Assembly: GCF_002000365.1 (NCBI RefSeq)
Contig: NZ_MVBK01000018.1
Location: 13,063 to 68,525, forward strand
Length of the DNA stretch: 55,463 nucleotides
Direction: 5' to 3'
From: Thioalkalivibrio denitrificans
GTDB lineage: Bacteria > Pseudomonadota > Gammaproteobacteria > Ectothiorhodospirales > Ectothiorhodospiraceae
The notes beneath the pieces were generated by a model. The model ran no database searches. It was given only the letters and a program-made list of their open reading frames with translations, and was not told the DNA's origin. The position numbers were made by a program, and so were the translations under genes. Position 1 is the first letter of the stretch. Every line of letters starts with the position of its first letter. Positions 1-55,463 of this stretch are shown here, one piece after another.

Positions 1-2
1 TG

Positions 3-305
3 CTGGAGTCCGTGCGCGGGCCAGGGCGTGACGATCTCTACTGGCGCAGCGGCCAGTACCACGGCGGCGCCGTCAACCTGGCGCATGTGGGCAGTATCAG
101 CACGTGCGCCTTTCCGCAGAAGGCATCCGAGTATCTCTACGCGAACCTCGACCTGCTGGCGGCCTACTTCGGACGGACGCCGCAGGCATTGCTCGCGTCC
201 CGCATTGTCCCGGCGCGCGTCTGCGTGGAGGCGGATGGCGGTGCTGCGCCGCCGGGGCTTCTGCCTAGGGCAAAGAAATCCGGCGGCACTCCCGGGAACG
301 GTTGA
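3..305 (+). CDS. 3' end of an unidentified protein gene (partial)
   Basis: The frame is open from the first base of the window and stops at TGA 303-305, giving about 100 C-terminal residues. The visible part (GRDDLYWRSGQYHGGAVNLA, then a YLYANLDLLAAYFGRTPQAL stretch) reads like a folded domain. The last 25 residues are a low-complexity G/P/K tail. I do not recognise the family. The internal GTG at 12 is probably not a start, because the coding-like sequence continues upstream of it. An unrelated leader region and ahcY follow. Confidence 0.55.
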   Translation: MESVRGPGRDDLYWRSGQYHGGAVNLAHVGSISTCAFPQKASEYLYANLDLLAAYFGRTPQALLASRIVPARVCVEADGGAAPPGLLPRAKKSGGTPGNG

Positions 306-320
306 TCCCGGGCCGCCTAT

Positions 321-454
321 CCCGGACATTGCACCAAGGCGGCCGGCGGCGAGGTACAAACTGTCAACGCGGCCTTTCAGCCAGATACGCCGATTTATGC
401 CGCTCATTCAGAAGGTTGCACGAAGCCGTCGGCCGCCTTGGTGCAATGTCCGGG
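321..454. repeat. 24-bp perfect inverted repeat upstream of ahcY
   Basis: Arms 321-344 (beginning CCCGGACATTGCACCAAGG) and 431-454 are exact reverse complements separated by 86 bp. The right arm lies just before a -10-like TATACT (456-461). A short stem-loop (GACTGC 469-474 pairing with GCAGTC 486-491) and a GAGGAGGT ribosome site (506-513) follow. The placement suggests an operator pair or an RNA structure controlling ahcY. The known SAH-riboswitch consensus is not visible. Confidence 0.7.
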
Positions 455-524
455 CTATACTCCCGGTTGACTGCGCCTTCGCGAGGCAGTCGCTTTACCG
501 TTCCTGAGGAGGTATGCCCTGTCC

Positions 525-1781
525 GTGCCTGCCGACATCCGCGACATCACCATGGCCGACGCCGGCCGCAACCGAATCGAGTGGGCCTGGGCGGAGATGC
601 CGGTGCTGCTGGGGCTGCATGAGCCCTTCCGCGCACAACAACCGCTGGAAGGCCTGCGGATCAGCGGCTGCCTGCACATCACCACCGAGACCGCCAACCT
701 GGCCCGCGTGCTGCAGGCCGGTGGTGCACAGGTGGTGCTCTGCGCCAGTAATCCGCTCAGCACCCAGGACGACGTGGCCGCCGCACTGGTGCGCGACTTC
801 GCCATCCCCGTGCATGCCATCCGCGGCGAGGACACCGAAACCTACTACCGCCACATCGCCGCCGCCCTGGACCACCGCCCGCAGATCACTCTGGACGACG
901 GCGCTGATCTGGTCTCGGAGCTCCACAAGCATCGCACCGAACTGCTGGAGGGCATTGTCGGCGGCACCGAGGAGACCACCACCGGCGTGATCAGGCTGCG
1001 CGCCATGGCCCGGGAGGGGGCGTTGCGCTATCCCATCGTGGCCGTCAACGACGCGCACACCAAGCACCTGTTCGACAACCGCTACGGCACCGGGCAGAGC
1101 GCCCTGGACGGCATCATCCGCGCCACCAACATCCTGCTGGCTGGGCGCACCTTCACTGTGGTGGGCTACGGCTGGTGCGGGCGCGGTCTGGCCCTGCGTG
1201 CCCGGGGGCACGGGGCGCACGTGGTGGTCTGCGAGGTGGAGCCGCTCCGGGCCCTGGAGGCCGTCATGGACGGCTACACGGTGATGCCGCTGATGGATGC
1301 CGCGGCCCGTTCCGACTTCATGGTCACCGTGACCGGTGACAAGCATGCCATCGACCGCGCCCATTTCGACGTGATGAAAGACGGCTGCGTGCTGGCCAAC
1401 GCCGGTCACTTCAACGTGGAACTCAACCTGGAGGCGCTGGCGGAGATGGCCGTGGAGTGTACGCGACCGCGCCCCGAGGTGCAGGAGTACCGCCTGGCCA
1501 ACGGGCGACGCATCCGCGTGCTGAGCGAGGGGCGGCTGGTGAATCTCGCGGCCGCCGAGGGCCACCCGGCTGCGGTGATGGACATGAGCTTCGCCAATCA
1601 GGCCCTTGCCGTCGCCTGGCTCGCCCGGGATGGCCGGGGCCTTTCCCCCCAGGTCCATCCGGTGCCCGACGAGATCGACCGGGAGGTGGCCGCACTGAAG
1701 CTTGCGGCGCTCGGCGTGCATATCGATAGCCTGACCGACCAGCAGCGGGAATACCTTTCCAGTTGGGGCGAGGGGACGTGA
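525..1781 (+). CDS. ahcY: Adenosylhomocysteinase (SAH hydrolase)
   Basis: This cytosolic NAD+-dependent enzyme splits S-adenosylhomocysteine into adenosine and homocysteine, relieving product inhibition of methyltransferases. The 418-residue protein has the family's [12 protein letters not shown]-type N-terminus, the substrate-domain stretch [10 protein letters not shown], the [20 protein letters not shown] segment and the Rossmann NAD motif [10 protein letters not shown]. The C-terminal segment also fits. The length is that of the shorter bacterial/archaeal AhcY form. The GTG start at 525 is chosen because GAGGAGGT ends 11 nt before it; ATG 552 is a fallback. It is preceded by a long inverted repeat that may regulate it. 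Confidence 0.95.
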
Positions 1782-1789
1782 GGTTTGGG

Positions 1790-1961
1790 TGAGGCGATAG
1801 GCGATAGGCGTGAAACCACCCCCACCCTGGCCCTCCCCCTGAGGGGGAGGGGATTATGGCTGAATCATTGGGAGAAATGAGCTGCGGCCGAGTTCGGCCC
1901 CCTCGTCCGCCGAGTCCCCGCTGTTGGCCCACCTATCGCCTAACGCCTCCCGCCTCACCCA
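1790..1961. repeat. Intergenic hairpins between ahcY and amrA
   Basis: The gap between convergent genes holds a G/C hairpin at 1831-1851 (CCCTCCCCCT / GAGGGGGAGGG). Around it lies a looser inverted repeat of GCGATAGG-type units: GAGGCGATAGGCGATAGGCG near 1793 against CCTATCGCCTAACGCC near 1931. The structure probably terminates transcription from both sides, although no T tract is present. No gene is seen here. Confidence 0.5.
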
Positions 1962-1966
1962 AGGAA

Positions 1967-2536
1967 TCACAGCCGTCGGCCGAAGCTCTCCGTCCTGTAC
2001 CGCTCCACCTGCAACGTGTCCGACCAGCCGTCCGGTGGCAGGCCTGCCTTGATCCTGAGCTCGCGCAGGAACGCCCGCGGCTCGGGGACCGAAGCCCAGA
2101 CGGCCGGCAGGAAGGTGCCCCGATGTCCTCCGTCCTTCAGGATCAGCCCGTCGACGCCCGGGCGGAGCTGCTCGATCAGTTCCGCCTCGGAGTTGAAATG
2201 CATGGGTTCAGGGGGCGTGAGCAGGGAGATCTGCAGTTCGAGACCGTCCAGCTCCGCTTCATCGAGCGGGGGAAAGCGCGGGTCCCGGAAGCCTGCGGCG
2301 TAGGCATTGTGCACCACGTCCTCCACCAGGGGCCGGACGGGCTCCACCGCACCGATGCAGCCGCGCAGCAGGCCATGGCGCTTCAGTGTGACGAAACTGG
2401 CCCGCTTCTCACGCAGTGCCTCGGGTTCCGCGGCCGGATCGACTGGCAACGGCCGCTCGTGGTTCAGGCCGTGCCAGATGCTCTGCTCGGCCACCTCCAG
2501 CAGCCGTTCACGCAGGGCTTCGTCCGGGAGCGTCAT
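1967..2536 (-). CDS. amrA: AmmeMemoRadiSam system protein A (AMMECR1 domain)
   Basis: A 189-residue single-domain AMMECR1 protein. Family features include an RASFVTLKRHGLLRGCIGAV core, where the LRGCIG motif is highly conserved, and the FRDPRFPPL segment followed by ELDGLELQISLLTPPE. Its ATG abuts the amrB stop codon (TGAATG), so the two genes are translationally coupled. The biochemical role is not established. The conserved neighbourhood with a Memo protein and a radical SAM enzyme points to a joint redox or modification pathway. Confidence 0.93.
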   Translation of the reverse strand: MTLPDEALRERLLEVAEQSIWHGLNHERPLPVDPAAEPEALREKRASFVTLKRHGLLRGCIGAVEPVRPLVEDVVHNAYAAGFRDPRFPPLDEAELDGLELQISLLTPPEPMHFNSEAELIEQLRPGVDGLILKDGGHRGTFLPAVWASVPEPRAFLRELRIKAGLPPDGWSDTLQVERYRTESFGRRL

Positions 2537-3322
2537 TCAGTGGACCAGATACGCGCCGTATCCCACCACGCTGTTCCGCGGTCCGGCCGTGTCGCCGGAG
2601 TTGCGCAGGTCGACGCGGGTGACGTGCATGCCGCGTCTGCGGGCCACCTCCAGCAGGCCGCTGATGGGCACCCGGCCGCAGGCGTCCTCGAAATCGATCG
2701 TTTCCCACTGGAGTTGCTCAATGGCGCGGGAGGTGCGGCCGTCCATCAGTCTGGCGGTGTCGTAATCGTGAAAGTGAGAGAGATCCGAACTGATCACGAT
2801 GAGCGTTTCGGCGCCGCCCCAGAGCCGCTCGAGCACCTCCGCCACCTGCGCCGCCGGGGCGTTGCCCGCGACCAGCGGCACCAGCGTGAAGTCCGCCAGC
2901 AGCGTCTGCAGGAAGGGCAGGTGCACTTCCAGGCTGTGTTCCTGCCGGTGGGCCTCGTCCAGGCAACGCACCTGGGGCAATTGCTCAATCTCCACCACGG
3001 CCGCGCGGTCCACCGGCACGTCCCCCAGCGGGGTGCGGAAGTGCCCGGCGCTGGAGGTGGCCAGCCCCGTCAAGGGGACCCGGTGCGAGGGTCCGAGCAG
3101 CACCACCCGGCGCACCGTCTCGCGCATCGACATGAGGCGGGTGTAGGCCGAGGCGGCCACGGGACCGGAGTAGGGGTAACCCGCGTGGGGCACGATCAGC
3201 GCCTTGGGGGGTGGCCCGTCGGGAGCGACATCGCGCAGGTAGCCGGCCAACAGGCCGCGGAGTTCCTCAGGATTGTCCGGGTAGAACAGGCCGGCCACTG
3301 CCGGCTCGCGCACGTTGCTCAT
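2537..3322 (-). CDS. amrB: AmmeMemoRadiSam system protein B (Memo family)
   Basis: A 261-residue Memo-like protein with the dioxygenase-related fold. The family signature VPHAGYPYSGPVAASAY and the SSDLSHFHDYDTA segment carry the conserved metal-type histidines. It starts REPAVAGLFYPD, typical of the N-terminus. The start at 3322 faces amrS across an 84-bp divergent region (3323-3406) that should hold both promoters. Human MEMO1 has been reported to bind metal, but no enzymatic activity is firmly established for bacterial members. Confidence 0.93.
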   Translation of the reverse strand: MSNVREPAVAGLFYPDNPEELRGLLAGYLRDVAPDGPPPKALIVPHAGYPYSGPVAASAYTRLMSMRETVRRVVLLGPSHRVPLTGLATSSAGHFRTPLGDVPVDRAAVVEIEQLPQVRCLDEAHRQEHSLEVHLPFLQTLLADFTLVPLVAGNAPAAQVAEVLERLWGGAETLIVISSDLSHFHDYDTARLMDGRTSRAIEQLQWETIDFEDACGRVPISGLLEVARRRGMHVTRVDLRNSGDTAGPRNSVVGYGAYLVH

Positions 3323-3406
3323 GGGACACCCCGTGCATGAACTAGTATCAGGTTAGACGATCATAGCAGCACGAGGTGCCGAAGCGCGGTGCCGGTGAGG
3401 TGAATC

Positions 3407-4546
3407 ATGCAGCAGGAAAAACCCGTTCTGGGTCACGTGGATCCGGAGAGCATCGTCGACACCCGCTACTGGCACGTCCTGGAGGACGGGCGCGTGCAGT
3501 GCGACCTCTGTCCCCGCTACTGCAAGATGCGCGAGGGCCAGCGGGGCCTGTGTTTCGTGCGCGCCAACATGGGCGGACGGGTGGTCTTGACCACCTACGG
3601 GCGCTCCAGCGGCTATTGCGTGGACCCCATCGAGAAGAAGCCGCTCAACCACTTCCTGCCCGGTACCCCGGTGCTGTCCTTCGGCACCGCGGGCTGCAAC
3701 CTGGCGTGCAAGTTCTGCCAGAACTGGGACATCAGCAAGTCCCGGGAGATGGACACCCTCATGGACCGGGCGGATCCGCAGACCATCGCGCGTGCGGCCG
3801 AGCAGCTCGGGTGCGCCAGCGTCGCCTACACCTACAACGATCCCATCATCTTCCATGAGTACGCCATCGACGTGGCGAAGGCCTGCCGCGAACGGGGCAT
3901 CAAGTCGGTGGCGGTCACCTCCGGCTACGTGTGCGAGGCACCGCGCAACGAGTTCTACGAATACATGGATGCCGCCAACGTGGACCTCAAGGCGTTCACC
4001 GAGGACTTCTACCACAAGGTGACCGGCGGTCATCTGCAGCCGGTGCTGGACACCCTGAAGTATCTCAAGCACGAGACCGGCGTCTGGCTGGAGACCACCA
4101 CCCTGCTCATCCCGGGCCTCAACGATTCCGACCAGGAGCTGGACCAGATGACCCGCTGGGTGGTCAGTGAACTGGGCCCCGACGTACCCATGCATTTCAC
4201 GGCCTTCCATCCGGACTGGAAGATGCTGGACCGCCCGTCCACACCGCGCGCCACCCTCACGCGGGCGCGAGAGATCGCGCTCGCCAACGGCGTGCGCTAT
4301 GCCTATACCGGCAACGTCCACGACCCCGCCGGGCAGAGCACGTACTGCCACCAGTGCGGCGAACGCCTGATCGAGCGCGACGGCTACGAACTGGGGGAGT
4401 GGAATCTCACCGCAGACGGGCACTGCCGTTTCTGCAACACCCCCTGCGCTGGCGTGTTCCAGGCCGAGCCCGGCCACTGGGGCAGCCGGCGCATGCCGGT
4501 GCGTTTGCGGGATCTCGCCGCGGCGGAGCGATCGCAGGGCATCTGA
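3407..4546 (+). CDS. amrS: AmmeMemoRadiSam system radical SAM enzyme
   Basis: A 379-residue radical SAM protein. The [4Fe-4S] motif CNLACKFCQNW sits at about residue 100. It is preceded by a Cys-rich N-terminus (CDLCPRYCKMREGQRGLC) and followed by C-terminal CHQCGERL and CRFC pairs that could bind a second cluster or zinc. ETTTLLIPGLNDS is a characteristic barrel segment. It resembles the PflA-like branch. The gene is divergent from amrB and completes the three-gene system in one locus. Substrate and product are unknown. Confidence 0.94.
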   Translation: MQQEKPVLGHVDPESIVDTRYWHVLEDGRVQCDLCPRYCKMREGQRGLCFVRANMGGRVVLTTYGRSSGYCVDPIEKKPLNHFLPGTPVLSFGTAGCNLACKFCQNWDISKSREMDTLMDRADPQTIARAAEQLGCASVAYTYNDPIIFHEYAIDVAKACRERGIKSVAVTSGYVCEAPRNEFYEYMDAANVDLKAFTEDFYHKVTGGHLQPVLDTLKYLKHETGVWLETTTLLIPGLNDSDQELDQMTRWVVSELGPDVPMHFTAFHPDWKMLDRPSTPRATLTRAREIALANGVRYAYTGNVHDPAGQSTYCHQCGERLIERDGYELGEWNLTADGHCRFCNTPCAGVFQAEPGHWGSRRMPVRLRDLAAAERSQGI

Positions 4547-4580
4547 CCGCGAGGCGTGACGGCGCTGGCGATCTCAAGGT

Positions 4581-4651
4581 CATAGGGCGGCCCGTGGCCG
4601 CCGGGCGGTACCCAAGGGTCACACGCGTCGGCGGCCACGGGCCGCCCTATG
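4581..4651. repeat. 22-bp perfect inverted repeat between amrS and the Met-rich gene
   Basis: Arms 4581-4602 (CATAGGGCGGCCCGTGGCCG...) and 4630-4651 are exact reverse complements around a 27-nt loop. It sits between two converging genes, so it could act as a bidirectional terminator or be a REP-type element. It is unlike the other two hairpin families in the window. Confidence 0.7.
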
Positions 4652-4688
4652 CACATGGCCTGCTCTAGGAGCCTATGCAATATCCCGG

Positions 4689-5507
4689 TTAGCGGCCCAT
4701 CATGCCGTCCCGCATCATGCCGCGGCCCTCACCGTCCATCATGCCGCGACCACGCTCCATCATGCCCGGGCCGCGTGGGGCGGTGCGCATCTGCTCGCGC
4801 TGTTCCTCCGTCAGCACGCCGCGCATTTCATTCATGGCTCGCACGCGCGCCTCGATCATCGGGCGCTTGAGCTCGGCCATGCGGGCGTGAGCCTCGCCCA
4901 CTGCAGCCGGGTCCGGGTCCTCGGAGGCCATCAGTTCGTGCATGTCCTCCTTGACCTCCATCAGTCGGCCCATGTTCTCCCAGTTCTGGCGGCGCAACTC
5001 CCGCTGAATGCGGCGCATCTCGGTCTTTTGCTCATCGGTCAGGTTCATGCCGTAACCCATGCCCATACCGGGTCCCATCATGCCCATGCCGGGTCCCATA
5101 CCCATACCGGGTCCCATCATGCCCATACCGGGTCCCATGCCCATGCCGGGTCCCATCATGCCCATACCGGGTCCCATGCCCATGCCGGGTCCCATGCCCA
5201 TGCCGTAGCCCATACCCATGCCGGGTCCCATGCCCATGCCCATGCCCATGCCGGGACCCATCATGCCGCCCATCATGGGGCATCCGCCCATCATGCCCAT
5301 GCCATAGCCGGGGCCCCAAGGGCCCATGCCGCCCTGCATGCCGGGCATCATGCCCATGCCGCCGCGTTGCTGTTGTTGCATCATGGGCATGTCGTCACGC
5401 TCATCCATGGGCATGCCATGCTGGGCGGTCAGCGCCGTCGCCGGTGCGAGTGTCAGCGCGAGCAGGCCGCTGGCGGCCAGGTTTCTGATCTGTCGGGTCG
5501 TCTTCAT
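4689..5507 (-). CDS. Exported Met/Gly-repeat protein with CpxP/Spy-like LTxxQ domain
   Basis: The 272-residue protein has a signal peptide (residues 1-28, ending ATALTAQ). Residues about 50-154 are a Met/Gly/Pro repeat built on GMGMGPGMGMMGP units. A charged helical domain follows with two LTxxQ motifs (LTDEQ 156-160, LTEEQ 232-236), as in the CpxP/Spy/ZraP family, and then a short Met-rich tail. ATG 5507 is preferred over upstream codons because AGGAGA precedes it. Methionine-rich repeats commonly bind Cu(I), and the gene ends a copper cluster. A periplasmic copper-binding or chaperone role is therefore an inference. Confidence 0.8.
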   Translation of the reverse strand: MKTTRQIRNLAASGLLALTLAPATALTAQHGMPMDERDDMPMMQQQQRGGMGMMPGMQGGMGPWGPGYGMGMMGGCPMMGGMMGPGMGMGMGMGPGMGMGYGMGMGPGMGMGPGMGMMGPGMGMGPGMGMMGPGMGMGPGMGMMGPGMGMGYGMNLTDEQKTEMRRIQRELRRQNWENMGRLMEVKEDMHELMASEDPDPAAVGEAHARMAELKRPMIEARVRAMNEMRGVLTEEQREQMRTAPRGPGMMERGRGMMDGEGRGMMRDGMMGR

Positions 5508-5575
5508 GTTGAGATCTCCTCTCGTGTCGGGAATGTCAGGAACGCCGGTGGGTGCGCCACCGGCGGTCAGATTGC

Positions 5576-6052
5576 TCACCTCGGGGGATGAACATAGGTA
5601 AACCTCGCGCTCACCGGCGCATCGATGCCGGGCCGCGCGACCGTGATCCGGATGTCGTAAGGGCCTTCGCCGCGCAAGGTGAAGTAATTGCCGTAGGTGA
5701 CGGTGTCGTCGATGCGCATGGTCTCGAGTGGTCGGGTCACGCCGGCCAGACCCACAGCTGCGACACGTGCCTCGACCCGCGCATCCTTGATCTGGGCTCC
5801 GCTTCCCTCATCGAACACCGCTGCCATTACATGAAAGGCGTGTCGGCCGCGCGGGATGCCGTTGTGCATCACTTCCTCGGGGTCGCCCTCGTGACGGCCT
5901 TGAATCATCGCCGCCGGCAGCACCCCCAGGTACACGACAACCCCGTTCGCCACCTGCCGGTATTCGGGATCCGCTGCGGCTGTATTGAAACCCAGCATGG
6001 CCACTGCGAGTGACACGGCGATCATGCTGGACATGACATGCCGAATTTTCAT
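5576..6052 (-). CDS. Exported protein of unknown function in copper cluster
   Basis: A 158-residue protein with a clear signal peptide ([21 protein letters not shown], cleavage near NTAAA). The rest looks like a small beta-sandwich: AFHVMAAVFDEGSGAQIKDA, VEARVAAVGL and GPYDIRITVARPG. That layout recalls FixH/YtkA-like periplasmic domains, but I cannot assign a family. ATG 6052 has GAGGAGGGC just upstream and overlaps the stop of the next gene upstream by 4 bp (ATGA), so the genes are coupled. Position between CopA and the Met-rich protein suggests periplasmic copper work. Confidence 0.75.
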   Translation of the reverse strand: MKIRHVMSSMIAVSLAVAMLGFNTAAADPEYRQVANGVVVYLGVLPAAMIQGRHEGDPEEVMHNGIPRGRHAFHVMAAVFDEGSGAQIKDARVEARVAAVGLAGVTRPLETMRIDDTVTYGNYFTLRGEGPYDIRITVARPGIDAPVSARFTYVHPPR

Positions 6053-6321
6053 AGTGCCCTCCTCGACGTTCCGGAACCGTTGCGCCGGCCCGTGCTTTCC
6101 TTGTCGCGCAGGGAAGTCGCGGCGGAGCGAAGGGCGGCTTCTGAACGATGCGACTCGTACCACAGGTACAACAGGATCAACGGGCAAGACAGCATCACGG
6201 CGACCAGGAGCAGGGTCCAGAGCGACCAGCCCCACCACCACACCACCAGCGCCGCGGTACCGGGCATCAGCACAAGACAGACGGCTTTGTTGACGGTGCG
6301 CATCGAAGGCATGGGAATCAC
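6049..6321 (-). CDS. Small two-helix membrane protein downstream of copA
   Basis: A 90-residue protein with two hydrophobic segments: about residues 12-30 ([19 protein letters not shown]) and 33-53 ([21 protein letters not shown]). A basic, Ser-rich cytoplasmic-type tail follows. The GTG start at 6321 overlaps the copA stop (GTGA), and its own stop overlaps the next gene, giving a tightly coupled trio. An ATG at 6312 is an alternative start. No family is recognised. It may be an accessory subunit of the copper pump. Confidence 0.65.
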
Positions 6322-8855
6322 CCTGTCGACAGTTTTGCGCGCTTGAGCAGCATCGAGTTGCCGATCACCGACAGCGAACTGGCGGTCATGGCAATCACGC
6401 CGATCATGGGGTGCAGCAGGCCGACGGCGGCGATGGGGATTGCGGCGCCGTTGTAGAACCAGGCCCAGAACAGGTTGTGCACGATCTTGCGGAATGTCAG
6501 GCGCGAGAGCCGGATGGCCTCCACCACCTTGGTCAACTCGCCGGACACCAGGGTCACGTCGGCGGCCTCGATGGCCACGTCGGCGCCGGCGCCGATGGCG
6601 ATGCCCACGTTGGCCTGCATCAACGCCGGGGCGTCGTTGATGCCGTCGCCCACCATGGCCACGTGGGGGCCGAAGCGCTCCTGGAGTTTGCGGATTTCGT
6701 CCACCTTCCCCTCGGGCAGGACGCCCGCGAGCACCTCGTCGATGCCTACCTCCTCGGCCACGGCGCGCGCCGCCCGCTCGTTGTCGCCGGTGACCATGGC
6801 CACCTTGAGCCCCAGGGCGTGCATGGCCTCGATGGCCCGCTTCGATTCGGGCTTGAGGGTGTCGGCCACGGCGACGATGCCAACGGCCTGCCCGTCGCGC
6901 GCCACCAGCACCGCGGTGCGGCCCCTGGATTCCAGTTGGGCGAGGTCTTCGTCCAGCGCCTCCAGCCCCTGCACACCGGATTCCTCCAGCAGGCGCCGGT
7001 TGCCGATCAGGACCCGCGCGCCCTCCACGGTGCCCTCGACCCCCCGGGCCGTAACCGATCGGAAGCTCTCCACCGGGGAGATCTCCACGCCGCGGCCCTT
7101 CGCACCGTCCACCACGGCGCGGGCCAGGGGATGCTCGGAGGCGTTTTCCACGGCGGCGGCAAGCCGCAGCACCGCTTGCTCATCCCCGTCGGCAGCCACC
7201 ACGTCAGTGAGTTCCGGCTCGCCCCGGGTGATGGTGCCGGTCTTGTCCAGTACCACCATGCGGATGTCCTTGAGCGTCTGGATGGCCTCGCCGGAGCGGA
7301 TCAGCACGCCGCGTTCGGCACCCAGCCCCGAACCCACCATCAGAGCCGTGGGCGTGGCGAGCCCCAGGGCGCAGGGACAGGCGATCACCAGCACCGCGAT
7401 GGCGGCGAGCAGCGCCAGGATCACCGGCCCGGCCTCCGGGTTCACCCATGGCAGGAAGCCCGCGCCCCAGTCCAGGATCGGACGCAGCGGTTCGGGAAAG
7501 AGCAACCAGGCAAAAAGACTCGCCAGCGCGATCGCGATCACCGCCGGTACGAAGCGGGCCGTCACCCGGTCGGCAAACTCCTGGATGGGCACTTTCGAGG
7601 ATTGGGCCTGTTCCACCAGTTTGATGACCTGGGAAAGGAAGGTGTCTGCGCCCACCCGGGTGGCCCTGATCTTGAGTCGGCCCTCCTTGTTGATGGTGGC
7701 CCCCAGTACCGGGGCGCCGGGGGACTTCTCCACCGGAATGGACTCCCCGGTGGCGATGGACTCGTCCACATGGCTGTCGCCTTCCACCACTTCTCCGTCG
7801 GTGGGGATCTTCTCGCCCGGACGCACGATCATCACATCGCCGATGGACAGTGCCTTGACCGGTACTTCCACCTCCTCGCCGTCGCGTTCCACGCGTGCCG
7901 TCTTGGCCCCCAGGGTGAGCAGCTTGCGGATCGCCTGGGATGCGCGGCCCTTGGCGCGGTTCTCCAGATACCGCCCCAGCAGGTGGAAAGTCATGATGGT
8001 GGCGGCCATCTCGATGAACGAGGTCATGGGGTAGACAAAGCCCACCAGGCCGATGAGATAGGGCGGCAGGCTGCCCATGGAGATGAGCACGTCCATGTTC
8101 GCGGTGCGGTTGGTCAGCGAGCGCCAGGCGGAGACGTGAGTGGCCCAGCCGCCGTAGAGAAACACCACGGGGAAGGCCAGCGCCGCGATCACGGCCAGGT
8201 AGGCGGGTATGGGTGCGACGAACATGTGCACCATCATCAGCACCATGATCAGCGTGGTGGGTACCGCCGCGATCACGAAGCGCCGCCAGGCACGGGTCAG
8301 GTAGGCCGACTCCACGTCCGCCTCTTCGTCGGGTGCTTCGGTCGAGACCGAGGCCACCTCGTAGCCGGCCCGCTCCACGGCGGCCCGCAGTGCCTCTGGC
8401 GCGGGTCCGTCGGCGGCTGGTTTCACGATGACCTGATGGTTGGAGATATTGGTACGGATCTCCCCCACGCCAGCCAGGCGCTGCAGGGAGTCCTTGACCA
8501 GACCTGCGCAGTGGTCGGAGCCCATGCCGGGCACGACCAGCCGGACTTCGGCGAGGGAAGATGCTGCCTGGCCGGAACCGGAGTCCGCGGCCACTTCATA
8601 ACCGGCACGCTCCACCGCCTTGCGAAGCGTGCCGCGGTCGACGCGGGCGGGATCGAACTCGACGTCCACGCGATGGTTCGTGATGTTGGTGCGCACCTCG
8701 CCCACACCCGGCAGCCGGCGCAATGAGGAGGAGACGATCCCGGCGCAATGGTCGGAACCCATGCCGGGCACGGTGAGCGTGGCTGATTCGAGCGCGTTGA
8801 CGGCGTCGTTCGGCTCGGCACCGGCTGCATGGGCAGTCTGATCAGATCTGTTCAT
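6318..8855 (-). CDS. copA: Copper-exporting P1B-type ATPase CopA
   Basis: An 845-residue Cu(I)-transporting ATPase of the inner membrane. Two N-terminal HMA domains (about 24-90 and 104-168) are followed by the transmembrane part, actuator loop TGES (369-372), the CPC metal site (493-495), the phosphorylation motif DKTGT (537-541), an HP motif (SEHPLA) and GDGINDAP. Both HMA domains carry GMGSDHCAG (31-39, 110-118) instead of the usual GMxCxxC, so each offers one Cys plus a His. CPC identifies the substrate class as Cu(I)/Ag(I). It heads a coupled operon with two small genes. Confidence 0.95.
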
Positions 8856-8923
8856 TCAAGCGGGCTCCCGTTGCATTGCATTGAGCGGTTCGGTGTGTGG
8901 GTATCCTGTGGGTCTCGCCGGGT

Positions 8924-9913
8924 TCAATCCGCTGCCACGGCCATCTGGTGGCCTTCACCCGCCGGCAGTGCGATGGTCGCGATGACCTCGAGGGACGCCT
9001 GGTCGATCACCCAGATCACCGGGTCCTTGCGGCTGGACACGTACACGACACCGGTGCCGGGGATGGTGTTGAGGTGATAGGGCGCGGGCGCCAGCGGCAC
9101 AGAGCGCATCTTCCCGTTCGAGGTATCCACTGCGGTCAGGGTCTCCCCCTGCTGGCTGCTCACGAACAGGGTTGTTCCGTCGTCGCCCATGTCCAGACCG
9201 TGTACGTTGGCACCGATCTCATAGGTCGTGCCCACTTTCCCGCTGGCCACCGACACCGCCGACACCGTGCCGGCCCGTGGATTGGTCACATAAATGGTTT
9301 GCTCGTCCGATGAGAAGACCATGTGTTCCGGCGAAGGGCCGGCCTCCAGGGTGCGCAACGGCGTCCAGGTCGCCAGATCGATTTCGGTGATCGTGTTGTT
9401 GCCGCTATTGCTGACGTAGGCACGGTCTCCTTCCCGGGTGATCAATGCGTAATTGGGCGCCGGGCCGGTGGCGACGCGCTTTATGATCGTGTTGCTCGTC
9501 AGGTCGAGCACGCTGACATCGCCCCGGGTGGTGTGCGTGGAGATTACATACCGCCCGTCGGGGGTGATGGCCTGGTGATGAGTCCAGCCGGCCACGGGGA
9601 TGGTGAGCATCACGTGGCCGTGTGCCGGGTGGATCAGGTACAGGCGGCTCGTGGGCGTTTCGTGGGCGGCGCCCGGAGGCGCCGCTGTCTCCGCCAGGCT
9701 TCCGGCGATCAGATATTCGCCGTCCGGTGTCACCACGAGCCCGTGGGGGTTCTCGACACCCTCGTAGCGCGCCGTGATCCGATGCGTAGCCGCATCCACC
9801 GCGATCACCTGGTTGCCCGCCCCCAGGGGGATGTAGACGGTGGGGCCGCCCATGGCGCCAATCGGCCAGGCAAGCGCCGCCAGGATGATCGTCGTGCGAA
9901 CGGGTCTAAACAT
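8924..9913 (-). CDS. Exported YVTN-family beta-propeller protein
   Basis: A 329-residue protein with a signal peptide (MFRPVRTTIILAALAWPIGAMG). Repeated blades of the NQVIAVDAATHRITARYEGVENPHGLVVTPDGEYL type resemble surface-layer/YVTN beta-propellers and NirF/cytochrome D1-like proteins. Blade motifs such as AYVSNSGNNTITEIDL and IYVTNPRAGTVSAV recur about every 42 residues, fitting 7 blades. ATG 9913 has AAGGAG upstream. It lies in the copper cluster. Binding of a metal or partner is possible, but no catalytic residues can be assigned. Confidence 0.85.
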   Translation of the reverse strand: MFRPVRTTIILAALAWPIGAMGGPTVYIPLGAGNQVIAVDAATHRITARYEGVENPHGLVVTPDGEYLIAGSLAETAAPPGAAHETPTSRLYLIHPAHGHVMLTIPVAGWTHHQAITPDGRYVISTHTTRGDVSVLDLTSNTIIKRVATGPAPNYALITREGDRAYVSNSGNNTITEIDLATWTPLRTLEAGPSPEHMVFSSDEQTIYVTNPRAGTVSAVSVASGKVGTTYEIGANVHGLDMGDDGTTLFVSSQQGETLTAVDTSNGKMRSVPLAPAPYHLNTIPGTGVVYVSSRKDPVIWVIDQASLEVIATIALPAGEGHQMAVAAD

Positions 9914-9939
9914 GATGGTCTCCTTGGGGTTGCGCAGGT

Positions 9940-10071
9940 TCATCGGTCGCTGAGCAGGTACTTGATCAGGGCTGCGAGTCCCAGCACGATCAGCGCAAGG
10001 ATCAGTACCCAGGTCAGCGAGTGTCCGAGGCCGAAACCCCACATCCAGCCGGTGCCTTGTTCGTGCATCAT
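9940..10071 (-). CDS. 43-residue single-helix membrane peptide
   Basis: This short gene reads MMHEQGTGWMWGFGLGHSLT, then a 20-residue hydrophobic helix (WVLILALIVLGLAALIKYLL) and SDR. GGAGG lies 7-11 nt upstream of the double ATG. Comparable short Met/His/Trp-headed membrane peptides are often seen beside copper and silver resistance genes. Their function is unknown. Spacing to the beta-propeller gene (26 bp) suggests co-transcription. Confidence 0.65.
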   Translation of the reverse strand: MMHEQGTGWMWGFGLGHSLTWVLILALIVLGLAALIKYLLSDR

Positions 10072-10200
10072 GGAAGTCCTCCGGAAACAGTTGCGCAGTG
10101 CGTCATCGGTGCGTGCGCGATGGTGTCGTCAGGATTGGCCTCATGCCGGATCAACGGCACGGGGCGGGCGGCCGGGAGCCGGCCGTCGACTACCGGAAGG

Positions 10201-10566
10201 TCAGCGGACTTTGGGGGGGTGTCCCGGAGGCGGGAAGTGCACGTCAGCGAGTGCGGCGACAGAAGACACGGCAGGGTCCGTGTCGGACAGGGAGAACGTG
10301 ACCACCGGAGAGGGCAGGGCGGTCGCACCGTGACCGCACTTCATCAGGCAGGGGGCATCGCAGCAGGTGCCGTCCGCCCGGGACTGATCCGCATCCGCCT
10401 GATCGGTGTGCAGGCCGTCGGCGGGCGCTGTGCCCGACTCGGGACAATGCACCGAGACCGCATGCTCACCCGCCATGCCCACCATGGCCAGGGCGCTGCC
10501 GACCGGCGCCATGATCAGCGACACGGCGATCAGCAGGGTCAGAAGGCGGCGGAGGGGGGCGTCCAT
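10201..10566 (-). CDS. Small exported Cys-rich protein in copper cluster
   Basis: The 121-residue protein has a signal peptide (LLTLLIAVSLIMAPVGSALA). A short mature region contains HCPESG and the dense cluster CCDAPCLMKCGHG, and the tail is proline-rich (FPPPGHPPKVR). This resembles CopL/DUF2946-like proteins that accompany copper oxidases. ATG 10566 is the first start compatible with a signal peptide. A related-looking protein is encoded at 15277-15708. Metal binding is inferred from the Cys/His content only. Confidence 0.7.
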   Translation of the reverse strand: MDAPLRRLLTLLIAVSLIMAPVGSALAMVGMAGEHAVSVHCPESGTAPADGLHTDQADADQSRADGTCCDAPCLMKCGHGATALPSPVVTFSLSDTDPAVSSVAALADVHFPPPGHPPKVR

Positions 10567-10953
10567 GTCAGGCGGGGTCTCGCTTGGGCGGAAAACTGAA
10601 ATACGAGTGTAGCAACTGTGGGCCCACATGCGAGCCGGTATGGTCCGATGCATGATTGAGGTCAAGGTGTGTCGGAAGATCACCGACAGGCGCCTGTCGG
10701 GGTTCCTGGAGTAGGGCGTTTAGCGAAGCGCATCCGCCGGGCCTGCATCCGGGACACAGGTTGCGGCTACGCCTTGTCGGGTCTGCGAGCCTGTCTCGCG
10801 CGATGGTTTTCCACCAGAAGAGTAGCCGTAGGTCGGCCTTCAGGCCGACAACCGTGGCCCGCCAGACACCGAAGTCGGGCTGAAGCCCGACCTGCAAGCC
10901 GGCGAGACAGGCCGAGAGGCCGCAACAGCGACACGATTCCCTGGGCAGGTTCC
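10567..10953. other. Gene-free gap between cls and the Cys-rich gene
   Basis: No coding frame with plausible composition or ribosome site is visible here. The stretch holds a REPIN-like pair (10828-10893) and probably the promoter for the minus-strand copper genes that begin at 10566. Nothing else is recognised. Confidence 0.5.
10828..10893. repeat. REPIN-like pair of GTCGGSCTKMAGSCCGAC hairpins, copy 1
   Basis: Two short palindromes in opposite orientation: GTAGGTCGGCCTTCAGGCCG... at 10828-10849 and GTCGGGCTGAAGCCCGACCT at 10874-10893. The same arrangement recurs at 17372-17441 and 49787-49856, always between genes. This matches the REP-doublet architecture of elements moved by RAYT transposases; no RAYT gene is in the window. 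Confidence 0.8.
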
Positions 10954-12426
10954 TTACAGCACCGGCGCCAGCAAGTAAGCCGCCCGCGAGGCCACCCGGT
11001 GCCAGAGCGGAAGCCGCTCCAGATCCTCCAAGGTCATCTCCCGGGAACGGGCGAAGTCCGCCTCGAACATGGTATCCAGTTCGGCCGCGAACCCGCTGTC
11101 GAGGACCATCGCGGTCACCTCGAAGTTGAGCCGGAAGGATCGGTTGTCCAGGTTCACCGTGCCCACTGCGCCACCCACCTCGTCCACCACGAAGGACTTG
11201 CCGTGCAGGAAGCCGTCCTGGTAGCGGTAGATGCGCACGCCTGCCTCGAGAAGCGGTCCGATAAAGGCGTAGGCGGCGTAATAGGTGAGTATGTTGTCCG
11301 GACGCTCCGGGATGAGGATGCGCACGTCCACGCCGCTCAGGGCTGCAAGCTTGAGCATGCCGAGCACACCCTCGTCGGGCACGAAGTAGGGGCTCGCGAT
11401 CCAGACACGATGGTGGGCGGCGTGGATGCTCTGCTGCATCATGAGGCTCGCCGTTTCGAAGCGGTCGGCGGGGCCCGAGGGCAGGATCAGCACGGGCACG
11501 CCGTGGCCAGTGCGCCTCAGCGGTTCCCAGGGCAGGTCCGGGATCTCGTCGGTCGCCCAGTGCCAGTCTTCCAGGAACACCGCCTGCAGGGCGAGCGCGG
11601 CCGGGCCCTCGATCCGCAGGTGCGTGTCGCGCCATGGGCCGATGCGTACGTTGCGACCCAGGTATTCATCGGCCACGTTGAGGCCACCCACCCAGGCGCG
11701 CTCCCCGTCGGCCACGACGATCTTGCGGTGGTTGCGGAAATTGAGCTGAAAGCGGTTGCCCCAGCCGCGCGTGGAATGAAAGTGATGCACGCGAACGCCC
11801 GCCGCACGCAATGTGTCCAGGTAAGTGGCGGGCAGGCGGTAGCTGCCGATCTCGTCGTACAGAAAGTACACCTCCACGCCGGCCCGGGCCCGCTCGATGA
11901 GCCGGCGCTGCAGTTCGAGGCCTACCCCGTCCGCGCGCACGATGTAGAACTGCACCAGCAGGTAGCGTTGTGCCGCGTCGATGCCGGTGAAGATGTCCTC
12001 GAAGGCCGCCTCGCCATCCACCAGCAGGTGCACGTCGTTGCCGCCGAGGATGGGCCACTTGGCCAGCGCCTCCACTCCGTACAGATGCTTGTCCGGTGTG
12101 TCGGGTTCGAAACGGTGAAACAGGAGTTCCTTTGTCTTGGGTGCGAGCGCCGCCGCCAGGGCGGAGTCCACGTCCCGGCGGGCGATCACGTAGCCCTGAA
12201 ACCGGTCGCGGCCGAAAACCCAATAGGCGGGCACGGCCACGTAGGGCACCGCATTGAGGGAGACGATCCAGGCCACCGTGCCCTGGGGCGTGCGGGTGGA
12301 CATGAGTGCATCGATAGAGGAGGCAAAGCCCAGCAGGTGGGCGACGATCAGGACGGCCGCCCACCAGCGCCATCGCCGACGCCGGGGCGCTGCCGGTGTC
12401 TGCGCAAGGGGAGTATCGCCTGTCAT
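10954..12426 (-). CDS. cls: Cardiolipin synthase (phospholipase D family)
   Basis: A 490-residue membrane enzyme that joins two phosphatidylglycerol molecules into cardiolipin. Two N-terminal hydrophobic segments (AAVLIVAHLLGFASSIDAL; AWIVSLNAVPYVAVPAYWVFG) precede two PLD domains. Their HKD motifs are HHRKIVVADGERAWVGGLN at about residue 230 and HGKSFVVDEVGGAVGTVNLD at about 415. RFQGYVIARR in the linker is typical of ClsA-like proteins. It lies in line with copper genes but is separated by REP elements, so it may be transcribed independently. Confidence 0.93.
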   Translation of the reverse strand: MTGDTPLAQTPAAPRRRRWRWWAAVLIVAHLLGFASSIDALMSTRTPQGTVAWIVSLNAVPYVAVPAYWVFGRDRFQGYVIARRDVDSALAAALAPKTKELLFHRFEPDTPDKHLYGVEALAKWPILGGNDVHLLVDGEAAFEDIFTGIDAAQRYLLVQFYIVRADGVGLELQRRLIERARAGVEVYFLYDEIGSYRLPATYLDTLRAAGVRVHHFHSTRGWGNRFQLNFRNHRKIVVADGERAWVGGLNVADEYLGRNVRIGPWRDTHLRIEGPAALALQAVFLEDWHWATDEIPDLPWEPLRRTGHGVPVLILPSGPADRFETASLMMQQSIHAAHHRVWIASPYFVPDEGVLGMLKLAALSGVDVRILIPERPDNILTYYAAYAFIGPLLEAGVRIYRYQDGFLHGKSFVVDEVGGAVGTVNLDNRSFRLNFEVTAMVLDSGFAAELDTMFEADFARSREMTLEDLERLPLWHRVASRAAYLLAPVL

Positions 12427-12490
12427 GAGGGGTGGGTGCGATCTCTATGTACGTTGTTCACACGGGGGACTGAAACCCAAGGGTGTTCGC

Positions 12491-12558
12491 GTAGGAGCCC
12501 GGCCCTCCGGGCGAACCGACCGTAGGTGGAATATTCGCCCGGAGGGCCGGGCTCCTAC
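12491..12558. repeat. GTAGGAGCCC-family long hairpin, copy 1
   Basis: Arms 12491-12515 (GTAGGAGCCCGGCCCTCCGG...) and 12534-12558 are perfect 25-bp inverted copies around an 18-nt loop. A close relative occurs at 29252-29329. These are dispersed intergenic palindromes rather than a rho-independent terminator, because no T tract follows. Confidence 0.8.
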
Positions 12559-12704
12559 AGCTCCGAGTTTCCCGCCCGGGTCTTCCGATGATCCATCCGG
12601 GTTACACATCCCGCAAGGATCGTGCTTCGCGTATCCCGCGCCCGTGCGAGAGACCCCGGTACCCTGTCCGTGGAGAACCCGGTGGCTTGTCACAGCCAGA
12701 GGCT

Positions 12705-13148
12705 TCAACGCCGCGCCAACCATAGCCCGAAGATCGGCAACACAATCCATTGCAGCATCGGCGTCAGGCCCGCATTGACGAGCGGCACGATCGGCATAAT
12801 GTCACGGTAGGCCCAGGCCTCGCGTACTTCCACGTTGAGCCATTCGCTGAAGATGGTGTATCCGAGGCCCAGGATCACCGCGGCAATGCCCACACGCACA
12901 TAGCCGTCCGCCGGCCACGCCGGCGTGCCGAACACGAACAGCGCGATCACCAGCGCGCTCAGTGCAATGAGGACATCGCCCACCGTGCAGTGCAGGCCGT
13001 AGAGAATGATCTGCTCCGTGGTGCCTGTTTCCCACAGGGTGTAGAGCGGCATGTGGGCGAATTCCCACACCAGGTTGCCGACCGCGATGAACAGCAGGTA
13101 TCGGCGAAGGACGTGCAGCCAGGATCGGTTGCCGTTGAAGGAGATCAT
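12705..13148 (-). CDS. Four-helix integral membrane protein, unknown function
   Basis: A 147-residue protein, almost entirely membrane-embedded: RYLLFIAVGNLVWEFAHMPL, TVGDVLIALSALVIALFVFG, VGIAAVILGLGYTIFSEWLN and LTPMLQWIVLPIFGLWLA. Possible metal or haem-ligating side chains include HMPLY and LHCTVGD. ATG 13148 has GAGGA just upstream and overlaps the stop of the 59-residue peptide gene (ATGA). I do not recognise a characterised family. Confidence 0.75.
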   Translation of the reverse strand: MISFNGNRSWLHVLRRYLLFIAVGNLVWEFAHMPLYTLWETGTTEQIILYGLHCTVGDVLIALSALVIALFVFGTPAWPADGYVRVGIAAVILGLGYTIFSEWLNVEVREAWAYRDIMPIVPLVNAGLTPMLQWIVLPIFGLWLARR

Positions 13149-13324
13149 GGTTCTTTCCTCCTCCGCATGTGCCTGCGCATCAGGCGGCTTACGACCACGC
13201 CTGCGCCGACAGCCAGCAGGGAGACCACGACCAGCGAGGGTACGCCCTGCCATGGCAGCCAGTGCCAGAGCAGCCAGTGTTCCAGGGTCATGCCGGGATC
13301 ATGGGTCATGTCTGCTGCATCCAT
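13145..13324 (-). CDS. 59-residue single-helix membrane peptide
   Basis: This short gene reads MDAADMTHDPGMTLEHWLLW..., with a Met/His-containing N-terminus, a hydrophobic segment (VPSLVVVSLLAVGAGVVVS) and a strongly basic tail (RLMRRHMRRRKEP). Its TGA overlaps the ATG of the following membrane protein, so the pair is translationally coupled. Function is unknown. The M/H-rich outer face, as in the 43-residue peptide at 9940, would fit copper contact, which is inference. Confidence 0.6.
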   Translation of the reverse strand: MDAADMTHDPGMTLEHWLLWHWLPWQGVPSLVVVSLLAVGAGVVVSRLMRRHMRRRKEP

Positions 13325-13336
13325 TCGTGGGTCAGT

Positions 13337-13406
13337 GTTCAGCGTTCAGCGTTCAGCGTTCAGCGTTCAGCATTCAGCGCTCAGCACTCAGCACTCAGCG
13401 TTCAGC
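13337..13406. repeat. Ten tandem copies of a 7-bp unit (GTTCAGC)
   Basis: Five exact GTTCAGC units are followed by ATTCAGC, GCTCAGC, two ACTCAGC and a final GTTCAGC (70 bp). It lies between the cytochrome gene and the 59-residue peptide gene, just upstream of the latter. Perfect units at one end and degenerate ones at the other indicate slippage growth. Copy number could alter spacing of a promoter. Confidence 0.9.
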
Positions 13407-13420
13407 CTTCGGCCTTGCGT

Positions 13421-13885
13421 TCATTCGATGCCGGCTTCGCGTTGCTCCTGTCGGATCCACGCGATGATGTGTGCGGCGTCCTCGCCGTCCACGGCGGGGA
13501 CCGGCGGCATGTCGCCGAATTCCCAGTGATGCTGGTGCGTGCCCCGGGCGATGGCGATGTAGAAGGCGAGATCGGAGTGATGTGAGGGCTCGTAGATCCG
13601 GTGGATCAGCGGCGGACCCTGGTCGGTGCCCAGGGCATCGGCACCGTGGCACTCCATGCAGTTGGCCTGGAAGAGTTCACGGCCGCGGCGCACGTCGGTC
13701 TGGAACCCCTCGGGCGGTATGCGGAAGTCCTCGCGGGGGGTGACGGCCTGCGCCGGTGCTTGGCTGGGCGCTGCCTCGCTGCGCGCGGGTGGCTCCGATG
13801 GCTGCGCGGTTTCGGGGGATTCCCCGCACCCGGCCAGCAGTCCCAGGCCCAGAAGTGCGGTGATCAGGGGGATGCGGATGTTCAT
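13421..13885 (-). CDS. Cytochrome c lipoprotein (monohaem)
   Basis: A 154-residue protein with a lipoprotein signal (MNIRIPLITALLGLGLLAGC) and a Pro/Ala-rich linker. A class I cytochrome c fold follows, with one haem site CMECH at about residue 77 and the distal Met expected in FGDMPPVPAVDGEDAAHIIAWIR. ATG 13885 gives the best signal peptide. It directly precedes the tandem repeat and follows the multicopper oxidase gene, so it may act as its electron donor or acceptor in the periplasm. Confidence 0.9.
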   Translation of the reverse strand: MNIRIPLITALLGLGLLAGCGESPETAQPSEPPARSEAAPSQAPAQAVTPREDFRIPPEGFQTDVRRGRELFQANCMECHGADALGTDQGPPLIHRIYEPSHHSDLAFYIAIARGTHQHHWEFGDMPPVPAVDGEDAAHIIAWIRQEQREAGIE

Positions 13886-13953
13886 GTCGTGTCTCCAGTG
13901 TTCCATCAGGTGGGCCGGGCGGGCGCCGGCATCTGTCGGCGCCCGCCCGGGGA

Positions 13954-15186
13954 TCAGTGGCCGTGATGGCCGGCATGTCCGGCCGGCGCCGTGGCCGGGG
14001 GTGGTGCCTTCGCCTCCGCCTCGAAGCCTTCATACTCGATGAGCATGATCATACCCATGGCGGCGTGATGCAGTTCATGACAGTGAAGCACCCAGATGCC
14101 CGGGTTGTCGGCGGTGAACTCCACATCGAAGCGTTCGCCGGGCGCCAGTGTCACGACGTCACGCATCTGCCGCGCGGCCTCGGGTACCGCATTGCCGTCT
14201 ATGGCGACCACCTCGAAGGAGTGTCCATGGATGTGCATGGGATGAATGCTCATGGAGCCGGCATTGATCATGCGGATGCGCACCCGCTCGCCCTCGCGCA
14301 CCTTAAGTGAAGGCACGTCCGGGTAGCTTCGCCCGTTGAGGGTGAACAGGTTGTAGCCGCCGGTGGCGTGGTCACCGCCGATCTCGTGCTCGTGGCCGCC
14401 GGTGGCCACCACCTGGTTCATGCCCTCCGCACCCAGTTGCCACTCGCCCAGCAGCAGGGTCATCTCCTTGTCGAAGCTGCGGCTGCCGTCCTTCGGTTCC
14501 ACGATGAACGACCCCGACAGGCCCATGTCCATCTGCACCGACTCGTCCCCGTGGTGGGAGCCGTGGGTGTGGTAGAAGCGGGTACCCGCGGGAACGGCAT
14601 CGAACTCATAGACGAAGGTCTCGCCGGGCATGACCGCCTTCTGGGTGACCCCCGGTACCCCATCCATGGCGAAAGGCACGTGCAGGCCGTGCCAGTGCAG
14701 GCTGGTGGGCACGGGCAGGTTGTTGGTGAACCTGATCCGGACCCTGTCACCCTCGGTTGCACGGATCTCGGGTCCGGGCACCTGGCCGTTGTAGCCCCAG
14801 GCGAGGATCGTTCTCCCCTCCGCGTAGGCCCAGCGTATGGGCTCGGCCGTGAGTTCGAACTCCTTTACGCCGTCGCGTTCCGTGTACGGCAGCCGTGCGA
14901 CCGCATCGGCGGGGCCGCGCAGCGGAATGTCCTCCACGCGGTCGTAGCCCATCATGGCGCGCAGGGTCTTGGCATCCACCTCGCCGTGAGCGTCGTGGCC
15001 GGCGTGTCCGTTGCCGTGCATCTGCTCGTGCATTTGGTGCATGTCGTGGTCCCCGTGATCGCGCGCGGACTGGGCAAGGACGGGGAGCGAGGCGCTCGAG
15101 ACGGCCAGGCCGCCCATGGCGAGGCCTGTGCGCAGGAATTGGCGTCGGCCGGAGTTCTCCGGGGTACGTGTACGCTTGTCTTTCAT
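13954..15186 (-). CDS. Tat-exported multicopper oxidase
   Basis: A 410-residue periplasmic oxidase. It has a twin-arginine signal (RRQFLRTG at 14-21), a His/Asp/Met-rich linker (HGDHDMHQMHEQMHGNGHAGHD, about 44-65) and all four copper-binding segments: HWHGLH 164-169, HTHG 206-209, HPMHIHGH 315-322 and HCHELHHAAM 368-377. The protein ends in a His-rich tail (GHAGHHGH). It is shorter than CueO-type enzymes, so the cupredoxin layout is compact. In this setting it probably oxidises Cu(I) to Cu(II). Confidence 0.93.
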   Translation of the reverse strand: MKDKRTRTPENSGRRQFLRTGLAMGGLAVSSASLPVLAQSARDHGDHDMHQMHEQMHGNGHAGHDAHGEVDAKTLRAMMGYDRVEDIPLRGPADAVARLPYTERDGVKEFELTAEPIRWAYAEGRTILAWGYNGQVPGPEIRATEGDRVRIRFTNNLPVPTSLHWHGLHVPFAMDGVPGVTQKAVMPGETFVYEFDAVPAGTRFYHTHGSHHGDESVQMDMGLSGSFIVEPKDGSRSFDKEMTLLLGEWQLGAEGMNQVVATGGHEHEIGGDHATGGYNLFTLNGRSYPDVPSLKVREGERVRIRMINAGSMSIHPMHIHGHSFEVVAIDGNAVPEAARQMRDVVTLAPGERFDVEFTADNPGIWVLHCHELHHAAMGMIMLIEYEGFEAEAKAPPPATAPAGHAGHHGH

Positions 15187-15276
15187 GTTTCTGTCTCCAC
15201 TGCTGGATCGTGCCGGTCTCCGCGCGGTAGTGCCTGCGCGGAAACGCTTGCTTCAGGAGGCCCCGAGGGGCCCGGA

Positions 15277-15708
15277 TCAGGCGGAGGCAGAGATGGGTGG
15301 ACGAAACACCACGCCCGGGGGAGGCGTTGCACGAAGCGGGGAGGGAAGGCTTGTCAGGATGGGCGCTCCGGCCGCTTGAGCGCCCGCCCGGGTGGGAGGC
15401 GCGTGACAACCGCTGCAGCCGCTGCAAGGGCCGCCGCACAGGAGGTTGGCACAGTCTTGCATCGCAAGGGCCGCATCACTGTCTGCGTTCGGGCCGTGCA
15501 TTTCCCCCTCGTGGTGTTCGACCGCGTGGGTGACCGTCCCGTGATGTCCGGCGTGCAGGTGCGCCTCGGGATGCCCGGGTGCATCTCCATCTGCCATGGC
15601 CGCCAGCAGCGGGCCGCTCACCGGCAGCAGGGCGAGCACGACGGCCAGCAAGAGGCAGAGGAGTTGTCGTGGGTGGGCGTGCAAGCTATCCGGTTCCCTG
15701 TCTGTCAC
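15277..15708 (-). CDS. Exported His/Cys-rich protein (CopL/DUF2946-like)
   Basis: A 143-residue protein with a hydrophobic signal segment (LLCLLLAVVLALLPVSGPLLA). A His-rich stretch follows (HPEAHLHAGHHGTVTHAVEHHEGEMHG), then the Cys cluster CANLLCGGPCSGCSGCH and a C-terminus ending VVFRPPIS. It sits 90 bp upstream of the multicopper oxidase gene on the same strand. The apparent start is GTG 15708 without an obvious ribosome site, so the N-terminus is uncertain. Copper sequestration is inferred from composition and context. Confidence 0.75.
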   Translation of the reverse strand: MTDREPDSLHAHPRQLLCLLLAVVLALLPVSGPLLAAMADGDAPGHPEAHLHAGHHGTVTHAVEHHEGEMHGPNADSDAALAMQDCANLLCGGPCSGCSGCHAPPTRAGAQAAGAPILTSLPSPLRATPPPGVVFRPPISASA

Positions 15709-15770
15709 ATCTGGACTCGGTCCAGAAGGCTAGCACAGTCAGACCCCGGGGTGGAGCCACGGGTTCCGGG

Positions 15771-17255
15771 TCAGACCAGAATCCACTCGGCGAGCACCAG
15801 CACCGCCACCGTCACCACCACCAGCGACAGCAGGCTGAGTCGCCAGCCCGCATGCACCATGTCCGGCACGGTGATGCGGCCGCTGCCGAACACGATGGCA
15901 TTGGGCGGCGTGGCCACGGGCAGCATGAAGGCGCAGGAGGCGGCCAGCGCCACCGGCACCGTCAGCAGCACCGGATGCTGTCCGAGCGTCAGGGCAAGCG
16001 CCGCCGCCAGCGGCAGCAGCGTGGCGGCAGTGGCGGTGTTGCTGGTGACGTGGCTCAGCAGCATGGCGGACAAGGCCACCATCAGCACCACGATGGCCAC
16101 GGGGAAACCTGCCAGGCCGCCCAGGGCCACGGCCACGGTGTCTGACAGGCCGCTGCTGCCGATGGCTGTGCCCAGGCTCAGGCCGCCACCTACGAGCACC
16201 AGGACGCCCCAGGGAAGATGCTGGGTCGCCTCCCAGTCCAGGAGATTCGTCCGTCGTCCGCCGCCCGCCGGTATCAGAAACAACGCCAGCGCACCCAGGA
16301 TCGCGATGCCGGGATCGGTGAGCGAGAGTCCGGGGATAGCCTTGTCCAGCAGGGGACGCGTCAGCCAGGCCAGTGCCACGGCGGCGAACACCACGGCCAC
16401 GCGGCGCTCGGGGCCGGACACCGGGCCCAGGGCTTCGTGCTGATGGCGTATCAGACTGTCGATGCCATCCACGCGCCGGCGCGCCAGCGGGAAGGCCCAC
16501 CGGCACAGTACCCACCAGCAGATGCCGAGCAGCAGGAGGGAGACGGGCAGCCCTACCGCTATCCATTGCACGAAGCCGATGTTCATGTCGTGATGGTCGT
16601 TGAGGTAGCCGGCGAGCAATGCGTTGGGGGGCGTGCCGATGAGTGTCGCCATGCCGCCGATGTTGGCGGCGAAGGCGATGCCGAGCAGCAGCGCGACGGC
16701 GAAGTTGCGACCCTCGGCCTCGGTGATGCCCTGGTCCTCCAGCAGCACCAGCACCGAGATGCCGATGGGCAGCATGAGCGCCGCCGTGGCGGTATTGCTT
16801 ACCCACATGCTGAGCCCGGCAGTGGCCGCCATGAAGCCGCCCACGAGCTGATCCAGACGCTGGCCCGTGGCGCCGAGGATCCACAACGCGATGCGCTTGT
16901 GCAGGTTCCAGCGCTGCAGGCCCAGGGCGATGACGAACCCCCCGAGGAACAGGAAAATCAGGGGATTGGCATAGGGCGCGGCCGCCTCCGCGATGTCGGA
17001 AACGCCCAGCAGTGGCAGCAGCGCCACCGGCAGCAGGGCGGTGACGGGAATGGGTACCGCCTCGGTGACCCACCAGGTGGCCATGAGCACCGTGAGCCCC
17101 GCCACCTGCCAGGCCGGCAGGGGGACCTCCCCCGGCGGTCCGGTCCAGATCATGATCACGACCAGGGCCGGTCCGAGCACCAGTCCGAGCCGTTGACGCC
17201 AGGGTGGCGGCGGCGGGGTCTCCGCAGGGGGCGGTGTGCTCGAGGCGTCGCTCAT
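15771..17255 (-). CDS. DASS/SLC13-family sodium-coupled anion transporter
   Basis: A 494-residue inner-membrane protein with a Pro-rich N-terminus and about 11-12 hydrophobic helices. It has the two pseudo-symmetric SNT signatures of the SLC13/DASS family, MWVSNTATAALMLPI and LSHVTSNTATAATLLPLA, and the LIGTPPNALLAGYL and ATPPNAIVFGSG loops. Such proteins take up dicarboxylates, sulfate or similar anions with Na+. The substrate cannot be told from sequence. It lies upstream of the copper genes on the same strand and may be unrelated to them. Confidence 0.93.
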   Translation of the reverse strand: MSDASSTPPPAETPPPPPWRQRLGLVLGPALVVIMIWTGPPGEVPLPAWQVAGLTVLMATWWVTEAVPIPVTALLPVALLPLLGVSDIAEAAAPYANPLIFLFLGGFVIALGLQRWNLHKRIALWILGATGQRLDQLVGGFMAATAGLSMWVSNTATAALMLPIGISVLVLLEDQGITEAEGRNFAVALLLGIAFAANIGGMATLIGTPPNALLAGYLNDHHDMNIGFVQWIAVGLPVSLLLLGICWWVLCRWAFPLARRRVDGIDSLIRHQHEALGPVSGPERRVAVVFAAVALAWLTRPLLDKAIPGLSLTDPGIAILGALALFLIPAGGGRRTNLLDWEATQHLPWGVLVLVGGGLSLGTAIGSSGLSDTVAVALGGLAGFPVAIVVLMVALSAMLLSHVTSNTATAATLLPLAAALALTLGQHPVLLTVPVALAASCAFMLPVATPPNAIVFGSGRITVPDMVHAGWRLSLLSLVVVTVAVLVLAEWILV

Positions 17256-17371
17256 GGGGTGTTCGGGCAGCCGGTTGGACCGACCTGCATTCTGCCGTCA
17301 GGAGACGCACCAAGTCCAAGCCGCCGGCAGATCCGGATGCCCGGGTTGTATCGTCTGCCGCAACCGGAACC

Positions 17372-17441
17372 GTAGGTCGGGCTTCAGCCCGACAGGCTGC
17401 ATTCAACGAAGCCTCTGCCGTCGGCCTGAAGGCCGACCTAC
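17372..17441. repeat. REPIN-like hairpin pair, copy 2
   Basis: GTAGGTCGGGCTTCAGCCCG... (17372-17393) faces GTCGGCCTGAAGGCCGACCT... (17420-17441). It belongs to the same family as 10828-10893. A further related palindromic end (GGCGGGGTCGCCGCTCCTAC, about 17504-17523) lies next to the following gene's stop. No gene is present between 17256 and 17520. Confidence 0.8.
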
Positions 17442-17520
17442 GGATACGCTTCTACTGCACGCCAACGGCGAGAGGCGGATCAATCAGGCATGGGCATTGT
17501 TCGCGGCGGGGTCGCCGCTC

Positions 17521-20151
17521 CTACGGGACCGCCCTCAGCCGCGTGTCCGTATACTCGTCGATCCAGCGCGTCATGGCCGCGGCATCCATGGGACGGGTGA
17601 GCAGGAAACCCTGGTAACTGTCGCAGCCGCGCTCCCTGAGGAAGTCCATTTGCGCGGGGGTTTCGACCCCTTCGGCCACCACCTGCAGGCGCAGGGTGCG
17701 GGCCATGGCGATGATGGTCGCGGCGATCTCCATGTCACTGAAGTCTTCCGGGATGTCCTTGACGAAGCTGCGGTCGATCTTGAGCACGTCGATGGGCATG
17801 CGCTTGAGGTAGGCCAGCGACGAGTAGCCGGTGCCGAAGTCATCGATGGACAGACGCACGCCCAGTTCCTTGAGATTGCGCAGCGTCTGCTCGGTCCGCT
17901 CCTCGCGGCTCATGAGGGTGCTTTCCGTCAGTTCCAGTTCCAGGCTCTGGGCGGGCAGGCCGGTCTCCTGCAGGATGCTGCGCACCTGATCCAGCAGATT
18001 GGGGTGACGCAGCTGCCGCACGGACACGTTCACGGCCATATGCAGGGGGCGGGCGAACAGGCTGGACCAGATCTTCGCCTGGCGGCACGCGGTGCGCATG
18101 ACCCAAAGGCCCAGGGGCCCGATCAGGCCGGTCTCCTCGGCCAGGGGGATGAACTCGTCGGGCGCCACGAGGCCCCGCTCCGGATGGCGCCAGCGCACCA
18201 GGGCCTCCAGGCCGATCAGGGCACCGTCGGCCACACGCACCTGCGGCTGGTAATGCAGCGTGAACTCCTCTCGTTCGAGCGCGTGGCGCAGGCTCGTCTC
18301 CAGGGCCAGGCGATCGTGTGCCGCCCGGGTCAGAGCGCTGGTATAGAACTGGTAGGTGGAGCGCCCCTGGTCCTTGGCCTGGTACATGGCCGTGTCGGCG
18401 CGCATGATCAGCTGTTCGGCGTTGTCACCGTCCTCGGGGTACAGGCTGATGCCGATGCTGCCGCCCACGTACACGTCCTGACCGTTGCTGAGCGTGCAGG
18501 GCAGGGCGAGTTCCTTGAGAATGTCGCCGGCAATGGTGGAGACGTCGGGTGCGTTGGCCACTTCTTCCAGCATGACGATGAACTCGTCGCCGCCCCAGCG
18601 GGCGATGGTGTCCTCCTCGCGCAACCGTCCGCGCAGTCGCCGGGTGATGGTGCGCAGCACCTCGTCGCCGTAGGCATGGCCCAGACTGTCGTTGATCACC
18701 TTGAAGCGGTCGAGATCCAGGAACAGCACGGCCACCCGCCGGTTGCGCCTGCGGGCCATGTCCAGGGCATGATTCAGGCGGACCTGGAGCAGGGAGCGGT
18801 TGGGCAGCCCCGTGAGGGGATCGAAGTGCGCGATATGTTCCAGCTGTGTTTCCGCCCGGCGTCGGTCGGTGATGTCCAGACCGATGGCGAAAAAGAACTC
18901 GGGTTCCCCTGAAGGTCCCGCCACCGAGTTGCCGTGCCATTCCACCAGGCGTTCCTCCCCCGAGCGGGTCAGGGCATGGCTCTCGTGGTGTATCGGCTTG
19001 CCGCTGACGAGCATGTGGTGAAACAGGGTCTGCAGCGATTCATGTTCGTATTCCGGCGTGCACAGCTGAACGAAATCCTCACCGATGACCTCCTGGGCGG
19101 TGTATCCCAGCCTGGTGAGCATCGTCGGGTTCATCATGCGGATGCGGTACTGGTTGTCCAGCGCCACGAAGAAGGCCGGGGAGGCATCCAGCACGGAACG
19201 CGAGAAGTCGCGCTCCGCGCGCAGGCTGTCATTGGTTTCCTGCAGGCGGTGTGTGTGCAGCACCACCTGGCGCCGCAACAGGCGGCTGTAGATGATGAGG
19301 CTGCCCAGCAGCAGGGTCAGTATGCCGGCCAGCAGGCCCAGCCAGAAGCCCGGTGGCAGCCGGTGGACGGCCTCGCTGTGCATCCACTTCTGCGTGATGC
19401 GCGACAGTTCATCGGGATCGAGCCGGGCGATGACGTTGTTGAGTTCGGACAGCAGCGCGGTTTCGCCCCGGGCTGTCGCGAAGGCCAGGTTGCGCGCGTA
19501 GAGCACTTCGATGACGCGAAACTGTTCCGGGCTGGCGTGGCGATCCAGCAGGTACATGGCTACCGGGTAGTCCGCCGCGAAGGCTTCCACTTCACCGCGC
19601 GTGGCGGCCCGAATCAGGCGTTCGTTGTTGTCGTAATAGTGCAGGTTGAGTCCGGGATGATGCGTGCGCAGATACTCGGATTCGAATCCCCCGCGTGTCA
19701 CGCCCACGGGCATGTCAGCCAGATCGGATACCTGCGACGAGGTCAACGCGCCCGATGCGAACATGGCGGTGCGCAGCGGAAATATCTCGTTGCCGAAATC
19801 CAGGAACCTCTCGCGTTCCGGCGAACGGAACAGCCCCCCGTGGACATGGGCCTGGCCGTCGCGCACCTGTGCGAGGCTGTCGTCCCAGTCAGTCAGGGCG
19901 AACTCCACCGGCCGGCCCAGCTCTTCGCCGATGAGCTCCCAGAACTCCACCAGCAGCCCCCGGGGGCTGCCCTGCTCGTCCCGGAAGGCGAACGGTGGCC
20001 ACGCATGGTCCTGGGAGACGATGAGGGGCTCCGCACCCGCCGCCGGCGCGGACATGGGCACCAATGCAAGCCAGAGCAGACACGCCGCGAGCGCACCCGC
20101 GAGGGCACGACCGTTTCGGCGTGTGGAATGTGGCTCTTGGGGCTCGCGCAT
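17521..20151 (-). CDS. Substrate-binding-domain / PAS / GGDEF / EAL signalling protein
   Basis: An 876-residue membrane sensor. Domain order: signal/anchor (about 14-38), periplasmic SBP_bac_3 domain (about 42-265), one TM helix (FWLGLLAGILTLLLGSLIIY), PAS (about 310-430), GGDEF (motif WGGDEF) and EAL (LEALVRWRHP, ELTESTLM, DDFGTGYSSL, VVAEGVET). GGDEF and EAL signatures are both intact, so either cyclase or phosphodiesterase activity on c-di-GMP is possible. The periplasmic domain probably binds an amino acid-like ligand. Confidence 0.93.
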   Translation of the reverse strand: MREPQEPHSTRRNGRALAGALAACLLWLALVPMSAPAAGAEPLIVSQDHAWPPFAFRDEQGSPRGLLVEFWELIGEELGRPVEFALTDWDDSLAQVRDGQAHVHGGLFRSPERERFLDFGNEIFPLRTAMFASGALTSSQVSDLADMPVGVTRGGFESEYLRTHHPGLNLHYYDNNERLIRAATRGEVEAFAADYPVAMYLLDRHASPEQFRVIEVLYARNLAFATARGETALLSELNNVIARLDPDELSRITQKWMHSEAVHRLPPGFWLGLLAGILTLLLGSLIIYSRLLRRQVVLHTHRLQETNDSLRAERDFSRSVLDASPAFFVALDNQYRIRMMNPTMLTRLGYTAQEVIGEDFVQLCTPEYEHESLQTLFHHMLVSGKPIHHESHALTRSGEERLVEWHGNSVAGPSGEPEFFFAIGLDITDRRRAETQLEHIAHFDPLTGLPNRSLLQVRLNHALDMARRRNRRVAVLFLDLDRFKVINDSLGHAYGDEVLRTITRRLRGRLREEDTIARWGGDEFIVMLEEVANAPDVSTIAGDILKELALPCTLSNGQDVYVGGSIGISLYPEDGDNAEQLIMRADTAMYQAKDQGRSTYQFYTSALTRAAHDRLALETSLRHALEREEFTLHYQPQVRVADGALIGLEALVRWRHPERGLVAPDEFIPLAEETGLIGPLGLWVMRTACRQAKIWSSLFARPLHMAVNVSVRQLRHPNLLDQVRSILQETGLPAQSLELELTESTLMSREERTEQTLRNLKELGVRLSIDDFGTGYSSLAYLKRMPIDVLKIDRSFVKDIPEDFSDMEIAATIIAMARTLRLQVVAEGVETPAQMDFLRERGCDSYQGFLLTRPMDAAAMTRWIDEYTDTRLRAVP

Positions 20152-20289
20152 CGGGTGTCGTCGAAACAGGGGGCTGCATGGCCCGTTGGGAGTATTCGAA
20201 CGATCTTAGGGCCGGGTGAGAAATGTGTCACAAAGCTTCGGGATCGAAGGCGAGCGGACGCTGACGAACGGCAATGGAAGTCGGTTCGA

Positions 20290-21366
20290 TCAACGCGCAC
20301 CAAGGCGCGTGAGCGCCCACCCGGCATGCTCCCGGACCAGCCCTGACGGATGATCCATGCGTGTCGACAGCGCGGCGATCGCCTCCGGCCGGGACGGCCC
20401 GTTGCCCAGGGCCACCGCCACGTTGCGCAGCCAGCGCTCGTGTCCGATGCGCCGGATGGCGCTGCCTTCGGTTCGGTTGAGAAACGTCTTCTCGTCCCAG
20501 TTGAAGAGGTCCACCAGGTCCGGTGCATCGAGACCGTGGCGGGCGCGGAAATCGGGTTCGGCGGCGAGCCCCGCGAACCGGTTCCACGGGCAGACCAGCT
20601 GGCAGTCGTCGCAGCCGTAGATGCGATTGCCGATGAGCGGTCGAAGCGGTTCGGGAATGGCATTCTTGAGTTCGATGGTCAGGTAGGAGATGCACAGGCG
20701 TGCGTCCAGTTGATACGGCGCCACGATCGCCCGCGTGGGACAGACGTCGATGCAGGCAGTGCAGGTGCCGCAATGGGCATCGCCGGGCGGATCCGCGGGC
20801 AGCGGCAGGTCCGTGTAGAGTTCCCCCAGGAAGTACCACGACCCCGCCTCGCGCGAGAGCAGGTTCGTATGCTTGCCGATCCAGCCGAGCCCCGCCTTCT
20901 CCGCCAGTGCCTTTTCCAGCACCGGCGCGCTGTCCACGAAGGCCCGGTAGCCGAACTGTCCGATCACTTCCTCGATGCGTGAGGCCAGCTTCTGCAGCCG
21001 ATTGCGCATGAGCTTGTGATAGTCGCGGCCCAGCGCATAGCGGGAAACGAATCCCAGCGACGGATCGCCGATGACGGACCAGGATTCGCGGGCATCGGGC
21101 GGCTGGTAGTCCATGCGCACCGAAATCACGCGCAACGTCCCGGGCACCAGCTCCGCCGGGCGCGCACGCTTCGTCCCATGGCGCGCCATGTAGTCCATCT
21201 CGCCGTGGCGCCCGCCTTCCAGCCACCCGAGCAGGCGCGCTTCGTGCGCCTGCAGGTCCGTGTCGGTGATGCCCACCTGCTGAAACCCCAGTTCACGACC
21301 CCAGGCCTTCACTTGTTCGGCCAGGTCACGGGCATCGGTACTGGATAGGGCGCGAGGCATGTGCAT
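20290..21366 (-). CDS. queG: Epoxyqueuosine reductase
   Basis: A 358-residue cobalamin-dependent iron-sulfur enzyme that reduces epoxyqueuosine to queuosine in tRNA, the last step of queuosine synthesis. Two ferredoxin-type clusters are visible: CGTCTACIDVCPTRAI and CDDCQLVCPWN. The N-terminal family segment EWLGGRHGEMDYM-like (GWLEGGRHGEMDYMARH) and a C-terminal HEAT-like helical region are present. The ATG at 21366 and one at 21360 are both possible. Confidence 0.95.
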   Translation of the reverse strand: MHMPRALSSTDARDLAEQVKAWGRELGFQQVGITDTDLQAHEARLLGWLEGGRHGEMDYMARHGTKRARPAELVPGTLRVISVRMDYQPPDARESWSVIGDPSLGFVSRYALGRDYHKLMRNRLQKLASRIEEVIGQFGYRAFVDSAPVLEKALAEKAGLGWIGKHTNLLSREAGSWYFLGELYTDLPLPADPPGDAHCGTCTACIDVCPTRAIVAPYQLDARLCISYLTIELKNAIPEPLRPLIGNRIYGCDDCQLVCPWNRFAGLAAEPDFRARHGLDAPDLVDLFNWDEKTFLNRTEGSAIRRIGHERWLRNVAVALGNGPSRPEAIAALSTRMDHPSGLVREHAGWALTRLGAR

Positions 21367-21866
21367 AGCTTATGCGGATGCCGTACATACCGAAAACATC
21401 GGGAGTCCACGAACGGCTTGCCTGAAGTTGGCCCAATCCCGGGCTTTCTGTAGGATGAACCGAGCATCCAGGGAGAAGAGCCGCGAGCATAATGCGGTAT
21501 CCGGAAGAACAATCCCCGCCCCGGCGCTCCGGCCGGGGAGAGGCCCGTGCCCGACCATGGCCGGCCCGGGTCGCCTTGTCCTCGAACACCAAAGGCCGTT
21601 CATGTCCGTTCGCCCCGCCCACGGGCGGACGTGCCCGGCGGCGCATCCTGTGTCACCGGCGCCCGAACCTTTTCCCCACACAGCGCATCCATCGCTGTGC
21701 ACATCGTCGCGCCCTGATTCCGGCGAGTGCGATCCCGTTCTGCACCCACCACCGGCGTCGAGTCGATGGAACGCTCCGATTCACTGCCGGATCCGCCCGG
21801 ACCGGGCGAGGTATTATGCGGTGGGTATGGCGCATAACGAGTTACGTTGCGCATTCGCGGGATAGC
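21367..21866. other. Gene-free gap upstream of the cassette array
   Basis: About 500 bp follow the divergent side of queG with no frame I would call a gene. The long open frames here are Arg/Pro-rich, have no ribosome site and look like GC-rich shadows. An integron integrase, which would normally sit here in opposite orientation, is not found. Confidence 0.5.
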
Positions 21867-21959
21867 GCCCAACCGGCGAGCCCGGCGTGCAAAGCACAAG
21901 ACCCTGATCTTGCGCAGAAAAGCATTTCTGGCTGTTTCGGACGGGGGAGTTACGCGGTT

Positions 21960-21966
21960 GTTAGGC
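21960..21966 (+). other. Integron core site GTTAGGC at the head of the array
   Basis: GTTAGGC matches the GTTRRRY recombination core and lies 36 bp before the first cassette gene. A GCCCAAC at 21867-21873 could be its partner core (100-bp site). The interior shows only unrelated small hairpins, so whether this is a complete attC, an attI relic or chance is unclear. Confidence 0.4.
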
Positions 21967-22002
21967 CGCATACTTATAGTTGAGCCTGACAAGGAGTATC
22001 CC

Positions 22003-22416
22003 GTGCTAGACATAATCCTGCGGAAACTTGACAAGATGCTCGGAAACTTTAATGACGAGATGTTCGACACGTTCATCAGGCATGTTGAACGACTGGGCGC
22101 TGTGGGTATCGTCTTCGCCGGCTCGATAGGGTTGCTCCTGCACGCGAACAGACTTCCTGGTGGGCCATGGCTCGGGCGGGTTATTGGCGGACTCGCATTG
22201 ATTGGTACATTTTTTCTGATAGTCCTTGTAGGGGTGGGAGCGTGGAAAGCCGCTCGAGCGGCGCTTTCCAAGCCTTGGCTTGGTCATTTCGTTGGTGTCT
22301 CCGTTTTCGTGGTTGCTGTGTTCATTGCTATCGGTGGCATGAATTTGGCTTTCGGTGAGGCCCAACAAGACGCTCCAGCCGACCAGCAAACCGCTGCGCG
22401 GCTTGCTGTCGGCTGA
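22003..22416 (+). CDS. Cassette-borne three-helix membrane protein, unknown
   Basis: A 137-residue protein. After a polar N-terminus (LDIILRKLDKMLGNFNDEMF) come three hydrophobic segments: LGAVGIVFAGSIGLLLHA, GGLALIGTFFLIVLVGVGAW and FVGVSVFVVAVFIAIGGM. The GTG start at 22003 has AAGGAG 7 nt upstream; an upstream in-frame ATG (21847) would run through non-coding sequence. The 3' end of the gene overlaps attC1, as is usual in integron cassettes. No family is recognised. Its sequence is less GC-rich than flanking chromosomal genes. Confidence 0.7.
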   Translation: MLDIILRKLDKMLGNFNDEMFDTFIRHVERLGAVGIVFAGSIGLLLHANRLPGGPWLGRVIGGLALIGTFFLIVLVGVGAWKAARAALSKPWLGHFVGVSVFVVAVFIAIGGMNLAFGEAQQDAPADQQTAARLAVG

Positions 22417-22431
22417 GCGCCAGCGTTATGC
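22360..22431 (+). other. Integron attC site 1
   Basis: This 72-bp site runs from GCCCAAC (22360) to GTTATGC (22425-22431). The two halves fold back: CGCTCCAGCCGACCAGCAAA on the left pairs with the reverse complement of TTGCTGTCGGCTGAGCG on the right, with single unpaired bases. Such extrahelical bases are the hallmark by which the integrase recognises the folded strand. Confidence 0.85.
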
Positions 22432-22459
22432 CGCAAAATGACACAAGGAAGAGTCGCGC

Positions 22460-22693
22460 ATGGATTTCGAGATCTTAAGCGATATTGAGAGTTCGGAAAC
22501 GTTCGCAACCGGCAAAGGCATCAGGGAGCTGTCGCGGTTGCAACGGATCTACGGGAAAGGGAAATGGAGAAAACGCAAAGGAATCGCGGATGTAAAATTA
22601 TCCGATGGATCAATAGTTCGCGCCGAACTACACTGGTACGAGGCAACCGGCATCGGGAAGAAGGAATTTAAGATTAAACGTTATATAGATTGA
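22460..22693 (+). CDS. Cassette-borne small protein, unknown
   Basis: A 77-residue, Lys-rich protein beginning MDFEILSDIESSETFATGKG and ending KEFKIKRYID. It carries a GKGIRELSRLQRIYGKGKWRKRKGIA segment and looks like a small beta-rich, basic fold. The first ATG after attC1 is 28 nt downstream of its core. AAGGAAGAG stands about 10 nt before the start. Codon use is AT-shifted relative to neighbours. The stop overlaps a TTG (22690) in the next gene's frame. No homologue is recognised. Confidence 0.7.
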   Translation: MDFEILSDIESSETFATGKGIRELSRLQRIYGKGKWRKRKGIADVKLSDGSIVRAELHWYEATGIGKKEFKIKRYID

Positions 22694-22701
22694 GAGCAGC
22701 T

Positions 22702-22932
22702 ATGACTTCAACAGCATCACATCAACTCGTCATATGTGTAAAGAACGAAGACTATCCAGCGTCGCTGGAGAAACGGAAGATATATGAAGCAATCCCAGAT
22801 AAGGCGGCAGAGAAACATGGCCAGATCCGGGTGATAGACGAATCCGGGGAAGATTATCTGTATCCCCAGGATTACTTCATCCCTGTATCGCTGCCAAAGA
22901 ATGTAGAAGAAGCCGTAATCAAAGCGGCATAA
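22702..22932 (+). CDS. Second small protein of cassette 2, unknown
   Basis: A 76-residue protein (MTSTASHQLVICVKNEDYPA...). The segment VKNEDYPASLEKRKIYEAIPDKAAEKHGQIRVIDESGEDYLYP resembles small cassette proteins that mix a short beta sheet with helices. ATG 22702 is preferred; TTG 22690 would overlap the previous stop. Its TAA (22930-22932) lies inside the first core of attC2, as expected for a cassette gene. With the 77-residue protein it makes a two-gene cassette. Function is unknown. Confidence 0.7.
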   Translation: MTSTASHQLVICVKNEDYPASLEKRKIYEAIPDKAAEKHGQIRVIDESGEDYLYPQDYFIPVSLPKNVEEAVIKAA

Positions 22933-22984
22933 CCACGGCTTCCATCGGACGCGAAATTCGCGCCGCTGAAGCCGGGCGTTAACG
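22927..22984 (+). other. Integron attC site 2
   Basis: This 58-bp site runs from GCATAAC (22927-22933) to GTTAACG (22978-22984). The left half GGCTTCCATCGGACGCG pairs with the right half CGCGCCGCTGAAGCC, again with unpaired single bases. GCATAAC is the exact complement of the core that ended attC1, as cassette junction logic predicts. Confidence 0.85.
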
Positions 22985-23007
22985 ATACGTACAACGAGGA
23001 GGTGCGA

Positions 23008-23358
23008 ATGGAGTGGGTCAAGTTGGCTGGAGAGTTACTGTTGTCATGGCCAGTCGTGGCTTTAGTTTTCTTGGCAATGTTCCATCGACCAATCCTGAAA
23101 GTTCTCGACCGATTTGGGAACGGATCTGATAGCGAAGCAGAAATCGGGCCGGTAAAGATTCGCTTGGGAAAGATCGCCGACGAAGGTGAAAGCGCAGTGA
23201 ACCAGTTGAATAAAGTCAATCATGTGATGGCGGAAAGTCGTTTGCTCGAGCTTGAGATTACTTCAGGAGCCTTTGGTCAAATGTTTACACCAGAGCAGCA
23301 AGAAAGAATGGAAAAACAAATTAATGAGCTGCGTGGCTTGACCGAGGGTAATCGTTAA
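23008..23358 (+). CDS. Cassette-borne membrane-anchored coiled-coil protein, unknown
   Basis: A 116-residue protein with one N-terminal membrane helix (LAGELLLSWPVVALVFLAMF), a linker with GPVKIRLGKIADEGESAVNQ and a C-terminal amphipathic helix (QMFTPEQQERMEKQINELRG). GAGGAGGT lies 5 nt before ATG 23008. The TAA stop (23356-23358) lies inside the attC3 left core. Similar anchored proteins are common in cassette arrays and some are defence-related, but nothing here shows a function. Confidence 0.7.
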   Translation: MEWVKLAGELLLSWPVVALVFLAMFHRPILKVLDRFGNGSDSEAEIGPVKIRLGKIADEGESAVNQLNKVNHVMAESRLLELEITSGAFGQMFTPEQQERMEKQINELRGLTEGNR

Positions 23359-23400
23359 CAAGGCAATGCACGCGACAGGCGCGTGATTGCGGCGTTGGGC
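23353..23400 (+). other. Integron attC site 3 (short form)
   Basis: This 48-bp site runs from CGTTAAC (23353-23359) to GTTGGGC (23394-23400), which fits GTTRRRY. The left half GCAATGCACGCG pairs with the right half CGCGTGATTGC with one extrahelical G and a 5-nt loop. CGTTAAC complements the core that ends attC2. No further attC is recognised downstream; the next 115 bp may be a broken cassette. Confidence 0.8.
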
Positions 23401-23508
23401 GTCATGGTGGCGAAAGCAAGCGTCGTTACGCCAAGCGCACCGAGGTCGAGTGACAGGAGAGAAGGTTGCACAATTACGAACACAAAAAGCTGATTGAGTC
23501 TGATGACT

Positions 23509-23805
23509 GATGACGGGGTCGGACCACGGCAACTGCTTGATTAGCAGCAAGAAGTGGCTGCATACGGCCTGAAAACAGGCCTTGGAGTCGCAATTTTTGG
23601 CCCAAAACGGGTGCTCTAAGGGAATCGGTGGCAATGCCCGGTTCCCGCCGTTATCGGCAGGATTTTGCAGCCGGAAACAGCGCTTTAAGACGGCTTTCGG
23701 GCTCTGGTGGCCCCTGATTCTTCCGCACGTCAAAGGGTTGGCGTGGTCCGACCCGCTCCTGGGATTTCAAGGGTTGGCGTGATCCGGCCCGCTCCCGGAA
23801 TTTCA
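23509..23805. mobile_element. MITE copy A with partly duplicated right end
   Basis: The element is about 240 bp with terminal inverted repeats GGGTCGGACCAC (23516-23527) and GTGGTCCGACCC (23743-23754). Its last roughly 40 bp are repeated immediately downstream (23755-23805, with GTGATCCGGCCC). No transposase is encoded. Copy B at 24233-24480 is about 80 % identical by eye and in the same orientation. Frames crossing it give the LPWSDPVI peptide and are spurious. Confidence 0.75.
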
Positions 23806-23903
23806 GAAGCTCCAACTGAACTCACTTCGCGTCGCAGCTGAGCTACGCATTGTCTCCAGGGAACCCGGCCTTGAGGCTTGCTTGCCGCGTACCCAACCGG
23901 GGA

Positions 23904-23931
23904 GTACGTTTAAGCGTACAGTCTAACGTAC
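23904..23931 (+). promoter_or_regulatory. Probable autoregulatory operator of the antitoxin gene
   Basis: Three GTACG/CGTAC half-sites (23904-23908, 23915-23919, 23927-23931) are spaced about 11 bp, i.e. on one DNA face, ending 12 bp before the antitoxin ATG. YefM/Phd antitoxins bind palindromic sites in exactly this position. The assignment is by location and symmetry only. Confidence 0.55.
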
Positions 23932-23943
23932 GCCGGGGTCGCC

Positions 23944-24225
23944 ATGTCCAAAGTGAGAGTCGATGAAGATATCCGTCCGCTGTCTGAGTTCAGAGCCGGT
24001 GTCGCGTCCTTTGTGAAGCATGTTCATGAGACCCGTCGGCCGATGGTACTGACCCAGCGGGGACGCGGGGTTGCCGTTCTGATGGATGTGCATGAGTTTG
24101 AGTTGATGCAGAAGCGTTTGGAGATCCTGGAGGATATCTATCGCGCTGAGGAACAACTCGCGGCGGGTGAGGGCGTGCCCCACAGGGAGGCCCGGGCGCG
24201 AGTTCTGAAAGGTCTTGGTCGGTGA
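23944..24225 (+). CDS. Phd/YefM-family antitoxin (orphan)
   Basis: A 93-residue type II antitoxin. The N-terminal DNA-binding/dimerisation domain (VRVDEDIRPLSEFRAGVASF) is followed by the family's RPMVLTQRGRGVAVLMDVHEFELM. An acidic C-terminal toxin-binding helix (LEILEDIYRAEEQLAAGEG) completes it. The start at 23944 lies just behind a repeated CGTAC operator. A RelE/ParE toxin should follow, but its gene is interrupted after about four codons by a MITE. The protein may still repress its own promoter or neutralise related toxins. Confidence 0.85.
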   Translation: MSKVRVDEDIRPLSEFRAGVASFVKHVHETRRPMVLTQRGRGVAVLMDVHEFELMQKRLEILEDIYRAEEQLAAGEGVPHREARARVLKGLGR

Positions 24226-24234
24226 AAGTCGAGA
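24222..24234 (+). pseudogene. 5' stub of a RelE/ParE-type toxin gene cut by MITE B
   Basis: GTG at 24222 overlaps the antitoxin stop (GTGA) and reads M-K-V-E before the MITE sequence begins. RelE/ParE toxins often start MKVEW and overlap their antitoxin gene in this way. No toxin-like sequence resumes after 24480, so the rest is deleted. The identification rests on four residues plus context. Confidence 0.45.
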
Positions 24235-24480
24235 TGACGGGGTCGGACCACGGCAACTGCATGATTGGCCGCAAGAAGTGCCTGTAGATTGCATAAAATC
24301 GGGCCTTGGAGTGGCAATTTCTGGCCCAAAACCGGCGCTCCAAGAGAATCGGTTACCAGAGCGCGGTTCCCGCTGTTTTCGGCAGGATTGCGCGGCCGGA
24401 GACAGCCCTTCAATGCCGGATTCGGGCTCTGGTGGCCCATGATTCTTCCGCGCTTCAAAGGGTTGGGGTGGTCCGACCCG
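24233..24480. mobile_element. MITE copy B
   Basis: The termini are GGGTCGGACCAC (24240-24251) and GTGGTCCGACCC (24468-24479), about 240 bp apart, with the same interior as copy A (GGCCTTGGAGTSGCAATTTYTGGC-type core). It is non-coding. It lies directly after the first codons of the toxin frame and next to the 3' end of the EAL-protein gene. Confidence 0.75.
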
Positions 24481-24498
24481 ATCCCAAGTTCTCTGGTG

Positions 24499-26220
24499 TC
24501 AGAATCCTGCGGATTGACTCCAGACCGGACCGATGGAAGCGGTGTCCTCCGGGCGCGGCCAGTCTGCTTTTTTGAGCCAGTCCTCGATCGCCGAAGCCTC
24601 CATGGGGCGGGCGATGAGAAACCCCTGTGCAGCATCGCAGCCATACGCGGCCACGGTGTCCAGGTGCCTCCGGTTCGACACGCCTTCGGCCACCACCGCC
24701 ATGTTCAGGTAATGCGACAGGGCGATCGTGGACTCCACGATACGACCTACTTTCTCGTTGTCGTTCATTCGGGTGACGAAGGACCGGTCGATCTTCACGA
24801 TATCCGCCGGGATCTCGTGCAGGTAGGACAAGGATGAGTATCCAGTGCCGAAATCGTCGATGGAGAGATGAATGCCCAGATCCCGGACCGCGCGCAGGGC
24901 CTCCAGTGCGCGTACGGGATCCGCCATGATGGCCGATTCAGTCACTTCAAACTCGAGCGATTCGGCACGCAGTCCGTATGCCTTCAGCAACGCCCTTACA
25001 TCCTTGAGCAGGGACTCATCGTAGAGGTTCGTGACGGAGAGATTCACCGCCATGGTGAGCTTCAGTCCCGATGCATGCCACTCGGCCTGCTGCCGAATGG
25101 CCGCCTCGATCACCCATCGCGACAGAGGCAAGATCAGGTCCGTACTCTCTACCTGGGGAATAAAGTCACCCGGCGGGACCATGCCGCGCACCGGATGCTG
25201 CCAGCGTACCAACGCCTCCACACCCTCGATCTTCCCATTGGCCAGGTTGAGCTTGGGCTGATAGTGCAGGATGAACTGCTCTTCCCGGATGCTGTCGAGC
25301 ACCTCGCCCACCAGGGCGAGATTCTCACGGCTGGTGCGGTCGGCTGCGATATCGTAGACCGCAAAGCGGGCGCCGCGCTGCAGCCCTGCGTACAAGGCGA
25401 TATCCGCACGGCGGATCAGCGCATCGGGATCCCCTTCGGCGTCATGCAGTTCTGCGACGCCCAGACCCACCGAGGCGTGGACATTGACTCCTCCGGCGGG
25501 CACCGACCGGCGCATGGCGGACAGCACGTCACGAGCCAGTGACCTGGCATCCCAGGGGCCTGCGGGAACGAGCGCTGCGAGGCGATCGGCGTCCACCTGA
25601 TAGACCCGTGAACCGTCGGGCGTGACCTCTTCGAGCCTCTGGGCAACCGCCCGCAGCAATGCCTGCGAAACCGGATAGCCCAGAGTGTTGAGTATCTCAT
25701 TGAGATTTTCGATGCGGAGCATCAGAAGCTGCGCGCTGCCATGACCCTCGGCGCTTGCGAGCATCGGCCGCAAGGCTTCAGACAGGGCATGACGGTTGGG
25801 CAGGCCCGTGTCGACGTCATGGGTGATCGACCAGCGCAGGGATCGAATCTGCTCCATGAGACGCCCCGCGACCCAGCCGGTGAACGCACCCACCACCATG
25901 AAGGCCGCAAGGCGCGATAGCCAGTTGACCGCCTGTTGCGCCTGCCCGGTTGCGGTATCGATGGGCATGAAGGGGCCCACCAGAAGTCCCGCCGCTACGC
26001 CGGCCAATACGCCGCCGGGGATCTTGAACACCACAGCCGCAAGGATAATGGGGAGATAGATTGTGTGGAGGTAGGCGTAGCGGGTTCCGCCAGTGAGGTA
26101 GACGAGCGCCGCGGCACAGAGGAGCAACACCGCAATACCACATGCGGCGAGATTACGACGCTGCTCGGCGGATTCCAGCCATCCCGGCGGCAGCAAACGT
26201 TGAACCGAGGAGATGTCCAT
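24499..26220 (-). CDS. Membrane GGDEF(degenerate)-EAL protein, probable c-di-GMP phosphodiesterase
   Basis: A 573-residue protein. The N-terminal half-membrane region has about four helices (AACGIAVLLLCAAALVYLTG, IILAAVVFKIPGGVLAGVAAGLLVG, LAAFMVVGAFTGWVAG). The GGDEF-like domain has VDADRLAAL where the catalytic GGDEF should be, so it is inactive as a cyclase. The EAL domain is intact (EALVRWQHP, NLSVTN, FEVTESAIM, DDFGTGYSSLSYL, VKIDRSFV, AEGVS). It most likely hydrolyses c-di-GMP, with the degenerate domain as a possible GTP sensor. The MITE lies at its 3' side. Confidence 0.92.
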   Translation of the reverse strand: MDISSVQRLLPPGWLESAEQRRNLAACGIAVLLLCAAALVYLTGGTRYAYLHTIYLPIILAAVVFKIPGGVLAGVAAGLLVGPFMPIDTATGQAQQAVNWLSRLAAFMVVGAFTGWVAGRLMEQIRSLRWSITHDVDTGLPNRHALSEALRPMLASAEGHGSAQLLMLRIENLNEILNTLGYPVSQALLRAVAQRLEEVTPDGSRVYQVDADRLAALVPAGPWDARSLARDVLSAMRRSVPAGGVNVHASVGLGVAELHDAEGDPDALIRRADIALYAGLQRGARFAVYDIAADRTSRENLALVGEVLDSIREEQFILHYQPKLNLANGKIEGVEALVRWQHPVRGMVPPGDFIPQVESTDLILPLSRWVIEAAIRQQAEWHASGLKLTMAVNLSVTNLYDESLLKDVRALLKAYGLRAESLEFEVTESAIMADPVRALEALRAVRDLGIHLSIDDFGTGYSSLSYLHEIPADIVKIDRSFVTRMNDNEKVGRIVESTIALSHYLNMAVVAEGVSNRRHLDTVAAYGCDAAQGFLIARPMEASAIEDWLKKADWPRPEDTASIGPVWSQSAGF

Positions 26221-26423
26221 TTGTCTTCTTCGTTTTCCACACGGACGCAGTGCCGTGCCGGGGACTCACGTTTTAGGTGTGTAAACGCACACCTGACCGT
26301 CGTCCACCGGAAATGGAATAGAAGGAACATCTTGAGGAACAGGCGGTAGGATAGCTGTGCTGCCACGCAGGTATCGACAGAGTAGAGCCTGGAAGTTGAG
26401 TCCGCCCGATCTTGATGCAATTG

Positions 26424-27308
26424 TCACACATCGACCACAACAAGGTTGCGGCCCGCTGCCTTCGCTTTGTACATCGCTTTGTCCGCGCGGCCCACTGACT
26501 CTTCAATAGACCGGGATTGCGAAAGCATTGAAACCCCGATGGACGCTGTGACCTGTACACATTGGCCAACATCTTCCAACTGAATTTTCTGAGCAGCGAT
26601 TGCCTCGCGTATTCGTTCTGCCAGCTCGCGTGACTGATCGCTGTTTACGCCAGGCATACAGATCAAGAACTCTTCACCTCCATACCTATAAATCCGATCA
26701 TATGGCCGAACAACGGCTTTTACGCATTGGACTGTAGCGACAAGGACCGCGTCACCCGCAGGGTGACCGAGATTATCGTTAATGGATTTGAAAAGGTCTA
26801 GATCAAGCATTGCGAGTGCGCAGGTCGTTACCCCCCTCTGGACAAGCGCATGTTGCTCGAGAAGATCTGACCTCATAATGGCCCTGTTTTGAGCGCCAGT
26901 AAGTGGATCACGCCCCTGAGCCATTCTTGCAAACTCCTTTTGCAACAACTGCAGTGCTGTACGCATGTCATCTACCGCACTTTGGAACTGATCCCAGTCT
27001 CTCAGTGCAATAGTGCGATCATCCGATATCCTTCGAAGCAGGCCTGTCGCTAGACTGTGCATCTTTTCGTGCTTCGCTCCAAGCTCTGAGAAACTCGGCT
27101 GATCATCCAGTAGCTCAATGGGGGCCCTTTGATACCACTGCCCGAAACAACACCGAAGATGTGAATCAGGTGTCAGATCACTGGGATTTGGTGGTATTCG
27201 CGCAATGAATGTTCTTAGCAGGTTCTTATACCACTGGTCGTGCCAGCGATAAGCCATTTCCAGATTAGAGATAACGGACTGCAATTGCTGATCACTTAGG
27301 GAAGTCAT
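26424..27308 (-). CDS. dgcZ: Zinc-sensing diguanylate cyclase (CZB + GGEEF)
   Basis: A 294-residue soluble protein, close in length to E. coli DgcZ (296). The N-terminal CZB domain has the zinc ligand set H23, C53 (CCFGQWY), H80 and H84 (HEKMH), spaced as in DgcZ. The C-terminal domain has an intact GGEEF (210-214) and an inhibitory RxxD site (R201-D204). It makes c-di-GMP, and zinc binding is known to repress DgcZ activity. ATG 27308 has GAGGTC upstream; longer starts lack conserved sequence. The EAL gene lies downstream on the same strand. Confidence 0.9.
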   Translation of the reverse strand: MTSLSDQQLQSVISNLEMAYRWHDQWYKNLLRTFIARIPPNPSDLTPDSHLRCCFGQWYQRAPIELLDDQPSFSELGAKHEKMHSLATGLLRRISDDRTIALRDWDQFQSAVDDMRTALQLLQKEFARMAQGRDPLTGAQNRAIMRSDLLEQHALVQRGVTTCALAMLDLDLFKSINDNLGHPAGDAVLVATVQCVKAVVRPYDRIYRYGGEEFLICMPGVNSDQSRELAERIREAIAAQKIQLEDVGQCVQVTASIGVSMLSQSRSIEESVGRADKAMYKAKAAGRNLVVVDV

Positions 27309-27519
27309 GATCGTGACCTCACTCCACGTCTGATAGGGATAGGGGGACGCCTTACGACGCCCTTCCTCCCACACCTCCGTGCTTACGAAACACATACACG
27401 GGGTTACATGGGCTCAATTCTAGTAATAAGCATTGATGACCATGCATCGCCGGGCTTGAGGATAGGCGAAGCTCGAGGTTATTGGACTTTACCTCTTGTC
27501 CCCTCGATTCCCATCAGCG

Positions 27520-29121
27520 TCAGTCGATCACCCGAAACCCGTGCGTCCCATCGCGTTCCAGCTGAGCGACCAGGCCGTACTCCCAATCCAGGTATCCCTG
27601 CATCGCTTCGTGCGGGTTGTCGGTACCCTCGTAGGGCCGCCGATAGCGGTCGATCGGCGGGGAGGCCATACGGGTCGGGCCGGTTTCGAGTTCGAAGCCG
27701 GCCGCAATCCAGCCGGCCGTGCCACCCTCCAGTACCACGACCTCGCCGTTGACCAGGGATTGCAACGCGGCGGCGGCGAAACACGCGAGTCTGCCGTCGG
27801 GGCAGGTCAGCACATAGCGCCGGGCCGCGGGCAGGCGGGACACCGCCTCGGCAAGTTGCGAGCGCAGTGTGAACCAGGCGCCGGGTATGTGTCCGCGCTG
27901 GTATTCGGCACTGGTGGCGAAATCGATTACCGTCACCTCTTGGGGCTGCTGCAGCCCGGATTGCAACTCCTGAGCTTCAATCCGGCGCACTTCAGGTAAT
28001 GGCGGCAGCGGTGCCACAGCGTCGCCGGCTTCACGCAAATCGGCAGGGTCGATGCCATCCAGCACGTAGACCTCCCAGCCCATCTGGGCCAGCCAGGAGG
28101 CGCTCATGTTGGCGCGTACGCCGTCGCAGTCGGCCAACACGATGCGGGCGCCGCGAACCGGCGCGAACATCTCGGTCTCCTGGACCAGCTGACCCCCGGG
28201 GGTCGATCGAAATCCCGGCAGATGGCCCGACCGATATTCTTCCGGGGTACGCACGTCGAAACCGTAGGTCGTTCGACCATCCTGCGTTAGCCAGGCGGAC
28301 ACCTCGTCGGGCCTGGCCCGCCGAACCCCCGCACGATCCGCCACGGAGCGGGCCGACTGTGCCGCGTGCTCGCGAGTCGCATCCGGCGTCTCGCCGAACC
28401 GGCGGTCACAGCCGTGTTCCAGGGTCTGACCCGCCAGCGTCCAGCCGATGGTGCCGTTGCGCAGTGCAGCCACCGGGTTGGGCAGTCCGGCATTGATCAG
28501 TGACTGGGTGCCGATGATGCTGCGGGTGCGTCCGGCACAGTTGACGATGACCCGGGTTTCGGGGCGCGGGGCAAGGTCCGGCACCCGCAGAACCAGTTCG
28601 GCACCGGGCACGCTGACGGCAGTCGGGATGCTCATGGTTCGGTATTCATCGAAGCGTCGGGCATCGACGATCACCATGTCCGTGCCGGCATCGATCAGGG
28701 ACTTTACTTCCTCGGCGGACAACGACGGGGTGTGGCGCCGGGCTGCGACCAGTTCACCAAACGCCTTGCTGGGTACGTTGACGTCACGAAACAGTTCTCC
28801 GCCGGCATCGCGCCAGCCGCTCACGCCACCGGCCAGCACCCCGACATCGCTGTAGCCCAACTCGATGAGGCGGCGTGCGGCACGTTCGGCCAGTCCTTCG
28901 CCGTCGTCCAGTGTGACGATCGGGACATCGCGGCGCGGCAGTTTGGTATAGGCATCGAGCTCGATCCGGCCGAGCGGCAGGTTCGCGGCGAACAGGGGGT
29001 GGGCCTGCGCATGAGGGTCTTCTTCCCGAACGTCGAGCAGCGCGATCTCCCGGTGTTCGAGCAGTGCGGCGCGAACGTCGGTGTATGACCAGGTCCGGAG
29101 CGTTTCGTTGGTGGCTTGCAC
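27520..29121 (-). CDS. Four-domain rhodanese-like protein
   Basis: A 533-residue cytosolic protein made of four consecutive rhodanese domains (roughly 10-120, 130-255, 275-385, 390-480) and a C-terminal tail. The loop Cys is present in domain 2 (VNCAGRTR) and domain 4 (LTCPDGRLA). Domain 1 has TLDDGEG and domain 3 has LADCDGVR, so these are inactive or altered. GTG 29121 is preferred, with GAGGAG 9-14 nt upstream. Sulfur transfer or thiosulfate handling is the likely role. One residual Cys per pair suggests regulatory pairing as in tandem rhodaneses. Confidence 0.88.
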   Translation of the reverse strand: MQATNETLRTWSYTDVRAALLEHREIALLDVREEDPHAQAHPLFAANLPLGRIELDAYTKLPRRDVPIVTLDDGEGLAERAARRLIELGYSDVGVLAGGVSGWRDAGGELFRDVNVPSKAFGELVAARRHTPSLSAEEVKSLIDAGTDMVIVDARRFDEYRTMSIPTAVSVPGAELVLRVPDLAPRPETRVIVNCAGRTRSIIGTQSLINAGLPNPVAALRNGTIGWTLAGQTLEHGCDRRFGETPDATREHAAQSARSVADRAGVRRARPDEVSAWLTQDGRTTYGFDVRTPEEYRSGHLPGFRSTPGGQLVQETEMFAPVRGARIVLADCDGVRANMSASWLAQMGWEVYVLDGIDPADLREAGDAVAPLPPLPEVRRIEAQELQSGLQQPQEVTVIDFATSAEYQRGHIPGAWFTLRSQLAEAVSRLPAARRYVLTCPDGRLACFAAAALQSLVNGEVVVLEGGTAGWIAAGFELETGPTRMASPPIDRYRRPYEGTDNPHEAMQGYLDWEYGLVAQLERDGTHGFRVID

Positions 29122-29251
29122 GGTGGTCGACTCCTCGCGTGGTATCCGGGGACAGTATAGCCAGCTCACTAGCTGTATTACCCCAACAGGTTGTTCACAG
29201 GTGAAGCGTATGAGGCTCTCGCGAAGGAGCGAAGCATGTCCTGCGATGCTC

Positions 29252-29329
29252 GTTGTAGGAGCCCAGCCCTCTGGGCGAACCGGCGTTGTGCCAGTGTTGC
29301 GTTCGCCCAGAGGGCTGGGCTCCTACAAC
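29252..29329. repeat. GTAGGAGCCC-family long hairpin, copy 2
   Basis: Perfect 29-bp arms, 29252-29280 (GTTGTAGGAGCCCAGCCCTC...) and 29301-29329, enclose a 20-nt loop. The sequence differs from copy 1 (12491-12558) by compensating changes in both arms (G/C to A/T pairs), so base pairing has been conserved. Confidence 0.85.
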
Positions 29330-29384
29330 CGGCCCTGCCTGCCAGCAGCTCACCCCGGATGAACAACGTATTGAGAGATCACAA

Positions 29385-29670
29385 CTAGCCCGCATATCTC
29401 ACCACCGTTCGTCGCGAGGGCGTCGAGATGTCGCTGTGACGGGGCGCGCGGACCGGAAGACGGCGCAGGCGTAGCCGACACTACGTCAAGCCGGCTGGAG
29501 GGGCGAGGCGGAACCGAAGGTCCGGTGGACCTTCGCAGTCCGCCGAGCGGGCGTGCAGGACGCACGCCCTGGACTGCCAGCGGAGCAGGGACTGCGCAGC
29601 GCAGCAGACGCCCCGTCACAGCGAGCAGATCGGCGGCCGCAGTAGAAGGGTGGTGAGATATGCGGGCTAG
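29385..29670. mobile_element. 286-bp MITE-like element with nested inverted repeats
   Basis: Perfect 22-bp terminal repeats (29385-29406, CTAGCCCGCATATCTCACCA...; 29649-29670) bound a non-coding GC-rich core. A second perfect 15-bp pair lies inside (29432-29446 and 29609-29623, CGCTGTGACGGGGCG). The ends resemble those of IS elements transposed in trans. The remaining gap to the LOG gene (29671-29910) shows no gene. Confidence 0.75.
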
Positions 29671-29910
29671 ATCGCTGCCACGCTCAACGTGCATGCCTTG
29701 CCCGATAACGCCGGTATCGCCGGCCGCCCTGCACGAGACAATGTTTGCGTCCGAAACGGTCTGCCACGACAATGCAGGGAGGCGGTCATCGAGCGGTGCG
29801 TCCCCCTTGATGACCCGCTTCGTCACCCGCCGGCCTTTGGCTCCGACGTTAACGACAGCCTCGCCGAGCCGGGTGCTCAGCCCGAAGCGCTTCCTACGTA
29901 AAGCAAGACC

Positions 29911-30735
29911 ATGACAACCAAACGTCGTTCGATCGAGGCATACCACAACCAGGAGTTTCTCAACAGCCGTGGTGCGCGCTCGCTGCGCATCCTGTCCGAA
30001 TACATCGAACCCGAAAGTCGGTTCGACCACTACCAGGTCGAGGATACCGTGGTGTTCATGGGGTCGGCGCGCATTGTGTCCCGCGAGCAGGCCGAGCAGG
30101 AACTGGGCGAGGTTGAGGCCGACAGCGGCACGGACCGCGCTACGGTGGAACGCGCCCGCCGACGGATGGAAATGTCCCGATACTACGAGGCGGCCCGAGA
30201 ACTCGCGCATCGCATCACGGAATGGTCCAAGCAACTCAGCGACGAGGGGCGCCGCTTCGTGGTGTGCACCGGCGGCGGACCGGGAATCATGGAGGCCGCC
30301 AATCGCGGGGCCTCGGAGGCCAAGGGAATGAATGTCGGCCTGACGATCTCCATTCCGATGGAGGAATTCGACAACCGATATGTTACACGCGAACTGTCAT
30401 TCCATTTTCACTATTTCTTCATGCGCAAGTTCTGGTTTGCGTACCTGGCCAAGGCGGTTGTAGTGTTCCCGGGTGGTTACGGTACCCTGGACGAGTTGTT
30501 CGAGTTGTTGACCCTGATCCAGACCCACAAGATCCGTAAACACCTGCCGGTGGTGCTGTTCGGCACGCAGTACTGGGACGAAGTGATCAATTTCGACGCC
30601 CTTATCCGCCACGGGACCATCGACGCGGAGGACGTGGATCTTATGTTCCGAACCGACTCGGTGGACGATGCCTACGAATTCCTCGTCAGTCACCTCAGCA
30701 AGTACGCGCTGGAGGAGCGCGGCGCCATACTGTAG
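29911..30735 (+). CDS. LOG-family Rossmann-fold protein
   Basis: A 274-residue cytosolic protein of the TIGR00730/LOG family, some members of which are cytokinin-type nucleotide 5'-monophosphate phosphoribohydrolases. Motifs: CTGGGPGIMEAANRGA (about 127-142) and PGGYGTLDELFE (about 188-199). The N-terminal 60 residues (RRSIEAYHNQEFLNSRGARS) place it in the longer subgroup. There is no clear ribosome site before ATG 29911. In bacteria these proteins may act on damaged nucleotides; the in vivo role is unknown. Confidence 0.9.
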   Translation: MTTKRRSIEAYHNQEFLNSRGARSLRILSEYIEPESRFDHYQVEDTVVFMGSARIVSREQAEQELGEVEADSGTDRATVERARRRMEMSRYYEAARELAHRITEWSKQLSDEGRRFVVCTGGGPGIMEAANRGASEAKGMNVGLTISIPMEEFDNRYVTRELSFHFHYFFMRKFWFAYLAKAVVVFPGGYGTLDELFELLTLIQTHKIRKHLPVVLFGTQYWDEVINFDALIRHGTIDAEDVDLMFRTDSVDDAYEFLVSHLSKYALEERGAIL

Positions 30736-30866
30736 AAGCCTCACCGGTCGGCCTTCTCGGTCCGCTCTCGCCACGGGTTATCGCCGCTGGAAACGATCAA
30801 TCATCCCGTTTCGATTCCCCACTCGCCATTCGACGCGCAGATCACTCGGACAGACCCCCGCAGGAA

Positions 30867-31100
30867 TCAGTCAGTGGTGCTGGCGGAGATCCAGATGCCG
30901 TAGTCGCAACGCAGCAGCGTTCCTCCGCTGTCCACCAGATCGCCGTGCGTGAAGGCCACGTTGTTGAAGTAGCACACCGGTTCTCCGGGCACCTCCTGGC
31001 GAAGCACGTCCATCTCCTCATCCGCCTCCATGGCGATCGGTGAGTTCTGCAGTTCCGGATCCTGTGCGCCCACGTGTGGCACGCTGCCGCTTTCCTTCAT
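30867..31100 (-). CDS. DUF1496-like small protein
   Basis: A 77-residue protein whose second half, VCYFNNVAFTHGDLVDSGGT followed by LLRCDYGIWI, matches the CYxNxxxxxxGxxVxxGxxLLxC pattern of DUF1496 proteins. It has two Cys residues that may pair. The N-terminal 35 residues are acidic and without a signal peptide. ATG 31100 has GAGGAG upstream (31109-31114). Function is unknown. Confidence 0.75.
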   Translation of the reverse strand: MKESGSVPHVGAQDPELQNSPIAMEADEEMDVLRQEVPGEPVCYFNNVAFTHGDLVDSGGTLLRCDYGIWISASTTD

Positions 31101-31352
31101 GAAATGACTCCTCGTTCAGTCGATCACGCACCGGAAGTGATGCGTGCTTTTAATAAGTATGACCCAACCCGCCCCGGAATGCGTTGACTGCCATCATCCC
31201 CCTCGATCGGCACCATTTCACCGTCGGGCGGGCACGTTTGAGCATCTTCGGCGCGGGACGAAAGTTTACAATGATCCAACGGATACATCCCGTTTCCGGG
31301 CCGGCGGGCGCCAGCACCGGGATAGTCACACGAATGTCAGCAGGTACACCTA

Positions 31353-31628
31353 ATGGGCAAACCCACGGACGAAGAACTCAAAACCGCGCTCGATCAGGCC
31401 GCGCACATGCGGGAACACGGGAAAGACCCGCATTTCATGGCCAAGAGCCTGTTGAACCTGCATTACCGCCTGGGGCACCTCGAACACGTGCTTCACGCGG
31501 CCGACCGCTACCTGCATTCCGGCCTGGCGGAACACAATCACGCGGAACTGGTGCGCGCCATCGAGGCATACAAGCGCGCCGAATCGCGCGGCAGCCCGGA
31601 GGAGAACAAGGAGCCCTGGTTGTCCTGA
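31353..31628 (+). CDS. Conserved-looking small helical protein, unknown
   Basis: A 91-residue protein, almost all helical, rich in His and charged residues (AAHMREHGKDPHFMAKSLLN, HYRLGHLEHVLHAADRYLHS, NHAELVRAIEAYKRAES). The composition and clean start/stop suggest a real gene. The start is ATG 31353; only a weak AGGT is nearby. I do not recognise a family. The gap 31101-31352 before it shows nothing but promoter space. Confidence 0.65.
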   Translation: MGKPTDEELKTALDQAAHMREHGKDPHFMAKSLLNLHYRLGHLEHVLHAADRYLHSGLAEHNHAELVRAIEAYKRAESRGSPEENKEPWLS

Positions 31629-31685
31629 CACTCTCTCGCGCCCTTCGCGGTTTGCTTTAGCCGGCATCATCGAAGGACCACCCAA

Positions 31686-33668
31686 TCACGGCCTGCGCTT
31701 GAGCTGACGGACGCGTTCCCGGGCCGTGTGCAGGGCCTCCACCAGATCCAGGGACAGGGGGAGGGGATCCCCGTGCATCAGGCTGGCCAGCACCTCCGCG
31801 GCCAATGGCGTCGTGGTCAGGCCGCGGGACCCGTGGGCGAGGGTGGCGTAGACGCCCGGCAGGCAGGGTGCATCCGGGTAATGGTCCCAGCTGCGGCCAT
31901 GGTGCAGATCCGCATAAGCTGCCTCGAACGCATCCATGCGGGGCAGGGGGCCCACCAGCGGAAGACGACCTGCCGCGTTGTAGCGCACGGCAGCGCGGCC
32001 GGCGTTGGCTGGCGCACCATTCGACAGGGCCGCAGGCCATACCCGGGCCAGGTCTGACAGGTTCCGGGCATGTTCGCCGGCCCGCAGATCGGTGCCCGTA
32101 TCGCCCCGCACGTAGGTGGCGCCAAACACATGGCCTGCCGGCGTGGCCGGCGTTACATAGCCCTCGTAACACAGAATCCGCCGCAACCCCTGCGTGGACG
32201 GCGCAGGGCTCATGATGCCCAGCTGACCGCGCAGCGGTCTTGTCTCGATACCGGGATGCAGGGCCGGCAGGCCCAGCCCGTTGGCCAGCACCACCTGGGG
32301 GGCCTCCACCACGGACTTGCCGTTCGCATCCAGCACATGCCAGGCGTCCCCCGTACGACGCAGGCTGGACACCTGAACACCGGTGACCAGCCTCGCTGAG
32401 GCCGCTTCCAGTTGCCCCCGACACAGGGCGCTAGGGTCCACCCACCCGGCGCGGGGCAGGTAAAGCCCGCCGAGGGTGAGCGGTACGCCGGCCAGTTCGG
32501 CGGCCTGCGGCGCATCCACGCGCTGCATGAGGGTGTGAGGCAGCGCAAGCCGTTCAGCGATGCGATCGAGGCGAAGGCGCAGGCGCTCACCGTCCGCCAG
32601 CCAGAGGGCACCGCAGCGATCACGGGGAATGGGATGTCCGCAAGCCGCCACCGACTCGATCCAGCGCCACGCAAACTCCGCTGCCTGAAGGGTGAAACGA
32701 CTGACAACGCCGTGGTCGGCACTGAGATGGGCCATGATGATGCCCGCGGGATTGCCCGAGGCGCCGGCCGCCGGGCCGGGGCCCGAATCGAGCACCGTGA
32801 CATCCCAGCCGCGGCGTGACAGTGCCAGCGCCGTCGACGTCCCCGCCAGCCCGGCACCGATCACCGCCGCCCGACGCTCGGAAACGTCGGCGCCCTCGGG
32901 CCAGCGCAGCCAGGGCGGACGAACGTCCACGCTTTGCGGCAGCGACTCGCACACGCCCGTGATGCGCTCCCGCTTGGCGCCGAAGCCGGGTTGGCGCACG
33001 ATGCGAAATCCCGCTGCCTCCAGACCGCGGCGCACATGGCCTGCCGCTGTGAAGCTGGCCAGGGTGCCGCCGGGCGGTGTCAGCCGCGCCAGTTGGGCAT
33101 ACAGCGCCTCATTCCAGAGCCCCGGATTGCGGGCCGGGGCAAATCCGTCCAGGTACCAGGCATCCACGCGGGCGTGACAACCGGCCAGCGTCTCGGTGGC
33201 ATCACCGAACAGGAGGGTGAGGCTCACGCGATCATCGGGGAACACCAGCCGGTGATACCCGCTCACGGGCTCGGGGTACTGCGCAAGCAACTGCTCGCCG
33301 AGGCGCCGCAGGCCGGCCGGCAGGGCGCCCATCAGGCGGGCCATGTCGGGCGGCGTGAAGGGATGGAGTTCGGTGCTCAGGTAGTGCAGCCACCCTCGGC
33401 CCGGGCGGGATCGCCACAGATCCCATGTGAGCAGAAAGTTCAGGCCGGTGCCGAAACCGGTCTCCCCGACCGTGAAACGCTCGCCATCGCGCCAGCGCTC
33501 CGGCAGGCCGTTGGCCGCGAGAAACACCTGGGCGGATTCCTGTGCACCTTCGCCGGGGCTGTAGTAGACGTCTCCATAGCGCGCGCACCAGGGCGAGCCG
33601 TCCCTGAGTGTCAGGGGAGCGGGGTCCAGCGGTCGAAACCCGGCGGGGCTGTCAGTTGCGGATGCCAT
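31686..33668 (-). CDS. mnmC: Bifunctional tRNA mnm5s2U biosynthesis protein MnmC
   Basis: A 660-residue fusion enzyme. The N-terminal SAM-dependent methyltransferase (VGETGFGTGLNFLLTW; YLDGFAPARNPGLW) and C-terminal FAD oxidoreductase (AVIGAGLAGTSTALALSRRG, the dinucleotide-binding motif at about residue 265) convert cmnm5(s2)U34 of tRNA to mnm5(s2)U34. ATG 33668 fits the family N-terminus; it lies inside the 3' end of the ABC permease gene (17-bp overlap), so the three genes look co-transcribed. A longer start would run into the permease frame. Confidence 0.94.
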   Translation of the reverse strand: MASATDSPAGFRPLDPAPLTLRDGSPWCARYGDVYYSPGEGAQESAQVFLAANGLPERWRDGERFTVGETGFGTGLNFLLTWDLWRSRPGRGWLHYLSTELHPFTPPDMARLMGALPAGLRRLGEQLLAQYPEPVSGYHRLVFPDDRVSLTLLFGDATETLAGCHARVDAWYLDGFAPARNPGLWNEALYAQLARLTPPGGTLASFTAAGHVRRGLEAAGFRIVRQPGFGAKRERITGVCESLPQSVDVRPPWLRWPEGADVSERRAAVIGAGLAGTSTALALSRRGWDVTVLDSGPGPAAGASGNPAGIIMAHLSADHGVVSRFTLQAAEFAWRWIESVAACGHPIPRDRCGALWLADGERLRLRLDRIAERLALPHTLMQRVDAPQAAELAGVPLTLGGLYLPRAGWVDPSALCRGQLEAASARLVTGVQVSSLRRTGDAWHVLDANGKSVVEAPQVVLANGLGLPALHPGIETRPLRGQLGIMSPAPSTQGLRRILCYEGYVTPATPAGHVFGATYVRGDTGTDLRAGEHARNLSDLARVWPAALSNGAPANAGRAAVRYNAAGRLPLVGPLPRMDAFEAAYADLHHGRSWDHYPDAPCLPGVYATLAHGSRGLTTTPLAAEVLASLMHGDPLPLSLDLVEALHTARERVRQLKRRP

Positions 33669-34425
33669 GCCCCTTGTTGAGCAGGTAAAGACTGAACGTG
33701 AACAGGGCGGCAATAAAGCCGAGGATGATCGCGTACGAGAGCCACAGGTTGATGTCGGTCACACCCAGCAGGCCGTAGCGAAACGCGTTGACCATGTAGA
33801 GGATCGGATTGAGATGCGACATCCCCTGCCAGAACTCCGGCAACAGGGAGATGGAATAGAACACGCCCCCCAGGTAGGTCAGCGGCGTGAGCACGAAGGT
33901 GGGAATGATGGAGATGTCGTCGAAGCTCTTGGCGAAGATGCCGTTGATCAGGCCGGCGAGGGCAAAGAGCGTGGAGGTGAGCACCACCACCGAGAGCGTC
34001 ACCCCGAGGCTGTGCATGCTGAACGGGCTGAAGAACAGGGAGACAATGGTCACCGCCACGCCCACGGTCAGGCCGCGGGCCACGCCGCCGGCCACGAAGC
34101 CCAGGATGATCAGGTAATTGGGAATCGGCGCCACCATCATCTCCTCGATGTGGTGCTGGAACTTGGAGCCGTAGAACGACGACACCACGTTGGCGTAGGA
34201 GTTGGTGATGATCGCCATCATAATCAGACCGGGCACGATGAAGTCCATGTACCGCAGGCCGTCCATCTCACCGATCCGCGCGCCAATCAGGCCGCCGAAG
34301 ATGATGAAATAAAGCGCCGTCGTGATCATGGGCGGAAACACCGTCTGCAGCCAGATGCGGCTGAAACGCAGCACCTCCTTGATGACGATGGTCTGCAGGG
34401 CGATCAGATTGCGGCGCAGGCTCAT
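33652..34425 (-). CDS. ABC-2 type transporter permease (YadH-like)
   Basis: A 257-residue inner-membrane subunit with six hydrophobic helices and the ABC-2 signature region (FVLTPLTYLGGVFYSISLLPEFWQ, then HLNPILYMVNAFRYGLLG). It pairs with the ATPase encoded just upstream, whose stop overlaps this start by 4 bp. YadGH-type exporters are widespread in gammaproteobacteria. Their substrate is not established. Confidence 0.93.
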   Translation of the reverse strand: MSLRRNLIALQTIVIKEVLRFSRIWLQTVFPPMITTALYFIIFGGLIGARIGEMDGLRYMDFIVPGLIMMAIITNSYANVVSSFYGSKFQHHIEEMMVAPIPNYLIILGFVAGGVARGLTVGVAVTIVSLFFSPFSMHSLGVTLSVVVLTSTLFALAGLINGIFAKSFDDISIIPTFVLTPLTYLGGVFYSISLLPEFWQGMSHLNPILYMVNAFRYGLLGVTDINLWLSYAIILGFIAALFTFSLYLLNKGHGIRN

Positions 34426-35345
34426 GAAGGACGGTTCTCCCTGACCAGGTTCATGAACAGCTGCTCGAGCCGGTTGCTCTTGTTGCGCAGGCTGAGTACC
34501 TGCACATCCGCGGTCGCCAGGTCCGTGAACAACTGGTTGACGCTGTCCTCCTTGCGGATGTCCGCCTCCAACGTCAGTTCATCCACCCACCGGACCGTGT
34601 GATTGGGCAGAGTTGGCAGATGGGCCAGCGGCTTGGCCAGATCCAGCACGAGGGTCTCCACGTTGAGTTTGCCGAGCAGCCGCTTCATGGAGGTGTTCTC
34701 GATGATCTCCCCCTGGTCGATGATTGCAATGTTTCGGCAAAGGCTCTCCGCCTCTTCCAGGTAGTGCGTGGTCAGAATGATCGTTCGTCCCTCGGCATTG
34801 ATCCTGCGCAGGAAGGCCCACATGGAGCGCCGGATCTCGATGTCCACGCCCGCTGTCGGCTCGTCGAGGATCAGCAACCGGGGTTCATGGACGAGGGCAC
34901 GGGCGATCATCAGCCGGCGCTTCATCCCGCCGGAGAGCGTGCGCGCCATGTCGCGGCGCTTCTCCCACAGACCCAACTCCCGCAGGTAGTGCTCGGCCCG
35001 CTCGAAGGCCTGCCTGCGGGGGATCCCGTAATATCCGGCCTGGTTGACCACAATCTCCACCACGGGCTCGAAGCCGTTGAAGTTGACCTCCTGGGGCACC
35101 AGCCCGAGGCAGGCCTTGGCGGCGTCCTTCTCACGATCCAGGTCGTGGCCGAAGATGGAGACCGATCCGCCGGTCTTGTTGATCAGCGAGGCGACGATGC
35201 CGATGGTGGTCGACTTGCCCGCGCCATTGGGGCCGAGCAGGGCGAAGAAGTCGCCCGGTTCAACGTCCAGATCGATGCCCTTGAGCGCCTCGAAACCGTT
35301 GCGGTAGACCTTGGTGACATTGCGCAGCGAAAGGGCTTTGGGCAT
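34422..35345 (-). CDS. ABC transporter ATP-binding protein (YadG-like)
   Basis: A 307-residue ATPase with Walker A GPNGAGKST, the signature LSGGMKRRLMIARALVHEP, Walker B LLILDEPTAGVD and switch His (LTTHYLEEAE). A C-terminal extension of about 90 residues is typical of drug/polysaccharide-type ABC-2 exporters. It powers the permease encoded by the overlapping downstream gene. The start at 35345 lies opposite the aminopeptidase gene across 152 bp. Confidence 0.94.
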   Translation of the reverse strand: MPKALSLRNVTKVYRNGFEALKGIDLDVEPGDFFALLGPNGAGKSTTIGIVASLINKTGGSVSIFGHDLDREKDAAKACLGLVPQEVNFNGFEPVVEIVVNQAGYYGIPRRQAFERAEHYLRELGLWEKRRDMARTLSGGMKRRLMIARALVHEPRLLILDEPTAGVDIEIRRSMWAFLRRINAEGRTIILTTHYLEEAESLCRNIAIIDQGEIIENTSMKRLLGKLNVETLVLDLAKPLAHLPTLPNHTVRWVDELTLEADIRKEDSVNQLFTDLATADVQVLSLRNKSNRLEQLFMNLVRENRPS

Positions 35346-35497
35346 TGTTTTTCAGGGGTTTTTAAGAGAATGCGAAGGCTGCAGATGATACCATGACGCC
35401 GTCCCATGCGGGTGACCCGGGCGCTGGACCAGGGAAACGCGAAGGCGTCGCCTCACCCCTTTGAACATTGAATCTTGAACCTTGAATCGGTACCACC

Positions 35498-36886
35498 ATG
35501 CGCGAATGCTTCGTACGTGACCCCGGGGATCAGGCCACGGCCCTGATCCCCGTCACCTCCGACACCCTTTCCCGATGGCTGGAAGGACAGCCGCAACGCG
35601 TACGGGCGTGGGTGGAAGCCACCGGCTTCAAGGCCAAGAGCCACAGCGTGTGTTCCATCCCCGACGAACAGGGGCAAGTTCAGAGTGTTCTGGTGGGTGT
35701 CGATGAGGACCAGGCGGTCGTGTGGACGCTGGCCGGCGCGGCACGCAAGCTCACATCCGGCGTGTATCGACTGGATACCGACCGGGATGCGGCCTGGCGC
35801 ACACAGGCTTCCGTGGGTTGGGGGCTGGGCGCCTACCGGTTCGATCGCTACAAGCCCTCGGACAAGCCGCAACCGGCGCTGTATCTGCCGGATGACGTGG
35901 ATGCGGACGAGATCATGCGACAGGTGGATGCCACGGCCCTGGTCCGGGACCTGGTGAACACACCGGCGCAGGACATGATGCCGGAGCACCTCGCCGAGGC
36001 GGCGCGCATGCTGGCCGATGCCTACGATGCCGAGTTCGGCACCGTGGAAGGCGACGCGCTGCTGGATGAGCGCTATCCCTGCATCCACGCGGTGGGCAGG
36101 GCGAGCCAGCATACTCCCCGCAAGGTGGAACTCACCTGGGGGTCAAGGAAGCACCCGGTGGTCACCCTGGTGGGCAAGGGGGTGTGTTTCGACAGCGGCG
36201 GCCTGGACATCAAGCCGGCCGGCGGCATGCGTCACATGAAAAAGGACATGGGGGGTGCGGCCCATGCGCTCGGCCTGGCGCAACTCATCATGTCGGCGAA
36301 ACTGCCGGTGCGGCTGCGGGTACTCATCGGTGCGGTGGAAAATGCGATTTCCGGCGATGCATTCCGGCCGGGTGACGTGCTCGCCTCGCGCAAGGGCTTG
36401 AGCATCGAGATCGAGAACACGGACGCCGAGGGCCGTCTCGTGCTCTGCGACCTGCTGACCGCTGCCTGCGAAGGGAAGAAGAAGCCGGCGGTGCTGGTGG
36501 ACTTCGCCACCCTGACGGGTGCGGCGCGAGTCGCCGTGGGCACCGAGATCGCGGCCTGCTTCACGGACGACGACGCACTGTTCGGCGAGTTGCAGGAATC
36601 AGCCGTCGAGTCCGGTGACCCGGTCTGGCGCCTGCCGCTGCACGCACCCTATCGCAGCGGTCTGGACAGCCAGATTGCCGACATCGCGAACTGCGGCAGC
36701 AGTTCCTACGGCGGCGCGATCACCGCCGCGCTTTTCCTGAAGGAATTCGTGGAGCCCGACGTGCCCTGGATTCACTTCGACATCATGGCGTGGAACACCC
36801 GCACCCGGCCGGGGCGCCCGAAAGGGGGCGAGGCCATGGGAATGCGGGCCATGTTCGAGGTGATCCGGAAACGCTTCAGCCGATAG
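35498..36886 (+). CDS. M17 leucyl aminopeptidase family protein
   Basis: A 462-residue cytosolic metallopeptidase that removes N-terminal residues from peptides. The two-metal site is seen in VGKGVCFDSGGLDIKPAGGM, MKKDMGGAA and the signature NTDAEGRLVLCD. The N-terminal domain is divergent, as in the PepB-like/bacterial short group. There is no clear ribosome site; ATG 35498 follows TTGAA-type repeats (35461-35490). Its last 11 bp overlap the convergent amidase gene. Confidence 0.93.
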   Translation: MRECFVRDPGDQATALIPVTSDTLSRWLEGQPQRVRAWVEATGFKAKSHSVCSIPDEQGQVQSVLVGVDEDQAVVWTLAGAARKLTSGVYRLDTDRDAAWRTQASVGWGLGAYRFDRYKPSDKPQPALYLPDDVDADEIMRQVDATALVRDLVNTPAQDMMPEHLAEAARMLADAYDAEFGTVEGDALLDERYPCIHAVGRASQHTPRKVELTWGSRKHPVVTLVGKGVCFDSGGLDIKPAGGMRHMKKDMGGAAHALGLAQLIMSAKLPVRLRVLIGAVENAISGDAFRPGDVLASRKGLSIEIENTDAEGRLVLCDLLTAACEGKKKPAVLVDFATLTGAARVAVGTEIAACFTDDDALFGELQESAVESGDPVWRLPLHAPYRSGLDSQIADIANCGSSSYGGAITAALFLKEFVEPDVPWIHFDIMAWNTRTRPGRPKGGEAMGMRAMFEVIRKRFSR

Positions 36887-37703
36887 GCGCCTTCAGGTAG
36901 CGCCCGTGCACCCAGCCCTCCAGGTCCGCGATGCCGTTGACGGGAGACAGGGCCGTCACGCGGCGCCAGACCCCGTCCTCGGCCATGATCTCCACCGGCG
37001 TGTCCGTCGGCAGGGGGCCGCCGTTCAGGGTGGCGTGCTCCACGCCAGGTCCGCTCCGGATGTTGAGACTCGTAGTGGTGACCATGCGCGGGAGCTGATC
37101 CTCGCGCCGACCCAGCAGCCGTGATCGCAACGCGGCCAGCGGGAAGGCCGGTCCCGGATCTGCCTTGCGGCCGGGCGAGATGTCGTCGTGTCCGACTACG
37201 TCCTCCAGCCCGTAGTGCCCGAACAGCACGGTGGCCACCTCAACGGTGGTTTCAATCTGCTCGGCGGTGAACAGGTGCCATGCGCTTACCTCCGTCTCGT
37301 GACGGTGACGTGCCTCCAGGACCTCATCCGCGGAATAATCCCGCCCGAACCAGGAGCGCCAGCCGTTACCGTGACGCTGCAGGCGCCCCGCGTTGTCCAG
37401 TTCGATGCCGATGGAATGCCGGTTGAGCCCCGAGAGATCATTCCACTGGCTCGCTCCGGCATGCCATGCCACGGTATTGAAGGGCACGAGTTGTGTAATG
37501 GCCCCGTCGCGGCCGATGACCAGGTGCGCCGAGGCACGGGCGTCCGGGTTCATGAACCAGTTGATGGAGGACCGGGCACTGGCGCCTGCCGTGTAATGGA
37601 TCACCAGCAGGCGGGGGGTCATTCGGCCGCCCCGGCACGGGCTCTTCTGATATTCGCAGGGGGTGTCGTCATTCAGGTAAAGACGATGCCTTTTGATCCT
37701 CAT
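36876..37703 (-). CDS. N-acetylmuramoyl-L-alanine amidase with C-terminal SH3 domain
   Basis: A 275-residue Amidase_2 (AmpD/T7-lysozyme fold) protein. The zinc ligands are in LLVIHYTAG, DVVGHDDI and GRKADPGPAF, and SAHLVIGRDG is typical of the family. A bacterial SH3 domain (about 210-275, TTSLNIRSGPGVEHATLNGG) follows and could bind the wall. There is no signal peptide, as in AmpD, which recycles anhydro-muropeptides in the cytosol. ATG 37703 has GGAAGCG upstream. It overlaps the aminopeptidase gene tail to tail. Confidence 0.88.
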   Translation of the reverse strand: MRIKRHRLYLNDDTPCEYQKSPCRGGRMTPRLLVIHYTAGASARSSINWFMNPDARASAHLVIGRDGAITQLVPFNTVAWHAGASQWNDLSGLNRHSIGIELDNAGRLQRHGNGWRSWFGRDYSADEVLEARHRHETEVSAWHLFTAEQIETTVEVATVLFGHYGLEDVVGHDDISPGRKADPGPAFPLAALRSRLLGRREDQLPRMVTTTSLNIRSGPGVEHATLNGGPLPTDTPVEIMAEDGVWRRVTALSPVNGIADLEGWVHGRYLKAPIG

Positions 37704-37923
37704 ATTCGCTTCCCTGGATGATTGTTGATGACTGGCTTCCCGCCCGGGGGTGCCATGACGCGTTGGTTGTGTGCGCCCTGAGGATAGTACCCTGGCGGTG
37801 TTTTTGGTTGACGCCGCGCAAGGCACAGCTGGAGCAGCACTGGTCATGTCCATCAACATGGGCTCTAATTGGGGCATGTGAATCCGTGGTCCGGGTACGC
37901 GTCCGGGTTGGAGAGATCAGAGC

Positions 37924-38331
37924 ATGTCTGTACGCAAGGCGGATCGGGCAGGCAACCGACGCTACCGGGGAGTATGGCTGGCGGCGCTTGCCGCATTGGC
38001 CCATCTCTGGATGCCGGTTCTGCATGCCCAGCATGCCGGGCCGTCCGAGCCTCTGATTCCCGCGCATCTGCACGGCGTACTGTGCCTTGCCGCTGAGCCG
38101 GGCAGGTTTGCAGACGACGGCGCCGAGGGTTTCGATCCGCACCGGCTCATGGACTGTGAGTGTCTCACCTGCAAGGTGATGCACACGGGCGCCCCACCGG
38201 GATTCATCGCCATGGAACTTCCCGAGGGAGCGGTCGAGCCGCTTCCTCCGCCGGGGTATGCCGCGGCTTCTGCGGCTCCCGTATTCGCCCGTCCCCCCGC
38301 GCGTGCGCCCCCCTCGAACCGGTTCCTGTAA
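37924..38331 (+). CDS. Exported Cys-containing protein, copper-associated (DUF2946-like)
   Basis: A 135-residue protein with a signal segment (GVWLAALAALAHLWMPVLHA). Conserved-looking cysteines follow (VLCLAAE; CECLTCKVMHTG), and the tail is Pro/Ala-rich, ending PPSNRFL. GGAGAG precedes ATG 37924. The gene stands 118 bp before a PCuAC copper chaperone gene on the same strand; this pairing of a DUF2946-type protein and a copper chaperone is common. Metal binding is inferred. Confidence 0.75.
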   Translation: MSVRKADRAGNRRYRGVWLAALAALAHLWMPVLHAQHAGPSEPLIPAHLHGVLCLAAEPGRFADDGAEGFDPHRLMDCECLTCKVMHTGAPPGFIAMELPEGAVEPLPPPGYAAASAAPVFARPPARAPPSNRFL

Positions 38332-38449
38332 TCACCCCACAGACATGCCCGCCGCGTCTGCGACGCCGCGGCGACAACCGTCGATCCCGCCCCCACCGGG
38401 CCACAAGGATCGACGGACGATACTGAATCAAGCAACGGGAAATCAGATC

Positions 38450-38953
38450 ATGAAGAATCGAATTGTTCTTGCCTGCCTTGTACTGTGCATATCCGCGCTC
38501 GCGGCCATGCCTGCCATTGCAGATTCCGGCGCGGCCCAAGTCATGGAGATCACCGAAGCGGCCTGGGTGCGCGCCACCCCGCCAAACCGCGATATCACCG
38601 CGGGCTACCTGACGATCCGCAATACCGGCAGTGAAACACGCCACATCGTGGCGGCTGCCTCACCGGTGGCAGGCCGTGTGGAGCTTCACACGCACATCCA
38701 CGACCGTGAGAGCGGCATGATGCAGATGCGTGAGGTGGAGTCCATCGAGCTGCCCGCGGGAGAAACCGTGCAACTCGCCCCCGGCGGACTGCACCTCATG
38801 ATCATGAATCTCAAGCAGGATCTCCAGCCGGGCGCCTCCGTATCCCTCACGCTGGAATTCGATGACGGCAGCCACCTGGAGCTGGAAGCCGAGGTACATC
38901 GTCAGGCGCCGGGCGGCCACCAGGGTCATGGACACGGCCACCATCATCACTGA
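38450..38953 (+). CDS. Periplasmic copper chaperone PCu(A)C
   Basis: A 167-residue protein with a signal peptide (MKNRIVLACLVLCISALAAM, cleavage near AIAD). The PCuAC domain carries the Cu(I) motif residues H80, M91/M93, H115 and M117 in the expected H-X10-M-X21-H-X-M spacing. A His-rich tail (GHQGHGHGHHHH) adds a second site for Cu(II). Such proteins deliver copper to cytochrome oxidase CuA. Upstream frames without a signal peptide are rejected; ATG 38450 is used. Confidence 0.94.
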   Translation: MKNRIVLACLVLCISALAAMPAIADSGAAQVMEITEAAWVRATPPNRDITAGYLTIRNTGSETRHIVAAASPVAGRVELHTHIHDRESGMMQMREVESIELPAGETVQLAPGGLHLMIMNLKQDLQPGASVSLTLEFDDGSHLELEAEVHRQAPGGHQGHGHGHHHH

Positions 38954-39381
38954 GTGATCGGGCGCTGTCCGCAGACCTCAACAGGAATCGTGAAGGATCC
39001 TGGGCGCCCGGTCCGCCTCGCTCAATCTCTGGAAGGGGGAACGGGGGACAGACGACGGTTCCGTGTCTGTCCCCCGTTTCGTCTGGACGACTTCGTGTCC
39101 ACGCCGGGGATGGCTTGGATAAATCCCGAGCCGGTGAGGACCCGTTCGGAACCCCGGAAACGAAAAAGCCCCGACAAGATTGTCAGGGCATTCTCTGCAG
39201 AATCTGGCTCCCCGGGACGGGCTCGACGGATCCGTCGGGAACGGCTCCGGACGCGTGAAGCGCGCCCGAAGGGGCCGCGCCATGGATGGCGCGGATCAAC
39301 CCCGAAGGCGGTGAGAGCCCGTTCGGAGCCCCTCAAATGAAAAAGCCCCGACAGATACTGTCAGGGCATTCTCTGTGGAGC
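38954..39381. other. Gene-free region with hairpins and old tRNA-end scars
   Basis: No gene is seen. The stretch contains a 14-bp inverted repeat (39040-39053 / 39065-39078, AACGGGGGACAGAC), likely a terminator after the PCuAC gene, and two related blocks of about 105 bp (39120-39226, 39296-39404). Each block carries a tRNA-type terminator and the 3' end of tRNA-Asn. Confidence 0.6.
39163..39226 (-). repeat. Older tRNA-Asn 3'-end scar with terminator
   Basis: Positions 39204-39226 equal the last 23 bp (CCA side) of the attachment repeat. They are followed on the minus strand by a terminator-like hairpin (GCCCTGACAATCTTGTCGGG, then GCTTTTT). Identity then stops. It lies 178 bp outside attL and appears to be the relic of an earlier insertion at the same tRNA. 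Confidence 0.65.
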
Positions 39382-39429
39382 CTGGCTCCCCGGGACGGGC
39401 TCGAACCGCCGACCTAGTGATTAACAGTC
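39382..39429. repeat. attL: 48-bp direct repeat of tRNA-Asn 3' end
   Basis: Identical over 48 bp (CTGGCTCCCCGGGACGGGCT...AACAGTC) to 49606-49653, the 3' part of the intact tRNA-Asn gene from the anticodon loop to CCA. It marks the outer end of the integrated element and is followed at 39611 by the integrase gene. Confidence 0.92.
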
Positions 39430-39610
39430 CCGGCCATGGCCGGTCCACCAGGTTCCGGATTATCAAATACCATCAGGCACTTACAGGAATCAAGCCTTTT
39501 TCATCAATGGCTTACGCGCCGTTTTCCTTCGCCATTAAATGCCGCCTAGTGACATAGGATGCCGCAAGTTGTACATTGCCAGTGGTATTTGGACTGGTAT
39601 TTGGTGAAAC

Positions 39611-40930
39611 ATGGCGAAGCTCACGAAGCCCTTTATCGAGCAGATCCCGGCCACCGGGAAGCTGCAGGTGATCTACGACGACGACAAGAAGGCGCCGTCC
39701 GGATTTGGCGTCACGGTGTCCCCCAAGGGGGTAAAGTCCTATTTCGTGCGCTACGCGTACAACGGCATCGACAAGCGGGCTGTGATCGGCAAGGTGGCCG
39801 ACTGGTCGCTGACCGCCGCCAGGCTGGAGGCCGAGGACATGCGCAAGGCCTTCGCCCAGGGCCGGGACCTGAAAGCCGAGCGCCGCGCTGCCATCGAGGC
39901 CGCCAAGCAGGCCCGCAGGGATACCCGGGAAGGGCGCAATACCCTGGAGGCCCTGATCGGCGATTATCACGCCTATCTGAAGGCGCGGGGCAAGCCAAGC
40001 GCCGGGGAAGCCTATCGCCGACTGAAGCGCCATGTGATCGACGCGCAGCCGGATTTGGCGAAGAAGCCGGCCCGGGAGATCGTGCCCGATGACGTGATGA
40101 CGATCATCCGCAAGGTGGCGGGGGAGGGCAAGGAGCGCACGGCCGACCAGGTGCGCGCCTACCTGCGCGCGGCGTACTCAATCGCGATGCGGGCGCCCTA
40201 CGATCCACTCCTGCCCGCCGAGCTGAAGGACTACGGGGTCCAGTCGGACCCAACCGCTCCCATTGCCGTGATCCCGGTGCGTACGTCTGAACGCGTGCTC
40301 ACGCGCAAGGAGCTGGTCAACTACCTGCACGCCATCGAGGGCGAGGACCTGCAGCAAAAGGCGCTGAAGCTGGCCCTGTACGCCGGCGGCCAGCGCATGA
40401 GCCAGCTGCTCAGGGCGAAGCTCTCGGATTACGACGCCGAACACAAGACCCTCACCCTGTACGACGGCAAGGGCAAGCGGGCGCAACCCCGCGTCCACGT
40501 CCTGCCCCTGGGACCCGTGGCCGCCTCCATCGTCCGCGGGCTGGTGGAGCGAGCCCGCTCACTGTCATCGGATGAAAGTGAGGATCAGGGACCCCCGTTC
40601 CTGTTCGCCAGTCGAGGCGCCGCGATGTATCCGGGCGAGCCGGGGAAGTACCTGCGGGAGCTGATCGACGCGAACGGCTGGCCGTCCTTCAATCTCCGGG
40701 ACGTGCGCCGCACCGTGGAGACCGAGATGGCCCGCCTGGGGATCGGCAAGGACATCCGGGCGCACGTGCTTTCTCACGGCATCGGAGGCCTGCAGGACAA
40801 GCACTACGACCGGCACGCCTACACGACCGAGAAGCGCGAGGCGCTGCGCAAGTGGGAGCGCCACCTGGCGGGCCTCATGGCGCCGAAGAAGAAGGCCGGC
40901 AAGGTGGTGGCGCTGGGGGCAAGGGCATGA
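39611..40930 (+). CDS. Tyrosine-recombinase integrase of the element
   Basis: A 439-residue site-specific recombinase. It has the DUF4102-like/P4-type N-terminal segment (SGFGVTVSPKGVKSYFVRYA), a SAM-like core-binding domain and the catalytic domain. Catalytic residues: R262 (AGGQRMSQLL), R366 (RDVRRT), H389 (LSHG) and the nucleophile Y399 (HYDRH). The box normally reading HxxR has Arg (R363) in place of His. The gene starts 182 bp inside attL, as usual for tRNA-targeting islands, and is read inward. Its stop overlaps the next start (ATGA). Confidence 0.92.
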   Translation: MAKLTKPFIEQIPATGKLQVIYDDDKKAPSGFGVTVSPKGVKSYFVRYAYNGIDKRAVIGKVADWSLTAARLEAEDMRKAFAQGRDLKAERRAAIEAAKQARRDTREGRNTLEALIGDYHAYLKARGKPSAGEAYRRLKRHVIDAQPDLAKKPAREIVPDDVMTIIRKVAGEGKERTADQVRAYLRAAYSIAMRAPYDPLLPAELKDYGVQSDPTAPIAVIPVRTSERVLTRKELVNYLHAIEGEDLQQKALKLALYAGGQRMSQLLRAKLSDYDAEHKTLTLYDGKGKRAQPRVHVLPLGPVAASIVRGLVERARSLSSDESEDQGPPFLFASRGAAMYPGEPGKYLRELIDANGWPSFNLRDVRRTVETEMARLGIGKDIRAHVLSHGIGGLQDKHYDRHAYTTEKREALRKWERHLAGLMAPKKKAGKVVALGARA

Positions 40931-41436
40931 CAGACGATCCCAAGATCCCGTCCGATCATCCGATACGCAAGGTCTGGGAGGCCAACGAGAAGCTGCGCTC
41001 GATCCCCGGCCTGATCGAGTTGGCAGAGCGTGGCGATCACTACGCCGCGAAACAACTGCTCGCGTGGTTCTGCAATGACGTATCCCGCCGCCGCGCCTCA
41101 CTAATAACGGTTATTAGTGAGGCGGAGCCCCCACCACGCACCGAATTGATGGAGTACCTGGCAGCGTGCTTCACCAAGATACTGCAGGGCGATGACCCGG
41201 CCGCCGCACTGAACCTCAGTGGTGGCACGGGTAGCGGCAAGCGGGGAAGGCCAAAGTTGACCGCCTCCGACCATCAGAGGCTTGCCAGGGTTGGAATGAT
41301 GGTCGCGCGCAAGATCGACGAGTACGGACGGGGAGGATTCAAACGCGCACTTTCCGAGGTGGCCGAAGAGGCTCACTGTTCTGAGGGTACTGCGGACCGC
41401 GCGTATCAGATGTACATGAAGGGCACCGTAAAATAA
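40927..41436 (+). CDS. Element protein with HTH-like C-terminus, unknown
   Basis: A 169-residue protein. The N-terminal helical part contains RKVWEANEKLRSIPGLIELA and AAKQLLAWFCNDV. The linker GGTGSGKRGRPKLTAS is AT-hook-like. The C-terminal helices (FKRALSEVAEEAHCSEGTAD followed by RAYQMYMK) look like a helix-turn-helix. ATG 40927 overlaps the integrase stop. A 31-bp palindrome lies inside the gene (41094-41124). It may be a regulator or replication accessory protein. I do not recognise a family. Confidence 0.7.
   Translation: MTDDPKIPSDHPIRKVWEANEKLRSIPGLIELAERGDHYAAKQLLAWFCNDVSRRRASLITVISEAEPPPRTELMEYLAACFTKILQGDDPAAALNLSGGTGSGKRGRPKLTASDHQRLARVGMMVARKIDEYGRGGFKRALSEVAEEAHCSEGTADRAYQMYMKGTVK
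41094..41124. repeat. 31-bp perfect palindrome inside the HTH-like gene
   Basis: Arms of 15 bp (CGCCTCACTAATAAC / GTTATTAGTGAGGCG) sit around a single G. The AT-rich centre stands out in GC-rich coding sequence. It is an exact dyad with no loop, so it is more likely a protein-binding site (operator, origin or resolution site) than a terminator. Confidence 0.85.
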
Positions 41437-41487
41437 TCCGATTTATAGGCCGCTGATTTCTATACACTTTACGGCCAACTGAAGCCA

Positions 41488-41520
41488 TGCTGTCACCGTC
41501 GATGACGATGGATGACAGCA
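41488..41520 (+). promoter_or_regulatory. Inverted repeat TGCTGTCA-N17-TGACAGCA at the excisionase start
   Basis: Half-sites at 41488-41495 and 41513-41520 flank and overlap the start of the AlpA-like gene, in the 75-bp space that follows the HTH-like gene. A -10-like TATACA lies at 41460-41465. This is a plausible operator for the early region of the element. Confidence 0.5.
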
Positions 41521-41724
41521 ATGACAGAAGCAAAACTCCTCACAACCGAAGAGGCCGCTCACTATCTGCGGCTGTCGAGCCGTTCCCTGATTCGCTGGCG
41601 CGTCGAGCGCCGGGGCCCGCCCGTGGTGCGTGCTGGGAGGAAGGTCATGTACAGGCTGCATGACCTGGATGCGTGGCTCGACCGGCACACCTACGACATG
41701 CCCCGCGACCAGGTCGCGCGCTGA
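41512..41724 (+). CDS. AlpA/excisionase-type HTH protein
   Basis: A 70-residue protein with the MerR-like winged HTH of AlpA/excisionase regulators: LLTTEEAAHYLRLSSRSLIR, W, then RVERRGPPVVRAGRKVMYRL and HDLDAWL. In P4-like satellites and islands such proteins activate or direct excision. ATG 41512 and ATG 41521 are both possible, with no strong ribosome site. It is followed by the primase-helicase gene after 11 bp. Confidence 0.88.
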   Translation: MTAMTEAKLLTTEEAAHYLRLSSRSLIRWRVERRGPPVVRAGRKVMYRLHDLDAWLDRHTYDMPRDQVAR

Positions 41725-41735
41725 GCTGGCCGCTC

Positions 41736-43208
41736 ATGGCTGACGACGACGCCAACGGCGTGCCGCCTATGCGCCAAGTGTTTTCGACCGATCCCGCGAA
41801 GCGCCTCTCCGAGGCTTCTGATGCGGCACCCCTCGACCTGGCCCGAGAATGTCAGCTTCTCATGTGGGGCGGGCACCTGGTGCGCTGGCAAGGCGAATTC
41901 CTCGCCTGGCGTCGCGGCGCATATCGGGCGCTCAGCGACGATGCTGTGCGCACCTCGGTTTATTCGCACCTCGAGGTTGCCGGGCTAAAGGCCACGAGGT
42001 CGCGCGTCAGTGACGTCTTGGATGCGCTGCGCGCCGTCGCATTCATCGGTGATGACGTCGAGCCCCCGTGCTGGCTGGAAACGGGCGCGCCGCCGGCCAC
42101 GGGCCTGGTGGCATGCGCCAATGGCATCTTGAATATGGATACGGGCGAACTGGACCCGCCGGATCCGAATTTGTTCACGCTTTCGGCGCTCGAGGTGGCA
42201 TACGACCCGGCGGCCACGGCACCTGAGTGGGAGGATTTTCTGGATTCTGTTTTCGGCGAGGACGCGGAATCCATGAACACACTCCAGGAGATCTTTGGCT
42301 ATGTGGTCTCGCTCGAGACCGCGCTTCAGAAAGTTTTCCTTCTGATCGGCCCGAAGCGCTCCGGTAAGGGGACGATCCTGCGAGTGCTAACCCGCCTGAT
42401 CGGCCGCGCCAGTACCGCCGCGGTCACGCTTTCATCGCTTGAGCAACCGTTCGGCTTGCAGCCGCTAATCGCAAAGGCGCTCGCCACGATTTCGGATGCG
42501 CGGCTGGGCGGGCGCGCCGACCAATCTGCGATCACTGAGCGTCTCTTGTCAGTGTCCGGCCAGGATTACGTCGCGATCGCTCGAAAGTTCTTGCCCGACT
42601 TCACTGCACAGTTGGGCGCACGTTTCGTCATTGCTACGAACGAAGTCCCGCGACTGCATGATACAAGCGGCGCCCTCGCAAGCCGCTTCGTTCCCGTGGT
42701 CTTGGAGAAGAGCTTCTTTGGCCGCGAGGACATTGAGTTGATTGATCACTTAGTGCAGGAGCTGCCTGGCATCCTGGTTTGGGCGATGGCCGGCTACCGG
42801 CGCCTGGTGGAGCGAGGCCGCTTCGAGATCCCGTCGAAGTCTGTCGCCACCATTGAGGAGATCCATGACTTGAGCTCGCCCGTGGGGGCGTTCGTCCGCG
42901 AGCGCTGCGTGGTGGAGGCCGGGTGCGAAGTGGCGTGCGGGGACATCTACGACACGTGGAAAACCTGGTGCGAAGAACACGGCCGAACGCATCCAGGCAC
43001 GGAACAAACTTTTGGCCGAGATCTGCGTGCCGCTGTGCCTGGCATCGGGGTCTCACGCCCTCGCGTCGATGGCTCCCGTATCCGCGTCTACCGGGGCTTG
43101 CGCCTTGCCACGTCCGCCGACCGGCCTGCTGCCGCTCCAGACGCGCGCGGACCGAGGCGGACAGACTGTGTGCGGTGCAGTGGTGATGGTTGTGGCTGGT
43201 GTACGTGA
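41736..43208 (+). CDS. P4/D5-type primase-helicase (SF3)
   Basis: A 490-residue replication protein. The N-terminal part (about 30-200) resembles the D5_N/primase C-terminal region. The SF3 helicase ATPase has Walker A GPKRSGKGT (205-213), Walker B-like ALATISDARLG and sensor ARFVIATNEVPRL. A C-terminal DUF-like winged region follows. The extreme C-terminus CVRCSGDGCGWC is a small CxxC-x4-CxxC zinc motif not usual for the family. ATG 41736 is used. It probably replicates the excised element. The primase active site is not obvious. Confidence 0.9.
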   Translation: MADDDANGVPPMRQVFSTDPAKRLSEASDAAPLDLARECQLLMWGGHLVRWQGEFLAWRRGAYRALSDDAVRTSVYSHLEVAGLKATRSRVSDVLDALRAVAFIGDDVEPPCWLETGAPPATGLVACANGILNMDTGELDPPDPNLFTLSALEVAYDPAATAPEWEDFLDSVFGEDAESMNTLQEIFGYVVSLETALQKVFLLIGPKRSGKGTILRVLTRLIGRASTAAVTLSSLEQPFGLQPLIAKALATISDARLGGRADQSAITERLLSVSGQDYVAIARKFLPDFTAQLGARFVIATNEVPRLHDTSGALASRFVPVVLEKSFFGREDIELIDHLVQELPGILVWAMAGYRRLVERGRFEIPSKSVATIEEIHDLSSPVGAFVRERCVVEAGCEVACGDIYDTWKTWCEEHGRTHPGTEQTFGRDLRAAVPGIGVSRPRVDGSRIRVYRGLRLATSADRPAAAPDARGPRRTDCVRCSGDGCGWCT

Positions 43209-43267
43209 CCCGTGGTCCACGGTGGTCCGCGTCCCTTTCTATTGCACGCGTGGGAAAGGATATGGGT

Positions 43268-43951
43268 ATGAATAGATATAGATACAAATGTCCGGTACGC
43301 GGACCAGCGCGGCCCATGCTCGTGGAGCTATCTGGCCGTCACGCAGTTGGTGAGCACCGGTATGCGATGGTTGACCCGGAGGATTACTACCGGGTGGCCG
43401 GCTGGTCTTGGAAAGCGAAACCATCCGCCAGCGGCCGGATCTATGCGGTGCGCAGCACCCCTGGTGGCATGGTGCGGTTGCACCGCTTCGTCATGGGGCT
43501 TGGGCCGGGAGAGCCCGGCGATGTCCGATTCCTTAACGCGGATCCGCTGGACTGTAGGCGTTCCAACTTAGCGCGCAGCTCCCGCAGCGACACCGTCCAG
43601 GCGGCGCGGCGCGAGAAGCGTTTCGCGCATTGCTCCGAATGCAGTGAGGCCTTCGTGTTCTGGGCCGCAGGGGCTCGCCCGAAGTACTGCCCTACATGCC
43701 GACCGGAGATGAAGGCGCGAGCCGATGCGGCAGCCCGTGCCAAGCAAAAAGCTGCGCGCTGGGCCGGTGTGCCGGAAAGGGCTTCCTGCGCCTGGTGCTC
43801 GAAGGTGTTCACGCGCGCAAAACCAAGGCAGCAGTACTGCTCTAGTTTGTGCCGACACCGAGCCAAGAACGAGCGACGAAGGTACTTCCGCGAGACGTCT
43901 GACACGGGTAATTCGATCCCCGTTTTTTTTGAAGATATTTCAGGTAGTTAG
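43268..43951 (+). CDS. HNH-derived protein with two C4 zinc fingers
   Basis: A 227-residue protein. Residues 35-105 follow the HNH_3/AP2-type homing-nuclease pattern (YYRVAGWSWKAK...LHRFVMGL...NADPLDCRRSNLA). The catalytic D-H pair expected at about 87-88 is R-F, so cleavage is probably lost. Two zinc-finger pairs follow: C122/C125 with C141/C144, and C174/C177 with C191/C195. ATG 43268 has GGAAAGG 9 nt upstream. It might act as a DNA-binding regulator or packaging adaptor in the element. Function is unknown. Confidence 0.7.
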   Translation: MNRYRYKCPVRGPARPMLVELSGRHAVGEHRYAMVDPEDYYRVAGWSWKAKPSASGRIYAVRSTPGGMVRLHRFVMGLGPGEPGDVRFLNADPLDCRRSNLARSSRSDTVQAARREKRFAHCSECSEAFVFWAAGARPKYCPTCRPEMKARADAAARAKQKAARWAGVPERASCAWCSKVFTRAKPRQQYCSSLCRHRAKNERRRYFRETSDTGNSIPVFFEDISGS

Positions 43952-43970
43952 CCTTCCTTACCTAGCGTTA

Positions 43971-44044
43971 AGTTGTTGATTCTTGGTTGGGCGTCTTCTG
44001 GGGTCAATTTTCTTTTTTGAGGGTGAGTTGTTGATTCTTGGTTG
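43971..44044. repeat. Two 19-bp direct repeats before the late genes
   Basis: AGTTGTTGATTCTTGGTTG occurs at 43971-43989 and 44026-44044, 55 bp apart, in an AT-rich spacer (a T-rich run in between). This divides the replication half of the element from the capsid half and could be an activator-binding or promoter region. Confidence 0.7.
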
Positions 44045-44050
44045 TGCATC

Positions 44051-44434
44051 ATGATGGACGCCGCCACTCGCGCCGTGACCATCCAGACGCTGCGCCGCGT
44101 CGGTACTGACCTCGGCGTCGAGCCTGACGCCCTGCGTGTCTTGCTCGATGCTGTGTGGCGCCTGGAAGTGCACCCGGACGATGCCGCCGCTCTGAGAGAT
44201 CGCGCCCTGCTCGAGGCCGCGAGTTTGCTTGACCCCGGCGGCGAGTTGACGCCGTGGCAACTGGCCGGCCGCATGGCACGCGCCATCGATCACTTCTTGA
44301 TGGTTGTGGCTCGGCGGCTACGCCGTGACCCCTACGCCGAACTCTCGCCCCTGGACGAGACGCTGCAGCGCGCCTTTGCGAGCGGCTGCCGCGTGCCACA
44401 GAGCCAAAGGCGGCTCTACGATTTTCTGCGCTGA
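44051..44434 (+). CDS. Small helical protein preceding the capsid gene, unknown
   Basis: A 127-residue protein, largely helical and acidic/basic balanced (TLRRVGTDLGVEPDALRVLL; GGELTPWQLAGRMARAIDHF). It starts at ATG 44051 or 44054 directly after the second 19-bp repeat; no ribosome site is clear. It is 69 bp before the capsid gene. Position suggests a scaffold, regulator or packaging role, but no family is recognised. Confidence 0.6.
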   Translation: MMDAATRAVTIQTLRRVGTDLGVEPDALRVLLDAVWRLEVHPDDAAALRDRALLEAASLLDPGGELTPWQLAGRMARAIDHFLMVVARRLRRDPYAELSPLDETLQRAFASGCRVPQSQRRLYDFLR

Positions 44435-44502
44435 CGCCACGCGGCGAATCGTCAGCGATTTGGATGATACCTTGCAATCAAGCACACATATCGGAGCACC
44501 AC

Positions 44503-45534
44503 ATGACCCGTATCCCTCTCTCCCGCGACGCCATCAGCGACGGCTTGTTGCTACGCTCGGGCTACGACGTTGCCGGCGCGCATCCTGACGCCGAGCGCGT
44601 GGCCGGCATGAGCCTGGACGTGCTCGCCTCGACCATCGGCGAGGCCGCCATCGCGAACGATCCGCACCCGCCGCTTCGTCATAACCCGCGCCATGCGATG
44701 GCGCGTGGCCTCGCCACCGAGGACTTCGGCGCGGGCTTCGCCAGCGGCCTGGGCCACTTGGCGGTGCGCCGATACAACGCAAACGCCGATCATCGCCTGA
44801 TCACCCAGCCGGTAGAAGTCACCGACTTTCGCGAAATCACGTTGGGAACCGTAGACGTGAATCCGGGCCTGCCGTTGACCGGCGAGAATGGCGAGGTGGC
44901 CGAGGGCGACTTGGTGTCGATCCTTGACGGTCAGACCGGCGCGCTTCAGTCGTATGTTCGCTTGGCACGCATCCATCGCATGACGTTGATCAACGATCAG
45001 TGGGCTGTGATCGCGGGCGTGTTCGCCGCGCTGGGGCGCAACGCGGCGCGACTGGAGGCGCGGCTTCTGTACGGCCTATTGGAGTCCAATCCGACGCTCT
45101 CCGACGATGCGCCGATGTGGCACGCGGACACCCAGACCGCCCTCGCCGATGAGCTGAGTGCCACCGCGCTGGACCAAGCCATGGGCCTGCTGCGATTGCA
45201 GGGGCGCCGGCCGGATGAGCCCGTCGGGCATGGTGCGGCGGTGCTGGCGGTTGAGCCGCGCCTTGAGGGCCTGGCGCTGCGCCTGGTACGCGAGATGGGC
45301 GATCGTTTGCAAGTGATCGCCTCGCCGTTCCTGCCGGAGAACCGCTGGTATCTGTTCGCCGATTACGAGTCCGCGCCTGTGGTCGGCCGCCTGCAGCTGC
45401 GCAACGCGCCCCCGGTTCGAGTCGAACAGAAACCCCGGCCTGGGGGGTTCGATGGCGTGGCGCTCCAGGTCGGCGCTGACGTCGGCTTCGTGGTCATCGA
45501 TCGCATCGGCGCGCTGCGCGGTGGTCCGGCATGA
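44503..45534 (+). CDS. Major capsid protein (Mu gpT-like)
   Basis: A 343-residue protein resembling the capsid part of Mu-type prohead protease/capsid fusions. Recognisable stretches are TLINDQWAVIAGVFAALGRN, AARLEARLLYGLLESNPTLS and DDAPMWHADTQTAL, matching the INDD..AF...A..A..E...VY..L..NPTMSDG..LFH pattern. The N-terminal AISDGLLLRSGYDVAG to GLATEDF region corresponds to the linker of the fusion, but the ClpP-like protease domain is missing. GGAG lies before ATG 44503. The stop overlaps the next start (ATGA). It presumably forms the element's own small shell. Confidence 0.85.
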   Translation: MTRIPLSRDAISDGLLLRSGYDVAGAHPDAERVAGMSLDVLASTIGEAAIANDPHPPLRHNPRHAMARGLATEDFGAGFASGLGHLAVRRYNANADHRLITQPVEVTDFREITLGTVDVNPGLPLTGENGEVAEGDLVSILDGQTGALQSYVRLARIHRMTLINDQWAVIAGVFAALGRNAARLEARLLYGLLESNPTLSDDAPMWHADTQTALADELSATALDQAMGLLRLQGRRPDEPVGHGAAVLAVEPRLEGLALRLVREMGDRLQVIASPFLPENRWYLFADYESAPVVGRLQLRNAPPVRVEQKPRPGGFDGVALQVGADVGFVVIDRIGALRGGPA

Positions 45535-45950
45535 GTGATTATCGCCGCGCCGCTCGCGAGCTGGACAAGCACGCTCGCGAGCTGGACCGCCTCATGGATC
45601 GCCTGGAGGCGGCCCGGGAGGCCTCCGATGCGCCCCGGGTGGCCGAGACCCGCCGCAAGGTAATCGACGCCGAGCGCGCGACGGCCGCAGCCTACGATGC
45701 GATGGCTGCGGCCGTGCGGGCCCACTGGCGTGAGCGTGCCGGCGAGACCCTGCGCGAGCTGATCGCCGTGGCCACGCCATTGGCCGCGCGGTATCGGGCC
45801 GAGCGTAGAGCCGCCGGCGATCTGATCCCGTGGTGGCCGCCGATCTTCGAGGCGCTGGGCAACGCGCCAGAGCCGGAGCTTGACGGAGACGTGCCGAGCG
45901 AGCCGCCGGAGTGCGGCGCACTGGACCGCACCGAGGAGCGGTTGTGGTGA
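45531..45950 (+). CDS. Coiled-coil protein following the capsid gene, unknown
   Basis: A 139-residue protein. Its first 110 residues are a charged Ala-rich coiled coil (ARELDKHARELDRLMDRLEA; RKVIDAERATAAAYDAMAAA), followed by a Pro/Asp/Glu-rich tail. Both ends overlap neighbours by 4 bp (ATGA, GTGA), so it is stoichiometrically linked with capsid and the HExxH protein. A scaffold or head-completion role is a guess. Confidence 0.65.
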   Translation: MSDYRRAARELDKHARELDRLMDRLEAAREASDAPRVAETRRKVIDAERATAAAYDAMAAAVRAHWRERAGETLRELIAVATPLAARYRAERRAAGDLIPWWPPIFEALGNAPEPELDGDVPSEPPECGALDRTEERLW

Positions 45951-46636
45951 ACGAATGGCGTGCCTGGCCTGAGTATGCGCGTGACCGGCACACGCTGTCC
46001 GTCCACGAAGCTGCGCACCTGGTGGTGGGCCTTGTGACCTCCAGCTGGCAGGAGGATCGGCGAGCGGTGGTATACGACACGGACGACGGCGCGGGCGGCC
46101 AAGTGGAGCCCGCCGTTCCGGGTCCACCGCCCACGCGTACCCTGGAGGAGGCATTGGCGCCGGTAGCCGTGCCAATCCACCCTCAGCTTCAGTACCTGGC
46201 CACGCTGCGCGCAGCCACCTATTTGGCGGGATACGCCGCCGAGGCTCGCCTTCACGGTTTCGCGGATCAGGTCTCCGGCCCCCCTTCCGCTATCAACGGC
46301 TCGGAAGACGCGCGATGCGCTCGCATATGGCTGCGGTTCGCGTGGCCCGATGAGCGTATACGGCCGATGTGGCGCGCCTGGACCATGGCCGACGCCCTGA
46401 CGAAGGATCACTGGGCGTGGATTCGTCGCGTTGCCGCAGTCATCGCCGCCCATGGCGAGTGCGACACTGCGACAGCGCAGACACTGTGTTGTAAAGCCAT
46501 CTCGGACTCGGGGTTTTGCCGAGTATGGCACCGGGCTTCGGGGGTTGGGGTTCCCCCGGAGCGAGGCACCTCCGGCCGCGGGCATCCTCACCGCGGGACG
46601 GTGCCACCTATTTCCTCAGGGGGGCGGCGTGACTGA
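45947..46636 (+). CDS. Putative HExxH metalloprotease (M41-like) of the element
   Basis: A 229-residue protein with HEAAH (20-24) near the N-terminus (TLSVHEAAHLVVGLV), as in M41/FtsH-type zinc peptidases, and a helical core (ATYLAGYAAEARLHGFADQV). An ATPase domain is absent. The last 40 residues (GVGVPPERGTSGRGHPHRGT) look like read-through, so the domain may end earlier. The GTG start at 45947 has GAGGAG upstream and overlaps the previous stop. Because the capsid protein lacks the usual fused protease, a maturation-protease role is worth testing. Confidence 0.65.
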   Translation: MNEWRAWPEYARDRHTLSVHEAAHLVVGLVTSSWQEDRRAVVYDTDDGAGGQVEPAVPGPPPTRTLEEALAPVAVPIHPQLQYLATLRAATYLAGYAAEARLHGFADQVSGPPSAINGSEDARCARIWLRFAWPDERIRPMWRAWTMADALTKDHWAWIRRVAAVIAAHGECDTATAQTLCCKAISDSGFCRVWHRASGVGVPPERGTSGRGHPHRGTVPPISSGGRRD

Positions 46637-46913
46637 CCAAGCCATGCGTGAGCGCATCGCCGCTCTTGAGCGCGGCCAGGCGAAGCTGGCGGCTGAGCTG
46701 GCGGAGGAGATCGCGGCCCAGTGTGCCGAAGAGCTCACCGCCTTCCGCAACACCCTTCTGGAGATCGACAGCCTCCTGAAGCTGTTCAATCCCGATTGGC
46801 ACTGGGCAGACACCCTGTCAAGCCAGTTCCCCGCCCCGACACCAGAAGCGGAGCGCATAGCCCGCGAATGCGTCCTGGCACGTTTCCCAAGCCTGGGGCG
46901 GCCAAAAACCTGA
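46629..46913 (+). CDS. Small coiled-coil protein before the tape-measure gene
   Basis: A 94-residue protein with an N-terminal coiled coil (MRERIAALERGQAKLAAELA, EEIAAQ) and a FNPDWHWADTLSSQF segment. The GTG start (46629) overlaps the end of the HExxH gene by 8 bp and has AGGGGGG upstream. It ends 15 bp before the tape-measure gene. Its position fits a tail-assembly chaperone slot, but sequence gives no proof. Confidence 0.6.
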   Translation: MTDQAMRERIAALERGQAKLAAELAEEIAAQCAEELTAFRNTLLEIDSLLKLFNPDWHWADTLSSQFPAPTPEAERIARECVLARFPSLGRPKT

Positions 46914-46928
46914 CGGGAGATTCAATAA

Positions 46929-49070
46929 ATGTCAATGCGCGACACCTTCCTGAATCTGATCCTGCGAGGCGATGGTGGGCCGCTGCGCACGGAGATGGAG
47001 AAGAGCGCCCGACACATGCGCGACAGCGGGCGTCGGATGCAACGCGGCCTGGAGCCTGCCGACCAGCAGATGCGGCGTGTATCCATGACGGCCCGCCGGC
47101 TTACCGGCATCATCGCAGGCCTGGCGGGCGCCGCCTCCATGGGGGCCCTGATTCGCTCACAGATCACCGCGGCGGACACCGCGGGGAGGATGGCCCGGCG
47201 TATCGGCGAGAGCGCGGAGACCGTCAGCACGCTCGGCTTCGCGGCCGAGCAGTCCGGCACTAACATCGACTCCATCGGCCGCGCGTATGACGGCTTCATC
47301 CGCCGGCTTGACCAGTTCCGTGAAGGCAGCGGCAAGGCGGGGCGCGCCGCGCGCGCGCTTGGCCTCGACATCTTCGATGCCGAAGGCAAGGTTCGCCCCT
47401 TCAGCGAGATTTTGCTTGATGCCGCCGACCGGCTATCCATGGTGGAGGACCCGGCGCTCAAGTCATCGCTGGCCACGAAGATCTTCGGCCGTTCCGCCGG
47501 CGATCTGATCCCGTTGCTCGACGAGGGCGCCGACGGGATCCGCGAGCTGCAGCAGCGCGCCCGGGACTACGGGCGCGAGATTGATATGCACACGGCCGAT
47601 GCTGCCCGCGAGTTCAACGACACCATGAACGAGCTGCGGGGCGCCGTCGGCGGCGCGTCCCGTGGCTTTGTCGGACAGATGCTCCCGTCGCTGCTCGTCA
47701 TCTCAAAGGAGATGCGTAACTCCGCAACCGAAGCGGACGGGCTCGCCCAGAACCTGGGTAAGGTCGTCAATCAGTTAATCAAGTGGGTTGCCCTGGGCAC
47801 ACGTACAGCCATCGTTCCGCTCGAGGCCATGGGCGAGGCTATCGGTGGCGGCATCGCATACGTGGAGCAGCTGGCCCGGGGCAACCGCGAGGGCGCCCGC
47901 GCCATCCGCGAGCACATGGAAGCGACGCAGGCTTTCGAGGGGCCGCTGCAGAACCTGGTCGAATTCTACGACGCGCTCTACAACGCCCAGGAGCGCGCCA
48001 CCGAAGGCACGGAGGATGTCACCGAAAAGACCGCTGAGCGCCTCTCAGAGATCGAGAAGCTCAACGCGCGGTTGCAGGCGATCTTCGGTGAGGGCGCCGA
48101 CGCCGCGAGAAGCGCAGCACAGGAGCGCGCGGACGCCGAGCAGAAGGCGATTGAGGGGATGCGCCGCCAGGTGGAGACCATCGGGCACGTCACCAGGGAG
48201 GAGGAAATCCTCTACGAGATCCGCCGCGGCAATTATCGGGAGTTCACGGAGCAAGGCCAGCAGCAGCTTTTGGCATACGCCCGGGAGCTGGACGCCGTCG
48301 AGGCCCTGGCGGAGGCCGAGCGCGAGCGCGTGCAGACACAGGAGCGCATGGCCACCGAGGCCCAGCGTATCTACCAGGCCACCCGCACACCTGCCGAGCA
48401 GCTCGCTGCCGAGATCGAGCACCTCAACGAACTGCTCGACGCCGGCGCGCTGAGCTGGGACACCTATGCCCGCGCCGTGTTCAACGCCCAGGAGAAGTTC
48501 GAAGGCGCCGCCGAAGAGGCGGTGACGGCTTCATCCCAGTTCGCCATCCAGGGCGCGCGCAACATCCAGTCCGCATTCGCCGACTTCCTGTTCGATCCGT
48601 TCGAGCAGGGGTTGCAGGGCATGCTGCGTGGCTTCGTCGACATCCTGCGGCGCATGGCTTCGGAGGCCATCGCCGCGCAGCTGGGCGCGCGGCTGTTCGG
48701 GGATTTCGGCGGGACGGGCCAGCTCGGCGGCGCTGTCGGCGGCGTCCTGGCCAGCGTATTTCATGATGGTGGCGTGGCGGGCGAATCCGCACCGGTGCGT
48801 CGGGTGCCCTTGACGTCCTTTCTGGATGCCCCCCGCTACCACAGTGGGGGCATTGCGGGTGATGAGGAGTTCGCCATCCTCAAGCGCGGCGAGGAGGTCC
48901 TGACTCAGGACAACCCGCGCCACCGCGACAACGCCGGCGCCGGCGTGCGCGTGGTGCTGGTGGATGATCGCAGCAACATCGCCGATTACCTGGGCACGGC
49001 CGACGGGGAGCGGGCCATCGTGCAGGCGGTCCAGCGCAACCGCATGGCGGTCAAGCAGGTGCTTTCGTGA
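46929..49070 (+). CDS. Tape-measure-like protein
   Basis: A 713-residue protein with the usual phage tape-measure layout. It has an N-terminal helical region, a Gly/Ala hydrophobic segment (LTGIIAGLAGAASMGALI), long coiled coils (about 345-520) and an amphipathic hydrophobic C-terminal region. The last part has the characteristic VFHDGGVAG, YHSGGIAGDEEFAILKRGEE, VLT ending. In phages this protein sets tail length and helps DNA entry. Here no tail tube or baseplate gene accompanies it. GAGATTC is the only ribosome-like site before ATG 46929. Confidence 0.82.
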   Translation: MSMRDTFLNLILRGDGGPLRTEMEKSARHMRDSGRRMQRGLEPADQQMRRVSMTARRLTGIIAGLAGAASMGALIRSQITAADTAGRMARRIGESAETVSTLGFAAEQSGTNIDSIGRAYDGFIRRLDQFREGSGKAGRAARALGLDIFDAEGKVRPFSEILLDAADRLSMVEDPALKSSLATKIFGRSAGDLIPLLDEGADGIRELQQRARDYGREIDMHTADAAREFNDTMNELRGAVGGASRGFVGQMLPSLLVISKEMRNSATEADGLAQNLGKVVNQLIKWVALGTRTAIVPLEAMGEAIGGGIAYVEQLARGNREGARAIREHMEATQAFEGPLQNLVEFYDALYNAQERATEGTEDVTEKTAERLSEIEKLNARLQAIFGEGADAARSAAQERADAEQKAIEGMRRQVETIGHVTREEEILYEIRRGNYREFTEQGQQQLLAYARELDAVEALAEAERERVQTQERMATEAQRIYQATRTPAEQLAAEIEHLNELLDAGALSWDTYARAVFNAQEKFEGAAEEAVTASSQFAIQGARNIQSAFADFLFDPFEQGLQGMLRGFVDILRRMASEAIAAQLGARLFGDFGGTGQLGGAVGGVLASVFHDGGVAGESAPVRRVPLTSFLDAPRYHSGGIAGDEEFAILKRGEEVLTQDNPRHRDNAGAGVRVVLVDDRSNIADYLGTADGERAIVQAVQRNRMAVKQVLS

Positions 49071-49090
49071 GCGCGCCTGTTCCGAGTCGT

Positions 49091-49125
49091 GTCAAGCACA
49101 CTTGACAAAAGGCGCGCTATACTCA
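49091..49125 (+). promoter_or_regulatory. Palindrome GTCAAG-CACA-CTTGAC with -10-like TATACT
   Basis: The dyad at 49091-49106 is followed by TATACT (49118-49123) and, 70 bp on, by the start of the small acidic protein gene. A second dyad with the same CTTGA/TCAAG half-sites lies just behind that gene (49460-49480). It is a plausible repressor site for a separately controlled gene at the end of the element. Confidence 0.55.
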
Positions 49126-49195
49126 AAGCGCACCGGGAGCGGATGAGGCCGCCCCCGGCACTTCCCACGGCAAAACCTGACTAGGAGGTTCCACC

Positions 49196-49456
49196 ATGAG
49201 CGACACCAATTCTATCCCGCGCGCTGCCCAGAAAGCAGATGCTGAAGGAATGACCGATGCGGCGATCAAGATCCAAGCCGCATTTGTGGTGCTGTCTTCG
49301 CTTGAAAAGCTCGCGTACCGGCTAATGGACGGAGAAGACGACGAGGTCCTGCACGTCATCGCAACCATTGCTCGTGACGCGCAATCCAACCTGGATGAAG
49401 CCCATGATATTCTGGGCAATTTGATCGATGCCGCAGCGAAACCGAAAGCGGCCTGA
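49196..49456 (+). CDS. Small acidic element protein, unknown
   Basis: An 86-residue helical protein (AIKIQAAFVVLSSLEKLAYR; DEVLHVIATIARDAQSNLDE) with an acidic middle. AGGAGG lies 7 nt before ATG 49196, the best ribosome site in the element. It has its own promoter-like palindrome upstream and a terminator downstream, so it is a stand-alone transcription unit next to attR. Such independently expressed end-genes in satellites and prophages are often cargo (immunity or defence) genes. I do not recognise the family. Confidence 0.75.
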   Translation: MSDTNSIPRAAQKADAEGMTDAAIKIQAAFVVLSSLEKLAYRLMDGEDDEVLHVIATIARDAQSNLDEAHDILGNLIDAAAKPKAA

Positions 49457-49459
49457 GCT

Positions 49460-49480
49460 CACTTGAATCCGTTTCAAGTG
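49460..49480. repeat. Inverted repeat CACTTGAA-N5-TTCAAGTG
   Basis: 8-bp arms lie immediately after the stop of the small acidic gene, sharing half-site sequence with the palindrome at 49091-49106. It may be a second operator for the same regulator. Confidence 0.6.
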
Positions 49481-49489
49481 ACGAACCCG

Positions 49490-49515
49490 AGCCCCGCCCC
49501 GCGCGGGGCTTTTTT
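49490..49515 (+). terminator. Rho-independent terminator of the small acidic gene
   Basis: The stem AGCCCCG / CGGGGCT with a GC loop is followed by six T residues. It ends the last plus-strand transcript of the element. Confidence 0.9.
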
Positions 49516-49563
49516 GTGGCCGCCGCAGGGACTGGTATTTCTATGGTATTTGAGACCCTGAAA

Positions 49564-49590
49564 CGAAAAAGGCCAGTCAATAAACTGGCC
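49564..49590 (-). terminator. Terminator of tRNA-Asn
   Basis: Read on the minus strand, GGCCAGTTTATTGACTGGCC and a run of T residues stand 17 nt after the tRNA end. The equivalent hairpins beside attL (39339-39367 and 39163-39188) have a different stem sequence. Confidence 0.85.
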
Positions 49591-49605
49591 TAAGTCTTTG
49601 TTTTT

Positions 49606-49653
49606 CTGGCTCCCCGGGACGGGCTCGAACCGCCGACCTAGTGATTAACAGTC
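49606..49653. repeat. attR: 48-bp direct repeat inside tRNA-Asn
   Basis: The right copy of the element's attachment repeat. It covers the 3' half of tRNA-Asn from the anticodon loop through the encoded CCA, so integration kept the tRNA gene whole. Confidence 0.92.
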
Positions 49654-49682
49654 ACCCGCTCTACCGACTGAGCTACCGGGGA
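49607..49682 (-). tRNA. tRNA-Asn (GTT)
   Basis: A 76-nt cloverleaf read on the minus strand: acceptor TCCCCGG / CCGGGGA, D arm GCTC-AGTCGGTAGA-GCGG-like, anticodon loop CTGTTAA with GTT, T loop GGTTCGAGCC, discriminator G and encoded CCA. It is the integration target of the 10.2-kb element. Confidence 0.96.
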
Positions 49683-49786
49683 ATGGAAGCCGCGAATCTT
49701 AATGGATGGCATCTGCCAGGGTCAAGGCAGAGGCCCGGTCCTTGGTTAGGGCAATGCCGCTGGCACGGCCTTCAGATGCATCCCGT

Positions 49787-49856
49787 GTAGGTCGGGGCTT
49801 CAGCCCGACGATCGTGGCCAGCGGAGCCACCCACGTCGGCCTGAAGGCCGACCTAC
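49787..49856. repeat. REPIN-like hairpin pair, copy 3
   Basis: GTAGGTCGGGGCTTCAGCCC... (49787-49809) faces GTCGGCCTGAAGGCCGACCT... (49835-49856), just after the stop side of the aminotransferase gene. The spacing is nearly identical to copy 2 (17372-17441). Confidence 0.8.
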
Positions 49857-49874
49857 AGGGGGGTGTTTCGGTCT

Positions 49875-51056
49875 TCAGCTTTCCACCGCCTGGCGGATGC
49901 GGGCCACGGCCTGCTTGAGGTTGTCCATGCTGGTGGCGAAGGAGATGCGCACGTGGCCGTCGGCGCCGAAGGCGGAGCCGGGGACCAGGGCAACGCCGTG
50001 CTCCAGCAGGCGTTCCGAGAAGGCCGTGTCGGTCTCCAGACCCAGGGACTCCATGGCGCCCTTGACGCTGGGCAGGGAGTAGAAGGTGCCGTCACCGGGC
50101 AGGCAGTCCACGCCGGGGATGGCGTTGAGGGCCTCCACCAGATAGTCGTGACGCTGCTGGAAGGCGCTGCACATGGTGGCCACGCAGCTCTGGTCGCCCA
50201 TGAGCGCCGCCTCGGCCGCCGCCTGTGCGATGGAGGTCGGGTTGGAGGTGCTCTGGGACTGGATCTTCTTCATGGCGCCGATGAGCTTCTTCGGACCGCC
50301 CGCATAACCGATGCGCCATCCGGTCATGGAGTAGGCCTTGGAGACACCGTTGAGCACGATGGTGCGGTCATAGAGCTCCGGACAGGCCATCAGGATGTTG
50401 CTGAAGCTGCGATCCCCGAACAGGATGTGCTCGTACATGTCGTCGGTGGCCACCAGCACGTGCGGATGGCGCAGCAGCACCTCGCCGAGTGCGCGCAGCT
50501 CGTCGCGCGAGTACGCGACGCCAGTCGGGTTCGAAGGGCTGTTCAGCATAAGCAGACGGGTGCGGTCCGTGATGGCCGCATCGAGCTGCTCGGGGCTCAT
50601 CTTGAAGCCCTGGGCCTGGTCGGTGGTCACGATCACGGGCTTGCCGTCCGCCAGCAGGGTCATGTCCGGGTAGGAGACCCAGTAGGGCGCGGGGATGATG
50701 ACCTCGTCGCCCTCGTCCAGCAGCGCCTCGAACAGGTTGAAGATGCTGTGCTTGCCGCCGCAGGAGACCAGGATCTGGTCCGCCTCGTAGGTCAGCCCGT
50801 TGTCGCGGCTGAATTTGTCGATGATCGCCAGCTTCAGGCTGGGGATACCATCCACGGCGGTGTACTTGGTCTTGCCGGCATGCAGGGCGGTGATGGCCGC
50901 CTCCTTGATGTGCTCGGGCGTGTCAAAGTCCGGTTCGCCGGCGCCAAGGCCGATGATGTCCCGGCCCTGAGCCTTGAGCTGCGCTGCGAGGGCGGTCACC
51001 GCCAGGGTAGGGGAGGGCTTGATGCGCTGAACGCGGGTGGAGAGCTTGATGTCCAC
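49875..51056 (-). CDS. Class I PLP-dependent aminotransferase (aspartate aminotransferase, Ib type)
   Basis: A 393-residue cytosolic enzyme. Family features: GLGAGEPDFDTPEHI, KYTAVDGIPSLKLAI, NSPSNPTGVAYS and the PLP lysine in VSKAYSMTGWRIGYAGG. The Ib subgroup contains aspartate and prephenate aminotransferases, so it may transfer amino groups among aspartate, glutamate and aromatic keto acids. The gene is divergent from uvrB across 120 bp. Confidence 0.93.
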   Translation of the reverse strand: MDIKLSTRVQRIKPSPTLAVTALAAQLKAQGRDIIGLGAGEPDFDTPEHIKEAAITALHAGKTKYTAVDGIPSLKLAIIDKFSRDNGLTYEADQILVSCGGKHSIFNLFEALLDEGDEVIIPAPYWVSYPDMTLLADGKPVIVTTDQAQGFKMSPEQLDAAITDRTRLLMLNSPSNPTGVAYSRDELRALGEVLLRHPHVLVATDDMYEHILFGDRSFSNILMACPELYDRTIVLNGVSKAYSMTGWRIGYAGGPKKLIGAMKKIQSQSTSNPTSIAQAAAEAALMGDQSCVATMCSAFQQRHDYLVEALNAIPGVDCLPGDGTFYSLPSVKGAMESLGLETDTAFSERLLEHGVALVPGSAFGADGHVRISFATSMDNLKQAVARIRQAVES

Positions 51057-51176
51057 GGTAGTATCCGGTAGTCAGGTTGTGAATCGGGCGGTTGACAGGA
51101 CCGTGCCGGAGCAGGGCCGGAACACGGCGCAAAACGTTCTAAATGATACGCAAAGACGGCTGCTAAGATAAGCCCG

Positions 51177-53197
<2,021 letters not shown>

Positions 53198-53198
<1 letters not shown>

Positions 53199-54445
53199 TG
53201 AAGTGTCTCCTGAAATCGATGATGTCAGCCGTCATCGCTGGCGGCTTGCTGGCAGGAGCGTCCGGTGTTACCGCCGACCCCGAAAGCCTTGCGTTGCGCA
53301 TGGTGAATCCGGAGTCGGAACTGGTGGGCGAACTCATGACAATACACTCGCGTCATGAGGACACGCTGATTGACATCGCACGGGCCCACGGGCTCGGTTA
53401 CCACGCCATCCGCAATGCAAATCCGGGTGTGGATGCCTGGTTGCCCGGCGAGAACACACGGATCGTGCTGCCGCGACGCCATATTCTGCCCCGGGCGCAT
53501 CGCTCCGGCATTGTCATCAATCTCCCGGAAATGCGGCTCTACGACTTCACCGTGGGAGACGACCGGTTGATGACCTACGCGGTCAGCATCGGCCAGATGG
53601 ACTGGAACACGCCCCTGGGCACGCTCAGGGTCATTGAGAAGCGGGAACAACCCACATGGCACCCGCCTGCCTCGATCCGCGAAGCCTTTGCCGCCCGGGG
53701 CGAGCCGCTTCCGGCGCGCGTCCCGCCCGGGCCTGACAATCCCCTGGGCGAATACGCCATGCGCCTGAGCAACCCCAGCTACCTGATCCACGGCACCAAC
53801 TGGCCGCTGGGCATCGGCATGCGCGCCACGCACGGTTGCATCCGGTTGGGTCCCGAGGACATCGAACACCTCTTCAGTCGCGTACCCGTGGGTACCGACG
53901 TGCATATCGTGAACGAGCCGGTCAAGGCGGGATGGTCAGGCGATACGCTCTATATGGAGGCCCATCCGTTCCTGGATGAACTCGAGGAATCCAGCAATCT
54001 GACGCCCGCGGTGCGGGCCGTGGTGGCCGCCACGGAAACCCGGGCGGCCAATGTGGACTGGGATGCGGTGAAGCGGATCGTCAGGGAGAGCAGGGGCATC
54101 CCCGAACCCGTGGGCACCTACGTACCGCAGGAACCGGTTGTGGCCGACATCGACCCCGGTGAGCCGATACCCCTGGAAGACGCCGCGCAGTCCGACCCCG
54201 CTGACTGGTACGTGCAGCTGGGCAGTTTCGGCAACGCCGACAACGCGCAACGTCTTGCCCAGCGCATGGAGCAGGCCGGTTTTGAGGTGCGGATAGAGAG
54301 TTACCGTCGCGAGGGCCAGGACATGACCCGAGTGCTGGCAGGCCCGGCCGCCCATGCGACGGAGGCGCAGGCCCTGCTTGAGGAAGTTCGTAAGGTGGTG
54401 AATGAGCAAGCCCACCTCGTGCGCATGGCTCGCCCTGCGCACTGA
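53198..54445 (+). CDS. L,D-transpeptidase with LysM and SPOR domains
   Basis: A 415-residue periplasmic enzyme. It has a signal peptide (MSAVIAGGLLAGASGVTA), a LysM-like segment (LIDIARAHGLGYHAIRNANP), a YkuD catalytic domain with the HGTNWPLGIGMRATHGCIRL active site (His and Cys of SHGCIRL type) and a C-terminal SPOR domain (DWYVQLGSFGNADNAQRLAQ). It probably forms 3-3 crosslinks or attaches a lipoprotein to peptidoglycan. An Lpp-like gene lies next to it. SPOR suggests recruitment to denuded septal glycan. It is translationally coupled to uvrB (TGATG). Confidence 0.94.
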
Positions 54446-54477
54446 AGGGATTGCTGCACGTCCTGAATCGCAAGTGT

Positions 54478-54556
54478 CCGGATGCCGGGCGAGTCCGTTT
54501 GCCCGGATTCCGGCGTCTTCGGGACAACGGGCAGCCGGTTCAGGCGCCCGTTGTCC
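54478..54556. terminator. Bidirectional terminator-like hairpins
   Basis: Two hairpins lie between the convergent transpeptidase and Lpp-like genes: CCGGGC / GCCCGG (about 54485-54506) and GGACAACGGGC / GCCCGTTGTCC (54522-54532, 54546-54556). T tracts are lacking, so efficiency is uncertain. Confidence 0.55.
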
Positions 54557-54583
54557 ACTCAGTTGAGCACCAATGCCGCGGTG

Positions 54584-54895
54584 TTACTTGACGGCACCCC
54601 GCTCGTACATGCGCTCCATCGCCTCACGCAAACGCGCGGTCTCCTCCAGCGCCTGATCGGCCTTGCGATTGGCCTCAGCAGCCATGTTGCGCGCCTCGTT
54701 GGCCGTGCGCGTGGCCTGTTCCGCAGCCGTACGGGCCTGGCCTGCCTCGGTGCGAGCCTGGGCCGCGGCAGCAGCGGCCTCATCCGCTGACGTGCGAGCC
54801 TCCTGGACATCCGCCGTCGAGGCGCAGCCGCCCAGTAAGGCAAGGGCCAGGGCCAGGGCCGAGAATGCACTGACTCGTTTGATGGTATTGGTCAT
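54584..54895 (-). CDS. Lpp/OprI-like alanine-zipper lipoprotein
   Basis: A 103-residue outer-membrane lipoprotein. The lipobox LLGGC ends the signal (MTNTIKRVSAFSALALALAL...). The rest is an Ala-rich heptad coil (ARTSADEAAAAAAQARTEAG; QATRTANEARNMAAEANRKA). The C-terminus is AVK, whose Lys can be linked to peptidoglycan. ATG 54895 has GGGAG upstream. The neighbouring L,D-transpeptidase could be the enzyme that attaches it, as YbiS-type enzymes do for Lpp. Confidence 0.88.
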   Translation of the reverse strand: MTNTIKRVSAFSALALALALLGGCASTADVQEARTSADEAAAAAAQARTEAGQARTAAEQATRTANEARNMAAEANRKADQALEETARLREAMERMYERGAVK

Positions 54896-55198
54896 TGGAG
54901 ACTCCCTGAAATGGGTTTGGGGGAAAGTGCCGGACGATCCGAACCGGGAAACCGGCAAGGAAGCGCCCTTGCACTCATCATGTTAGCAGGACCGCGCGGT
55001 CTGTAAACAATATCCATCACGGCCCGTGTCACAATCCGGAACACGGTCACGACTTCGAACGCGGATTGAGCCTTCAGCTCTCAGCCGTCAGCTGTCAGTG
55101 ATCATGCACCAGCGCTGCACATGCCGGTGTATGCCTGCCTGACAGTGGTGCATCGACGACAACATGGTCAGTCATAACTGTATGAAAAAAAGGAGAAA

Positions 55199-55252
55199 AT
55201 GGATTTGGTACGCCTTATGCACGTGCCAACACGTGTGTCCGATGGCTTGTGA
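55199..55252 (+). CDS. Possible 17-residue leader peptide or sRNA segment
   Basis: AAGGAG 4-5 nt before ATG 55199 opens a frame reading MDLVRLMHVPTRVSDGL, ending at TGA 55250-55252. A strong terminator follows 43 bp later. Either a tiny translated leader or the 5' part of a small RNA would fit. The coding claim rests only on the ribosome site. Confidence 0.3.
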   Translation: MDLVRLMHVPTRVSDGL

Positions 55253-55294
55253 TTCGCACGCTGTCGGCCATGTTTCAAGACTCCTCCTGCTCTT

Positions 55295-55321
55295 GGGGTG
55301 CCACCGGCACCCCTTTTTTTT
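55295..55321 (+). terminator. Strong rho-independent terminator
   Basis: The stem GGGGTGCC / GGCACCCC with a 3-nt loop is followed by eight T residues. No ordinary plus-strand gene ends nearby (the transpeptidase gene stops 850 bp upstream), which points to a short transcript starting after about 55100. Confidence 0.88.
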
Positions 55322-55463
55322 CCGCTCCAGGGCTTGTCGGCATCAATGCGCGTGACAGCCGTTTGATGGCTTCAGGCATCGAGGGGTCCACTAGTGTCCT
55401 GAGTCAGAGATTCGTTGCATTTCAGCGGGCCTGTACGGGATGCGCGGCAAGGCGCTCGAGCGA

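Follow-up and report, generated by a model that had tools for sequence, protein, structure and literature searches.

The Thioalkalivibrio denitrificans DNA analysed here, a stretch of 55,463 nucleotides (the window), contains an element of about 10.2-10.3 kb bounded by perfect 48-bp repeats. This element encodes a major capsid protein (MCP) and a tape measure protein (TMP), and no model of terminase, portal, tail-tube or lysis proteins (Pfam, PHROGs, NCBIfam) matched among the window proteins scanned. What sort of element would own these two virion parts, and how could it make use of them? The right repeat lies inside a tRNA-Asn gene and, since this gene is intact on the minus strand, corresponds to its 3' part. 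The sequence immediately to the left of attL matched the outside of the element present in the congener G044 (81% over 179 bp), which fixes the left boundary. In addition, all five copies of the motif TGGTATTT in the 55-kb window were located just inside the element ends, at most 175 bp from the repeats, the mean expected by chance being 0.27 per window and none of 100 shuffles reaching five. Such clustering is the pattern expected for integrase arm sites, a role that we infer for these motifs. The GC fraction was 0.647 in the element and 0.64-0.67 in its flanks. The features identified were as follows.

39382-39429, no strand: attL, a 48-nt copy of the 3' part of tRNA-Asn, exact direct repeat of 49606-49653
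39465-39472 (minus), 39583-39590 and 39595-39602 (plus): left arm-type motifs TGGTATTT, putative integrase arm sites
39611-40930, plus: tyrosine integrase P0001, 439 aa (PF00589, 5.4e-11; PF13356, 1.9e-13)
40927-41436, plus: P2, 169 aa, ATGA overlap with the integrase, ORF with no family match
41512-41724, plus: AlpA-type HTH regulator/excisionase P0003, 70 aa (HTH_17, 9.5e-13; 'excise' domain)
41736-43208, plus: P4-family primase-helicase (TIGR01613, 6.6e-53; PHROG 6088, 4.8e-72)
43268-43951, plus: HNH/zinc protein P0005, 227 aa (weak match to PHROG 1271, HNH endonuclease, 1.3e-10)
44051-44434, plus: P6, helical protein upstream of the MCP (homologues, AF2 model)
44464-45534, plus: stand-alone MCP P0007, 356 aa, without fused protease (PF25209, Phage_capsid_4, 6.8e-24)
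45531-45950, plus: P8, helical-hairpin protein, 139 aa, ATGA overlap with the MCP (AF2 model)
45947-46636, plus: P9, HExxH metallopeptidase-like protein (conserved motifs; homologues upstream of TMP)
46644-46913, plus: P10, 89 aa, ORF directly upstream of the TMP
46929-49070, plus: tape measure protein P0011, 713 aa (PHROG 8462, PHROG 2335, PF10145)
49196-49456, plus: P12, 86 aa, ORF with AGGAGG upstream and no family match
49533-49551, no strand: two right arm-type motifs TGGTATTT, at 49533 and 49544 (motif scan)
49606-49653, no strand: attR, within tRNA-Asn, exact repeat of attL
49607-49682, minus: tRNA-Asn (GTT), intact, the integration target; the same tRNA stands beside the aminotransferase gene in G043, G044 and G045

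None of the twelve plus-strand ORFs contains an internal stop, and ATGA overlaps join the integrase to P2, the MCP to P8 and P8 to P9. The codon-position GC of most of them, with a high third-position GC, resembles that of the host uvrB gene. The integrase was 40% identical to that of the element found in G045 at the same tRNA. The P4 alpha-type match of the primase covers its C-terminal helicase part; its start codon is uncertain, the frame being open from 41673. The N half of the TMP matched PHROG 8462 (8e-41), its C end PHROG 2335 (9.2e-27), and PhageMin_Tail (PF10145) was also detected (4e-9). No family tested matched P10, and to regard it as a tail chaperone is only a guess. PADLOC found nothing of note as defence cargo in the element. 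An earlier note on this DNA, made from the sequence alone, had described the perfect ends at tRNA-Asn, a front half with integrase, AlpA-type regulator and P4-type primase, HExxH and tape-measure-like proteins in the back half, and the lack of portal, terminase, tube and lysis genes, all of which agrees with these data. It had also called the capsid protein Mu gpT-like: a capsid protein it is, better described as the C-terminal half of a protease-MCP fusion of the mEp043/Rhodobacter type (NF045541).

P0007 aligned to positions 279-629 of the 634 in that fusion model. Compared with the fused protein of a related element (L031, below), it retains the stretch linking the protease and the shell domain, the protease itself being missing. 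Phage relatives of P0007 were about 25-27% identical to it and, when MCP and TMP were considered together, the nearest ones reached an identity of only about 25-42% in the aligned parts; neither protein was matched to any specific helper. Capsid matches in 369 genomes of the class were either long fused ORFs or short ORFs standing alone, and nearly all the strong matches in 397 genomes of the phylum were fused ORFs of 600-800 aa. A maximum-likelihood tree was built with 40 capsids (seven stand-alone element capsids, 32 from prophages and the fused one of L031). The window capsid and the six other stand-alone ones formed a single clade (100/99), apart from prophage capsids and L031, the placement of two of the seven being less sure because they stand on long branches that meet. 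The stand-alone capsid of another element (L077, in G681), counted among the 32 as L056, grouped with the prophage capsids and would have a separate origin. The MCP was patchily distributed and of low abundance (3 of 47 genomes of the order). The homologues share only about 35% identity.

The same chromosomal site was compared within the genus, in which three congeners (G043, G044 and G045) keep the flanking aminotransferase gene and tRNA-Asn. At the G043 tRNA-Asn no second att copy was seen. In G045 it bears an 8.9-kb element with 49-bp repeats encoding an integrase, a primase-like ORF, an HK97-type MCP (PHROG 10, 2e-60), a head protease (PHROG 80, 6e-44) and a TerS-like protein (PHROG 83, 8e-6), with neither TerL nor portal. 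The G044 element, of 15.2 kb and also with 49-bp repeats, encodes integrase, AlpA, primase, TerS (PHROG 57, 5e-29), the gpA-type TerL (PHROG 15, 2e-200), a P6-like protein, a P9 34% identical to P0009 and a TMP of 719 aa, and gave no capsid match. Thus, the three tRNA-Asn elements carry MCP plus TMP, TerS plus protease plus MCP, and TerS plus TerL plus TMP, respectively. None of the three shows a recognisable portal among the ORFs scanned, which in the siblings were a part of the whole. The TerS-like genes of the siblings suggest that packaging is redirected there; neither a packaging site nor TerS was identified in the window element.

Other genomes were searched for the same gene order next to tRNA genes, as the earlier note had proposed, and about ten elements from other genera and families were indeed found to contain the capsid block or the protease/TMP pair. 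Most were of 9-16 kb with exact att repeats, and the order P6-MCP(-P8) was kept in other genera at tRNA-Gln, tRNA-Ser and tRNA-Pro:

L004/L006, Ectothiorhodospira haloalkaliphila ATCC 51935: integrase, AlpA, ATPase, Mor-like HTH, P6, MCP, P8; 49-bp att at tRNA-Gln; an insertion sequence lies inside the L004 element
L005/L007, Thioalkalivibrio sp. ALE31: integrase, ATPase, TerS-like HTH (PHROG 57, 1.8e-7), P6, MCP, P8, P9; beside tRNA-Ser, with only a 14-bp repeat
L010 (G265): integrase, P6, MCP, P8, TMP of 809 aa; 25-bp repeat
L028 (G300): integrase, AlpA, P6, MCP; 49-bp att at tRNA-Pro
L029 (G281): integrase, primase, P6, MCP; 49-bp att at tRNA-Pro
L030 (G173): contig end with a P6-like ORF and MCP beside tRNA-Asn, same anticodon and similar neighbourhood
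L031 (G166): integrase, HExxH protein, TerS-like HTH (PHROG 57, 1e-10), P6, fused protease-MCP, minor tail Z/neck protein (PF06763, 2e-6; PHROG 27, 5e-20); 58-bp att at tRNA-Leu
L076 (G276): integrase, primase, P9, TMP of 705 aa, Gabija; 48-bp att at tRNA-Glu
L077 (G681): integrase, primase, P6-like protein, coiled coil, stand-alone MCP; no att found

TMPs of 705-809 aa were present in four elements (window, L010, L071 and L076). Searches of IMG/VR by MCP, TMP or integrase yielded no relative of the window-element type; two TMP matches and one distant MCP match were phage-like contigs, and the window element was absent among the viral contigs searched.

These data bear on whether such elements are decayed prophages in which a few structural genes happened to survive. 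The phage ancestry of MCP and TMP, the missing portal, TerL and tail genes and the insertion sequence within L004 are what decay would leave. However, the twelve ORFs are uninterrupted and several overlap by ATGA, the att repeats are exact, the gene order is shared across other hosts and tRNA sites, most elements are of 9-12 kb, the MCPs form a separate clade, and the P4-family primase and AlpA-type gene are those of satellites. Decay is consequently an unlikely explanation. The earlier note had reasoned that an order unique to this genome, with the missing genes present in relatives, would reveal a decayed prophage; the opposite was found, the capsid block recurring at other tRNA genes without a portal and TerL appearing in just one element. 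Nor does the host genome supply the missing genes. Neither TerL nor portal, the mark of a complete prophage, was found in the element or genome-wide with three models (phrog_15, PF03237 and PF04860), so that by those models the element is not half of a resident prophage. A helper resident in the same genome was also rejected, as no second MCP or TMP was found there either. As these models place the parts nowhere else in the cell, the helper would be external or of a kind not modelled.

We think it probable that the element is an integrative phage satellite whose virions are chimeric. This is based on the integrase, AlpA-type and P4-family primase genes, the att repeats, the intact ORFs, the capsid lineage of its own and a TMP with both ends. 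The suggestion of the earlier note that a satellite borrows packaging and tails from a helper is the best fit. In the best reading, by analogy with published systems, the MCP would be a capsid redirector like Ccm of SaPIbov5 and the TMP would be used as in the PLEs of Vibrio cholerae. Upon infection by a helper phage, the element would excise and replicate through its own primase-helicase. Its MCP would then co-assemble with the helper capsid protein, or replace it, and a small head would form around the portal of the helper, a step modelled on Ccm; helper protease and terminase would mature and fill this head. The element TMP would be taken up instead of that of the helper and, following the PLE precedent, would set tail length and DNA-delivery properties, with tube and tip supplied by the helper.

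Each half of this proposal has a published precedent (PMC8569155, PMC12987554), which makes the element a variant of satellite and not a new kind of system. In SaPIbov5 the capsid homologue Ccm, which stands alone with no genes for head packaging, occupies pentamer positions and makes the helper head smaller, showing that a satellite capsid homologue can redirect heads by itself (PMC8569155). Lone capsid homologues are also known in PmCI172 and EcCICFT073 (PMC6092414) and in PISP (PMC13230959); together these cases contradict the statement of the earlier note that capsid-bearing satellites also carry head-packaging genes. Satellite TMPs, too, are on record: a 2026 report describes them in PLEs, and some cfPICIs are predicted to encode one; the PLE TMP replaces that of the helper in chimeric tails and its deletion nearly abolishes PLE11 transduction (PMC12987554). 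In this model the window element would combine the two functions.

The closest parallels can be compared in turn. SaPIbov5 (a cos-type PICI), PmCI172 and EcCICFT073 are likewise small integrative elements with a lone capsid homologue and without portal or TerL. The SaPIbov5 homologue is of 355 aa, whereas the MCP of the window, of 356 aa, belongs to a different family (PF25209, protease-fusion lineage); moreover, the window element adds TMP, P6, P8 and P9, and no Stl or helper is known for it. The PLE of Vibrio cholerae (TMP, TAC, BhuB) shares with it a satellite-encoded TMP, which in the PLE was shown by experiment to be used in chimeric tails (PMC12987554). The PLE differs in its lytic helper, ICP1, and uses the capsid scaffold TcaP, not an MCP of its own. 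PISP, the Vibrio satellite-plasmids, carry a lone capsid with head protease and TerS, the same set as the G045 element; however, they are episomal and lack an integrase, their capsid family is PF03864 and a TMP is not mentioned (PMC13230959). With P4-like satellites the window element shares integrase, AlpA-type regulator and alpha-type, P4-family primase-helicase. Their core genes include neither MCP nor TMP, as the earlier note had correctly said for the major capsid (PMC8628076), and the window element has no sid/psu family match.

A second use of the same genes would be an island of anti-phage interference, in which MCP and TMP sabotage particle assembly by incoming phages, with transfer playing a secondary part or none. 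Satellite capsid homologues strongly suppress helpers (PMC8569155), defence systems are known to target tail assembly (PMC11364771, PMC10884400) and the L076 relative carries Gabija. However, integrase, AlpA-type gene, primase and arm sites indicate active mobility, and a near-complete TMP together with TerL and TerS in siblings suits the building of particles better than sabotage, which leaves interference improbable as the main function. Still less likely is a reduced satellite of the cfPICI type that recently lost portal and terminase. The window element resembles cfPICIs in having its own MCP (PF25209, 6.8e-24), some cfPICIs have predicted TMP genes as well (PMC12987554), and the G044 sibling has TerS and TerL. 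However, protease, portal, connectors, TerS and TerL, all present in cfPICIs (PMC10690885), gave no match by homology in the window element, where very remote homologues are possible; the seven stand-alone capsids represent an old shared lineage with no portal or TerL in sight, and the sole TerL-bearing element has no capsid gene. Finally, a gene transfer agent or domesticated particle, also raised in the earlier note and in keeping with the partial virion gene set, finds no support and is hardly credible for a patchy element with its own integrase, att repeats and replication genes in a genome without portal or TerL by the models tried.

Returning to the satellite that makes chimeric virions, the earlier note had stated that no described satellite family matches this gene set. 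This holds for the combination of MCP and TMP and for the swapping of parts among siblings, and fails for the two halves taken separately. In the open-licence literature searched, we found no report of a satellite that combines a lone MCP with a TMP, of PF25209-type capsids in satellites, or of sibling elements exchanging virion parts at one site. These elements seem to form a family that had escaped notice and in which the set of virus parts differs from member to member. There is about an even chance that the family is modular, elements of one site and gene plan swapping virion parts like cassettes and remodelling both ends of the helper virion. In this view, the parts so swapped would be MCP, protease-MCP, HK97 MCP with protease, TerS, TerL, TMP and neck protein, and every member would substitute its own subset of helper parts and yield a two-parent particle.

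Satellites have long been known to alter heads and packaging. Here, outside Vibrio and in environmental gammaproteobacteria, is a family in which a tape measure accompanies a lone capsid protein, and siblings at one tRNA gene hold complementary parts. If the system works as proposed, one could test which parts of the virion have to be the parasite's own and which may be borrowed. Further elements can be sought through the clade of stand-alone MCPs and the P6 family.

The functions of P6, P8, P9 and P10 are guesses, P6 and P8 probably acting beside the MCP in head assembly or decoration. Homologues of P6 lie directly upstream of the MCP in L004, L005, L010, L028, L029 and L031. Its AF2 model is all-helical (pLDDT 89.6), and TerS, portal or another known fold was rejected for it, with no significant PDB match and no family match. 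P8 is kept after the MCP in L004, L005 and L010 and was modelled as a long helical hairpin. Psu, the decoration protein of the P4 satellite, appeared at Foldseek ranks 2 and 5 (E about 1, not significant) and gave by VIA the longest listed alignments (121-127 residues, Z 8.2-8.3, rmsd 5.7-6.1). Since helical hairpins reach such scores by chance and sequence gives no support (no profile match to Psu, and no Pfam match to the psu/sid capsid-size families), the likeness of P8 to Psu is only a lead. The P9 motifs VHEAAHLV and AGYAAE are conserved in L005 and L071, and a P9 homologue stands immediately upstream of the TMP in L071 and L076. The HExxH protein of L031 gave a weak match to Peptidase_M41.

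The sequence lying to the left of attL was present twice in the window, at 39129-39226 and 39306-39404 (178 bp apart), and a 22-bp piece of the tRNA-Asn 3' end closed the first of them (39181-39226). A partial copy resembling this duplicated sequence was also identified outside the 15.2-kb tRNA-Asn element of the congener G044 and, as a consequence, the duplication in the window may have been left behind by a past integration at the tRNA-Asn site. In the congener G043, a different integrase gene was located immediately downstream of tRNA-Asn (L072 2008-3132), and therefore elements of more than one type make use of this site.

Within the G044 element, the large terminase subunit (TerL) and the adjoining small HTH protein (L071 7916-9997 and 7578-7952, respectively) had almost identical C-terminal peptides, GLGREDWTL and GLGKEDWVL, and this common tail could possibly serve to dock portal or terminase partners. 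In the tRNA-Glu element of G276, the Gabija pair GajA/GajB adjoined the tape measure gene (L076 12725-16487; PADLOC 1e-283 and 1e-263). The tRNA-Gln element of Ectothiorhodospira haloalkaliphila harboured an IS21-type insertion (L004 13269-14534), at which the DNA contained a masked run of N.

Outside the element of the window, a palindromic repeat of about 70 bp, GTAGGTCGG...CCGACCTACA, was observed at about 49787-49857. Dozens of copies were found dispersed in the genome of T. denitrificans and its congeners, in a manner resembling a REP/BIME element. Finally, the G+C content fell to 0.52-0.60 for several kb at 22001-28000, compared with 0.65-0.68 in the surroundings, and this stretch is possibly a further island.
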